Notes under the pieces: model-generated | What the model was told of the DNA's origin: nothing | Database searches by the model: none | The model's input: the letters and a program-made list of their open reading frames with translations, nothing else | Program-made: the position numbers and the translations under genes | Shown here: one piece after another, positions 1 through 64,000 of the stretch | Layout of the letters: every line of letters begins with the position of its first letter | How positions within the stretch are numbered: position 1 is the stretch's first letter | NCBI GenBank assembly: GCA_950295325.1 | Contig: OX485803.1 | Location: 63,503,554 to 63,567,553 of the forward strand | Source: Polytrichum commune | Taxonomy: Eukaryota > Streptophyta > Polytrichopsida > Polytrichales > Polytrichaceae | Direction: 5' to 3' | Length of the DNA stretch: 64,000 bases

Positions 1-159
1 GCCTTCGTTATTCGCAATTTGCTTGCGATTTGGCGAGTTGGGCCGGGACTTCGTGACCGAAAGTAGGATCGTGACCAACCACTCCGCAGTAGCAGCAGAT
101 TGCTTGCCGGATTCTTGCAGAGGACACGATTGTGAGGAGAGAAAGGATCCGTGGTGGTC

Positions 160-3033
160 ATGGGAAACCAGCAGGCGTGCTGGGTTTTGTTGGCGGTGGC
201 AGCTTTGAGCTTCGTGGCATGCGATGCAGCTTTGGTTTCCGACCCCTCCGCGACTGTCACACCTGCGTTTTTGTGGTCGGATTCAAGGTAAGCCGAGCGT
301 TCGTTGTGATTTTGTATCTGCCACTTGCAGATTTTGAGCTGGGCTATGCCAAGTTTTAGGGTTAGGGTGTGCAGAGGGATTGAAGCTCTTTCATATCTGC
401 CCCTCATGTGGTCATAATGAGAAGAGATTGCCGATCTGTTATCGAAATTCAATTTCCTAATTCCTATCTCGATGAGATCATCAAGAGTGCCTTCTTTGTC
501 GAGTCAGGGAGATGTGATCCAGGAGATTTATTCACGGTAGTAGTTCAAGAATAGCTAAACTCTGCAGTGTATAAGGTGCATCAAGTTAACCAGAATTATT
601 TTCAAATGTATGATTCTTGGGAGACTGTGAATTGGCCTCTCACGCTGCTGAGTGGCCTTGGTGATTGCCTTACAGATTATTTGGTGCAAAGGAGCGGAGT
701 GTCAATTATGAGTCGCATACTTCTGAAAGCTTAGGAAATGCCATCTTCGAGGGTTTTGGCAGGAGTTCAGCTGCAGAGGTAGGGTTTCTTCTTCTATTGG
801 TTCTGTGGTCGAATCTGTTATGGGTTGTACTTTCCTGAAGGATGCGGTGTCACTTTCCGTTTGTCAAATTACTCGCACTTATGAAGTTATGGCAGATTGT
901 ATGGTTGCTTTTAAGATGAAGGGTTGCACCCTACGAGAATTGATTCGGTTTCTTACAGCTCAGAATCACGATGCAATTTCTTGGATAGTGGCATGTTATC
1001 AATCAGACAGCCTGTGACTTTACTGTAATGGCTATCTTCAGATAGGAAGCATTTCGGAAACAGATAATATTTTCAACATTTGTTTGCTTCCATTGAGTTG
1101 GGGATTGTTGAATGCAGGAGTCTGGTGCCAAGGATGTAAAGATGCCAGAGCTAATTCTCGCCTTTATTGGGCAGGAGGTGAGTGATTGCGCATTTTCTAT
1201 TGAGATTGTCACATTATAGTGTTGTAATACATTGACAGTCTATGAAGTTTCTCTCTGTAGGAGGTCAGTAATCAAGAATTGTAGATTTATGTTTTGAGTT
1301 TGTTGATGAGCAGCTGCAGGCAGTGGATGTTTCTCGAACTCATTCTTCTGCTTCGACTGACGTACTGGATGTTATTCAGGTATTTCTTCAACCACCACCC
1401 TTGAAAGTGGTTTCCATTTTTGTCTGAGCTGATACTTCAGAAGCATTGTGATCTTGAAGCTGATATTTCTTCACTTTCAAATATTTTCTTGATCCTGTTG
1501 TGTTGTATATTATCCAAACTGCTGATATTCTGAAAACTTTTGTGCTTCATCTTGAACATTACTTGGTTCAGATTTTTGTGACTATATTGGCACATAGCGT
1601 GGTCACTAACCATTGTTTCCTTTTACAGACATCCATGGCAGGTGCCAAATACTCGTTATCTATTCCGTACGTGACTGTTGGCAGTGATGAAACCTCAATG
1701 GCAGAATCTTTTCTTTCAACTGTACAGAAGAAGCTGGGATCGGACGTGAAGATGGGAGATGCAGTTGTCACAGGCTCCTGCTCTGTTCAAAAGCATGGTA
1801 TTAAGAACCTTGCTGGTGTACATGACATTGAGGTAATCTTTTTTCTCTGCTAAAATTATCCCTGCAAAAGGATTTACTCAAAAGGTATATTGAACCATTA
1901 GGATGCCGAATTGGGATATGTATTTTTCTCTTTGGAACATGGGGCCTGCAAGCAATGACTATTGGTGCAGCTCATCTTTTTTCACCAGAGTGAAATATTC
2001 ATATGGAATGGTCAGAAAACAAGGAAACAGGTTAGCTTACGAAGCTCTGATTTAGTTAAACATGATTGTTTTTAACCTGGTTTGGTTTGCACTAATGTTT
2101 GCACATTCTGGTTCATGATAGGCTTACTTAAAGGAAAGAAAGAGTACAAGGGCTCAAGGTGAAACAGATGTTCTGGTGGTTTGCTACAGCCCTACCCTGG
2201 ATTTGAGCATGGCTGGTGCCTCCATGTCAGAAGGTACTGCTCATTCCGAATTTTCCAACTTAATCCTCCACAAATTCTTGACTTTTGAGGTAGGAAATTG
2301 TTCTTAGAGAAGTCTCTTGCTAAACCTGATTACTTGGTTTGTTGTATTTCATCAGCGGTTCAATCCAGAATCTCAGCTAATTAGATTAGAAACCTGAGTA
2401 AGTTGGTTAGTCACCTTTACGACCACCATGGTTGTCAAGATTTGGGTGTAATACTGGGAGAAGAAGTGATATGATTTTATGTTTTGTGAACTTAGGAGTG
2501 TTACTTCTTACTGGTGGAATGAAAATGCAACAGAGCAAAACTTAGTGACAACCACTGCTATGCATCATATTCATGTGTGCAAGTGCTATTATGCAGGGAA
2601 GGCGTTGTCTGATGTGCTATCAGCCTTGAAATCTTCTGGAACTAGCAATGCTGCCATGTACACTTCTGATCCTGTGGTTGAAAGGGAAGGTCGTCATAGA
2701 GTGTTGGCACGTCAGCTCATTGCCAATTACTCGGGTAGTGCTACACCCGAATGTGATGCACTTTGCAGGAGCAGGGCAGTAATTCTTGAAGGCATTTTTG
2801 TGGTAAGGCGTTTTATCTCATTGTGGTCATTTAAATCTTGGTTAATTAAGGTAGAATCAAACAGTGTTAGCAGCTCTAGTAGTATAATTGATGCTTTTTT
2901 CTTTTGTTAGTCTATTGACATAGCATACATTGTGGTGCAGGCAATTACCCTTATCACCATCTTGGTATCAGGCATTTGTTGCATGAAGGCTGTCACATCA
3001 CCTCTTCGTTTTGAGGCTGCCAAGGAGTCATAG
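160..3033 (+). CDS. VAS1/VOA1 (Ac45)-like type I membrane protein, 8 exons
   Basis: Exons 160-287, 676-778, 1118-1177, 1320-1379, 1629-1832, 2122-2233, 2597-2802 and 2941-3033 join in phase at GT-AG borders into 321 codons plus stop. The start is the first ATG in frame with a hydrophobic leader (MGNQQACWVLLAVAAL). The luminal part has the PAFLWSDS and VNYE motifs and a Cys pair near the membrane (PECDALC). One C-terminal membrane segment (about residues 288-308, ending GICCMKAV) is followed by a short polar tail (RFEAAKES). This order matches the plant family related to the V-ATPase accessory subunit S1/Ac45 and yeast Voa1, which act in ER assembly or trafficking of the V-ATPase. The family call rests on remembered similarity to Arabidopsis single-pass proteins. 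The gene looks intact. Biochemical function in plants is not well established, so the V-ATPase role is inferred. Confidence 0.85.
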
Positions 3034-4803
3034 GTGGGTTATTGGACAAGCATGTCATTACTCCAATATGATTGGGCCTTTCAAATTCCTTACACTAGGT
3101 CGTTTGCCCCAAGAAGGTTCAAATGGCAGTTCGCATATGGCCACGGCAAGATGTTCGCTGGACTGTCAACACAAATGTGTTGTGTTGTTAGGACCACCAT
3201 TATTTTAGCATGGTATCTATGGAAGACATGTTTGTTTGTAGTATGTAGTCTTTTGACATGCTTAAGATCACTGTTCCGAATATCAAAATTGTAACATGAA
3301 CTAATAGTTTTCTCAAGAATCGGTTTCAATTCTCTTCAGTCTCTTGATAATTTCAAATGTTTCACTGAGCTTCACATTGCAACATTTCTTTTAAGAATTT
3401 GGAGGTGAGGATGAATATTTTTAATTGATGAACTTCTGTGCTGGTGCTGTCCCTCAAGCTCAAGCTAGTTAAAGTGGAAAAATGTCGTACACCTTGTTTA
3501 CATGATAAATAGGAGAGCCTTAGTTTCAAAGGGATGGCAATTATTGTAAATACAATTGAATGTGTAATCATTGCAGTGACCAGGCAGTAATAGTGTAAAT
3601 GCAGACGGATGTTGGAAGGGATGGTAATATTATAATTGGGGGATAAGCATGTGGAACTGACCCAAAACCTTGAAAGCCATTTATGAGAATCGTTTTACAA
3701 TGGAGAACTTTCTTAGGTCTGGGATGTTTGGAGGTGTGTGAATCTGAGATACATCTCACTTTTGTAGGCGGGAGAGTATATACTTTGGTTGATTTCATTC
3801 TGGAGGGGCACAATGGAGATTTTGGGCAAAGTTGGTCGAGATCCCTGTCCAAACCGGTTACATATTGATTTGTTTCGGTTGTTCTTTATTAATTTAAGAT
3901 ATATTCTATAGATTCCTTCAAAAGGATCGGCAATTTGTGCATAGTCTTGGAAAATGAACCGTTTATTTCTCAAGCTCAACAGGCCAATCTGTAACCAGCG
4001 GTTGGATCTCCCCATTTTTAGATTGAGATGAATCAACCACAAACCCAAATAGGAGGCAAGTTTCTAACATGGATGAAAGAGAGGTAATCTTCTCTGCACG
4101 ATATACTTCTCGACCTCCAATTTAGATATATACTTCGGTATCCAAATTGGAGGGATGGTGATCAGAGGCTGCATCCAGACACAACGAATGATTCCTCTAA
4201 GGTTTTGGCGATCCCAGTTTTTTGAATAAGGGATCCAAGTCTCCACATCTTGTGCTGCTGTGTTCCAGTTTCCTGCGTAAATGTTACCTCCTGTCTCCAG
4301 TATCATGCACACAAAGATAAACCACAGAAAAACTCAAAACATCTCCATCCCACTGAATCTCCTTGCTAGAAGACACAGACAAAGGAGTTATTACTAGTGG
4401 AGATATACATCCTAATAGATTTGAGTAGTATACAACTCTAGCCATTTCGTCACGATCAGGCCACTAATGGTGAGTACATTGAAGGGAGGTTCACGTATGC
4501 ATCTGTATGAAATATTCTAGCAGAACATTGGTTTTCCTACACGTCAAGCACAAGATAACGAGACATTTTCCAGTGAGAAGCGTACATTATGTGGTGTCCA
4601 TTTGTCCTCTTTTGTTTTTTGTTACAAAAGATTTTTGCTGTTGCCACTGAACTAGAGAAGTCAAGTTCAACGTATGGAGACTCCACAGACCAAGGGGACA
4701 TCTACTCCTGACTCATATTTTATATTACTGTTGAAGCAAAGTGAGGCAAGCTGCTAGTATTTCCATTTTCTCTTTCTTTCTATTTCCGGAAACGAAGAGC
4801 TGC
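3034..4803. other. Intergenic; no gene recognised
   Basis: Apart from the 3' flank of the membrane-protein gene and one copy of a 210-bp dispersed repeat near 3.83-4.02 kb, I see no coding exon, tRNA or terminal repeat. Short open frames here lack codon bias, motifs and plausible splice borders. Confidence 0.5.
3826..4022 (+). repeat. 210-bp dispersed repeat, copy 1
   Basis: This copy aligns with 5505-5724 (same orientation) and 10588-10803 (opposite). Shared landmarks, in order, are a GGTCRAGATC-like start, AACCGGTTACAT, TTATTAATTTRAGA, an ATTCCTC-like block, ATTTCTCAA-CC and a TCTCCCC end. The copies differ at perhaps one site in four, so the family is old. The two palindromic CCGGTT boxes and the size would fit a solo LTR or a small non-autonomous element, but I see no coding sequence or clear ends. 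Confidence 0.6.
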
Positions 4804-4858
4804 ACATCCCAATTGTCCCTCAAGGTTTGAGTGCGGCAATGAGGAGGTGAGAATATAG
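4804..4858 (+). promoter_or_regulatory. Probable U2 snRNA promoter (weak USE plus TATA)
   Basis: Plant Pol II snRNA genes have an upstream sequence element near -70 and a TATA box near -30. Here AATATA lies at 4852-4857, about 30 bp before the U2 5' end. A partial match to the USE core (CATCCCAATTG, against RTCCCACATCG) starts at 4804, near -78. The TATA placement is right; the USE match is weak, so promoter strength is uncertain. Confidence 0.5.
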
Positions 4859-4882
4859 CCTGAAGCTGAAGAACAGAGGATC

Positions 4883-5078
4883 ATACCTTTCTCGGCCTTT
4901 TGGCTAAGATCAAGTGTAGTATCTGTTCTTATCAGTTTAATATCTGATACGAGGCTCATCGAGTCTCGTGATATTAATCTAATTTTTCTTGGGTGTGGGC
5001 TCACTTGGCAGCTCGCTGTCGGAGCTCCGTGAGTGTCGCCTTGGTACTGCACTACCTCCTTTGCTGGCGCAACCCTCC
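4883..5078 (+). ncRNA. U2: U2 spliceosomal snRNA
   Basis: The first 65 or so bases match the plant U2 consensus starting ATACCTTTCTCGGCCTTTTG. They include the branch-point-pairing GTAGTA at 4916-4921 and the stem-IIa region. A strong hairpin follows (ACGAGGCTC, loop ATC, GAGTCTCGT; one G-U pair) as stem IIb. An Sm-like site AATTTTTC lies at 4981-4988. Stem III is at about 4991-5040 and a stem-loop IV contains GGTACTGCACTACC. The 3' end is set by the usual plant length of about 196 nt and is approximate. U2 pairs with the intron branch site in the major spliceosome. No base that would inactivate it is obvious. Confidence 0.93.
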
Positions 5079-5504
5079 CCTCCGGGAACCCAATTAATAC
5101 AAACAGGATATCAATCTGCGCCCGATCAATTAGACTCTTGTCTCACTTGTTACAAAGATAGATAGATTGCACAATATTTCTTTCCATAATTTTAGAGAGA
5201 TGTCCAGCAAGAGACTTTTCCTCTTAACATTGACCTGCTGAGGTCTGAGGCAGCAATCGCTGTTCATTCTCATGTTCTCATCTTAATTTCCATAACTGGA
5301 CCTCGAGGAGGTTACATGAATATAACGCTTGCCCTCAAATGTCCATCTGAGGCTTCGGGTTTAAATTACTGGCACTTCAAGCATGAGTCCCAGGCAACTT
5401 ATCTTGTGTCATTAAATATCAGTTGCGTCGTTGGAAAACCGAAAAATGTACCACTACAGCAGATTTGCAAGAAAACTTAGACACAAGCAGTGTCCAAGCA
5501 GGAT

Positions 5505-5724
5505 TTTGGGCATAATTGGTCAAGATCCTAGTGTTTCCAACTCTAACCGGTTACATGTTGTGATCTTTCGCTTTTTCCTTATTAATTTGAGAAATATCCC
5601 ACAGATTCCTCTAAAATTATCGGAAGAAGTTTCCTTGAGGTCTTGAACTTCAGCTGGTCATTTCTCAAACCGAACCGGTTCATCTGTAACTACAGTAGTG
5701 GTCGGTTCTCCCCGTTCATTGGAC
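5505..5724 (+). repeat. 210-bp dispersed repeat, copy 2
   Basis: Best-preserved copy of the family also at 3826-4022 and 10588-10803. It has both CCGGTT boxes (near 5560 and 5675) and ends near CTCCCCGTTC. No open reading frame or RNA-gene promoter boxes are evident. Confidence 0.6.
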
Positions 5725-6287
5725 GCAAGCCAAGTTGCAGGCTAGGTCACTTATGCTCGTAGTGTGGGCCTTTAGACGAGACTCTAAGGGGTTTTTATAA
5801 TAAAAGATGAAGCAGGTGGTAAAATGAGAAGGTTGCATGAGAAAACGCCTGAAAGAAATCGCGGGCGGAAAGGAGGAGGGTCGCATCTGCAGCACTCGTC
5901 CTCTGTATTAGTAATTAAAACGTGTCTTATTCAAACACCTATTGGGTGTACAATGGTTCAGTGTTCTTCTTAAACGAACACTTCTAGTTTTATTCTAAAG
6001 ATTAATAGTCAAAAAGTCAATGTTGAACATCTGCTCCACACTAACCACTCTAGGCGCACCTAAATGACCACTCTAGGTCGCATACACAGTATATGCTCTT
6101 TGAAAATTCGTGACATTTTGAGATTTTGTCACTTTAGCCTCATTCTTATGGCATTGGATTCAACTCAAGATTTTCTCATCTACTGGATGTATTAGCACAT
6201 TGAAAGACTCGGTCACACCAAACCTCCATACACTCGTTTACACCTTATGGACAGTAAAGAGACGCAAGGATCATGCTGTGAGGCCAA
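5725..6287. other. Intergenic, 3' of the BBE-like gene
   Basis: AT-rich sequence between the repeat and the stop codon of the minus-strand oxidase. It should hold the 3' UTR of that gene. I see no other gene. Confidence 0.4.
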
Positions 6288-8294
6288 TCAAATACGGCAA
6301 GTGCCACTTTGATCCCACTGCTCGCTACCCACACAGTTGCGGCAAGTGAAGAGGCCCGCGGGATCCACTCGCAGCTTTACGGCCAACAATCTAGCATAGT
6401 TCGCGTACCCCCAGAACGATTGCTGCCACCCGGGCTCATCGACACTGGCCTCGTTGAAGTAGGCGCCGCTATCCGGATACGCTTCCTGCAACACTTTCAC
6501 AAAGGCGAGCGTCTCATTCCGCGCCGTCACCGTATCCGCATGCGGTGCATTCCAATCCCATGACGACTGCGTAAGCAGATGCCAGATCCCTCGCCGCCAA
6601 GCCGGGGTGACAGCAGTCGTAGCTAATTTCAAGTTGTGAGGAGCGCCGTCGCGAACGCCGGGCCCGATAATCATGTTTCCTAACACGCCATACGGGCCCG
6701 CGACAGCCATCGCGGCCAGTATTTGGCGAGCGAGGGATTGCGGATCCATGAGTGCCGAATAAGGAACAATGCGCGAGCCGAGGAGGTTGCGCCCCCCTGT
6801 GTAGTCGGTCTTAGTCTTCTGGGTTGGGTAAATGGCGTAGTGCCAATCCTGAAATGTGGGCGTGTCGAATAGGATTATCTTCGTGGAGACGTGATCGATT
6901 TGCGAGAGCACTTGCACGAGCGGCGAGATCGTGGCGTTCGCAGACGATTTTGTTGTTGGCGCCAGAAAGTAGCCTGTAAAGGATGCGGTGTTGAAGAACC
7001 AGTATCCTCCCCACCGCGCGGCGTCCATTGCGAGCGCCGTTTGCGACCATGCTGTAAGAATCGCTTCTTGTGTCGTGAGCGACCAGGTCGCGGTTCCGTT
7101 CGACGGACTTAACATTAACACCGCGCCGACCAGATTGCTAGGGGTTTTGTGGAGCTTGTAGGTGACAGAGGTCACGACGCCAAAAGTGCTACCACCGCCG
7201 CCTCGAAGCGCGAAGAAAAGCTCCGGGTCTCGGCACGCGCTCACTCGATGAAGAGTTCCGTCGGCTGTGACGACTTCGATTTGCAAGACGTTGTCTACGG
7301 CGAGGCCGAACGAAGGTCCGAACACGCTGTGGCCGCCGCCTTGCAGGTATCCCCCACTTGCACAGATGGTGAGCGACATGCCGCCCACGGCAATGTAGCC
7401 GGTGGGCTTGAGCACATCGTAGACTTCACCCCACGCAACCCCACCGACGACTGTGACTGCAGGCACAGGATTACTAGCCTCACAACGCCCGATTGCTGTA
7501 AATTCATAATCGATGGTGATGTTCTTCTTCATTTTGTGCATCCAAATCAGGAAGGACCCCGGAGCTGCGCTTCGACCCAGCCAGTCATGGCCGCTGCTCT
7601 TCACCACGATGCGCAGATTCTCCTTCGCAGCGAATCTGAGTGCCTTTTGAATGTCGTCAACAGTTTCAGCTTGCACACCAAGGATCGACACTCTGCCTTG
7701 CTGGCATGGTGAATTTGCAGTCGCTTCAAATGCGCACCGTTTCTCGTCCTGGTCTTCCCAATTATCATTTTGCATGCTTCCGGGGTTGTCTGCTCGCATG
7801 TAGGAATCGAAGTAGTTGGCTCGGACGTACTCACATTTCGTAGCATTGAAATGTGGTTCATGGCAAGGGTACCCTGCAGAATCAGCACAATTTATGATTG
7901 GGTAAACAAATCCCCATGTGTGTTTCAGTTTCCAATTCGTCAACAGAAGGATGAAACATGATATCGAATACTTTCATTGGTTTCTATCAAGACACACAAG
8001 AAGTCACTGGGTATCATAATTCATTCAACTTGCTGAGACGGCAATGTTCCTCTAGAAACCCAGACATTTAATCCGAAATTTGACGTGGTTGACTTGAATC
8101 TTACCCGTTGGTTTGGGAGCAATTAATCGACCTCCTATGGTTAGATTGAATGTATTCCATTCCTCGGCAGTCGGCCAGCAATTGGCATCTTGAGACAAGC
8201 AGCGGCAGTCATCTCCATGGCTGGCACCGGTCAACCTCAATATCGATGCTAGTGCCAAGGCTGAAATTACCAAGGATGTGATGATTCCATGCAT
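6288..8294 (-). CDS. Secreted BBE-like FAD-linked oxidoreductase, 2 exons
   Basis: Exon 1 is 8294-8105 and exon 2 is 7873-6288. A 231-bp GT-AG intron splits a glycine codon, giving 591 aa. Residues 1-24 are a hydrophobic secretion signal. A Cys-rich N-terminal segment contains CWPTAEEWN and GRLIAPKPTG. The FAD-binding PCMH domain carries SSGHDWLG; its His (about residue 159) is the usual 8-alpha flavin attachment site. The glycine-rich GGYLQGGGHS follows near residue 237. The C-terminal BBE domain has YFNEA, GWQQSFWG and DPAGLF. The second flavinylation Cys of plant BBE enzymes appears to be replaced at the aligned position, though Cys234 is close, so mono-covalent FAD is likely. Such enzymes oxidise alcohols, sugars or amines with O2; the substrate is unknown. 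Motif spelling and the extracellular N-terminus resemble fungal members more than angiosperm BBE proteins. The exon is clearly more GC-rich than its surroundings. Confidence 0.9.
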
Positions 8295-9208
8295 TTCTGC
8301 TTGTGGCAGTGGTGAGTAATAGGGCGCAGATCGTCGTTCACCTTGAGAAGCTAAATCAGCTAGAGAATGGGGGGATGATCCCTACACCACTCCCACCTTC
8401 AGAACTGAGAGTCTTCTCAGTTGGACTCTGGACACAAATAAGAAGCAGATTAGCACGGGACGTATCCATGGCAGATATCAGATTCACAAATTAATAGACA
8501 AAAGTAGGAGGGCATCTAGATCATAAATTGCCTCGCTTTTTGCCAAGCTTAGAGATGGGTTTGTTCCAACGCACGTTCACGACAAGGATGAAAAGTTGCA
8601 TTCTGGGCTTGCTCATAACAAGTAACTATAAGATACGTTCTAAAGCGCAGGTATGCATTTCTGGAGCATTTGCAAGCCATAAAATGCTGTCGGGGAACAG
8701 CAAAATTGGAACAGCAAATTGCAAAATTGATTGTGACTGTCTTGAGATTCATAAGTTCCTCACATGGTTGAATCTACAGTTATTGTACACGACACCACCA
8801 AAAGCTTTGGTGAGGTTTCAAAGAAAGCATACACAAGCAAACTGATATTTTGTATCTGATCGAAACGTCAACAGTAGGCAGATTTCACCTGATCAGCTAC
8901 AGAAACTGGATACAACGGCGACGATATCCATCTCATTAGGAGAATGAGATATACAAATGACACGCAGTGGGCGAAGATTGAATATCACCGCACACATTCC
9001 TCCAGGTTCCTGCTTGAATCAGGTGAGGTTCAGAGGCAAGGGTGTCTGTACCGATGAATCTGTGGGGGGCAGGGATTCATATATGACACCTTCGAGGTTG
9101 CAATTTTTGAGAGATTGATTCCAAGAGTGGTTGAGCATTGATTGTTTTGCGCGTCATGCCCACGAAAGAAAATTACAGCATCTTGAGAAGGTGGTGGAAG
9201 AGTCACTA
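8295..9208. other. Upstream region of the BBE-like gene
   Basis: Intergenic; should contain the promoter of the minus-strand oxidase. No recognisable coding exon or RNA gene. Confidence 0.35.
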
Positions 9209-9822
9209 TTAAGTTTGCATATGCAGCTACCCTATGTGGTCTAATTAGTGTGGATTACCCTTTGGAGTTACGTGTTGCTATGACTTTTTACCCGACATTA
9301 TCGTTTTTTACCAACTAAGTTATATCATGTTCTTCGGTGTGTACTAACTACACTGAATATAATATTCAATATCACCAATGCTAATTGTATTGCTTAATAC
9401 TAATTGTAAACTGCGGTATAGTGTCACCAACACTAAATGTTACCCCAACATAATTTGTCATTCCTTGTAAAGTATTTGGGGGATTATAGATTTACAGTGT
9501 TGCAAATACTGTCACTTACCAAGTGATGTTTCATCCAAATTCCAATCATCCATGCCAATCTTTCATCACAAATTGCTGACAAGAGAAGGTAGGATTTTGG
9601 CCAATGAATGAACTCATCCATCATCCATGACAATATTTATTCACTTACTCATAAGAAGTGTCATCCAAAAAGTTACCATAGTGACATTAAATATCGTATT
9701 TATTGTACTTATCTTATTTGGGTAAAAATTGATACCCGCGGTAAACTGTTATTGCAATGCGTAACTCCAAATGTTGCCTCACACTAATTAGACAAAATAG
9801 TGTAGTTGTGCAACTTTACTAC
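9209..9822. mobile_element. MITE-like element with about 100-bp inverted ends
   Basis: The left arm (about 9209-9312) and right arm (about 9719-9822) are imperfect inverted repeats. Both share GTCTAATTAGTGTG, TTTGGAGTTACG and a TTTTTACC-type inner end. The interior is AT-rich and non-coding. Long TIRs, small size and no ORF fit a non-autonomous foldback or MITE-type DNA transposon. I could not fix a target-site duplication, so the outer ends are approximate. Confidence 0.65.
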
Positions 9823-10270
9823 CTGATATATAATTGATTTTCACACAATAAAAGTCCAAATTTCTGTAACCTTGTTTTGTATAGCACTTGGACCACTCCA
9901 AGAACAACTGTACCTACATTGTGACTCACTAAAGTATTGTAACTTTCAGAATTCCCATGATATAAGACGAGCGAGCACACTTTCACGTCGATTAGCTAGG
10001 GACCTGTAACTCCAAATAGTAAATCATGATATTAGGAAATATCTCTGCACACACCAACCAAAACTATAGACATGACAATTTCTTACTTTCTGGGATTCAT
10101 ACTTTAGTAAATAGACAGTAAAGTCAGGAAGGAAAACTGCTCTTGGAACTTACCTTGGAAAGTAGTTTGGACTCGAGCAAACTGACAATGGTTGCGTGGA
10201 AAATTGAAGGGATGTCATGGAGATCATGGCTCCCTTCATGGCCATTGTCAGATTTATCTACCTGAAAGAG
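9823..10270. other. Intergenic; nothing recognised
   Basis: AT-rich sequence with no motif, RNA gene or exon that I can support. Confidence 0.35.
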
Positions 10271-10587
10271 AACAAGTGGCCAGTGAAACCAAAACCTTGT
10301 AGTCAAGCTTGACTCCACCCATTGCTTAATTCTGTATACTTTAAATCAACACACAAGCAATGTCATTATGATGCAACACCCAATGCCATGATGCATGCAG
10401 GTGTTGTTTGGTTCCTCTATCTCTTCTCAATTGAATCCCTTCACTTGAACAAGTGAACAAGTGGCCATTGAAACCAAACCTTGTAGTTAAGGTTGACTCC
10501 ACCTACATGCTTCAATTCTATACATTTAAAATCAAAACACAAGCATGGTCATGACGCAACACCTGATGCCATGACGCATGTGGGTCA
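10271..10587. repeat. Direct tandem duplication, about 132 bp twice (period 185)
   Basis: 10271-10402 and 10456-10587 are clear direct repeats, both starting AACAAGTGGCCA and containing CTTGTAGT, TTGACTCCACC, CACACAAGCA and ATGCCATGA. Identity is roughly 80-85 percent by eye. No coding content. Confidence 0.7.
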
Positions 10588-10803
10588 CTGTCCGGGGAGA
10601 ACTGTCAGTTAGTTGCAGATGAACCGGTTGAGTTTGAGAAATAACCGATTGAAGTTCGAGATTTTAGGAGAATTTCTGATCATTTTAGAGGAATCTATAG
10701 AATATGTCTCAAAGGAATAAAGCAAAACTGGAAGATGTCAACATGTAATCAGCTGGATTTAGAATCACGAAGATCTTGATCGACTATGTCCAAAAACTTC
10801 CCG
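10588..10803 (-). repeat. 210-bp dispersed repeat, copy 3 (inverted)
   Basis: Reverse-complement match to the copies at 3826-4022 and 5505-5724, including GATGAACCGGTTGAG near 10620 and the end near CTTCCCGG. It directly abuts the tandem duplication on one side and a MITE on the other. Confidence 0.6.
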
Positions 10804-10810
10804 GGTGTTT

Positions 10811-11180
10811 ATGCGGGTGTTATTTGGTTCCTCTTCTTAATTGGACCCCTTCGTTTGATTGGTAGTGTGTGGTTCGGTGAGGATCAAAGAGTAATCACCA
10901 TAAAGACACATGTTTAAAAAATAACAATCTACGTCTTCGAGTCTTATTAACTACTCTACGTTCAATAATGGACACAATTGGGAGGACTTATGTATTCAGT
11001 TGAAGAATCAACAAATGTGCACTTTCAATAACCAAAACTAACTCAAGATAAGTATGATTTTCAATCCGATTTTTGCTGATGCTTCATCGTCAATTTGCTA
11101 ATGAGCAACGAGTTTTGTTGTGTAAATTTAATTGATAGAAGTTGGGGGACATGGAAACGAATAGGATAACACCCACACAC
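10811..11180. mobile_element. MITE family A (GGGTGTTATT...), copy 1
   Basis: Starts GCGGGTGTTATTTGGTTCC and ends with the inverse GGATAACACCCACAC. About 370 bp, non-coding. It matches 11788-12176 in opposite orientation (shared ACACAATTGGGAGGAC and an ACACATGTTTAAAA-type block). Terminal GGGTGTTATTYGGTT resembles PIF/Harbinger- or hAT-type MITE ends; no confident target duplication was found. Confidence 0.65.
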
Positions 11181-11787
11181 GTTACCCAACTGCCTTTGAA
11201 TACACGTGCAGTAAAAGCATACAATTATGGGGGCTATAAACTATCTGGACTTAGCTTGACTGACAAAACTGTGAGCACATTTAAAGGATGTCACGGGTCA
11301 TGGCCATAGTTGAAAGGGTGACATGAAATGATCAAACAACACCAAGGCATCGCCGAGAACTGGGTGACATGAAATGACCCGGCCCAACTCCCTTTGAATA
11401 CACGTGCAATAAAATAATTCATTTTGGGGGCTATAACCTATATATTCATGTTTAGAGAAATGTTTTGTAAACTCATAAATATGACCTGGATTCGACCATT
11501 GCAATAAACATGACACGGATGGGGCTAGGGTGAAAAGTCTACGTGCATGGGCATGTTCATGTAATAGTGTGTGTTTTGGCCTTCCAACCATGAAGGTCTT
11601 CTTGTGTCCTCCTAACCTATTATATGTCCCCAAATTAAGGAATTTAGAGATGAACCATATATATCCTCACTTATGTATGAACAATCCATATCATCAGAGC
11701 CAAAATGGTCGATAGGAAATTGCATAGTTTCCTACATAAACCACACATGTTTAAATGAGCACAATAATTACAACCTTGAAGTAAGGT

Positions 11788-12176
11788 ATGTGGGTGTTAT
11801 TCGGTTCATTTTTCATGCTCTTTAACTTCTGTCAATTAGATTTAGACCAAGAAACGTGTGTTGGACTAGCAAATCTAGAATGAAATCTTGATGAATCATC
11901 AACAAAAATCGAATTTAAACTTAGATCTCCCATGATTTAGTAACTATGGTTATTGGAAGTGTGTGTTTGCTCATTCCATGTTAATAACTAAATAATATAT
12001 CTAGGTCCTCCCAATTGTGTTCACTATTGAGTATGAAATAGTTAGTAAAATTTGAAAACATCCAATCTCTTTTGAACATGTGTTTTTATAATGTTTGTTC
12101 TTTGATCTTCACCAAACAACACACCAATCAAATATAGGAGTCCGATTGACGAAAGTAACTGAATAACACCCCCATA
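11788..12176. mobile_element. MITE family A, copy 2
   Basis: Terminal inverted repeats TATGTGGGTGTTATTCGGTT (left) and AACTGAATAACACCCCCATA (right) bound a 389-bp non-coding element. Its interior matches copy 1 inverted, plus degenerate copies near 47.2-47.5 kb and 52.7-53.3 kb. Confidence 0.72.
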
Positions 12177-12550
12177 GCTTTGTGTGCAACCCTTATGCTT
12201 TAAACTAGCTGACATCCTGCATTTCTAGTCAACCAGTCGACACTTCAAGCACTAATAGGCCCGATTGACAAAGTGCCAAGTCTATTTTATCATGGATCGC
12301 GTATCATATTTCCCTACAAAATATAAGACATGATTCTACATGTTGGAGCAACCAACTGCACATGTCACTTTCTATTGAATTCCCTAGGCTTTCACCCAAC
12401 TTCAGTTTATGAAGAGAATATATTATTTACCTAAACTGAAGTCAAACCTCAAGAATATTATGTTTTCTAACTCTCCACTAGACCACGGGAAGCCCCACAG
12501 AAGTGAATGTTGCTGCTCCCACACTCTCAATTGCTGAGAGTCGCAGCAGT

Positions 12551-14145
12551 TCATTCAATGAAATTTGATTTTAGAGTCCGGAAAGCCAAAAGGCTTATGT
12601 GACATTAGGGAGGTGTCCAACCGGTTCATTCTCTAGAGTGGTGGAGTGTAGTGGCCTCTGTGAGGTAAGATATGTTGTTCTATTATAGAAGACTACATCT
12701 TGAGTAATTGTTGCTATGTATCCCATGCAGGGGAACCGTACAAAAATCTTTGATTTTTTTCTTTTTAAAGTGCCATAATTTTTTTGAATTTAATTTATCA
12801 TTTTTGGGTCAGTTATGAATATTCAAAGTAATCAGCTAGAGTGTGCTCTAATAGATTTCAAAAGGTTTCATTTTAGACTTGAACAACTCCTATCATAGAA
12901 TGAAAGCTTGTCCATCTATTACCTCTTAGTTTATCTTTACACACTTACAATGTGTCTTGGAACTGACACTTGATGAGCTAGTTGCACATTAACTTGGTTT
13001 TAAATATCCTCATCAAATGTCCTAGCATATTTGACACCCTAGCCAACCAATAATAGCAAAGGAATACGAAAGAGTTTTCTTGTCCTTGAATCCATGCTTA
13101 CCTTGTCATATGTAGAAAGATCGTGTTCTTTATTTTCGGTATTGGCCTCTCCCATGTAAATACTTCTAAATTTCCTTCATGAAGATGGGCTCCCTTTAAT
13201 TCCGGCACCTCCCCTCCCTCATTAGTTTGTTGTATTGGGAATTTTGGGAACCCTAGGGCCCTATTTGTGGAATTTTTTCCCTAGAGCTTGACAAAAGGGC
13301 ACCCCCTTTAATATTTGGGCAACATATCTTAGCTCTAGGCTAATATCAACTTGATGGTGTAATTGAAAGAAAGACTTGAGTCTCCCTAATACTGCGTTCT
13401 CAAATAATCACAATTGTAAGTTATCTCTAATGGGATTGTATAGGGGACACTCCAACACAAAGTGTGCCTCATTTTCAATTACGTCATAAGACCAAAATTG
13501 ATATAGTCTATATTCTCTAGATATTGGGATAGTTGACCACTGTCTAGTTTTAATGACAAGTTTATGATTCAAGGTGTTGTTAAGCAACAATGATCTTGTG
13601 TTGTCGTGGTGTCAATGTTTGCTTCAAGTACAATTCAATGGTGTACACTGCACCCTGGGGTGGCAACTCAAACAAATAATTACAAGGGGCTCGTCCAAAA
13701 AGTTCACAAAGACACAAATTATGTACACATAATCGTACATATAATCTAGATTATGTTTCAAATAATCTACAACTTTCAATTATTGAATAGGGGTTGAAGA
13801 GTTTCAGAAGAGAAGCGAGAGAAAAGCCATTGAGAGAAGTCAGGAAGAGAGTTAGGATCATGACTTACAAGCCAAAATAATCTATATCATCTTCAAAATT
13901 TTGTGGAATATATAAATTATAATTAAGTATGATGGAGACCAGATTATGGACAAGTCCCCTATCAAAGAGGAAGTCCACATTAATTTCTGGGCATGGACAG
14001 AACAAAAGCGAGGAGTAATCACAGCTAACCAATCAACTCACTCAAATTGAGATGAAGGCGCCTAGATGGACATCATCGGCAAATTACAGTTATTTCCACA
14101 TTTGTAGCCTTTGAAATTGGTGAAGGTGCAACAGATGGAGTAAAG
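12551..14145 (-). pseudogene. Dead LTP-like gene (exon 1 deleted, exon 2 interrupted)
   Basis: Flanks align with the intact LTP gene at 31.8-32.4 kb. Only the last exon-1 codons remain (about 14092-14115, reading GYKCG on the minus strand). They are joined directly to the former 5' UTR at TTGGTG (near 14117), so the start, signal peptide and seven cysteines are gone. The splice donor GTAAGT has become ATAACT. The 17-nt second exon is present at 13631-13649, but its stop codon is lost and a 1,072-bp element sits inside it with an 8-bp duplication. No product is possible. Confidence 0.82.
12561..13632 (-). mobile_element. 1.07-kb insertion with LINE 3'-end remnant
   Basis: Flanked by the direct repeat ATTCAATG (12553-12560 and 13633-13640), which is single in the paralogous genes, so this is a target-site duplication. 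Minus-strand 13590-13408 encodes a fragment resembling the zinc-binding C-terminus of non-LTR reverse transcriptases (IPISREYRLYQFW, then HFVLECPLYNPIRDN). Part of the rest (12660-13330) recurs at 55165-56015. The simplest reading is a 5'-truncated LINE with a long 3' UTR. A poly(A) tail is not visible, so the class is uncertain. Confidence 0.6.
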
Positions 14146-16234
14146 CAAATTGGCCAAGAGGCTCTGGCTCGGTGAAATAGATACAGTTGAGGGTTACTGT
14201 AGGTGGAGATTGTGCATATTATGTGTCTGGATGGTATGTGGCCCCTGCTCACCTAATCATGGGATGCTAGACCAGTAATTCCTTGTCTGGAACATCTCAG
14301 TGCATCGGCAGGATTTGACCTGATCACCTCCTGCTATGAATGCCGCACAGAAGTGGTTGCAAGTAGCGCCTCCAGGTAAATGAAATTCACCCACGGTCTG
14401 ATAGGATATTAATCTTGGAGCACAAATTGCATTTTACCAATTTCCAGCAACCAGGTGACGAATCCACATTGATAGAGCACACGATGTGCCCCTTAAGCAG
14501 GCTTGGTGCTGTGAACTTACAATTTAGCTCAATATCAGCAATGATTACATCAGGCAGCTGCATATTGCAGTTGGTTTGGAAGAATGTTGCTGTGAACGTT
14601 GAGTCTAATCCTTATGTAAACTTTGGCTGTTTCTAATATCGTCCACTCTCAAGGAAAGACATTGTGTGTCTCCATGCTACTTATATTTCTCCATAATTTC
14701 TAGGGGAACAAGCTGTTCTTATAGAATATGAAGGAGATAAATAGATTTACAACACACAAAATCGGATTGTGCACTTTAGCGTTGGCATCAAACTAAAAAT
14801 TTCAAACCCAGGTTTCGACTAGGAAATCAGTAGTTGTAGAGTGAATCTCCAGATTTTTGCTATCAATGAGCAGGAAAAAAACCTGTAACCTATGTCCACG
14901 GCACAAAGATTACGAGCACTTCGCAGATGCTTAGCATTCAGAATCCTTCTGATGGAGAGAGGTTTATATCACAATACTTTCCTGGCAGTTCTAGGTCATA
15001 GAATCTTCTGATCTACGCTCCCTCTTCGCTCCAAGACCTACTGATCAGGTCAACTCCTGCCGATTCCCCTTCAAGATCACGCTTGCAGTAGTGTGCACTG
15101 GGGCGTATGGAATTTCCTGGACTCTACAGGGTGCTGCGGCCTGAATGATCAGATTCATGTTATCAATGAAGGGTGTGTCACTGCTGTGTGCTTATTGAGA
15201 ATGAGATTCCCAGCAGTGTTCTTCCTTCAGGGTACTGTATATATGATCCTGTTAGTTATATCACTGTGAGTGAGCTCTGAAGAGAGGTCTGGATCACATC
15301 TTTTCATGACATGTGGAGTTTGCAGATTATATGTATGTGATTCCTGATTTTTCTACAACACACCAACCTCCCATCTCAGTAACTCAATATGATGGCATCA
15401 AAAGATTTCCCTCTATACCCCTAGAACATTACGATTCCTAGTATGTCAAGCTGCCATTGAGAATTGGTAATGTTAAAGGAAGCGAAGGCATTTTGTGACC
15501 CGAGCAGATCAAGGAATATACCCAAGCGAATGGATAAGCGATGGTAGAAATAAAATATCCTCTTGCTGATGAAAATTTAGCATTCAAAACATAGGTTTGC
15601 AGCAGGAAATTTGGTTCACTAATCATCCGGAATGCTTGCTTTTTCCATGGACTTAGGGATCTACAATGAACACACAGCAATAATAACATATACTGCGCTG
15701 GAGAGGTTAATGATTTGCATAATTGAAATGTAAATACAAGTATCATAGTTCCAAGGATAGCTAGGATTTAAGAGCAAAAAACGTCTCCCTGATTCAAGCA
15801 CATTCGACTGATTATTGCATCCATGGAGTGCTCCATAATCCGTCTACCAAAACCATCTCACATTTTGATATTATATTGAAACAGTGCCCATATTGACAAG
15901 AACTTGGACGTCCCAATTGGAAACATGGCTGTTCCTAAATAAACGTCTTACAAACACAAGACATGCTGTTTCGCACCCAAGGCAACTATGAGAATTATAT
16001 TTGCCCATATATCCATTACATCGCCGTGCGACACAAAACTGAAGACTGCTCATTTCCTCAGATGCTAATGAAAGTTTCTACATTTATACTGAATGCAATC
16101 TGAAGAGTATAAATATACCATCCTCACTAACATCGAGTGCACAACCGTGCCAAAACCGCTTCAGGAGCCAATCATCCTGACAGCTACGACATTCTCTAAA
16201 GCTGAGAGCTGGTGGAGAAACCGATCACAGCGTT
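14146..16234. other. Intergenic spacer of LTP block 1
   Basis: Homologous over most of its length to 32.5-33.3 kb and 38.9-39.95 kb of the second block, but diverged. No other gene is visible. The stretch 14.94-15.31 kb has no counterpart in block 2, where the Copia element sits. Confidence 0.5.
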
Positions 16235-16962
16235 TCATTCAATGGTGTAAACTGCACAAACATCGAGAACCGAGGAAGTGTAAGCACCCTGAAGTACCCA
16301 AGAAATCACGTCGACCAAAACTCAGAATTAAGGTGGGCTGTTCAAAGTCGAAAGATGGATTGACGTTGCTGATCAGGACTGAGTAGGCCGTTTCGCCTCC
16401 AGATTGACATGAAGGTCACAGGCACCATGGCCTGAAGTATATAATGACACCAAAAAATAGATTCTACTGAAGAAGGCACAGCATCCTGCAAATTCTACAC
16501 GTTGAAGTAACTAGAAGCAACGATGTACAGTAGAAACTTCACTTGATTTGTGCGCACAAACAACAGTTGCATAACCGAAGAATAATCACATGAGCTTCGT
16601 CAACTCACTTATTAAGGGAGCTGCATAGATGGACATGAGTATATACACTTACTTCCACATTTGTAACCTCGGAGGTTGGTGCGACCGCAGACTCTGGGCA
16701 TGGCGAATGCGTTCCTGATCATGTTCTGGGGATACCTTCCCTGCTGCATTTGGCTGCACAGACACGCTGGATTCGCCACCATCACCGCCCGGCAGCATGC
16801 GCCATTGCGGCCGCCGTTAGGACGAGGAGGGTACGCGCCTTGCACTGCTCCGTAGCAGGGAGCCAATGCACTCAGGCTGCACTGCGCGTTCACCTCTGCT
16901 GCGAATGCCATCACCAGCATCACGCAGATGCCCATGGCTACGAATCGCTTGCTGCACTCCAT
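16235..16962 (-). CDS. Secreted lipid-transfer-like protein (LTP-A), 2 exons
   Basis: Exon 1 is 16962-16653 and exon 2 is 16251-16235. The intron starts GTAAGT and ends TGCAG. The product is 108 aa, ending CGIYTIE. The start MECSKRF is chosen because it is the conserved ATG in a GCCATGG context in all four genes. Residues 1-27 form a signal peptide ending VNAQ. The mature part has the eight-cysteine pattern C-x7-C-x19-CC-x9-CxC-x22-C-x9-C of the plant nsLTP/2S-albumin fold, closest to type-2 or DIR1-like spacing but with a longer C2-C3 loop. These proteins carry lipids or cutin precursors in the apoplast. The mature protein has many Arg and Lys residues. The exon-1 protein sequence is identical to the copy at 40.4 kb. 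Confidence 0.88.
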
Positions 16963-17080
16963 GGCTGTCAAACAAAACGGTGAAGATTCAAATTAAAGAG
17001 AGGAGCAAAAGCATTCACAGGGCTGGCTCGGTAGAATGGATACACTTGTGACTTGTGTGTTACTGGAAGTGAGGGTTGTG

Positions 17081-17087
17081 TTATATG
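17081..17087 (-). promoter_or_regulatory. TATA-like box of LTP-A
   Basis: CATATAA on the minus strand, 119 bp upstream of the ATG. The same motif lies 114 bp upstream in the genes at 32.4 and 40.7 kb, so it is position-conserved across paralogues. Confidence 0.5.
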
Positions 17088-17949
17088 GATTGGAAGCTGA
17101 TTGCCTACTCACCTAATCATGGGCAGCTAGGGTTGGGGAGCATTGAGTGAGCCACCGCTAAATTAGCTCTCTGGAATATCTTAGTCCCGAGTGCACTCGC
17201 AGGAGTTGAAATTTGGACATTCTGCAATGAATGCCGCACAGAAGTCGTTGCAAGTAGAAGCTCGAGTAATCAAATTCACACGCAGGAGGCTGGTGTACAT
17301 GATTATACTCTGGAATAGGCAACTACCAGCCATCTTCCAGAGCTTCTATATGGCAGATGTCAGACCGCTTGTTATACAGTCTGGAGACGGGTTCAGGATG
17401 AAATTAATGAACTGTGAATGAGGCGGTGCTCTGAAGTTTAAAATTATCAAGGTCATGAGTTACGAGCTACTGTGACACCCGCGACCTGAACATTACGGTG
17501 GTTTACATGGAGGACGAAGGAAAGAGCTTGCATGTGAGACTGTTTTATTTATTTTAAAATTGTCCCTCTCTCTAATCCATGGTGGTTATGCATATCCATC
17601 CTACTTGGATTAATAAGGCCACCTCAATTTCACAAAATTGAAGTAAGAGCACATGTGTTTAAAATTAACCGGAAACCAACCTCAACGTATAGAAACTGAA
17701 TACCAAATTTGAGGTTACATCAACCTCCATTCACGAATCTAAAACGTGGTCTGGGGAATTTGAGAAGAGAATCTGTCATTGACTGATCATCAATTCGTAG
17801 AAGATCGAGGAACACAATAGGTATAAGGAGAATCTACACACTTTTGGGTTTGAGAGGGTGGAATCTATTTGTATAAGCAACCGCTTGTCCTTGATGACCA
17901 GTCAAGAAACCAAGGACATAACCAGACCTGTGCTTGACCAGCAACACGC

Positions 17950-18455
17950 AGTTACGACAGACTATGATGTTCATGCGTCTTGACGCTTTCATAAGATATC
18001 CAAATTGCTGTTTGATTGCCAGTTGCTCAAATCGTTGTCATGAACTGAATGTTCCAGTTCGTCCCGAGTTCGTAGGATACAGAGCGTGTCATACTCCAGA
18101 AATTTGCAGTGCCATAGACACATACGTGCCCTGTCTTGTAAATGAAAATGCTGCCAACCATTATGCAGCGAGAAGTTGCAACTTACCCCTGCAACATCCG
18201 GTTTCGACAAACGATGGCATAGTGCACTACATTCCTCATCGCGCGTTTACAATGTATCAAAATTGCTCTCTTTTATGCCCGGTTGCTCAAATTATTGTCA
18301 TTGGAAACACATGCTTAGTGCTGCAGTTCGATTCCGTGCAGAGCTTGTCATACTCCACAAATTTGTAGTGGTTTACAGACACATAAAGGCCCTGGCTTGT
18401 GAAAGAAAATGCTTCTAACGACTCCGCGGCGAGAGTTGCAACCTACTCCTGCCGT
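17950..18455. repeat. Tandem duplication specific to LTP block 1
   Basis: About 17985-18205 and 18235-18455 are diverged direct copies, sharing AATTGCT, TTGCTCAAAT, TTGTCATACTCCA-like, AGACACATA and TTGCAAC blocks. Block 2 has one copy (about 41715-41920). No coding function seen. Confidence 0.6.
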
Positions 18456-19965
18456 CGTGCTTGAGCTAAAATTGATGTATTGTCCAAGAGTTTCGTATTA
18501 TTCAAAATTAATGCATGGTAAGTACATGTAGTGGCTCTTCAGAAATTTTGACTGCTGATTGGTATCCGAAATCACATTTGTGAACCAGCAAGGAGATTTA
18601 ACTTTAGGTTACACGGAGGAATTGGATGAGCAATCCGGATTTCAGTAGTCAATCTGGAAAGTCGAATATATCTTGAGTTCTGACCTAAGAAATCGATAAG
18701 CTGGAAGCGGCCATTGAAATCCTTTACCTTGCAATCATATCTAAGATATAGGTGCACTTATAGAAAAACACCCTTCACACAAGAACTTCAATATCCTTGA
18801 AATTGAGAGTGATTGGAAATTGCATAGGAGCAAGGTCAAATTTATACCAAATAAAATTCAGTAATGTTCGGGGATAAGCACATTTCCCCTCTTTGTGAAA
18901 GCATTGCAGATTATAAATGTTGATTCAAAAGCAACCCTCCTTCAGCTTTCGTGTTTTCTCAAAGGTTTTCAGCTTGCCGATTTTAATCGGGCTGATGACG
19001 CTGGACTCTTAATATACTACCGGTCCACTATACTCGGGAAGCTGCTTATCAGCCTCTATTTTATTAAATATGACCTGAAACCTTTCTATTAGATGATTAG
19101 ACTCTACTGGTGGTTTCACCAATTTTTGTGGTGGATTTAAGCACTCTACGGTGTATGGAATATGCTTCACATGAATGGCACTAAGGAACACATTTGTAAA
19201 CTTTTTATCTCCATGCTTAAGTTGCCTCACAAAAGAGCACAATATTCAGTGAGCAAAAATGACCTCACTTCCATTTCTGCTGCACGCAAGCCAGATGAAT
19301 GTAAGGGTGGTAGACTTGGGGTTGGGCTTTGGAATCATGACTTATGAGGGGTTTGAGAATCAAATGAAATAAGCGTCAATAGTTGGATTTATTATTCTAT
19401 TAGTTCTGGAAAATTGGTAGCATGTCAAAGATGATTATGTTGTCTGCACTGAATAATCCCTTGGTACATTTTGGGGCAAACGTTTCCCGAAACCCTAAAC
19501 CTTGCAATTAAGGTTCAGATGGTATTCCAATCCTTCTCTGATGTGAAGCTTTGAAGTTTTTGTGTCGTTTGTACAACCTAAGTTCACCTGCATCGATCAG
19601 CTTGAAGATGCTATACATTAATTTTCTGCGATCGAGAATGAGTACTTCCTTCGTGTAGCAAGTCATAAACTTATAGAATAGCCCTAGCTTATCAAGCACA
19701 AATTTGTGGTCCTGCTTTCAGCTACGCACATGTGGAATAATTACCTTCAGACCCTTCGAGAAAAGAAGCATATACCCTAGTTGTTGAAATCGCCTTGTTG
19801 AATGGACCTATCATAGTAATTAGCTTTTGACACATCACTACATTATCTGCATTGTGCTGATTTGCTAGTAAGTGCCTCTACAGTAAATTTCTCTGGAATG
19901 CTGATATCGGGTAATTATAAGTAGTCAAGAGGAAGGGTTAATAAAAGTATGGGCCCCTTCACATT
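18456..19965. other. Spacer up to the MULE; nothing firmly recognised
   Basis: The first few hundred bases match 41.93-42.35 kb. Minus-strand frames at 19009-19242 and 19508-19699 look protein-like (for example LIERFQVIFNKIEADKQLPE) but match no family I know and lack splice context. They may be old transposon debris. Confidence 0.35.
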
Positions 19966-20041
19966 GGCAGACGTTAAAGTACCCCCTACGAACTTGTAGG
20001 GGGCAGTGTCAGCCAAAAAATGCCCTGCCCGCCTGGCGACA
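19966..20041 (+). repeat. MULE left TIR with internal hairpin
   Basis: Matches the reverse complement of 31082-31157 with only a handful of differences. It contains CCCCCTAC, a 6-nt loop and GTAGGGGG at 19982-20003, a perfect 8-bp hairpin, and ends near CCTGCCCGCCTGGCGAC. Confidence 0.93.
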
Positions 20042-20287
20042 GCGCAGGCAGCGTCGACGGAGTTCCGGGGTACTGTTCCGTCCATCATCCATCGCACGGA
20101 TGACGTAGGACGGCACACTGCACCCTGCACCCTGCGGCATACAAACACAACCGACGTCATTCACGTCAATGTCATTCACGTCCATGTCCTTCCGGGAAAG
20201 GTGGATCTCAGATCTGAAACATTAGGGTTTAGGGTGTCGACTGTGTGGTTTTTGAAACATCCCAGATATGCTGCTTCCTGGTGATCC

Positions 20288-20690
20288 ACAACACTCTTGT
20301 CAACCGAAGGACATCACATTCATTGTTGCAACATCATATTATCAAATCACCATACACAATAGACATAGCTGGGTTGGGTTTAGCACAACTTCGACAAGGG
20401 TTTAGCACAACTTCCACAAGGCTGTTGATTTAGAGTTGATGGAGGTATAGTGTTTAGGGTTTAGGGTACAATGCATTGTGAAGTCCCCATGGGTTCAACA
20501 TCACTCTTGTCAATCGAAGGACATCACATTCATTATTGCAACATCATATTATCAAATCACCATGAGGGATAGACATAGCTGGGTTGGGTTTAGCACAACT
20601 TCCACAAGGCTGTTGATTTAGAGTTGATGGAGGTATAGTGTTTAGGGTTTAGGGTACAATGCATTGTGAAGTCCCCATGGGTTCAACATC
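20288..20690 (+). repeat. Tandem duplication over the transposase start, with telo-boxes
   Basis: Two direct copies of about 200 bp (about 20288-20502 and 20503-20690), nearly identical, each with GGACATCACATTCATT, a GGTTGGGTTTAGCAC block, GTTTAGGGTTTAGGGT and ATGCATTGTGAAGTCC. Both carry the ATG used by the transposase, but only the second is followed by the long reading frame. The GTTTAGGGTTTAGGGT stretch is a telo-box-type promoter motif found upstream of many plant genes, so this is probably the duplicated promoter and leader. Confidence 0.8.
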
Positions 20691-23600
20691 ACAACCTGTT
20701 GTGATTGGAGAAATGTCCTTACCACAAGAATCCTTGAAGCATACTGATCCACCAGCATTTCGAGGACAGCAGATTGATATTGTTATGGCTTTGCGAGAGA
20801 GAATTCAAAATCCACCTCCTGGTGAGTTTAGGATGGAGGACTTAGTGTGGGCAGATCATATCACCCATGGAAAGGGTAGGCATAAAGGTTCAAGAATGGC
20901 ACTGATTCTATGGGATAGGTTAGACGATTTCATCTCAGGCGAGCAACATCACCCACTCTACCCATGCAGATTCAACGCTGATGTCATTAGGCGAAACTTA
21001 CCAAACTCCCTGAGATCACCCCGAGCACACAGTCCGGCTCTTGTAGTGAGGTTCGATTTATTCCTCTCCCCTCTTCCATTATCTGTGAGTTTTCTGCAAT
21101 GGTGCAACACCCAACTAATCCAGCTCAACTTCCTCGTATTTCACGTTGTCCTTCAATCTCTGATCCATGTCCTTCAGCATCAGTGAAGGTTTGTCGACCA
21201 CCTTTCATTGTGGGTTTGTATGACAAGCAGATATCGATGCAATTTTGGGCCGGAGGACAAGTCTGCTGTTGTCCCAGAGGACATGCAAGCCCTACTCAAA
21301 TCCACCCAGAAACGAAGGACAAAAAAGAAACAAACCAATAGGAAAAAAGGAAAGAAGGTCATACCAGAGTATGATGCATTCCCTATAAGCAGGTCAAGGG
21401 CCGCAAAGGTAAAGCGCGTGGGAAAAAATATTGGTGGGTTTTCCATTAAGAGAGGATGTTTGCGATGTTTTGTGGCGAATCAATCGTATCTGGATCCGTC
21501 ATTGTGCATGTTGGTTTACGAGAACACCATGCACTTCAACGCGCGCGGTGAACATTGCCATGGATCGATGGTCAGTGGATTCCGGTACGCGTTGGGTGCT
21601 GGTATCTCAGAAGACATGAAGTACAAAATAACCAAAATGCACGCTTTTGGGCTATCTCCTGCACAAATAATGCAGCAGCACACTAAGGAGGTTAGAGAAT
21701 TGGCTTTGGCTAATGGCCCTGTTACTCGTGATACATTCCTACTGCCCTCAGATGTTAGGAATATTTGTCGCAAGCGTGCGGAAGAGCTATGGATGAAGCA
21801 CCCGTCCGATCCTATCAGCGTCCGTATGTGGACGCTCGAAAATCCTGACAGTGTCTTCTACTATCAGGAACACTCACTTATGGATTTGAATTCTTCTACT
21901 CAGAATGAAGCACCCTTCACAATTGGCATACAAACTGAATGGCAGCTAGAAATGATGGAGAAATTTGGTCACAACAGCGCACTCTCAATCAACGCAACAT
22001 TTGGGACCACCCAAACACGGGTTTGACACTTACCTGTTCGTCTTTCACTTTTTAGTAATGTCCTTCACCACATATCATGTGCTTTCATACATAGATCAAT
22101 GTCCTTCAATATATAAGCAAGTCCTTTTCTACATAGTGATGTCCTTCGATATCTGTTGCAGTGTCCTTCATTTCATAAGCATATGCTACTGTACATGTTG
22201 CATTCACAATACCATTAACTTGTTTGTGTTAGTATCCTCTATACACGGTTATGGTTTTTGACGACTGGAGGAATGGCATACCTGTGGCTTTCTTCGCCAT
22301 TTCACGGACTCGCGAACAAGACCTCATTCCTATCCTTCAAGCCCTTCACAACAGAGTTGCCAAAAATAAACCAAATTGGTCTCCTTCATCCATCATAGTT
22401 GACAACGCCCAAGCAGAAATCAACACATTGAGGTATTGCCAATCTTCACATATGTCCTTCATATTGATAGTTGGGAGATAGAAATTGAGGATACTCACAT
22501 TGACTTCCATGTGCAGGCTTGTATGGCTTGCAGCCAAGATCTTCCTCTGCCTCTGGCACGTTCGGAAGGCGTGGGCAGAAAATGCTGTCAGGAAAATTTC
22601 CACTGTTGGAGAGCGTGCCGCGGTTCTTCAGATGGTGGGTGATATTATGTATGGCAATGGGTGTCCGGTTGACGATGATCCCATACAATGGGCTCTGAAA
22701 CAACTCGACATCATTGCCAACACAAGACCGCGATCAGCTGCATTCATGAGGTACATGAATGACAATTGGAGATCAAAGGCAGAGATGTGGTGTGTTGGCG
22801 CAAGGAGGATACCTCATGCAGGGCAGAATACGAATGCCGCCATTGAGTCGTACCACTCAAACTTGAAGAGCATATTAAATTCCACAAAGGAGCGTTTCGT
22901 TGGTAGACGCATGGATTGGCTGATCTTTCATCTCACCGGGGATGTGATTACACATTACTGGTACGGAGTCCAGTGCAAGGCTTTTGGATTTGTGAGAAAT
23001 AAACACCATGAGGGTATTGTTTGTTCAGCGATCATACGCGCATCAGCAATACCGGACACAAATGTCTTGATTTGCATGGACGAAGATGTAGCATACGTCG
23101 GGTCCGTGAATAACAGGCCAAAAGTTTGGACAATACACTCACCAGACTCCGAATGGGCGCAGTGTAACTGTCCAGTCGCGCAGGAAGGTATGATATGCAA
23201 GCACACCGTGAAAGTATTCAAGATGCTCCACCCCGACGTAGAGGATGGTGTCATCGTGAGAGAAGCTGGTACTATGCACGGAGTTGATCGTGGCACACCC
23301 ATATCCCAGTGTTATTCTAAGGTCCGACATACCACACTCCATGAAGGACACTCTCAGGATAATTCAAGGCTATTGAATGACATTGACAACTACGAGTGCG
23401 TGGATCTGGAGGGTGAACCCATTGGTGGATATATCCATCCCATTGTTGTTGGCTCCAAAGACCCCCTTGACATGAGCTCCCAGGTTTCAAGGGGCAATGT
23501 GTCCAATTCTATAGACCTCTCACAATCTGACCTGGCAAACTCCCAGACTGCGACGCGAACAACAGTGAATAACCTATACACTACATTGACAAAGAATGCG

Positions 23601-23810
23601 GATACTTACCCCATTCTTCACGCATATTTGATTGCAGACTTGAAGCACATACATGGAAAGCAAACGGAGATTATTGCGCGTGGTGACGCCATGTTGCAGC
23701 TAACATCCAGTCCTTCATATTTCCCAGCGCGCGGCGGTGATAACTCTCTCAAGCGCCATCGTAGCTTCCTAGAAAACCCACCGTCCAGGAAAAAAATTTC
23801 ACATACGTAA
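20659..23810 (+). CDS. MULE (MURA-type) transposase, 4 exons, 891 aa
   Basis: Exons 20659-21050, 21231-22020, 22233-22432 and 22517-23810 join in phase to 892 codons. The last three junctions are strong; the first donor is weaker. A basic segment (KRRTKKKQTNRKKGKK) precedes the DNA-binding and MULE transposase regions. The DDE core has INATFGTTQ at about 384-392, the second Asp in IIVDNAQAE (D451), CLWH at 472-475 and the catalytic Glu in AAIESYH (E571). The first Asp expected in this motif is Asn385. A SWIM zinc finger CxCx8CxH lies at 677-690 (CNCPVAQEGMICKH). The protein would cut and join the element ends. With Asn at the first catalytic site this copy is probably inactive unless the assignment is wrong. 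No stop or frameshift was seen in the joined frame. Confidence 0.88.
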
Positions 23811-24129
23811 TGTCTGTCATGTAGGACCTGTTTTGTGTACAAGTTTTTTGAAGAAATAAAATAAATCAATCTTCTTACCTCGTCCTTCCAAGACACTTAT
23901 GCAGTTTAAGAATGCTATAAGGATATATGAGTGAATATATGCATTATATTATGAAGGACGTTACTATTGTATAGTTCTGAACCGCAAACCCTCATTACAT
24001 CCAATTGTAAAATAATGAGTAGGCTTGGATACTTACATAATTGTCCCAATGAATGATTCAATGTCAAACAACTGCATCATGTTTCTAAGCAGAAGATTAG
24101 CTCCTTACCTCGTCCATACACTCATGATT
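23811..24129. other. MULE spacer between the convergent genes
   Basis: AT-rich transposase 3' flank with CGTCCTTCCA and GAAGGACG motifs. No gene. Confidence 0.4.
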
Positions 24130-24640
24130 ATACAATTGCAATGACTGAATGAAAATTGAATGATTGAATGACAACTGTATCACTGTATCCCTGTATGACT
24201 GAATGACAAATGTATCACTGTATCCCTGTATGACTGAATGACAAATGTATCACTATCCCTGTATGACTGTATGACTGAAGGATACTAAGACTGACTGTAT
24301 GACTGAATGACACTAAGCCTGAATGTTTTACTGAATGACAACAAGCTTGAATCATTTACTGAATGACAACAAGCCTGAATCATTTACTGAATGACAACAA
24401 GCCTTTATCCTTGACTGAATGACAGCAAGCCTGAATGACAATAGGTCTGACTGTTTGACTGAATGACAATAGGACTGTCTGTTTGACTGAATGACAATAT
24501 GACTAATTGTTTGAATGAATGACAGGTAAACTGACTGTATGACTGAATGACTATAAGAGACTACAAGAGACAACTAAACTGACTAACTAATTGAATGACT
24601 GAATGTCTTTGTATGACTGATGACTACAAGAGACTACACT
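24130..24640. repeat. CTGAATGACA minisatellite in the MULE
   Basis: A run of about 500 bp built from GACTGAATGACA-type blocks separated by 10-25 variable bases. Locally regular subarrays occur (a unit with TGTATCACTGTATCCC repeated about three times; a unit with ACAAGCCTGAATCATTT about three times). It lies between the 3' ends of the two MULE genes. The core GAATGAC is the same heptamer scattered elsewhere in the element. Confidence 0.85.
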
Positions 24641-24846
24641 ATGTTCCAGACTTCTTGAAACCAAAACCATAATCTGAAGGACGAGAGGGCTATTGCCAAA
24701 AAATATAAAGTTTGCTTTGTATTGAGGCGAAATGTACAAGTCACCAGTCTTTGGACTGTAGTGATAGTGTGAATCTAATGTATAATGTGTATTCAGACAC
24801 GTATAATTACAAAATGCTACAAGGCACCTTCGCAAAATCTGCAACG

Positions 24847-27800
24847 TCATCTTGCGCTGTGTTTTCTGACTGCACGACAGCGTTTTCTCGTGTATTTTTT
24901 TTGAGGTGTTTCCTTCAGGACGACTTTCACTTTCCATTGTGATCCCTTATGCTTCCCAGTTTTGATGACATTGAATAGAACATCACTTAGGTCCTGCCGT
25001 TGTTTGATCGCATCCGCCCTCTTATAATCAAATACACAATCCTGCACAATGAATGACACATTATAAAAGTCAGGTGAAGGACATATACAAAATATGAACA
25101 AAAACATAATTATGTGTCACCTAGATTACTTTCTACGGGATTGCAACTGACCTCGCGCAAGGTATGGGGTTTAGTTCTCAAGGCCTCAGTGTACTCCATT
25201 ATATTCTTCAGTAAATAAAAGCCACATGCCCAATCATAATTTTGTTGTGGCACAGATGGTTGAATCCAAACACTCGGTAACTGTGCATTTCGCCACATGA
25301 CCGATTGTTCGGTGTAGCCACTCCGCGCTGCCCACATCTTTGCTAAGCGCGTGCGATTGGTTGAATCAGAATGTAGTCCAGCGTCGCTCAGGGAATCGAA
25401 ATGAAAGAAACCCTGGTCCCCTAGAACGTATAGGGTCCAGTGTTTTCCGCAAGTGAAGGGCACTAAGAGAGTAGTTATGTCCAACTCCGGCAAAGTTGGA
25501 TACTTATTATGAATGAATTCTATAAAGAATTCTAATTTCTCGGTCGGATGCAAGTCAACGAACCCCGTTAATATAGGTATCAGGTAGGGGCTACATATAT
25601 GACACTTGACATCTTCTAAACGTGGATTCAACCACGTCCTTACCCACTCCATCATGTGGTTGGACAACTCGCCATACTTATAAGTTAATGGTTTTATGTC
25701 GTCCTTCCAGTCTAATGTACAAAATTCACCCTTCAAAGTAAATTCAAACGAAGGACACACTGCCCCACCTGCATCAGCTACAATCGTGTTCACTAGTTCT
25801 TCCAACCTGTAGACCACAAATACACACGAATCAGCTGTACAACATCAATGAAACCAAACATAACTATATCTGAAATTATATGAACAACAAATCATATCAA
25901 TAAATAACGTTGAATGTACTTCAATTGAAGCCTTACCTTCCATCAGACTTCTGGGTTGTCCGAGAAATGACATCGTCTTGACTGTCGTCAACCGGTGTCG
26001 ATGACACCTTGCTCTTGGCACGCTTTTAGCTACGTCCTTCAAGTACATCTGAAACACAACTCGCGTCCTTCGAACCTGCTTTTAAATTAGAACATAGAGA
26101 AGTATCGCCATCAATAGTGGGGGTTGGGGGTAATTCCAACCTTCGTGTGACTGAAACTCCCGGGGTCGAAGTTGTCATGGTCAGCGATGGCGTCCTGTGA
26201 AACCAAGGTCCTTTCCTTGATCCCCTATTGAGGTCAGTCGGTGTACACGGAGATTGCGAATGCATTGTGCAAAGCAATCCATCGGGTGAGAGAGGCGCCG
26301 GAGATGAAACCGTCTTCACTGGTGTAACCTGTGTGTCCTCCTGGGATTCCGCCAATTCTTGTGAAGGACTACTGTGAGGCCTCTGCGACAAAACCTCTTG
26401 GAGTGTGCACTTCATCCCCTTCGAAAGGTTTAGTGAACTCACCTACCAATGTACGCATGAGGGGCACATCCTCAGCAATGTCGTCCGTGGGAATCTCCAG
26501 ACCTAGTCCAGCGTACAACAAACTTAGTTGTGTACGCCGTAGTGATGATAGTACGTCAATCGCCTCGCGAAGCCGCATCTGTACGCACTTACTTTTCTTC
26601 TGGATGTCGCCAATTACAATAAACCCAATGTCCGCATCCTCGCGAATGACCATTGCTGAACATAATACCTGGATGTGAAACAACAGACAAATCAGCAGGT
26701 GACATACAAATACAAGCAAGTGAGATGAAAATAAAACAAAGAATGACATAATCAAATATTTGTTACATATTAATGACAATGGACAGTGATGTACCTCGTT
26801 GCATTTTGTCCGTCGTTGCTCAGGAACATCTGCCCTAAACCACATATCTTCCAGTTCAGAAGATCGCTGCATCCTAACCATGTCTGAGATGGCCCTGTGT
26901 GCTACTCTGCCAATGAAGGCTCTGATCTTGTCAACAACTGCAACCTGCTTTTCTGGATCGTAACCCAGCAATGCAATTGTGTCTGAATGTAGACTGCTAT
27001 AGTTATCAACTACAGCATGAATGCCTGGAAATGAAGCCCACCCTGATGCAGCTAAATTATGGACAACATTTGTCAATGCAACAGATTTCTCATTATCTAC
27101 TGCGAAGTCTAGAATGTACTGCAAAGTAAGACCTGCATCAGGATGAGAAAGAGGACGACTTTGACCATGTAATGTTCTGAACAAGACCAAGAAGGCTCGC
27201 AGAAGATGGGGACACTCTAGCTCAAGGGAGAGAGGCTCAGTACTGACATTTTCTAACAAGGTTTTCTCTATTTCTACCCACTCATCCTGAGTGTGTGCCC
27301 AAGGAGATGTGCGGAAATTGGAGAGGGGCCATTCCTTCAGAATACGGTAAATCGGAGACCACCCCCACGTCTCCTGCTCCGCGCGATTTTTTTCTGCATT
27401 GTCATACTTGTCGAGCTTGTCATTGACGTACTTTGTGCGTAACTCAGCAATGTTTCCATGTGCAGCAGCCACATTTGCCTCATACTCCCGGGTGCGGAGT
27501 CTGTAATTGAGGTAGTCCCTCAGTCGCATGAGTTCTTCGTACCTTAATTTGCACGTCCGAAAGGCTATTGAAACAACCTATTTGCGCCTTTATCTTCTGG
27601 AGAAGCGCCATGTGATCATCGGGGTTGCGATTACCCTGAATCAAAACAAGACAACCATGTCATTCACTGTTTTACATACGAAGGACATAATTTAAATACC
27701 AGCACTTGTAGTCACGTTGAGAGAATGACAGGTTCATATCGTGAATGACAACTAAAATATAGTGAAGGACATTGAAATGGACTGAATGACATTGACAACA

Positions 27801-29341
27801 CGTACCGATTTACCATAAAGATACCACGTGCCAAAAGCGCTGCCAAGCTTCACACCAAGGGTCCCCTCCTCCACCATTGCATGAAGGAACTGAATGCAAG
27901 CATCGGGGTCATTAATGAGATCCTTGGGCATCCAGTCAATGTCCACCTCGGTGATGAGGATGTATAATCCGCTAATATCCACGGGCGTAGGCGGAGGAGG
28001 ACTGCACGCAATGATAGCATCAGGGAACTTCGACCTCGCCCTACGCCATGCACGTTCTTCGATGTCCTTCCGGGTCAGAATGCGTTCGGAACGATCGTGC
28101 TTGACAACGCGGAAATCATCATCCTCGGAAGTTGAGCGGACCTCCAGCGAATTTCGGGTAGCGTCAGGTGCAGTGTCCTCCTTGCTGCCGTCGTTTGCTG
28201 AATGCCCTTGTGACTGTCCTTCAGAGCAATTTGCCATGTGTTCGTCACTGTCCCCAGATTTATCTTCATCCTGACTGACCGGTATTTCCACATGCAATTC
28301 TCCGTGATGCACAGTAGACCGTGATATCTTGCACGGAACCTGAAGTCGTGGTTTGGGGGCAGCTTCGGTGGCTAATTTGCTGCGCTTCGAACTGGATATG
28401 TGAAGGACATCCTCAGGCTCCCGTTTCGGGCCAGCAGAAGGCTTACATAGCACGTTTTGCTGGAAAACTTTTCCGTACTTCTTTGCAACCCTATGAAGCT
28501 CGCCGTGGTCACTCCTCTCCCACGTAGGATACATCTTCAGCGCAGCGGGTTCTTTGTACACCTTACAAAGGTTAAACATCCTATGGTAAGATGTCATGTT
28601 TTTATCTTTATGTAGTTCCTTACAAAAAGTACAGGAAAAAGGATACCTGCCATTCTTCAACCTTTCAGTAGTGACTCTAGACTCTGAATAAGCTTCAAGG
28701 ATCAAAGCATCGTACTCGGCTCCCAAAAAGAGAGCTGCACAGGGCTTTCTATTGTATGTCATAGTGCTCCTGTAAATCCTTTGTCCACCATACAACTGCA
28801 AGCAGAAGACCCATAAATTGTTCAGTGGAAATAACATGGATTGCCTAAATGCAAATTGGTTTTTCATGTCAATAACAAATCAAACTAAGAAACAGACCTA
28901 AACCCCGGAACTACTCCCAACAAAGTGTGCAGTTCTTGACAACAATATTACACAAAGAAGCATGGAAACAGGATAAACATATTTTGAGCAGATTGTGGCA
29001 AGGGATACCCAAAAAACCCTACACCACTAGAATTCAGAATGCAATACCCTATAATTCCAACACTCATGCGACATATATAAGAAAGCTGTATGTACCAGCA
29101 GGCAATTTGGAGCAATAAAAGCGAGCAAAAACTAATTTTTAGCAAAAAGGGAAAAAAAAATATGGCTCACCCCCGGTTGCCAACCAAGAGCACCGAACAC
29201 CACCATGTCCACAAATTTTGGACGACCCAGGAGCGAGATCAATGCCGGATCTTCGACCACGTGCAGGCGATGCTTCAAGGCTTCAGGAACCAAATTTGCG
29301 GTTGTCCAGGGCACCTGCGGCTTCAGGGTAGATGTCGCCAT
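24847..29341 (-). CDS. MULE-borne Ulp1/C48 SUMO-protease-like gene, about 8 exons
   Basis: Supported exons are 29341-29171 (MATSTLKPQV start), 28795-27806, 27635-26795, 26668 to about 26445, about 26378-26045, about 26030-25937, 25806-25152 and 25041-24847. Borders of exons 4-6 are approximate. Exon 2 has a CxxC...HxxxxxC cluster (CTFCKELHKDKNMTSYHRMF) and an acidic, phospho-like region. Exon 7 is a C48 domain: GKHWTLYV (His), FHFDSL (Asp), PQQNYDWACGF (Gln and Cys), the full Ulp1 catalytic set. Ulp1 enzymes cleave SUMO or SUMO-conjugates; the role in transposition is unknown. Exon 3 changes frame near 27555 (between KIKAQIGCFNSLS and KLRYEELMRLRD), a probable frameshift or unrecognised splice. 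The tail is very basic (KKYTRKRCRAVRK). Confidence 0.78.
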
Positions 29342-29609
29342 AGCTATGAAGAAGCGTGAAGAGAGAGAATGAAGAAATATGAAAGAATTGCCTGGCAGCA
29401 GTGAACTCAATTTAGGATGCAAGTTGGAAGCCAAGGAAGAATGCGGTGCAACTCTGCAACGAAAAACAGTGAACGGTTAAAACTAAGAACCATGCACACA
29501 ACAACCAAATCCCAAAACCCTAACCCTGTCTTGCAACTGCCAAACCTTTTCTTGCGACTGCAACTGTAGCGCCTAAACAAAATTGTCTTTATGCGGATGA
29601 GCAAACTGT
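29342..29609. other. MULE 5' flank of the Ulp1 gene
   Basis: Leader and promoter side of the minus-strand gene. No separate gene seen. Confidence 0.35.
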
Positions 29610-30330
29610 GTGATGTGATGAATCTCAGAAACCCTTCCACGTTTCCACCTTGCGGAGTCGCTAAACTTCAAGAATCTGAGAAACCCAAACACGTCTCCAC
29701 CTTGCAGACTCGCTCTTTTTTGCGAATCTGCGCAAAAAACTTCTGCGCCTTCCAAATTCGCTGAACTTGAATAATCTCAGAAACCCAACACCTTATGCTA
29801 TTTGCAGAGACCCTCAATCTTCCGAATCTCAGGAACCCAAAAACTTATGCTATTTCCACAGTCGCTGAAACTTCCGAATCTAAGATACCCAAAATCTTAT
29901 GCTACTTGCAGAGTCGCTCAATCTTCCGAATCTAAGAAACCCAAAAACTTATGCGCCTTGCAGAGGGAGACCCTCAATCTTCCGAATCGCAAGAACCCAA
30001 AAACAGCAAACCCTTTCCACAATCGCTGAATCTTCCGAATCTAAGATACCTTGTAACTTATGCTATTTCCACAGTCGCTGAATCTTCCGACCCTAAGACA
30101 CCCAAAAGCTTAAGCTACTTGCAGAGTAGCTAAATCTTCCGAATCTAAGAAACCCAAAAACTTATGCGCCTTGCAAAGTCCCTCAATCTTCCGAATCTCA
30201 GAAACCCAAAAACACATGCTATTTCCACAGTCTCTAAACTTGAAGAATCTCAGAAACCCAAAAGATTCTCCGCCTTGCAGACTCACAACACAAATTCATG
30301 AAGAATCTCAGAAACCCAAGAAATTGCGAA
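29610..30330. repeat. 50-60-bp tandem array upstream of the MULE Ulp1 gene
   Basis: Around a dozen imperfect units, each with CTGAATCTTCCGAATCT, AAGAAACCCAAAAACTTATG and a C(T)TTGCAGA or TTCCACAGTCG block. Short open frames here repeat the same peptide (SSESKKPKN and variants) in shifting frames, which marks them as by-products of the array. It lies about 270-990 bp upstream of the Ulp1-gene ATG, in promoter or leader position. Confidence 0.88.
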
Positions 30331-31081
30331 ACTCCACCTATCTACAGCAGGAAACTCTTGCAACTAGATCCCAAAGGACAACACCTCACCAACTCTGTGC
30401 ATAACAGTTCCTACATAAATGTGTTAAACAAAATCCTATCAAACACCAAAAGGCCTCCCAAATACCTGTAGAGTTCAACACTTCACCATAATAATGACAA
30501 CGCCACAGCTCAAGTGGCAATGATGAAGAGATCGCCAAGCGACACGCCACGCTACACCCCCCGAATGGCGAAGAGACGCCAGACACCCAAACCCTAGGTT
30601 GCAAAGATGGCGAAGAGACGCCTCGCAATCACCACACTGATGCAGGATCTAATCATACATGCCTAAACCCTAAAACTACACTCATTGTACGCCAAATGTG
30701 CACTCCTTCCACAAGACTAGATCCTCAAGCACATCATGAATAGGTCCTAAATCATTACTAACATCAATCTGAGTGTGGCGATCACCAATAATCACTCGAA
30801 AAACGTCTAATCTCTCAACATCCCACCTCAGTCACTCTCAAATCATTGATAATCAAAACAAGCACACACATGAGAAAGATTTGCAATTGAGAGAAGGAAA
30901 TATGAAGGACACCCATGTGACCATACCTGCTAACCTCGAAGGACGCCTATTCTCGAAGGACTGGAATCCGGCTGGTCGCGCTTTCTCGAAGGACGGGACC
31001 CCTGGAAGGACGCGTTCCTCACCGTCCGCAACTACCCTCTGTCATTCCATCCATTGGTGACCGGTTCAACCGGTCACCCCA
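30331..31081. other. MULE subterminal region rich in GAAGGAC
   Basis: Contains a short repeated ATGGCGAAGAGACGCC (about 30563 and 30607) and five GAAGGAC heptamers within about 120 bp (30903-31020), close to the right TIR. No gene seen. Subterminal motif clusters are often transposase-binding sites in other DNA transposons. Confidence 0.55.
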
Positions 31082-31157
31082 GTCGCCAGGCGGGCAGGAG
31101 ATTTTTTGGCCTGGAACTGCCCCCTACAAGTTCGTAGGGGGTACTTTAACGTCCGCC
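31082..31157 (-). repeat. MULE right TIR with internal hairpin
   Basis: Inverse copy of the left TIR, with the same hairpin at 31120-31141. The adjoining CTTAACATT (31158-31166) is the second copy of the target duplication. Confidence 0.93.
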
Positions 31158-31166
31158 CTTAACATT

Positions 31167-31765
31167 TGTTTGGTCAAGCCCACTTACACGAGTTTTCAAC
31201 TTCAGAGCTTGAAATTTTTACAGGGCTTCACAAAGCTTAGATGGCGTCTTGATCGTCCGCGAGTCAAAGTCAGAATTCATCTACCAAAACCATCTCACAT
31301 TCTGAGATTATATTCCACAAGTGTACAATGCACAGGAATTTAGAGGTCTTGATTGGAAACGTTTGTGATAAACTTCCATACAATCGCAAGACATGCTGCT
31401 TATGTGACACGCATGGAAACTGTGAATATTATAATTGCCTAGACAACCCTCTCTATTAGCTGATCACCGTGCAACACAAAATGAGAGGACTGCTCATTTC
31501 ATCAACTGCTATGGCAAATATATCTATACTGACCGAAATCAATACAGAACACAAGACGTGCTTCTGTCGTGAAAATCAAGCAACTTCATACGTGTCTCTT
31601 TCTGTTGTTTTTCCCTTTCAACCAATCTCAGTCCACTGAACTAGAACCTCAAGAATACCATGGACCTTGACTTGTCTACTAGACCACCGGAAGCCCCGCA
31701 GATCAAGTGAATGTTGCCTCTCCAGCACTTTCCAGTGCTGGCAGGTGGACATGAATCGCAGGACT
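31167..31765. other. 3' flank of LTP-B
   Basis: 31.25-31.52 kb is homologous to 15.83-16.09 kb, and 31.60-31.76 kb to 12.39-12.55 kb. Non-coding. Confidence 0.4.
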
Positions 31766-32440
31766 TCATTCAATGGTGTACCCTGCACACACGACAATCA
31801 AAAGCGTTACTACTTGTAGCCTGAATTTACCAAGATCAAAATATTAATAAAGTGATCAATCATAGTAGAAAGATGACATGTTCTGACGGAGCCCAGGAGT
31901 GATGTGGTCACTTTACCTCGAGATCCACAGAAGAGACAAATACTGCAGAGGAGATTTCTAGGAGAAAAATTTGGATTCCACAGAAGAATGTACAAAATGT
32001 TGCATAAATTACAAACAAAGTTGTGGAAACTGGACTAGATTACTAGGCATGGACAGAATAAAACCGAAAAATAATCACAATTAGCCAGTCAACTCACTAA
32101 AATCAAAAAATGCACAGATGGATGTCAGCAATTCACACTTACTTCCACATTTGTATCCTTTCAGGTTGGTGCGACCGCAGACTCTGGGCATGGCGAATGC
32201 ATTCCTCATCATGTTCTGCGGAAATTTTCCTTGCTGCATTTGACTACACAGACACGCAGGGTTCGCTTCCCTCACTGCCCTGCAGCATGCGCCATTTGGA
32301 CGAGGAGGGTAAGCGCCTTGCACTGCTCCGTAGCAGGGAGCCAATGCACTCAAGGTGCATTGAGCATTCACCTCCACTGCGAATGCCAACACCAATAGCA
32401 TGCAGATGCTCATGGCTACGAATCGCTTGCTGCACTCCAT
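31766..32440 (-). CDS. Secreted lipid-transfer-like protein (LTP-B), 2 exons
   Basis: Exon 1 is 32440-32143 and exon 2 is 31782-31766 (17 nt), giving 104 aa ending CGRYTIE. It has the same signal peptide (ending VNAQ), eight cysteines and GTAAGT donor as LTP-A. It lacks the four residues GGRN in the loop before the CC pair, by an in-frame 12-nt difference. It also has an acidic change (REANPACLC). This is the most diverged intact member, and its flanks match those of the dead copy at 12.6-14.1 kb. It sits between the MULE right end and the Copia element, yet the reading frame is open, so it is probably functional. Confidence 0.86.
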
Positions 32441-32553
32441 GGCTCCCACAATTGGTGAAGGTGCAACAGATAGAGTAAAGCAAAGTGGATAAGAAGTTCT
32501 GGCCCAGTGAGATGAATGCAGTTGAGGGTTACTGGAAGTGGAGATTATGCATG

Positions 32554-32560
32554 TTATATG
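32554..32560 (-). promoter_or_regulatory. TATA-like box of LTP-B
   Basis: CATATAA on the minus strand, 114 bp upstream of the ATG, at the same place as in LTP-C. Confidence 0.5.
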
Positions 32561-33299
32561 TATGGATGGAATCTGGGCCTAATCATGGGTTGCTAGACCA
32601 GGGGGAGCATTGATTGTTTGAGCTAACAGTATTGCACTTTTAGGAATATCTTAGTGCATTGGCAGGAGTTGACCTGATAGCCTCCTACAATGAATGCCGC
32701 ACAGAAGTTGGTGCACGTAGAACCTCCAGAATGTAAATTAAATCTGGGACTGACATGATATTAATATTGGAGGAGAAAGTGCATTTCACCAACTTCCAAC
32801 AACCCGGTGAGGAATCCACCTTGAAAGAGCACACGACGGGCTACTTGAGCAGGTTTGGTGTTGTGAACTTAAATTAGAGCTCGATATCAGAAATTATTAT
32901 ATGAGGCATCTGCATATTACAATTGACTTTAATGAAGGTTGCTGCGAACGTTGAGTCTAATCTGGTTAATTAAACTTTGGTTGTTTCTAATATTGTCCAC
33001 TCTCACCTGATCGAAGACACTGCGTATGTCCATGCTCCTTGTGTTTCTCCGTCATTAATAGGAGAGCAAGTTGTTTTTAAAGATCATGAATGAATCAATT
33101 AACATCCCACACGCAAGCCTACACAATTTGGATTGTAAATTTTAGCGTTGGCCTCCAGCCAAAAAATCCAAAAATAGTTCTGACTAGCAATTCAACAACG
33201 TTGGGTGAATCTCCAAATTTTTGCTATCAGAGTGTGACAACAACCGCAAATCTGTGTAGACGAGACGTAGATTTACAAGTTTTCGGAGATGCTTAGTAT
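32561..33299. other. LTP-B upstream spacer
   Basis: Diverged match to 14.17-14.93 kb of block 1. The homology stops at GATGCTTAG exactly where the Copia LTR begins. No gene. Confidence 0.5.
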
Positions 33300-33491
33300 T
33301 GATCACAACTGTATTATAATGACTCACAGAACACATTCACTCGAAAGTAAGGCAGCATTGACTCACACATACACAACACTCAGCAGGATGTTCATGGGCA
33401 GTAACTTTCTTTATTCATGCTTCTTGATTCTTGGATCAAGTCACTTACAGCATTCTACAGTGCAGACACGCACTTCGCACTATTCACGTCA
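33300..33491 (-). repeat. Copia 3' LTR
   Basis: Begins TGATCACAACTG on the plus strand and ends ATTCACGTCA. Differs from the 5' LTR at one base in GGGCAGTAAC/GGGCAATAAC and one near the outer end. Confidence 0.9.
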
Positions 33492-33598
33492 CACACACTC
33501 TTAGATATCAAGAGAGTGATGCCGCCTTTTATTCTAAGCTGAAGGAAGCTTCTATCACTAATTGGTGATCAGATCTAACTAAACAGGTAACTAATCAG

Positions 33599-33654
33599 GA
33601 ACAATGCTCAACGAACGAATTGTCTCCAATACTCCCACTCGTTGAGCATTGTTC
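33599..33654. repeat. Perfect 16-bp inverted repeat near the Copia 3' LTR
   Basis: GAACAATGCTCAACGA at 33599-33614 and its exact inverse at 33639-33654, with a 24-nt loop, between the pol stop and the 3' LTR. Confidence 0.85.
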
Positions 33655-33668
33655 AACCAATCTCCCAC

Positions 33669-36600
33669 TCAATGCTCAACAGAGCACATACCCAGTTGGT
33701 GACGGAGGCGTTGAAAGGATTCTTTAGGCAGTGCTTTGGTAAAAATATCTGCAAGTTGGTCATGGGAAGAGACAAAAGAAGGAAGAAGAATATCAACAAG
33801 AAAGGCTTCACGAATGACATGATACTGCACATCAATGTGTTTGGTGCGGCGATGAAATTCGGGATTCTTGATAAGGCGTAGAGCGCTCTGATTATCAGTG
33901 AATAAGGGAGTGGGGGAAAGAGGAGGCTTCCCAAGACTGTTGAGCAGACGACGATGCCGTATGATTTCTTTGGTGGTCGAAGAGGCCGCAAGATACTCGG
34001 CCTCGGTAGTACTGCTGGCGCAGCTGGCCTGTTTCCGAGAAGCCCAAAACACAGGACCATGGTTCACGAAAAGAATGAAACCTGAACGCGACTTTCTGTC
34101 ATCGAGATCCATAGCGAAGTCTGCGTCACTGTACGCAGTGAGAGAAAGTGGATGATCATCCCCAGAGAATGAGAGGCCGAGATTGAGGGTACCTGCGAGG
34201 TATTTGAGAATTCGTCGGAGAGCGTTGCAGTGAGCCGGGGAGGGATTAGAACAATACTTAGCAGCAACGCTAACAGCATAAGAGAGATCTGGTCGGGTGC
34301 CAATGCAGGCAAATTGAAGACAGCCGACAATGGTTTGATAGGGAAAATGAGAAGTCGAAATAGAAGGATCAGAAGAGAGAAAGCTGAGTTGAGTATGAGG
34401 GTCGGCGGGGACTGATAAAGGGACGGCATCAAGAAAGCCAAATTTGCAAACCAGTTTAGTGAGATAATGGGTTTGATCAAGAAAGAGCTCATGGGTATCA
34501 CGGCGACGAGTGATGCGAAGACCAACATAGCAACCTGCTGGTCCGCGGGTGTTGGAAAAAACTTTATCCATGGTATCAAGAATATGGTCAATATTGGTGC
34601 CATCATCGACATAAATGAGAAGGATGATAGTTTGGCCACCGTGAGAGGAATAATATGCACAAGGATCGGCATCACTCACTTTGAACCCAAACTGCAGAAG
34701 AAAGGTATGAAACTTGTGGTTCCAGTTTCGAGATGCTTGCTTGAGACCATATAGGGCTTTGCGAAGGAGGCAGACATAATCAGGATGATCAAGATCAACA
34801 AATCCCTCAGGTTGCTCCATGTATAGGAGCTATGCAATATCCCCATTCAGAAAAGTAGTTTTGATGTCGAATTGGATGATTTCAAGATCATCCGCTGCAG
34901 AGATTGCCATAACGATCCGAACAGTTTCGAATTTAACCACAGGGGAGAAAGTCTCACTGTAATCAATCCCAGCCTTTTGGGTGTATCCCTTAGCAACAAG
35001 GCGGGCCTTAAATTTATCAATATTGCCATTGGGAAGGTACTTAGTTTTGAAAACCCACTTGCACTGAATTGCTTTGTGTCCATGAGGGAGTCGAACCAAT
35101 TCCCAGGTTTTGCTTTCTTTGAGAGAGTTGATCTCTTCTGTCATTGCATGGACCCATTGTGCAGCATCAGGACTATGAAGAGCTTCTTGATAAGTAAAAG
35201 GGTTGTCTGGAGAAAAATCGGCAGTAATGGTATCGGTGGGCTGAAAAGAAGAGACTGCAGTTTCAAGGGGAGATGTGCTATGAAGTGGGAAGGAACCAGA
35301 TGAAGTATGACTTAGATGAGCATGAGTTGGTGGAGAAAGAACAGAAGATGATGATTGAGAAGCAACAGGCTCAATTTCAGCAAGAGGATGGAGTCGAACA
35401 GGTGTGTTCGGTTGATAGTTAGGGTGGGAAAGAAGTGTCCTGGGAGTGAGGAGAGAAGAAGGGACAACCTCTGTAGAGGTACAATCAGAAGCATCGATAG
35501 TAGGAAGTACAGAAGAGGAGCCGGTAAAATTAGAAACAGAAATTAGGGGGGACTCAGTCGGATCAACATTTAGGGTAGACTCAGGTAGGTCAGAATGAAG
35601 AGTAAAAGAAGAAGAGGAAGAAGAAGGGGAATTATCAGGAAGAGAAGAGGAGCTTGGGAAAGAAACATGCAACAAATCTTCAGAAGGAATTGAAGAAGAT
35701 GGCTCCACCGAGTTGCCGTAGAGAAGATGTTCGTCAAAAATGACATCTCAGCGAACGAGAACTTCGGATGTATCTGGATCCCAGAGCCAATATCCTTTGG
35801 TGTTGTCACAATACCCTAGAAAATAAAAGAGATGACTTTTGGGATCCAATTTAGTGCGGTGTTTTTTCTCAATGTAAGCATAAGCGTGACACCCAAAAAT
35901 GCAAAGATGTTCCAAAGAAGGTTTGAAACCATGCCAGAGAGTAAAAGGGGTGTTGCCAGGAATCAAGCGTGAACCTGTCCGATTGAGAGTATAAACGACT
36001 ATATGACAGGCTTCGGCCCAAAAATTCTGAGGGAACCCACTAGTGTGTAGAATAGAGCGGACACTCTCCATGATTGTGTGATTATCTCGCTCGCAGAAGC
36101 CATTCTGCTCTGGGCAATAAGGAGCAGTAATTTCGTGTTGGATACCTTGTTGAGATAGATATGCCTCAAAGTTCTTACTGGTGAACTCCCCTCCTCCATC
36201 TGTGCGGAAGATTTGCAGGTGGTTGCCAGTATCGCGGAAGATGTCATGATAGACGTCCTGAAGACACCGAAGAGCATCAGACTTCTCAGCAATACAGAAA
36301 ATGTATCTATACCCTGAAAAATCGTCCTTAAAGAGCAAATAGTAAAGGGCGCCTCCCAATGGAACGTGTGCCATGGGTCCGCAAATATCTGCATGGATCA
36401 AATAGCCAGGAGTCGAAGAGGGTTTTCGAAATGGTGGAGAAACAAAACTGTGGCGATGGCTTTTACCCAGAACACAACCTTTGCACAAATCAGGAATATG
36501 TTTGTTCTGGAGAGTCATCCCAGTGACGGCCTCAATGCGATCCATAGCAAGAATGGTGGGATAATTGAGATGACAGAGTCTTTGATGCCAGATGGCCAGG

Positions 36601-38184
36601 CTGCGAGTACCATCTGCTTTCGAAGTAGTGCCAAGGGAATGAATGACATTAGCATGTGAAGAAGACTGGAGTGCTCAAATATGAAGCTTGTAAAGCATCC
36701 CCTCCAAAGAATCCTCCATAAGGACGAGGCCATCAGCCAACATCTGACAGCCGATCTTAGTATATAGAGTGTTGACGTTTTTGAATGCCGCTGAAGATAC
36801 AGAGAAAAGATTACGCTGTAGAGTGGGAACATATAGAACATCAATGAGCATGCCACGCTCCCACTGATTCCAAATGTGAATTTCGATGGGAATTGTCACC
36901 AATACCTTCAACAAATGTTGTGTGCCCTCCCACTGCTTGAACGGGCCAGGTTCCAGCAGGTGCTGCGATGAAATTCGTGAACCAGGAACGTTGGTCAAAC
37001 ATGTGATGGGAAGAACCGCTATCAGCAAGCCAATCAGTAGGTTGAACTTCTTGATCAAGAAATTGAACCATATATGCGTGTGGGGTGGTCATTGTTACAT
37101 GTGATGATCGCGCTGAGTACCGGGAATCTTGCGATGGTGAAGAGACTCCGGTCGAAGGTGGAGTGTGCTGTTCGGGCGACGGTTGATACGGTCCATGCCG
37201 AACCACAGCACGTTTTCGGGGTCGAGGGCACTCTTTATGCCAGTGACCCAGTTCACCACAATTTCCGTAGCGTGAGACCTGTTTTCGAGCCGCAATCTCT
37301 TGTGCTCGTTGTGAACGGAGATCATGCTGATCATGCTGCAAGAAGGGACGAGAAGATCTGAGATCATCGGAGACATTAGTTCTCATGCTCCCACTAGCCG
37401 AAAAAGGAGGACGATATCTTCCTGGATCACCCGTAGTTCTTGAACTCTGAGAATAGTACGCCGCAGTATGACTGTGTACGTTTTCAGACTGCCGTTTGCA
37501 AATGGCACGTTCCTCGTCAAGAAGCCATGTCTGTAAATTGGACAGAGTCTGTTGCTCAGGAGTGACAGTTTTCCACATGGTTTGGAAAGTATCATAAACT
37601 GCCGGCAGGTTACTTAACATTTTAGAGATGACCATTTCGTCAGAAAAGGATCTCGTGCCAAGTTCCTCAATCTGGCTATTGAGCATTTCAAGATTGCCAA
37701 TGAAGGTAGCCATATCTCCATTGTCACCAAGCCGCATGTTGTAGTAATTTTCCTGCAGTTGGTACAACGATTGCACAGCAGTGCGTTGATGGATTAGGGC
37801 GAGTTTGTCCCATATCTCCTTGGAGGTCTTACAGTTAATGATCTGGTGAAGAATTGGTTTATCCACCAATTGAATGAGTATGGAGAAGGCTTGTTTATCG
37901 CGTTTCTTGAAATCAAGAGTTGCATTCTGAATGGCATCCCTCTCTACGGGAGACAATCCTTCATCCGAAGTGGGAGTGAGCTCTGAAAAGAGAGTGCGTC
38001 CAAATTGGATTTCAGGCACTAGAGTAGAGGATGAAAGAGACGGCAAGACAGGCAGGGTTTCTGTTCCATCAACAATTCCCAGGAAACCTCAACCATCAAG
38101 AAATGCTTGTGCCTGAAACTTCCAGAGATTATACTCTTTCCCATTATATTTCTGTAGGTTACTGAGCTCTTTGAGATCACTCAT
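33669..38184 (-). pseudogene. Copia gag-pol, broken
   Basis: The frame starts MSDLKELSN at 38184. In order: Gag; a zinc knuckle whose first Cys is Tyr (YGNCGELGHWHKEC); protease with ADSGSSHH; GAG-pre-integrase (HQRLCHLN, then CKGC); integrase with HADICGP, RTDGGGEF and PEQNGFCE; reverse transcriptase with IYVDDGT; RNase H with ADIFTKALP; and the end at GMCSVEH. In-frame stops are TGA at 38089-38091, TGA at 36675-36677, TGA at 35748-35750 and TAG at 34830-34832. The frame shifts once near 36900 (Gag frame before, pol frame after). Copies in trans could mobilise it, but it cannot make its own polyprotein. Confidence 0.9.
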
Positions 38185-38700
38185 GATGGACACTATTAAC
38201 CACCCTGTCAGGCAAGAAAAACCTCGTAGAAATCGAGAGAGAGAAAAATCAAGAAGAATAGAAGAATTATGAGTTATCACTTGAGCAAGAGCTGGAAGAT
38301 TAGGCCTATCAATGTAATATAGAGAAAGATTCCTGCTAAGACTAAATACAGACGAGAGATCGATAGCGAACAAGTACCGCGAGGGAAAAAGAGGAAGATA
38401 AGTCAAAAACCATGTCAAGAATCAAGAAAGATAGATGTTGATAGGCACCAGATGAGAATCGGGTCATTGGAAAAGATGATGACGAGATTAGTTAAGTTCA
38501 GAAAGAAAAGAAGGAGCAAAAGATTCATTCAATAACCTGGAATGTGCTAGCAGCAGTTGATGTCAGAAAAACAACTCAAGAAACGTGCCAGTGCATGTAG
38601 AAAGGAAAAAAAAAAAATCTAGCCAGTAACGGAGTCCAAAGAAAAATAGCAACAGATTGTTCTATAGTTTGAGGACCATGAAAAACGGAGGCGCAAGATG

Positions 38701-38713
38701 TGGGCCCATAACC
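38701..38713 (-). other. Copia primer-binding site (half-tRNA-iMet type)
   Basis: The plus strand TGGGCCCATAACC equals the anticodon arm of plant initiator tRNA-Met as I recall it. The minus (element) strand is therefore complementary to the inside of that tRNA, not to its 3' end. It lies 3 nt from the 5' LTR. Confidence 0.7.
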
Positions 38714-38716
38714 TAT

Positions 38717-38908
38717 TGATCACAACTGTATTATAATGACTCACAGAACACATTCACTCGAAAGTAAGGCAGCATTGACTCACACATACACAACACTCAG
38801 CAGGATGTTCATGGGCAATAACTTTCTTTATTCATGCTTCTTGATTCTTGGATCAAGTCACTTACAGCATTCTACAGTGCAGACACGCACTTCGCACTAT
38901 TCACGACA
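38717..38908 (-). repeat. Copia 5' LTR
   Basis: Same 192 bp as the 3' LTR; ends ATTCACGACA next to the host sequence CATGGAGTTTGC. Confidence 0.9.
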
Positions 38909-38924
38909 CATGGAGTTTGCATAT

Positions 38925-38970
38925 CTCTCTCTCTCTCTCTCCATATATATATATATGTATATGTATATAC

Positions 38971-39002
<32 letters not shown>

Positions 39003-39066
39003 GTATATGTATGTATATGTATGTATATATATATGTATATATGTGTGTGTGTGTATGAGAGAGAGA
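38925..39066. repeat. Compound microsatellite
   Basis: (CT)n, then (TA)n, long (TATG)n/(TA)n, (GT)n and (GA)n in succession, right beside the Copia 5' LTR. Absent from the corresponding place in block 1 (near 15.33 kb). Confidence 0.9.
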
Positions 39067-39962
39067 GATTCATGGCCTGCTTATAATATTTAAATTCCCC
39101 CATCTCAAACTGATGGAAATGTACATTCTCCTCTATATCCGTAGAAAATTTTGATTACTAGTATTTCCTACTTTCGTTGAAAATAGTTCATACCAAAGTG
39201 AAGAGTGAATGCAGAATGCGGTCCGGGCAGAGCAGCGAACATATTCTACTGAATAGATTAGCGATGGTGGGATTGAAATATCCTTCAACCGACAAACATT
39301 GGGAACATGGATTCGAATCAGCAAATCCGCTTCGCTAATCACCGCAGAATGCTGTTATTTTCAAGGTCTAAAAGGAGCGACAATGGACACAAAGCAATGA
39401 AGGGATAACATTTTGATGCAGAGTTGGGTATTTTGCACTCTAAACAGAAATACAGGCAGTATAGCCACAAGGACAGCTAACCTTGAAGGGTGGAAAATGT
39501 CTCATTGAACCAAGCATATTCAAACGATTATTACAGCCATATTCTGGAGTGGCCCAAAATCCGTTTACCAAAACCATCTCACATTCTTACTCTTTATTCA
39601 TTGTTCAACCAGTGCCCAATTGACAAGAACTTGCAGGGACCAACTGAAATCATGGCTGTTCCTAAATAAACGTCTTACAAACACAAGACATGCTGTTTGG
39701 CACCCATGGCAACTATGAGTAATTGCCCATAGAGCCCCATCCATTACATCGCCGTGCGACACAAAACTGAAGACTGCTCATTTCCTCAGATGCTAATGAA
39801 AGTTTCTACATTTATACTGAATGCAATCTGAAGAGTATAAATATACCATCCTCACTAACATCGAGTGCACAACCGTGCCAAAACCGCTTCAGGAGCCAAT
39901 CATCCTGACAGCTACGACATTCTCTAAAGCTGAGAGCTGGTGGAGAAACCGATCACAGCGTT
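39067..39962. other. 3' flank of LTP-C
   Basis: Homologous to 15.36-16.23 kb; near-identical from about 39.75 kb onward. Non-coding. Confidence 0.5.
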
Positions 39963-40689
39963 TCATTCAATGGTGTAAACTGCACAAACATCGAGAACCG
40001 AGGAAGTGTAAGCACCCTGAAGTACCCAAGAAATCACGTCGACCAAAACTCAGAATTAAGGTGGGCTGTTCAAAGTCGAAAGATGGATTGACGTTGCTGA
40101 TAAGGACTGAGTAGGCCGTTTCGCCTCCAGATTGACATGAAGGTCACAGGCACCATGGCCTGAAGTGTGTAATGACACCAAAAAATAGATTCTACTGACG
40201 AAGGCACAGCATCCTGCAAATTCTACACGTTGAAGTAACTAGAAGCAACGATGTACAGTAGAAACTTCACTTGATTTGTGCGCACAAACAACAGTTTCAT
40301 AACCGAAGAATAATCACATGAGCTTCGTCAACTCACTTATAAGGGAGCTGCATAGATGGACATGAGTATATACACTTACTTCCACATTTGTAACCTCGGA
40401 GGTTGGTGCGACCGCAGACTCTGGGCATGGCGAATGCGTTCCTGATCATGTTCTGGGGATACCTTCCCTGCTGCATTTGGCTGCACAGACACGCTGGATT
40501 CGCCACCATCACCGCCCGGCAGCATGCGCCATTGCGGCCGCCGTTAGGACGAGGAGGGTACGCGCCTTGCACTGCTCCGTAGCAGGGAGCCAATGCACTC
40601 AGGCTGCACTGCGCGTTCACCTCTGCTGCGAATGCCATCACCAGCATCACGCAGATGCCCATGGCTACGAATCGCTTGCTGCACTCCAT
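39963..40689 (-). CDS. Secreted lipid-transfer-like protein (LTP-C), 2 exons
   Basis: Exon 1 is 40689-40380 and exon 2 is 39979-39963, giving 108 aa. Exon 1 encodes exactly the LTP-A protein, and introns, UTRs and about 1.8 kb of flank are almost identical. The eight-cysteine scaffold, signal peptide and YTIE end are conserved. Both copies appear intact, so gene dosage of this product is at least two here. Confidence 0.88.
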
Positions 40690-40802
40690 GGCTGTCAAAC
40701 AAAACGGTGAAGATTCAAAGAGAGGAGCAAAAGCATTCACAGAGCTGGCTCGGTAGAATGGATACGCTTGTGACTTGTGTGTTACTGGAAGTGAGGGTTG
40801 TG

Positions 40803-40809
40803 TTATATG
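40803..40809 (-). promoter_or_regulatory. TATA-like box of LTP-C
   Basis: CATATAA on the minus strand, 114 bp upstream of the ATG. The 5-bp difference in spacing from LTP-A comes from an indel in the leader. Confidence 0.5.
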
Positions 40810-42822
40810 GATTGGAAGCTGATTGCCTACTCACCTAATCATGGGCAGCTAGGGTTGGGGAGCATTGAGTGAGCCACCGCTAAATTAGCTCTCTGGAATA
40901 TCTTAGTCCCGAGTGCACTCGCAGGAGTTGAAATTTGGACATTCTGCAATGAATGCCGCACAGAAGTCGTTGCAAGTAGAAGCTGCAGTAATCAAATTCA
41001 CACGCAGGAGGCTGGTGTACATGATTATACTCTGGAATAGGCAACTACCAGCCATCTTCCAGAGCTTCTATATGGCAGATGTCAGACCGCTTGTTATACA
41101 GTCTGGAGACGGGTTCAGGATGAAATTAATGAACTGTGAAAGAGGCGGTGCTCTGAAGTTTAAAATTACCAAGGTCATGAGTTACGAGCTACTGTGACAC
41201 CCGCGACCTGAACATTACGGTGGTTTACATGGAGGACGAAGGAAAGAGCTTGCATGTGAGACTGTTTTATTTATTTTAAAATTTTCCCTCTCTCTAATCC
41301 ATGGTGGTTATGCATATCCATCCTACTTGGATTAATACGGCCACCTCAATTTCACAAAATTGAAGTAAGAGCACATGTGTTTAAAATTAACCGGAAACCA
41401 ACCTCAACGTATAGAAACTGAATACCAAATTTGAGCTTAACATCAATCTTCATTCACGAATCTAAAACGTGGTCTGGGGAATTTGAGAAGAGAATCTGTC
41501 ATAGACTGATCATCAATTCGTAAAAGAGCTAGGATCGCAATAGGTATAAGTGAATCTGCACAAGAACCGTAACAGGGTGGAATCTACTTGTAGAGGCAAC
41601 CGCTTTGTCTTCGCTCACTATTCAAGAACCAAAGGAGTCGAATAAACCTGTGCCTGACCAGCAGCATGCGGTACCAACAGACGATGGCGGGGTGAAATTC
41701 ATGCGTCTTGACGCTTTTATAAGATATCCAAATTGCTTCTTTCATTCCCAGTTGGTCAAATTATTATCATTGGAAACGGATACTTCAAGTTCCAGTTCGT
41801 CTGCAGTTCGTTGCATACAAAGGATGCCTTACGTACAGACGCATATAGGGACTGCCTTTTGAATGAAAATGCGTCCAACGACTATGCAGCGAGCGTTGCA
41901 ACGAACCCCTGCCGTCGAGGAGGAACTATATTTTATAGATAGTGCAAAAGTTCCATATTATTTGAAATTAATTCATGGTTCATGTAGTGGGTCTTCGGAA
42001 AATCTGGCTGCTGAGTCGTAACCTGAACGATGAACATTTGTAAACCAGCAAAAAGACTTGATTATAGCACACAAGAAGGAATCGGATGAACAATCCGGAT
42101 TCCTGTAGTCAATCTGGAAATTCGAGTTATCATGGGTTTTGAGTTATCAAGAGAGCAATAAGGTGGAAGCGGCCACTGCAATCTTATGACCCTGCAATCA
42201 TCTCTAAGAGAAAGGTCCTTTTACAGAACAACACATTCACACAAGAAGTTCAATATAATTCATTCGTAGAATCTGATAGTGCTATTGCATGGCAGCAAGG
42301 TCAAATATATACAACAAAAGTTTCATTGATGTTCGGTGATATGCTCATTCAGAGAGGAGAGGTTTGCATGCAGAAACTGCGAACACATCAGTTTCAATAG
42401 GATAATCGAACCGGTAAGCAAAATAGCTCCCTACTTTCTCAGTACTTATATTGAACCAGTTGAGACCACAAGTTCTTATAAGATTGGCACTGCTTGTCGC
42501 GCTAACAGGCTATAAAGTTGAGAAACTGTGGATGGCTAATCTCTGAGTTTCCTGATAATTGAGATAAGTATAGCCCTCTGTAGTAGAAATCATGTATACT
42601 TCTCCTTGTATTCTTTTTGTGCTAGTTTAGTTTGGAACAAAACTTGAGACGAGTTGAATCCAATCACCCAATTTGAACTTCTAAATTGGCACTCTATACT
42701 TCAAGCAGGCAGCTCAAGAAATTCTGTTCACCCTGATTCTGCACTACCGCCAGAGCCCTTAGAATTCTAGACAGCCGCTCGAAACTTCTCTGGATCCCAA
42801 GAGCGAGTGGTGGACATATGTC
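40810..42822. other. LTP-C upstream and LTP-D downstream spacer
   Basis: 40.81-41.52 kb is nearly identical to 17.09-17.79 kb; 41.6-42.35 kb is a diverged match to 17.9-18.9 kb. Past 42.35 kb I see no match and no gene. Confidence 0.45.
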
Positions 42823-43538
42823 TCATTCAATGGTGTAAACTGCACAGGTCATACCCAAAGCATCAGCAACGTGAATTCAGCAGGAACTCATGACGAATAA
42901 AACATTTTAATTGACGGTCACCAGAGTAAAATGAGTAAGATCAATCGGAGACACGGGCGACTGAGACAGAGTGAAGTGAATTAATAGTGATTACTCAACT
43001 GCACACATCGTGGTCAACAGAGACAAACACTTACATGCATGAACTTACGAAGCTTTGCACTGCTGCTTGTTTTGCACGTCTTGGAGTTAATGGGTAGTGA
43101 GGACTCTCAGTAACTACATTAAATTTGTAGACACGGACACACGACACATGGGGTGCTAGAAAAACTTAGGACCATCTCACAAAGAAGGATAGGTGCTGCA
43201 AGGCATGGCGAACAATATATATACTTACTTCCACATTTGTAACCTCGGAGGTTGGTGCGACCGCAGACTCTGGGCATCGCGAATGCATTCCTGATCATGT
43301 TCTGGGGATACCTTCCCTGCTGCATTTGGCTGCACAGACATGCGGGATTCGCCACCATCACCGCTCTGCAGCATGCGCCATTGCGACCGCCATTGGGACG
43401 TGGAGGGTAAGCGCCTTGCACTGCTCCGTAGCAGGGAGCCAACGCACTCAAGCTGCATTGGGCATTCACCTCCGCTGCGAATCCCAACACCAGCAGCACG
43501 CAGATGCTCATGGCTACAAATCGCTTGCTGCACTCCAT
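42823..43538 (-). CDS. Secreted lipid-transfer-like protein (LTP-D), 2 exons
   Basis: Exon 1 is 43538-43229 and exon 2 is 42839-42823, giving 108 aa. It differs from LTP-A mainly in the signal peptide (MSICVLLVLGFAAEVNAQ); the mature eight-cysteine region is almost the same and the protein ends IYTIE. The intron has the GTAAGT donor and GTGCAG acceptor. Unlike the other three, its 5' region carries a canonical TATAAAAG and its flanks do not match the other LTP units, so it may have its own expression pattern. Confidence 0.88.
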
Positions 43539-43661
43539 GGCTTCCGGAAGTTGGTGACCTGAGTTACACCACAGGGAGATTAACAAGCCTCGAGGGGAGG
43601 AGGGCTGCAGTAGATGTCGACGAAGGAGGCTGCGATGAAGATTGAAGTTGGCTACGGCTGC

Positions 43662-43668
43662 TTTTATA
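43662..43668 (-). promoter_or_regulatory. TATA box of LTP-D
   Basis: GGTATAAAAG on the minus strand, about 125 bp upstream of the ATG; a strong consensus at a normal distance for a short leader. Confidence 0.65.
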
Positions 43669-46616
43669 CCGAACCAACTGCAAGTAGTGGACTGCACGTA
43701 CCTGCAATGAGAGTACCTGCCTGCATTGGAAACGGCGGTGGTATTTTCTCACCTGGATTTACATGACACAGAGATCCATAACTATGTCAGTGAGTTGACA
43801 GAGATGGCCAGCCATTGCGATCGAAGCTCCATCAATGCCGAACCAGAAGTGGGTGCCCTTGGATGTAGCTCCCAAGCTTATTTACACCACCTGCCTTCAC
43901 CGTAGGTCAGGAGTCAGGACTTGCCTGCCTGCAGCCCTGACGCCATGAGAATCTGAGATAGTTCGGTTGCAACCTGTAAGTGCCAGGAAACTTTCGTTTC
44001 TTATCAAGTATATTTTTCGGCAGCGAATTTTGTAGTTTCGATCCAGTTTTCCTTCGGTGATGGCATCAAGTGTAATTTATTTTATACTGAAGGTTTCTCA
44101 TAGGTCAGATAGATACGCCAACCTCTTTGACGAGGTGGGGCCCGCCCAGGTGATTTCAAGAACTTTCAGTGAAACACCGGTAGCGGCGGGTTTGCAGTAT
44201 TCAAGGTTTCGATTAAATTAGCTCTGGTAACCAGATTTGACACAAGCATCACGAGGATTGGAACTATCCTTACGCACTGGCAATTCAACGAGGTGAATGA
44301 AATCGTTGGCACTATTCCTTGAGGAGAAACCTCTTGATGAGAGTTTGATCGTAGATCACTAAATGAGAGATTCCAAAGAAGTAGCTAGTTTAGAATAGAC
44401 CCGCTTGACATCCAGTGCACTGTAAGCTCTTCAGCCAACTGATGTTCATTGGAATGGGTGTTTGAATCTTCTGAACATTGGCCACAAGAGCAGCTTGATT
44501 TTTGACGCAAATTATGTACATTTTCAATCGCGAGTGAAACGAAGCTCCAGTTCACTGTCTATGTGCCCTTAAGTACTCTACTTCGACGTTTGGTTTCTTA
44601 AATTGCATTGGACAAGCATGACTCTGACGATGCTGTGAAGGATTTACCCCGAAATTGCAAACACCGAACCTTCCCGCCCAGTGTATGTGTTTCATGTGTG
44701 CGCTCAACACAATTCCCCATATGTAGCAAAACCCACTTCAATCCCTGATACTCTGTTCCTTGAGTAGAAACATCTGGATATGGCAAACAATTACTGGTGG
44801 CACGGCTCCGGTTTTCAGTTTAATGTTGGAATTCGAAGGGTCTAAGTTAGGTCGATCACCGCAAGGTTTCAAGTGACCTTATACATTCTAGACGAGGAGC
44901 TTAATCTTTAGAGGAGATGAACAACCCAGTGATTGGTGTTCTAGTATCTTGACTGGGAGTGTCAAGAGACTGCAAGACTTGTAATAATGCACATATGGAT
45001 TCGAGTCTCTCTAATCCCATTAGAGTCTTCACGAAAGCTCGTCTGAAAGAACGTTACTCTACATTTGCAATAAGACCTCGACGATTAGCCTAGGGTTTTA
45101 AACTTTCGGAAAGGAGGTTGCTTGAACCTGCTTTATCTAATGAGTTTCTTATGAAGGTTTTGAGAGTTTCTCCGAAAGCCACTGCTGTGCATAACGAACT
45201 ATTGAAGTGCGTAAGGAACTTTGAGGGTCCTGTGTCAGAGTTTTGGGATTGACGTACATTTGCAAAATGGGTTTGAAACTTGTACATTATTTGCCTGTAG
45301 GTTTCAAATTGGGTTTAAAAATCAAAGAGTAGTTGGTTGCAGAGAAATTGGCCTCTATCTCAAATTCGGTTATAGACTTGGTTCAGGGTTTAAGATTGCA
45401 AGTTCTTTGGAAATATTGCTCTTTCTGCATACAATTCCAAAGCCCCTCAATCGACTAGTGGATCCAAGAAACCGTTATGGGCAAGTAACTGCTGTTAGCA
45501 ATGAGGAAAGGAAGGAATTAGTGGACCCTCAACTCTCTCCGTATCTCACTGCATTCTTGAAAAGAGTTTGGGTTTAGTGGCTACGGGAAAGATTGAGATT
45601 CTGAACAAGATTTCAATGCTCCTTGCAAAGCTGGATATTCTGGGCAGTTTCCAGCACTAGATTTTGTGTGCAACGTTGGGTATCCTAGACAACTTGTAGC
45701 AGTGAGAGCCAGGAATGGTAGATTTTAAAACGCATCAATATACCACAAAGTTCAGAATGTCCAAGAGGTCTGTGATGCAAATGTCAAAGAAATCGCCCAG
45801 ATTGCAATGATCATTTCATACAAAAAGTTACCATACTGTGAGTCGTTTAGATAGTATAGATTGATCTGGACAAGCTACCGTGGTTTAGGTGCCAGAATAT
45901 CAACTTCCTAGAATGTTCCCTTTGGCGAAACATCATCTTATGTACTCCAAACATTTGATAATGTAGCATTCACCAAGTCTAAATCAACTAGTTTCTTTCC
46001 CCAATGTTTACATATGAACAAATCCCAGAGGCTATATACAAGCCATTTTTTTATTTTCAAGAGTAAACCGACTGTGCAGTACATTGCCATTTTTCATGTC
46101 TTACCGGTCCTTGAACATATTGAGAATATTTTTAGATATTCTAGATTCAACTTATTGTACCAGTTTGGTCTAAGTAAACTTGGGCTTCATCTACACAGTA
46201 CATTCCAATAAGAAGATAGAATGGAAGCCCATCTATTTAACATGGCATTTAGGTGTACAAAATTGCCCTCAATTGTGCTTAATTGCCTCCCAAAAATATT
46301 TCGGAATGGGTGAGAATCAACACTAAGAAAGTTCGTCTCCTATGCCAGACATCAGTGACTAGGTATGCAAACATAATTGCCCCAATCTGCTTACTTAACA
46401 TTTGCTATTAAATGAAACTTGCTATTCAAACTTCTACCCACAATGGTCTAATTTGTGAGTCATCAAGGTTGACTTGACATGGACACAAATATTTGTAAGC
46501 TTCTCAAAATGTGTAAACAACCGCTCATCCCTAACATGGATGTGTGCTATCTGGTACACTTTATTGTTGTTTATGTATTCTGGATTTGATGTGTGTAAAA
46601 ATACATGACATGAATG
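43669..46616. other. Intergenic; unassigned open frame at 45.2-45.6 kb
   Basis: Plus-strand 45221-45577 is open and ends ELVDPQLSPYLTAFLKRVWV, but I do not recognise it. Neighbouring frames (45.0-45.65 kb) look protein-like and are broken by stops, which suggests a pseudogene of unknown family. Nothing else is visible. Confidence 0.35.
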
Positions 46617-49600
46617 TTACATGATTGTACACCTATGATCTTTTCTGCTGGACTGCTCATTCTCGAAATTGTCCTTCAAATACCCTCCTGCCTCTTGAAT
46701 CTTTTCTAAGCGCAATATGACATTTGCAAAGGTTGGTCGTTTCGTGGGATCCATATCCCAGCACTCGCGTATCAACCTATAACAAGTTGGATGTTAGCCA
46801 AAAAATTTAAGTGAATAACTTTGTTTTCCATCAAAATAGGTAAGCATAGACAATGACTTGCAACATATAACAATAACCAATTTTAGCAGTTGGCAGTTCA
46901 TATGGAACTCATAGAATTCGAAATATGCAGATTACTTGTGCACCCCATTCAAAATTTCACAAAACGATGCTGTTGAATAATTTGAATGAATTAAAATTGT
47001 GCAAGTAGGTCGGCAAACTTACTCTTTCATTCCATGTGGATATGAGCTGACTGTAAATGCTGGCCGTTGCATGTTGGTGGCTCGGGAAGTGGCAATTTCT
47101 CTAGGCAGCTGAAACTTTTGTCCAGGTCCTCCTTCAAACATCTGCCATGATTGTTTCATCGTCAGTAATCTCCATCTCTGTGAAGGTAGATGGGTCGTCA
47201 ATGGTTACTTTTAACTTTACACCCACTTCTCTTTGGATACTAAACATGCAATTAGTACGAGATGATTAGCAAATCCAAATTGAGGCCATTGCCATTTTCC
47301 TCATGACTTTTAAAACTCATCTGAATATCTCATACATTATCAAAAGTGAAGATTCTCTTTCTTCGTAATTGATCAAATAGGTTCCCCCAATTCCCTTGAA
47401 TATTGAACCTAGATAGGTTAACACATTTTGAGAACATAGTCCAATGTTTTTTAAACATGTCTTTTCAAAGTCTTCTTAATCCACATATAACCACACCACT
47501 CAATTATACATGCCCGATTAAGATAAATAACCGAATTAGACCCACTTAACCTTGCTAACAATTTCCCCTCCTGTCATTGCACTAATAGCAAGTGTTCTTT
47601 GATGAAGGTGCTTTTCCAACATGACCACTGAATTTTGAAACTCAGGGCATGAAACTTATATCATACATCATACATCATAATTTCACTTATTCTGAACAAT
47701 GATTCTGCCACTTAGCAATGGCAAAGGCCCCTTGCAATCAGAGGTAGAAAAGTCAACAAGGTAGAAAAGTTTAGCAAATTAAACCTCCTGGACAATGATA
47801 GCAAAAGAGAAGACGTCCACGCTTTTGTCGTATAGCTTGTGCATGAAAACCTCTGGAGCCATGTACCGATCTATTTGTGCACCTCAATCAAGAGAAAGAT
47901 AAGCCAAGGATTGTGGGAAATATTCATTATGAAATAAATTATTAGTCTCGAGAGGGAGGATTTACCACTCCATTGATAATAGATTGTCTTGTCAATACGA
48001 TGGCTATTTAAGTAATAATTTAGAAATTAAAAACATCTCACTCGACGTTGTGTTTCTGTTGAGAGTAAATCTTAATTGAACAACTTTACGTCCATTGAAA
48101 CCAGGATATAAGAACCACTTTATTGTTGATTGATCGTACTCAGTAGACAAACATTCCAGGTTAGAAAATTTACTCACAGGATCCTGTCTCGCCAGTCATC
48201 GCATACATAGCCTCTTCATCTGCTCCCAAAGGCTCAAGAAGCTTGCCCAGCCCAAAGTCTCCCACCTTCAGATGACCCGCATCATGGAGCAATAAATTCC
48301 TGCTTGACATTTTTTGGTCAGAAAAAAATTGCTCGACATATAATTCTTGCTCGACAACTTTGTGATCAAACGCTTGTATCTTCGATCACTCGTACAAAGT
48401 TGATCGACAGAGGTTTCGGTTTCAGCTTCTGCACCTTCTTTGTCTCTTGAATATTTTAAGCCATTCAATGAGGTTCACATATAGCAAGTGACTTGGTAAC
48501 TAAATTGAAGTTGTCTATGCACCTGAGGGATCCTCATACTTGGATCTTTTAAACCTCCTAGGTGAAGACTTTGATCCGTAACCTGCATTTGTTCACTTGC
48601 AATACTACGTATCCAGAATCTGTAAATTACAATGCACAGGCTTTGAGAGACTGAAAGGTGATCATTATGCTACCATAAACGCACTGGAGGTATGCCTACC
48701 TGGGTTTCAAATCACGATGAATGATGGCCTTTGGCTTGTGTTGATGTAAATAATTCATGCCCCTGCAGTCACAATTTATTGTACATTCAGGTTTGATTGG
48801 GCACGTCTCTGCCTCTTATCCATTTCCAGGTCATCTTTTAAGAGGTTCCAATGTGCTACATGATGACATGTGGCACTTTTGGCAAGGCAATGATTGATTA
48901 ACAGCTAATTTGACCCGCACATCGGGTAATACTGAGATTCTGATATGTCAAATATAGCAAGACCTTGATCTGTATTCTTGTGGTCTTCAAAGAATATGGA
49001 TGAAGCAACCCTTAAACAGAGACGTTTGACAAACAAGAGCCTCGCAAATTTCATTTTAAGAAGCCATTAAATTGCCAAAAAATTAGATGATTGGAAAATT
49101 GCAAACCTGGCAATGTCAAGAGCATATCGAATAGAGGTTCCTGCATCTAATTTGCCCTTCTTCTCCATGACATCATATAAATCTCCCTGAGAAGAAGAAA
49201 ACACAATGAATTGGATTAGAGAAAATTCTAATCCAAAACCCAAGGCCCAGCTAAACCAAGGTAGCTTTGTGCCCCTACCAATACATGAGCAACGGTGAGG
49301 GCCACACAAATTGGTCGAACAGCAAGCAATAACAGGATAACTTTGAATACACGCAACCAGAATTGAACAAAAAAAAGGTTAGGAGAAGAAATGTCAAGAG
49401 GGGGGGGGGGGGGGGGGGGGTTGGAGGCCAACATTAGGTAGGAACTCGGTAACCATGACAAGTGGACGGTGTGTTGTTACAGCACCCAGAAACTGCACTA
49501 TATTCGGATGCGATAAATTTGCCAACAAAGCCAGCTCATCTATAAATTCCTTCCTGTTTGCCATCACCTTTACGACTGTCAGGAAGGTACATTTCAGCTC

Positions 49601-50982
49601 CCGAGAAAGATTTTATGGTATGATCCAAGACGTACAGGGTATGACAAAACAAGCATTTCCTAGAAGGGCATGTATTTCCAAAATGTACAGCTCAGCACGG
49701 CATATTTTGTAGAAATCGTTTTGCTTAGCCACAACTGGCATCAAAACTCACGTAATTTGAGGATCTTTTGACAAAGAACTTTTGATGGTCTTCGCTGCAA
49801 CAAGTGTCCCTCTCCAATTCACAGCCCGGATTTCTCCAAATGCACCCTAAACGAGATGAACGGACATAAGATTATTAGGACCCACACCATCACATTAACC
49901 TTGAAATTTCAAGTTGCAAGAACTGATACTGAATCTTATGAACTTGCTACTTTGAAACATCAAGAGCAGCATCCACCCTCTGTTGTGCTCGCTGTAATAC
50001 CAAATAAAAATTCATAAGTTGTTTGAGCACGCACTCTGCCAATGAATCGACCTTTGTCAAGGTTTAGCTCTGAGTATGGAATCTCAAAGTCATCCAAATC
50101 ACGAGTCTGCTCACACAAGCCACACAAAAGAGATCAACTTTGTAAGCACCATTACTGCCATTTTAAAAGCTCTACCGATTTATGGGGCACAATTGCATCT
50201 GTTTACATTATGGGTGCAAAAACATGACATATTAGACCTGCAATTACAGGCTTGTCCTGCAGTGAGGACTTAGCCCATCTTGCAAGCTGTGGATTCGTCT
50301 CCTTCGGCTAGATTCTGAGTGCTCAATTTTTCAGACCATAGGAAAACCTAAAGATCCAATCTTCTTCGACTCTGGTAGAACAGTGGGAGATTGATTTATT
50401 ATGCACTCAGTGTGCAAGTTGCCGTACCTTCATAAAGCCTCCGTGGCTTTGCAAAATTTTACATATTTCTTCATGTCCATACTCCTTTGCATTCGCCAAT
50501 GGCTGTATCAAACCAAACAGCACTTGTAGGTTACAGAAAAATTCTAATCACCAGAGCTGGAGAACGGTTTCAAGGGAGCTTATTTGAATCCATACCTTGA
50601 CATGTAGAGATGATCTGAGAGCCAATGTTGCATAAATTTTACCTTGATTTACTTCGCAATTTGATGGACATGAAAATCTTAGATTTTTGTCGATCTTGAA
50701 AATGAAGCATGGATCCAGTGAATTAAAACAAAGAAAAGGTAGCGGACCTACTGTATCACCCCTCCGATCGATTGGATTAACATCAGCTTTGTTCTCCAAC
50801 AACAATTTAACAACAGAAGTGTGGCCTTCACTTGCTGCAAGATGTAGAGCGGTTCGACCATCGTAATCGGCCTCGTCCACTAACATGCCCTGATCCAGCA
50901 AATTTTGTATTGCAGCCACATCACCTTTGCTTGCATGGAACAAGAAATTACCCACCAATTCTTCGACTCGCTGTCGGTTCAT
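46617..50982 (-). CDS. Ankyrin-repeat protein kinase (ILK-like, Raf-type), 11 exons
   Basis: Exons 50982-50752, 50502-50428, 50106-50035, 49846-49752, about 49577-49433, 49186-49107, 48762-48700, 48299-48178, 47870-47785, 47141-47023 and 46776-46617 give about 415 aa. Ankyrin repeats (DGRTALHLAASEGH, then PLANAKEYGHEEICK) span about residues 15-100. The kinase follows: IGRGAFGEI (G-loop), VAAK (Lys145), HPNIVQFLGAV, HRDLKPRN (Asp250), DFGLGKL (Asp268), MAPE, and RECWDMDPTKRP. This order is that of plant integrin-linked-kinase-like Raf MAPKKKs, which work in stress, ion and symbiosis signalling. The protein ends CTIM, a CaaX-like motif. Oddity: the exon 4 donor is phase 2, but the only AG before exon 5 (49576) gives a frame one base off, so a frameshift, non-canonical acceptor or missed exon must be considered. 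Confidence 0.85.
47200..47545. mobile_element. MITE family A, degenerate copy in a kinase intron
   Basis: Lies wholly inside the intron between the exons at 47785 and 47141. It aligns with 11788-12176 (CCCCAATT, TAAACATGT and CCGATTAAGA-type landmarks, end near AATAACCGAATTAG). Ends are eroded. Confidence 0.5.
49400..49420. repeat. 21-nt poly(G) run in a kinase intron
   Basis: An uninterrupted run of 21 G on the plus strand (C on the kinase strand), starting 13 bp downstream of the exon 5 donor. Length could be a sequencing or assembly artefact. Confidence 0.95.
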
Positions 50983-52699
50983 TTTGAATCCTCAAGTGGC
51001 CCCTCAGATGTCTGCGAAAAAAAATAAAAATCATATATCACATACACACACACCATGAGACAATCTATTTGGGTGTTCGAACCTTAACCCGTTTGTGCAA
51101 CGTGGAAATGTGTTTTACCAGCTACCTGGAAATTTATTTGTTGTTCGGACTAGATTACAATAGGACCACCTCAGCATACTAAGCCCTTGCATTTACATTT
51201 TGAACATTCTATGCCTCTATATTAGAATGTAAACTCTTGGCAATGACACTACACGTGCATTTGGATTATTGGGCATTGTGACCTTTACAGGCTACGTTGG
51301 AGCTAGCTACGTTGGTTGCTCCCCTTCAGGTGTGAGTAACCCAAAGATACATCCTCAAACTTCATTTCTAAGTATATGAGGTGATGAACTCTTACAACAG
51401 GGTTATTATGAGAGCACCTTAATGATCCTACAGTACTCTAAAAAGAGTGAGTTAGGGTTTCTGTGGATGGCCACGCAGACATGGACAGCAAACAACTCCA
51501 GATACAACTTTCAAATATAGGAATATCATAGTTTCCTAGTTTTCTGTTTGAGAAGAATTCATGCTTGTACCAAATACTTCTCGGTTCATTCGAAAGAGCA
51601 AATCCATTACGGCGTGGCTTCTGTTGATGAAACTGGTGGTAAGTAAAATACCTATGAAACTGTGTAGGAGACAACCTCACAAGAAATTGGGTGACGTCCA
51701 CCTGTACTACTGCTTCTACCGCGCGCCAAGAAGTAAGAGCCCGTAATAAAATCCCCTCACAGAAGTTTCTAAGTTAACAAGACATCCAGCACCTGATTAC
51801 TGCTACTGCAGTGGCACCTCTTTATTGATGATTTTCGATGCTTTAAAAGTCAGGACTATCTCAAAATCCCCAACATCCATCATCAAACGTGACATGTATA
51901 CTGCACCACCTCCTGACCGATCAAATTCGAGGTGAAAGCACCAAAGTGGGTACCATCAACCTCGATCTGATGTCATGTATTTTTCTGTTTCCTCTCTCAC
52001 CTACATAACTCAATTTTTTTAATCTGCCCGTAACTTCTATATCGAACAATGGAAACACCACCGTCTCGCCACCTACCATTGCAATTGCGCCAAGCTACAC
52101 TCCAAAATCCCAGCGACCGCCACTACCGGAAACACAAACACAAACATAGCCGAATCCACAACATTAGCAAACCCCAAAATATCAAAATACCTGGATTACC
52201 CGCTCCACGACTACTCCACATAAAAAAAAGCTCCCCTAGCTTCAGCTCCACGGCTTCGACACTCAGACTTGTTCCGAAAGATGGAAATCTCCAACTGCCT
52301 TGCCCCCACCCATGTCCCTCCACTGTGAAAAGTGACGGAGCTCCCAGTACCCTCGCTTCCATAAGCCATTAAATTAAGAATACTTAGCAGTTTCCTCGCT
52401 TGAACTTGAAGGAATTGAGGGGCCGGGTGGTGGTCGGACCAGGTTTGGGGGCCGATTTGAGTCCCCCTTGACCTATCGAAGCTCCGGGTCGCATTTGATG
52501 AGAGGGTGGGTCGGCGCCAAAGTCGATTCGCCGCATGCATTCAAGCGCCCCTGCAGTGATCCATGTCGGGGAGATTTCTGGCATAATCGGCCGAGAACCT
52601 ACACTGAATGAATATGGTATTTAGTGTCATGGATGAAGGATGAGTTCATCCATCTAAGACTCCTTACATCATGTTGGGGCATTCCATGGTTATATTCTC
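50983..52699. other. Kinase upstream region and GC-rich stretch
   Basis: 51.0-52.0 kb is the kinase promoter side. 52.04-52.37 kb has an open plus-strand frame (METPPSRHLPLQ), and 52.4-52.58 kb is CpG-rich; neither encodes a recognisable domain, and I make no gene call. Confidence 0.35.
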
Positions 52700-53341
52700 A
52701 AGGCCCACATGAACAAACGCACACTGCTTAATAATATTATGCTGAAGTTATTGGATTCGTTTTTCATAGTCTCCAACTCCTACCGATTAGATAGATCTAG
52801 ACAACAAAGCTTGTGTTGGAATAACAAGTTTGCGATGAAGCATCAGCAAAAAGTTGGATTGAATTTGAAAATGATTCAGACTTCCCTCCCCTGATTTAGT
52901 TATGGTCATCGGAACTTGCGCATGTTTGTTGATTCCTTAATTGAGTACATAGGTTTTCCTATTGTGTTGCATAACATTATTCAGCTAAGTGACCATGTTG
53001 GGTGGGGTCGGGAATATGTCATGTAAGGTGCTAGAATTACACCTTACAAATGCTCGTTGGTAAGTAGATTCAACCTGGAAAACAAGCGAGATTCAGGTGC
53101 TACACTATCATTGCAAATATATATATATATATATATAAGAATGAAACGATTGATAACAACTAAATAATGTTATGTGATTATTGAGTTTGGAATGGGTAAT
53201 AAAATATGAAGATGTGGTCCGATCTCTTCTAAACATGTGTTTGTATGGTGTTTGATCTCTAATTCTCACCAAAACACAAACCACTGAATATATAGGTCAG
53301 TGTCCGATTAAGAAAAGGAACTAAAAAACACTTGCATGCTC
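52700..53341. mobile_element. MITE family A remnant, interrupted
   Basis: 52.74-52.98 kb and 53.19-53.34 kb align with the two halves of family A (GATTTAGTTATGGTCAT, AACATGTGTTTGTATG and GTCCGATTAAGA landmarks). About 200 bp of unrelated sequence with an (AT)9 run lies between them, possibly a nested insertion. Confidence 0.45.
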
Positions 53342-53376
53342 CACATGTGTGTGTGTGTTGAGTTGCTTATAAGTTA

Positions 53377-53863
53377 AGGCCAATTCACACACAAGACTAA
53401 GAGCCCATGACCATTACACTTCAAGCACTCTCATTGGTCGAAAAGGCGGAGCCCATCCAAGTTCGCTTCACACTACGCTTGAGGGACCAACAGAGTATGT
53501 GAATGCAAGATGGATGTAAAAGTCTACATGGCATCAAATGGATCATGTTTCATGGTCACTTGGATAATTGTCATTAACCATCTCTTGGAGGTAAGCCCAA
53601 CACAAAACCGGAAGACCATGGCACTCCAAAATCTCACAACTATTGATTTATTGTATTTTGTCATGTGTGAGGATCCTGCATGAATAGAAGTACATTGAGA
53701 GAGCATTTGGTTGAGGGCCCAGTCACATATGACTTCACACTGCACTTGAAGGTTTGTGACCACACCACATGATTTTGGGGGTGTCTTGGGACGGCCTTTG
53801 GACACTTTCTTTTGGGCTCTCAAAATGTCATGGTCATGGCTCTTGGCTTGTGTGTGAAGTGGC
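53377..53863. mobile_element. MITE family B (TAAGGGCC...TTCACAC), copy 1
   Basis: Inverted ends: TTAAGGCCAATTCACACA (left), and on the right the inverse of TAAGGGCCACTTCACACA. Both continue ACAAG(A/C)C(T/A)AAGAG and CATGACCAT. About 487 bp, non-coding. Ends resemble those at 61009-61584. Confidence 0.7.
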
Positions 53864-55164
53864 CCTTAGCACCACATGGACATGAGGGAGAGCTAAGTTC
53901 GTTGACCTGTGGCTTGAGTCCCCTTACAAAACCCACTCCACTCCACTCCACTTCACTTCACATGGTCAAACTTTGGATGCATGATTCTTGTCATCTCATT
54001 CCTCACTACAAGTTACCACAAGTGTGCAACTCAAGCGTATAAGGCTAGGTTAAGTAGAGCCGCCCATAACCGATCACTTAAAGAGATTATGCGCCAGATC
54101 TGGAGAAGTATATGACGGTGGTGCAATTTTTTCCCTTATAGAAAGATAGAAATCAAGACGTTTGCAAAAAAAAAATTAAAAAATTAAAAAATCATTAATT
54201 TTATTCCTTAAATTGAATTTCTTGCGAATTTATGAAGCCAAAAGTTGGTCCAAACATATAACCAATGTCTAGAGTTTGCCATAACGGCTTCCTTCTCGTT
54301 TTAGCACTCAAACCATGGACATGTGTCATGGCATTATTGATTCCCAGGTTATACCATAACCGAAGTTGGAGACTTAGAAACCAAGAACTGTTGGTGTACA
54401 AGTTGGCAGGAAGGGTGTGCATTGTTGTCGATCATCATCAAACGAACTCTTCCATTGTCACCGGATCATGGGCTTTCTTATTCAACCCTAATTTGCATGC
54501 AATCCTTCTTCCTCTTTGTAGCACCCGCAACTATTTGAAAATTTAGAGTTGAGCCTAAAAGAGTTTTAAGTTCTAAACACTCTTTTGGAGTTGCTTTTGG
54601 ATTGTAAGCATATGTTGAACACTTTTGTAGAAGTGAAATTGACCCTTCATGGGGTCTAGATTATGACCTATAGACCCCTACTTTCTCGAAATATTTGCTT
54701 CTAATTGGTTATGAAAACTTCGACATTCTCACTAACTCATGTTCTAATTAACATGATAGTTGGCAATCATCTCGTGCTATTCACAAAAGCCCAAATTGTA
54801 AAACATGGAACCTTACTTTAACCACCCCCAAAAGAAATTATCGAAATCAGTCCCAACCTAATTGAAAATATGGTATTATGTAGATTCCCAATGGAAACCT
54901 GATCAGGAATAGGTGGCTCAACTCTATGTGGTCCTATTGTGGGTGGTAGCATTGGATCCAATTGAGAAGCAATTGTGGTGAATTGTCATGCATATTGTCT
55001 CTCGCTTCAAGTTTGGGAATCAGAGTTGAGATGTAAAAGTTATAGGAGATCAAATTGGAGATTCTCTTCCTTGTTTTAAAGGGATCAGGTAGGCCCTCCC
55101 AATTGTGTTCAGTGTTCAACTTAGAATAGTGTCTATACTTTGAGCTCATAGGTTAGTCCAATCT
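53864..55164. other. Repeat-rich spacer, no gene
   Basis: AT-rich with an A-rich run near 54.17-54.19 kb and a family A-like fragment near 55.0-55.15 kb. No exon recognised. Confidence 0.35.
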
Positions 55165-56015
55165 CGGTGTATGGCATGTTGCCCTATTATAGCGAACTAC
55201 AACTTGAGCAGTTTTAGCATTTAGAGAGTCATATGTTTCTTCAAGAGATCATTTCTTACTCTAAATTAAGAAAACATATCTAACTCTCCATATTTTTCAT
55301 GTTTTTTTGGTAATAATGTGAACTAATTATGAATTCCTAAAAATGTTTTGCTAGGTTGATGTATGATAGACCCAGTGACACCTCATATTGGATTTCAAGT
55401 ATACCTATTCATAGAGAATAACAGTTGTCATTGTTGTCTATAATTACATATATGGTATTCCACCTCTAAGTATATCTTTACACACTCATCATGTGCCTTG
55501 GAACCAACACCTAATGAGCTAATTACATATTAACTTGGCTTTGCATGCCTCCTCGCCATGTGTCTTGAATCCGACACCCTAGCCACCGATCACAACAAAG
55601 GAATTGAAAGGAATAATAACCTTGTTATAAATTTAGGATTCAGTTTTCATTTTTCAGTACTTGCCTCTCCAATGTAAGCTCTCCTAATGAACTAATTACA
55701 TACTAACTCGGCTCTGCATGCCCCCTCGCCATGTGTCTTGAATATGACACCCAAACAACCAATCACAACAAAGGAATTGAAAGGAATAACCTTGTTCTAA
55801 AGTTAGAGAGTCAATTTTTATTTTTCGGTACTTACCTCTCCAATGTAAATGCTTCTAGGTTCTCTTTGTGAAGATGGGGTACACCTAACTTCAACACCTC
55901 CCCTCCCTCATTAGTTCACTACATTAAGAACTCTGGAAACCCTAGGAGCCTCTTTTTGAGATCTATTTCTTAGAGCTCCATGAAAGGCACCCCCTTGGTA
56001 ATAGGACAACATACC
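55165..56015. repeat. Second copy of the 12.66-13.33 kb repeat, internally duplicated
   Basis: Shares TATCTTTACACACT, CCAATGTAA, CACCTCCCCTCCCTCATTAG and GGCACCCCCTT blocks with 12660-13330, so it is the same dispersed element. A 177-bp segment is tandemly doubled (55510-55686 and 55687-55860), each starting CTAATGARCTAATTACATA. Confidence 0.75.
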
Positions 56016-56070
56016 TTAGAACATGTCATTTTGGTGTCCATTGTTAGCTGTGAGCCTTGCCACACATCCA

Positions 56071-56142
56071 CTGCACTTGGTCTAGTGGTATGATTCTCGC
56101 TTTGGGTGCAAGAGGTCATGAGTCTGATTCTTGCAGTGCCCC
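56071..56142 (+). pseudogene. Decayed tRNA-Pro(TGG)
   Basis: The 72-nt sequence follows plant tRNA-Pro closely: D arm TTGGTCTAGTGGTATGATT, anticodon loop TTTGGGT with TGG, and 3' AGTGCCCC. Decay: the first two acceptor pairs are lost (CTGCACT against AGTGCCC), one C-A pair in the anticodon stem, one mismatch in the T stem, and the T loop reads GTCTGATT where GTTCGATT is normal. B-box function is probably lost. Confidence 0.8.
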
Positions 56143-57053
56143 ATATTTGTGTTGCATGTGACCAAGCTAAAATATTTAGAAGGGCCAATGTTGGTAGGTT
56201 AACATTCTCTTCCAAGGACTATGAAGATAACATGTGAAAGTTATTATTGAGAAGGCATTATATGCAAGTTTTGAGTTTTGTAAGGCCGAACGAATATTTC
56301 AAAGAACACTCTTCTTTTAGTCCCATAAGCATTTCGGCTCCCTGGACTTTAAAATCAATTTCATTTCATGCACCACTCAAACATAGGTGTCCAAATACAA
56401 ACAGTGATCACACACAGCCCATATTCCTTGAATTATCCTTGTTGCTAGCCAGGCTGCCCTATACTAAAACTTACGATATTTGAAGTCAACCATTGGAGCC
56501 ATATGAAGTCAAGTTTAAACTGCATTTCGAAAACTGAAGTATTGATCTTCCTATCTTTTGTACAAAATTGGAAACACGGGCAACATACATATGAGGTGAG
56601 CATGAGCCTATTTATGATAATAAAAGATCGTTGATGTGCTGCATGAAGATACTAAAGCCACAAGTGTCTACAAGAATTTTCCAAGTGTCATTTGTAACAT
56701 ATGGATATTTAGGTGACCGAGTGCTTAGGGCAAGCGTCAGAGATGGCACCAACATGTACTTGTATTACAAGAAGACAGACCACCGCATTCTTCTTCCAAA
56801 CTCATGGGGAACTATGCACAACCCAAACATGCATAAATAAACAATATGTGCTTGTAGCTGGTTACGTACACATTGACAAAAATGAGCACGGGAGCCAAAA
56901 CATGTATGCAGAATCCAAGTCCCTTACTTACCATCCACCAATTTGAACCAGCATTTACTGGGTTGATATTCACATATTACAATTGAATAGCATGCATTGT
57001 CTATAGAAAACTATGGAAGCTTCTTTCTTTCATCTATACTAACAGTTGGTGGG
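56143..57053. other. Intergenic, 3' side of ClpR4
   Basis: No recognisable gene; includes the ClpR4 3' UTR next to 57053. Confidence 0.4.
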
Positions 57054-59999
57054 TTAACCCAACCCTGTTTCACCAGACCCATAAGTTGCAGGCCTCTCCA
57101 CAACACGAATCCCAGCCTTCTTATCCCACTCCTCAGCCCTAAGGGTCTCAGCCATAGCTTCTTGTCCTCGCCACAGTATCTATAGAATCCACAGCAGACA
57201 CAACATGAGAAAATTGTCTCATCGCCCTTACTTGGAGCAGCAAAATAAAATACTCACATAGGAACATCCCTACATCTCAATATACACAACTTTGAGATAC
57301 AAAATAAGGCTGGCAAATGTTGTAGCAATTACTAGACAGGGTGCAAGTGAATCAATGATTCAGAATCAGTGGCTATAGCTATTTGGTTCCCTTCTGAAAC
57401 TATATTCATATTGAGCAACTCAGCTATATATAGATATATATATCCATAGTACAGAAAGCAAGTGGAAGTTGATTTGCAAACTTCTCTCCAGAGTTATGAA
57501 CAATTATTTGGGCCGCTTTACAAGTCCAAATTCTTACATCAATAATCACCATACGCATACATTTCAGAAACTTCTCCAGGGAAAAAGAAAACTGACCTTA
57601 TCGGCAACACCAAAGTCCACAGCCTTGCGTGGGTTCATGTAAAAAGGCCTTTCCATAACCTTTGAAACCTTCTCATAAGGCTGCAAACATAAGCATAACA
57701 CAAGACACATCTCAGTGTCTGGAGACTAAGGGGTTTCAGGAGATAGTGATGTGACTAAGTCATATGTGTAAGACATGAAAGTAAAAGAGTAAAATTTATG
57801 AGTTGTTGATGTTCACAAGAACGCCTGTGGATGCATCAGTTTATTCTACACAGAAAGGTGAGTGAGTTACATTGCCAGTATGCTTTGCTAATAATTCCAC
57901 CAATGTATTCCTGTTGTGGACAACCTGCAGAGGCAGAGCACAAGACACTTTCAGATCTTCTACCATGAAGAAACTACAAAATCAGTCATCACAATTAAAA
58001 GAAGGAAGCAAAATACTTGATTCTGAAAAACTATGAGGATGAACCCCAGCTGAGAAGAACATTCGAAGAGCAGTGAAAGGCAGACAGGAAAAAGAGAGAA
58101 CCTCTTTAGCCCGGATGTGAACATCAATAGCAGGCATCTGGCCAGTTGATGGTAACCGAGGCTGCTGGATCATGGCTGCACAACGAGCCAGTGATATTGT
58201 CAATACACCAAATCTATCATTATACTGTACGAGAAACTAGAGTTAGAGATAAACAACAGATTTTGAGCCAGTTGAGCCCTAAGGTGAAGTCCATGACCAC
58301 TTCTGTGATCACCAAAAGATAATGGCTAAAGCAAGACAAAAGCATCTAACACTTTGCTAATAAGTAATTGAACTGCCTACTACCCGAACATCTCCTAAAT
58401 TCCCTAAGTTTCAAAGTCAAGCATGTGCTGAAAATTCACCAAGGACAAAGTGTCTCCACTGCTTCCACGAATGCTCCTTCTCTCTAATTAACTCCAATTA
58501 CATGATTCTCTCTTGATTTTATCTTTTTATTTGTGAGGTGCCTCTCTGTCCAGATGGAGAAACACAATTCCATTCCATTGGTCCACATGACTACACACCT
58601 GTAGAATGAGGCATCATGTAACGCCTGCCCTTCATTCCAGCTGCTAGAAGCAAGCAAGCTTGTCCAATGGCAGCACCAACTGCTACTGTTTGAATCTGCT
58701 CAAGACAAACAATATTAATCTCAATTATCAAGTAAAAATGCAAGAACTAATCAGAAAAGTACCTCATAATAGCTCAGCAACTAACAAGAGACATCAATAC
58801 CTCATTCTTGACATTCATCATAGTATCATATATTGCAAATCCTTCTGTCTCCATGCCAACCTGTTCAAGCAGAGACAGCACATTATTCCAGGTGGTCAGC
58901 TCCAGAAACAAAGAAAGTAAAAAATACTGCAGACTGTCAATGACGGACTAACCAGTGCCAGTAAGTGCCACAGACTCATCGCAGTCACTACTTACTTGAC
59001 AATTCAAACAATTGCTGCTGCTACTACTTCACAGCCTTATGTCTCCTAATGGTGCATTCACTTACTGTTTCACCATCAGCACGGGATGTTCCAGTTGAAT
59101 TGATGTACACATAAGTGGGTTGTCGTGGGTCCATCCACTGCAGATATAACAACTCCGCGATAACTAATTCTGTCACAGCTGGCACAAGCTGTCCCCAATA
59201 CAATTCAGACAACCCAATAATGTTAAGAGTGCGATAGCAGAACTTTTGCCAAGCCTATCAAAACGGAAGTAGAAAACACAGGATGACGACCTGATACTTA
59301 TTGCACCCAATAATATCACAGGTTCATTTGCCCAATATATCCTAGAACATAATTTCCTTGTTCCATCAAGTATATCAGAGTCTCTTGGAGCTCCTAATTC
59401 AGATTGGTCTGATTTAGTACTTGATTTCATATCTTGAGATAAACAATTCCCGCAAGGACCAAAAAACTTACAGGCATTCCAATGTAGACAATTCTACTGT
59501 TCAAAAGCAACGATGGAAGATCAGGAGGAGGTCGGCGAGGTCTGTGCTCATTGTATGATGTTGATCTTTCAACCTGTCACAGAATCCGCAAGTTAATAAC
59601 CACTTTTAGGTTTCCGTATACAGACTTTTTTGTCATGCCAAATCTTAATCAACGTTAAAGATGGCGTTTGTGTGGAATGAGAAACCACCAACACCCAAGC
59701 ACGCATCCAATTACCTGAGCTGGAGCTGCCATCATAACATTATCAGCAACGATATCCAACAACGGAGGTCCACTAGAAGTCCCCCGTGCATTCGCCAGTT
59801 GAGCTTTGCCCAAATCAGTGGAAGCTGCAGCTGCAAGGTGGGCAAGAAAAGGGTCATTTGGGAAATGAGGCATTTTCATTGCCATATTCACCCTCGCCGG
59901 CCTCGCCCTTGGCAAGCCTTGCGTCTTCAAGAGGGAACCCACTTTTGTCTTTGGAGTTTTCCATAGCCCCTGCAGCGTGCTGCACTCCAGCGTAGCCAT
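57054..59999 (-). CDS. CLPR4: ClpR4, non-catalytic plastid Clp core subunit, 9 exons
   Basis: Exons 59999-59715, 59573-59472, 59188-59066, 58860-58801, 58695-58599, 58175-58102, 57924-57871, 57680-57597 and 57179-57054 join in perfect phase (334 aa). The N-terminus is basic and transit-peptide-like. Family blocks follow: DLPSLLLNSRIVYIGMP, LVPAVTELV, YVYINSTGTSR, GMETEGFAIYD, HSTAMIQQPRLPSTGQMP and ILWRGQE. The ClpP catalytic residues are absent: Gly201 for Ser, Gln226 for His, Pro277 for Asp, as expected of an R subunit. ClpR4 sits with ClpR1-3 and ClpP1 in the R-ring of the chloroplast Clp protease. The start is the first in-frame ATG; an AG near 60043 suggests a 5' UTR intron. The gene looks fully intact. 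Confidence 0.95.
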
Positions 60000-61008
60000 A
60001 GCTCCCTTCAATTCCAACAAGAAACCTCTCCTTCTTTAATACCTGCAAAATTACAATTCAACCTCACATCACCAACACTTCAGGCATCAACACTATCTTC
60101 ATAAGCAAAGCCCCTTCACCTTTCAAAAAGATGCGCAACCTCTCTTGAACACGCATTCAAATCTTACCTGCACCTAATCCATTCCTTCTAGGTCTAATCT
60201 CCTCCAACACAAAAATATCCACCCGAGTAGAAATATTTATTTAATTCACAACCACATTCTATACAAAAAAACCATATACAAAACAAAAGCCCTAAAACCC
60301 CAACCTCTCCTCTTCAACCTTACCACACTCTCTCTCGCGCGCTCTCTTTTTACAAGCCTATACGTTATCTCCAAAAGGAATTTATCCAAGAATTACTAAA
60401 AATTTGACATCTTACACACACACACACACCTACCCAGCTGCGACTTGAAATCTCTACTCACAGATTCAACTTGCACTCATCCTCATACATCAAAAATTCT
60501 TCAAAGCTAGCAATACCCTACTGCCCTGATTTTGGCCACACTATCAATTCTACACCTCAATCCCCTTCCAGGACCACAACCAGGAACACTGTGTGTAAAG
60601 AGCAAGAGATTTTGAAGCTACCATAACCCTACTGCTGCTGCCATAAATCAATTGCTTCTGTAACCACACTCTATCGATTCTATTGTGTTCTGATGGTCAT
60701 TTTAACACGAACGAAAGGTAAGTGAAGTGCAAGAGCGATTACAGCGTATTGAGAAATGTTGTTGTGGGGGTGTGGCGAAATTAGGCTGGTGCAGGAGGCA
60801 TAATGCAATCGTTTCCTGCCGGAAGGAATGCAGCAAGGCCGTGCATCCAAAGAGGCAGAGAATCCTCGACTGGATGAGAGAGGCAGCGAGCGACACCGAG
60901 GAAGGAGTGGATGAACAGACACCGAAAGTGAAGATGAATAGACACAAATTTTCATCTAGTGTGATACTGGTGACTAGTGCAAGTTTGCACCTCAAGTTTT
61001 CATGGCAA
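60000..61008. other. ClpR4 upstream region
   Basis: Contains the ClpR4 leader, probably with a UTR intron, a (CA)n run near 60417-60429, and then non-coding sequence. A plus-strand open frame at 60727-61113 crosses into a TIR element and has no motif, so it is not called. Confidence 0.4.
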
Positions 61009-61584
61009 CTAAGGGGGCCGCTTCACACTATGGCCGAAGGTCGAGAGGCCATCAATTTCCACCAATCATATTCCAAGAAACCAAGAGTTCGGCCTCTCGA
61101 CCCTTCACACTAAGGCCAAAGTTCAAAGGCCGTCACAATGTAAAACAATTACTTTTTGAAGAAGGCGGCGGACTCTCGAAGGAAGTTTGGGTCGGATGGG
61201 AATGGAAACCCAAACTATGGTCAAGAGGATGTCGGTTTTTTCCCATAAAAAAATCAATCATTGACAAGATCTTAGCCGTTAGATTGGAGGGGTTGTTTTG
61301 GACAAGGAATTAAGTGGGATGTTCTTTTGGGTTTGGACTCTAGGCTTGGCTTTTGGAGGCTGCACACTATGGCCATCCAAGTTGAGAAGCCGTGGGAGTT
61401 CAGGGCCAAAAGTTTGGACTTTGGGCTTGGCCTTTGGAGGCTTCACAATATGCTTGACCGAAGGCTCCAATTCCTTTATTTTATTGGCTATTTTCAGCCC
61501 ATTTCTTTGGACTCTCAACAAAGTTTGGCCACTCAATCCCACAGCCTCTCAACTTCAATGGCCATAGTGTGAAGCGGCCCTTAG
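61009..61584. mobile_element. MITE family B-like TIR element, 576 bp
   Basis: Ends are CTAAGGGGGCCGCTTCACAC (left) and the inverse of CTAAGGGCCGCTTCACACTA (right), continuing to ATGGCC on both sides. The interior has further GGCC/TTCACA repeats and no real gene. Target duplication unclear because the end itself reads CTA/TAG. Confidence 0.75.
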
Positions 61585-61715
61585 GTCCGGTTCACACGAG
61601 TCCCAATTTTAGAGGATACTTCACACACAAGCCATGAAATAGTGAGAGCCCCATGTAGTGTGGTCACAGGCCCTCAAGTGTAGTGCGAAGTCAGATGTGA
61701 CCGGGCCCTCAAGTA
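61585..61715. repeat. Partial family B copy
   Basis: Contains GTGTGGTCACA and GAAGTCAGATGTGACCGGGC, matching the inverse of 53.70-53.79 kb, and ACTTCACACACAAGCC, matching the element end at 53.38 kb. Directly abuts the TIR element, so it may be a nested or truncated relative. Confidence 0.6.
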
Positions 61716-61899
61716 AAGAAAAGAAAAGAAAAAATAATGCCCATGTATTAATACCGGCATGAATGTGAGCCCGTTGGCCTTACAATGATCACAGTGTTTC
61801 GTGATGCAATATAAGGTGTTTTGCCTCTTTTGGGAGGTGGGCTCTGGTGGTGTACTAGTTATCCCAAATTTTTAGGGTGGGGGGACGGGTGTTTGTTTG

Positions 61900-64000
61900 T
61901 TATCTAATTTTTTTCTTGTTTAGGACTAGGTATGTGAGGTATTTGATGGCATTTTGATGTATGCCTTTCATGAGAGTTTTAATGTTGGGCTTTGAAATTT
62001 TTAATTTTGTAAGTTTGTTTATGGAATTTTCATGTATGGCTCCTCTTACTCCTGTTGTGATGGTGATGAGGGGGTTGGTTTCCCATCCATTATTTTGTAT
62101 ATTGTTAATTAGTGGGTCATATTAGGTGAGTTTATGCATGAGGGTGTGTTCAGAGAATCTTTCATGACAGTATGTGAATTCGATGAAGTGGATTTTGTGG
62201 TTGGGATATGGTGATATGGGTGGTTGTGTCTGGGTTGGAGCTCCGATTATGCATAGGATGTCCAGTCATAATTTGGCATGGCATTGACATGGTGTTTGGA
62301 GGCATGTGCATTGAAGGATCCATTATGGGATTGTTTATTCTTGTGGTTGGTTGTTAAGATTGCCTGCATTGGTTAGGGTAAAGAACCGCGTATTTTTGTT
62401 GGTTTGTAGCGTCTGAGTAATTAGGTGTATTGTTTTGTTATGTTTTGCGATTCTTAGGCCTATTAGGTATGGGTGTTCACATGTTGATAGGAGGTGGGGC
62501 CATGTATCTCTTTCGTTTTTGTGGCATATTGTACAACTAGGATTTTGGTATGTGAGGGGCCAAAAGATGTTCTTCCGGTGGTTGCCCATGTATTGGGCAT
62601 ATCTGAATTTTAGTGTTTGTGTGATTTGGGTATCCGGCACATTTCCATTATCCCAAAAGTGGTTGGAGAATTTTTGGTTTATTTTGGTGTTTGATAACCA
62701 CTTGTCTACGTATGGAAATTTATTCTTGGTTGATATGACTTCACGGTTTTTGTGTTCTTTTGTTATGAATATGTGTAGGTTATGGATGGCTCCGTCACGT
62801 GTGGTTGTTGGGCAACTGGCTAGCTAGTAGAGGATAGGGTGGGCTATGTGTATATGTGGGATAGTGGTCGTTTTTTCGGTGAGTGTCCCCTCATTAGCTA
62901 GTGTGTCGGCTATTTCATTTATGGTGATACATGAGTGTGCTCTTACTTTGTGGATGTGGATTTTGTGTGGGGTCCAATATATTTGATGTACTATGGTTGC
63001 TATGAGTAATTTGTTTGGGTGGTGATGTTGTGATGTTGGATGTTGTATGTGGTTGTTTATTAAGAATATGCTATTAAGGTTATATGCGAATATGTGTGTG
63101 TCTACTCGGGTGGTTTGTATAGTTTTCATAGCAATGAGTATTGCATTGAGTTATACTCTGAGTATGTTTGATATCCATGTAGTCTTTTTGATATTTGGGT
63201 GTTGTTGTTGGGGTTGTATACTCCTGATCCTGCATTGTTTCCCTCTATTTGTCCTTTTGGGTTTGTGGAGGGTGGGATGAATGACCCATCCGTGTATATG
63301 CATTGATGTGGTTGACATTTAAGTGGATGGATGTGGTTGTACGTGGTTAGTAAGGGTATTGTAGTGATGTTTTTAGGGGGTGGGGTGTGTTTATGTTGGG
63401 GGCATTTTTCCATGCATTGAATAATTCAACATTATAGTGTGTGGGGGTTGGGTTTGATGGGATGAGTGTCTATGTGTGTGTTACTTGTTTGTTTTAGAAT
63501 ATGTTGCACTTTGTTTGGGGTTTGTAAGTTTGCGGTTGGGTTTGTTTGGTTGTGTATGCACATGATTGATGTGAGCGATGCTTCGATGTATTTGGTAATA
63601 TTTTGGCCATTCTGGTGTGGGGTCGTAGTGTATGGTGTGGGTGGTATGGTTGTTATTATGTGTATGTCAACATTTGTGGTGAGTGGGAGTTATTGTGGTG
63701 TCCACTCCGTGTGGTTGACTATGAGGATGGTGATTGTATGTGCATCTTCTTTGGCAGCCGTTCTAGCCCAGTGGATGGCTTCTACAGTTGTGTTGTGGTC
63801 CGTGGGGAATGCTAGGCCTATTCCTTTCCCTTTGGAGGATTTCACATGTCCCATCGAGCCAAATAGTATGTCCCGGTTGTGTGTTGATGAGTTATATTGT
63901 GTGAGTTGGATGGGGCAAGTGAGGGGGGATGCATAGTATGAGTGTGTGATTCTAAAGGAGTTTATTAATACTTTGGTGATTTCAGGGTGTAATGTTTGAT
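61900..64000 (-). pseudogene. Decayed LINE (RNase H and zinc-knuckle end of ORF2), truncated by the window
   Basis: On the minus strand the order is: unassigned linker (about 63900-63430, SSKGKGIGLAFPT, AAKEDAHTITILIVN); RNase H (IYTDGSFIPP, then NLNSIFLINN, HKVRAHSCIT, NEIADTLANEG); zinc knuckle (CTICHKNERDTWPHLLSTC); a conserved tail (NPLITITTGVRGAIH, NAIKYLTYLVLN); and the stop at 61900-61902. Stops interrupt the frame (for example 62824 and several near 63420-63700) and it shifts near 63150. RNase H acidic and Gly positions are altered (AYNLNSI, CITINE). This is the C-terminal half of an L1-type ORF2 with RNase H; the reverse transcriptase would lie beyond 64000. The coding strand is very poor in G. 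Confidence 0.8.

Follow-up and report, generated by a model that had tools for sequence, protein, structure and literature searches.

The Mutator-like element (MULE) at 19966-31157 is a member of a cut-and-paste MULE family that codes for a transposase and a second protein, Zn-Ulp1. Since the noncoding DNA of this family holds and keeps the short word GAAKGAC, a sequence-specific factor probably recognises it. Our preferred reading, to which we give a probability of about 50%, is that Zn-Ulp1 would carry out sequence-specific anti-silencing at the GAAKGAC sites. These sites, and the conservation of a Cys2-His-Cys block in Zn-Ulp1, are additions to the initial annotation of the window (the whole stretch of 64,000 nucleotides that was analysed).

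The element is 11.2 kb long and carries a transposase gene and a convergent C48/Ulp1 gene (Table 1). It had been described as a Ulp1-bearing MULE with terminal inverted repeats (TIRs) and a target-site duplication (TSD), and this was confirmed by the ends at 19966 and 31157, the 76-column TIRs, the 9-bp TSD, both genes, and the presence of many copies. The TIR search that had been suggested gave 40 scored matches out of 74 candidates in the element's own genome. Both ends were present in 9 of the 11 further regions examined, and thus the window copy is not the only one; E9 and E10 were excluded from the element set because their far end is absent. When an end shift of up to 3 bases was allowed, the 9-bp TSD was exact in eight of these nine copies and had one mismatch in the other. 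The target duplication of about 9 bp that characterises MULEs was therefore found in 10/10 two-ended copies (8 exact, 2 with one mismatch). The element had also been called complete. It does have both ends, the TSD and two genes, but the window copy is decayed: the first catalytic residue of the transposase is Asn and the reading frame of the Ulp1 gene is broken twice, which rules out an intact copy.

Table 1. Features of the element and its flanks, in window positions
Feature	Position	Strand	Remarks
Left TSD	19957..19965	.	CTTCACATT; differs from the right copy by 1 mismatch
Left TIR	19966..20040	+	multi-copy; 92% to the right end over 76 columns
58 GAAKGAC sites (32 GAAGGAC, 26 GAATGAC)	20156..31047	.	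in introns, 5' regions, intergenic repeats and some coding sequence
MULE transposase gene	20659..23810	+	about 4 exons (approx. 20659-21083, 21240-22026, 22247-22434, 22514-23810; boundaries by hand)
Tandem repeats with GAATGAC	24134..24640	.	flanked by the 3' ends of both genes
Zn-Ulp1 gene	24855..29342	-	several exons (boundaries by hand); frame breaks near 27544 and 26375 in the window copy
C48/Ulp1 peptidase domain	25125..25808	-	PF02902; His-Asp-Gln-Cys
Zinc exon with C-x2-C-x12-H-x5-C cluster	28301..28798	-	lowest Ka/Ks among the stretches tested
Cluster of five GAAGGAC sites	30904..31011	+	just within the right end
Right TIR	31082..31157	-	aligned to the left end
Right TSD	31158..31166	.	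CTTAACATT

The joined transposase exons match the MULE domain PF10551 (E 8.6e-13, 49 bits, cut-off 27.6), while a single exon alone scored 24.5 bits, which is under the cut-off. The first catalytic residue of the DDE motif is Asp in 9/9 other copies and Asn in the window copy. By the PF10551 match and the Asp in the other copies, the family encodes a MULE DDE transposase; the gene has about four exons, as annotated earlier, and this copy has lost the catalytic Asp. In the second gene, the C48 exon matches PF02902 at 27.4 bits (cut-off 20.7), and its His-Asp-Gln-Cys residues align with those of SENP8 (1xt9, E 0.0011). The set of catalytic residues proposed earlier for this protease was therefore supported, and the same residues that define Ulp1/SENP proteases are found in the domain of a sister subfamily. 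Compared with 7/7 copies shown, the window gene has 4 extra bases near 27544-27547; near 26375 a deletion leaves 68 letters versus 112-142 in 7/7 copies. Both events change the frame.

Both genes of the family are under purifying selection. The median Ka/Ks is 0.09 and 0.17 for the transposase and, depending on the domain, from 0.06 (zinc exon) to 0.23 for Zn-Ulp1. Single pairs reach 0.72 (C48) and 0.91 (C-terminal exon) with decayed copies included, and these values count against the preferred reading. The zinc-cluster exons before the protease had been noticed previously and are present, but their conservation had been missed: the Cys2-His-Cys block is near-invariant across copies. The zinc exon has 123 matches in its own genome. 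Its top match in the PDB is a C2H2 finger (E 0.42), and its sole Pfam match is a weak one to Cupredoxin_1 (E 0.15). A domain search of the second protein gave no match to DUF1985 or DUF287 at E up to 1.

GAAKGAC occurs 64 times in the window, whereas 19.5 occurrences were expected from shuffles; 58 are in the element and 6 in the other 52.8 kb. Sites were also counted in six lineages (E0, E2, E4, E5, E6, and E7; E1, E3, E8, and E11 were omitted as near-copies or partial copies). In these 71 kb there are 140 GAAGGAC and 116 GAATGAC, compared with 5 and 2 of the reversed words, and other single-base variants occur 3-36 times each (their reversed words 2-24 times). Genome-wide, 205 triple clusters were found versus 3 with the reversed pattern.

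Conservation was measured over ordered pairs of the six related copies, which are not independent, and the alignment of repeats can inflate it. At 84 intron sites (291 comparisons), the fraction identical was 0.378 and the fraction still a site was 0.550, compared with 0.073 for other 7-mers. Fifty of the 70 single changes at intron sites were G/T swaps at K. When 187 words were ranked by identity, GAAGGAC was 7th and GAATGAC 22nd, and the most one-sided change belongs to an unrelated word (9/10). Sites were kept in 26/56 cases in 5' regions and in 6/85 in coding sequence. Intergenic sites outside the array were kept in 0/26, which argues against the preferred reading. Tandem duplication and gene conversion might have produced the sites incidentally, with no binding protein involved. 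Many sites are indeed inside tandem repeats, and the sister subfamily's word is mostly in arrays that are partly shared by descent. However, the median Ks between lineages is 0.66-0.97, and a tolerance of G/T only in introns at such distances is hard to obtain without selection on the word, so we regard this origin as quite improbable. Alternatively, the word might work at the RNA level, for instance as a signal for splicing or export in the introns of the two genes. On the sense strand of whichever gene holds them, 80 of the 84 intron sites have the form GTCMTTC, a pattern that such a role would give as well. But sites are also kept in 5' regions and clustered in the arms of foldback elements, and just 6 lie in the rest of the window (where host introns are unannotated); we consider a signal in RNA the least probable of the explanations.

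The placement of the sites bears on a further explanation, that GAAKGAC is the binding site of the transposase or of an accessory transposition protein and that the Ulp1 protein does something else. CACTA elements have subterminal sites for an element protein, and like them this family has many short sites, five of them just within the right end; foldbacks with related ends have sites in their arms too. In this family, unlike in CACTA elements, the sites extend into the introns and the centre of the 11-kb element, and those in introns are kept. The transposase is a candidate binder of GAAKGAC too, but this explanation of the sites seems doubtful to us.

Under the anti-silencing reading, the element's own Zn-Ulp1 protein would bind the GAAKGAC sites, and its protease would remove SUMO, or a modifier like it, from silencing factors at these positions. 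Silencing would then be relieved at copies that carry the word, as in the VANC anti-silencing of Arabidopsis VANDAL elements. Foldbacks with the word could profit without encoding the protein, and a different word would have become the target in the sister subfamily.

Foldback elements with ends related to those of the MULE family carry GAAKGAC in their arms. On C1 and C2, 9 of 33 cluster loci (8 genes) have a zinc exon no more than 13 kb away, and 0.8% of the sequence is this close to one (coordinates entered by hand; pattern matches complete for C1 and C2 only). Most zinc matches listed there, including copy E5, have neither kind of triple cluster, and this counts against anti-silencing by Zn-Ulp1. 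By BLAST, 17 of the 33 GAAGGAC cluster loci share arm sequence with a foldback. Of the 24 loci away from zinc exons, 18 were examined and 17 match foldback arms, while 6 were outside the comparison; the inverted arms were checked at 4 loci.

The C48 domain of the sister subfamily is 55% identical to that of the family. In 8.2 kb from two of its loci there are 1 GAAKGAC and 23 GAACATG (both strands). The 52.8 kb of the window outside the element hold 13 GAACATG as well, and the count in five other copies is 0-3, a background that weakens the preferred reading. Triples of CCATGTTC were found 209 times in the genome versus 1. After runs of matches were collapsed, CCATGTTC loci were located on the 5' side of a zinc exon, at a distance of 2.0-3.8 kb, in 7/13 cases on C1 and C2 and in 1/3 on the listed part of C3.

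According to excerpts of one study (PMC5735166), VANDALs have a short word that is enriched in noncoding DNA, lies in tandem repeats in one orientation, and differs between families. The present family is similar: it is a MULE family with a second, non-transposase protein and a subfamily-specific noncoding word (GAAKGAC here, another in the 8.2 kb of the sister) in tandem repeats and in one orientation. VANC proteins have DUF1985/DUF287 domains in the same excerpts, whereas Zn-Ulp1 combines a Cys2-His-Cys exon with C48; as DUF1985 and DUF287 were not found, it was not assigned to VANC. The family also differs in its long TIRs, those of VANDALs being degenerate in the portion of PMC10398659 considered, in a host probably outside the seed plants, and in an anti-silencing activity that is putative. 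In the available part of a review (PMC13317346), KAONASHI (KIU) genes are Ulp1-bearing VANC genes of VANDALs, Ulp1 is also reported for melon, rice, and grapevine MULEs, and its capture is placed at the monocot-eudicot split. The review adds that Vandals with KIU genes, too, recognise noncoding motifs of elements of their own kind. The initial annotation had called the element KAONASHI-like. It shares the C48 gene inside a MULE, but membership is not supported because it has 76-bp TIRs (and a zinc exon) and KAONASHI elements are non-TIR MULEs in that part of the review.

Sequence-specific anti-silencing by transposons is thus already known in Arabidopsis VANDALs, including Ulp1-bearing ones. 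We found no report of transposon-encoded anti-silencing or of Ulp1 MULEs in bryophytes in literature listings, which is no proof of absence. Tentatively, and with less confidence than in anti-silencing itself, the family may represent a second kind of such transposon-encoded systems: in a plant of bryophyte grade, a fusion of zinc cluster and Ulp1 would read GAAKGAC within its own family, the sister would be re-targeted to another word, and gene-less foldbacks would use the same address. If so, the different build of the second protein, the selection on the word, and the switch of word between sisters in a probable non-seed plant would mean that the strategy dates further back or has evolved repeatedly. 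It would also become possible to test what Ulp1 domains do in MULEs.

A non-seed-plant host had been suspected, and the genome agrees with it. LFY has 6 matches at 3 loci and dynein heavy chains have 13 matches at 8 places. To our knowledge, dynein heavy chains of this kind are absent from angiosperms and conifers; therefore, the host is probably not a seed plant and probably has swimming sperm. We infer that it is a bryophyte, a moss. Of the 408 Mb of the assembly, about 406 Mb lie in seven contigs of 42-78 Mb. The genome also has a host-like Ulp locus (L052, read by eye).

The window element, a Ulp1-bearing Mutator-like element (MULE), has terminal inverted repeats (TIRs) with 92% identity across 76 alignable columns and a flanking 9-bp target duplication with one mismatch. 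The transposase gene is on the plus strand, and the gene with a C48 peptidase domain is on the minus strand, convergent with it. His, Asp, Gln, and Cys of the protease aligned with those of human SENP8, in agreement with the initial annotation of a MULE with both ends and an Ulp1 catalytic set. It had also been called complete; both ends and both genes are indeed there, but this copy has decayed. The first catalytic residue of its transposase is Asn, while nine of nine other copies have Asp. Two frame-changing differences set its Ulp1 gene apart from all seven copies shown: an insertion of 4 bases near 27544 and a deletion near 26375.

A left-end search of the same genome (408 Mb) gave 40 scored matches from 74 candidates. 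Both ends were present in nine of the 11 further regions fetched (E1 to E11), so the TIR search proposed earlier established a multi-copy family. When each end could move by as many as 3 bases, a 9-bp duplication flanked all ten two-ended copies including the window copy (eight exact, two with one mismatch). E1 and E2, on separate chromosomes, share 99% identity, so they must have transposed fairly recently. Identities were 99% for E7/E8, 96% for E3/E5, 90% for E6/E11, and 73-84% for the remaining pairs. Median Ka/Ks, from six or seven copies per stretch with median Ks of 0.66-0.97, was 0.09 and 0.17 in two transposase stretches; in the second gene it was 0.06 (zinc exon), 0.13-0.16 (middle), 0.19 (C48), and 0.23 (C-terminal exon). 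The highest single-pair values were 0.72 (C48) and 0.91 (C-terminal exon), with decayed copies among those compared. These ratios show that selection has kept both genes of the family. The host genome has LFY at three loci and dynein heavy-chain matches at eight places, which together suggest a plant whose sperm are motile. Its size and its seven large contigs tentatively suggest a moss.

The second protein (Zn-Ulp1) has an exon with C-x2-C-x12-H-x5-C in a 34-residue stretch, of which 32 residues are identical in all five aligned copies. This exon is plausibly a zinc finger: its best match among solved structures was a C2H2 finger (E 0.42). Pfam gave a weak Cupredoxin_1 match (E 0.15) and nothing else. 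It had 123 matches across the genome. Among those of 46-51% identity, at least 11 have a C48 match some 4 kb away, so a sister subfamily shares this architecture. One sister gene has a C48 domain 55% identical to that of the window.

GAAGGAC and GAATGAC (together GAAKGAC) occurred 32 and 26 times in the window element but just 2 and 4 times in the remaining 52.8 kb, and the whole window had 64 sites versus 19.5 expected from shuffles. Across six lineages of the family they numbered 140 and 116 (reversed words, 5 and 2), while other single-base variants numbered 3-36 each (reversed, 2-24). In introns, sites were identical in 0.378 of 291 aligned comparisons and still a site in 0.550, versus 0.073 for other 7-mers; the G/T swap made up 50 of 70 single changes, when 1 in 21 would be expected were all changes equal. 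The figures were 0.549, 0.676, and 0.191 in 5' regions (swap 26/56) and 0.105, 0.197, and 0.033 in the array (swap 14/37). These comparisons are not independent and repeats may be mis-aligned, but the clearest signal came from introns without long arrays. In intergenic DNA outside the array, 0 of 26 were kept. In coding sequence 0.325 of sites were identical versus 0.236, with the swap in 6 of 85 single changes. Among 187 recurrent 7-mers in introns and 5' regions, GAAGGAC ranked 7th and GAATGAC 22nd in identity, spanning 37 and 41 columns, while most higher-ranked words span 8. When words were ordered by how one-sided their changes were, eight of the first 12 showed the same swap; the top word is unrelated. 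The pattern is the trace that a sequence-specific factor would leave, and these comparisons show a site under selection. In both genes, intron sites have a preferred orientation: 80 of 84 read GTCMTTC on the sense strand, as did 36 of 52 sites in 5' regions going from the end inward. VANC words are likewise arrayed in a single orientation, as described in part of PMC5735166, and an RNA-level role of GAAKGAC would equally produce such one-sidedness.

Genome-wide, GAAGGAC triple clusters numbered 205, and the reversed pattern gave 3. The two contigs with complete listings, C1 and C2, hold 33 cluster loci. Nine of them (eight genes) have a zinc exon no more than 13 kb away, and such zones make up 0.8% of the sequence. 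Eighteen of the other 24 were fetched, and in 17 BLAST matched arm sequence of foldback L029. Four foldbacks examined have arms of 0.7-1.2 kb that are 100% complementary, and their ends, such as GGCAGACGCTAAAGGGACCCC in L030, are similar to GGCAGACGTTAAAGTACCCCC of the window element. A 9-bp duplication was seen in two of the four, exact in one and with a mismatch in the other. The foldbacks thus look to be non-autonomous relatives bearing the same site.

The sister subfamily (8.2 kb from two loci) had one GAAKGAC versus 23 GAACATG on both strands. GAACATG occurred 0 times in the window copy, 0-3 times in five other copies, and 13 times in the 52.8 kb of the window outside the element. AACATG was the only 6-mer seen at least four times in both the sister intron-1 and 5' stretches, whose repeat units are 57 bp and 24 bp. 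Triples of CCATGTTC numbered 209 genome-wide versus 1 for the reversed pattern. Seven of 13 such loci on C1 and C2, and one of three on C3 as far as that contig was listed, are located 2.0-3.8 kb 5' of a zinc exon (48-54% identity). In the same contigs no zinc exon had both kinds of cluster, and most had neither. Since part of this association reflects descent of one array, a switch of word in the sister subfamily is moderately supported.

Arabidopsis VANDAL MULEs encode VANC proteins, which bind short family-specific words that form arrays in noncoding DNA and strip silencing marks there (PMC5735166, PMC10398659, in part). According to part of a review, some VANC genes have captured a Ulp1 domain whose function is unknown, and the elements that carry them recognise motifs found in their own kind (PMC13317346). 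Anatomically, the present family matches such a system, but its second protein is built differently. By analogy, the Zn-Ulp1 protein may bind GAAKGAC and would strip silencing factors of SUMO or a similar modifier. The sequence comparisons themselves show a multi-copy family with both genes under selection, a site that is itself selected, the occurrence of this site in foldbacks, and another word in the sister. The main rival, that GAAKGAC is bound by the transposase, seems to us rather unlikely. The proposed anti-silencing mechanism is testable. Peptide repeats have also been described in VANC variable regions (PMC5735166, in part), comparable to the 51-bp repeat of a sister gene.

Coordinates of the element, the foldbacks, and neighboring or related features
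Locus	Position	Feature	Remarks
Window	19966-31157	Mutator-like element	TIRs, target duplication, transposase gene, C48 gene
Window	29773-30263	52-bp tandem repeat, 9 copies	5' region of Ulp1 gene; contains no GAAKGAC
Window	32081-43748	Small cysteine-rich secreted-protein frames (LTP-like), repeated, within this interval	Beside the element; named from reading frames by eye
Window	32081-43748	Copia-type retrotransposon, within the same interval	Beside the element; named from reading frames by eye
L029	2597-5083	Foldback	About 1.9-2.7 kb (L029-L032); long identical arms holding TGAAGGACA clusters; ends related to the Ulp1 MULE
L030-L032		Foldbacks	As L029
L049 (sister subfamily)	998-1150	51-bp tandem repeat, 3 copies	In open frame of Zn-Ulp1 gene; itself contains CATGTTC
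Host contig C5	50.11-50.46 Mb	Several clustered C48 matches	Apparently a different local family
Host contig C1	14040739-14047198	Facing CCATGTTC clusters about 6 kb apart	No listed zinc exon nearby; may mark a further element with the sister word
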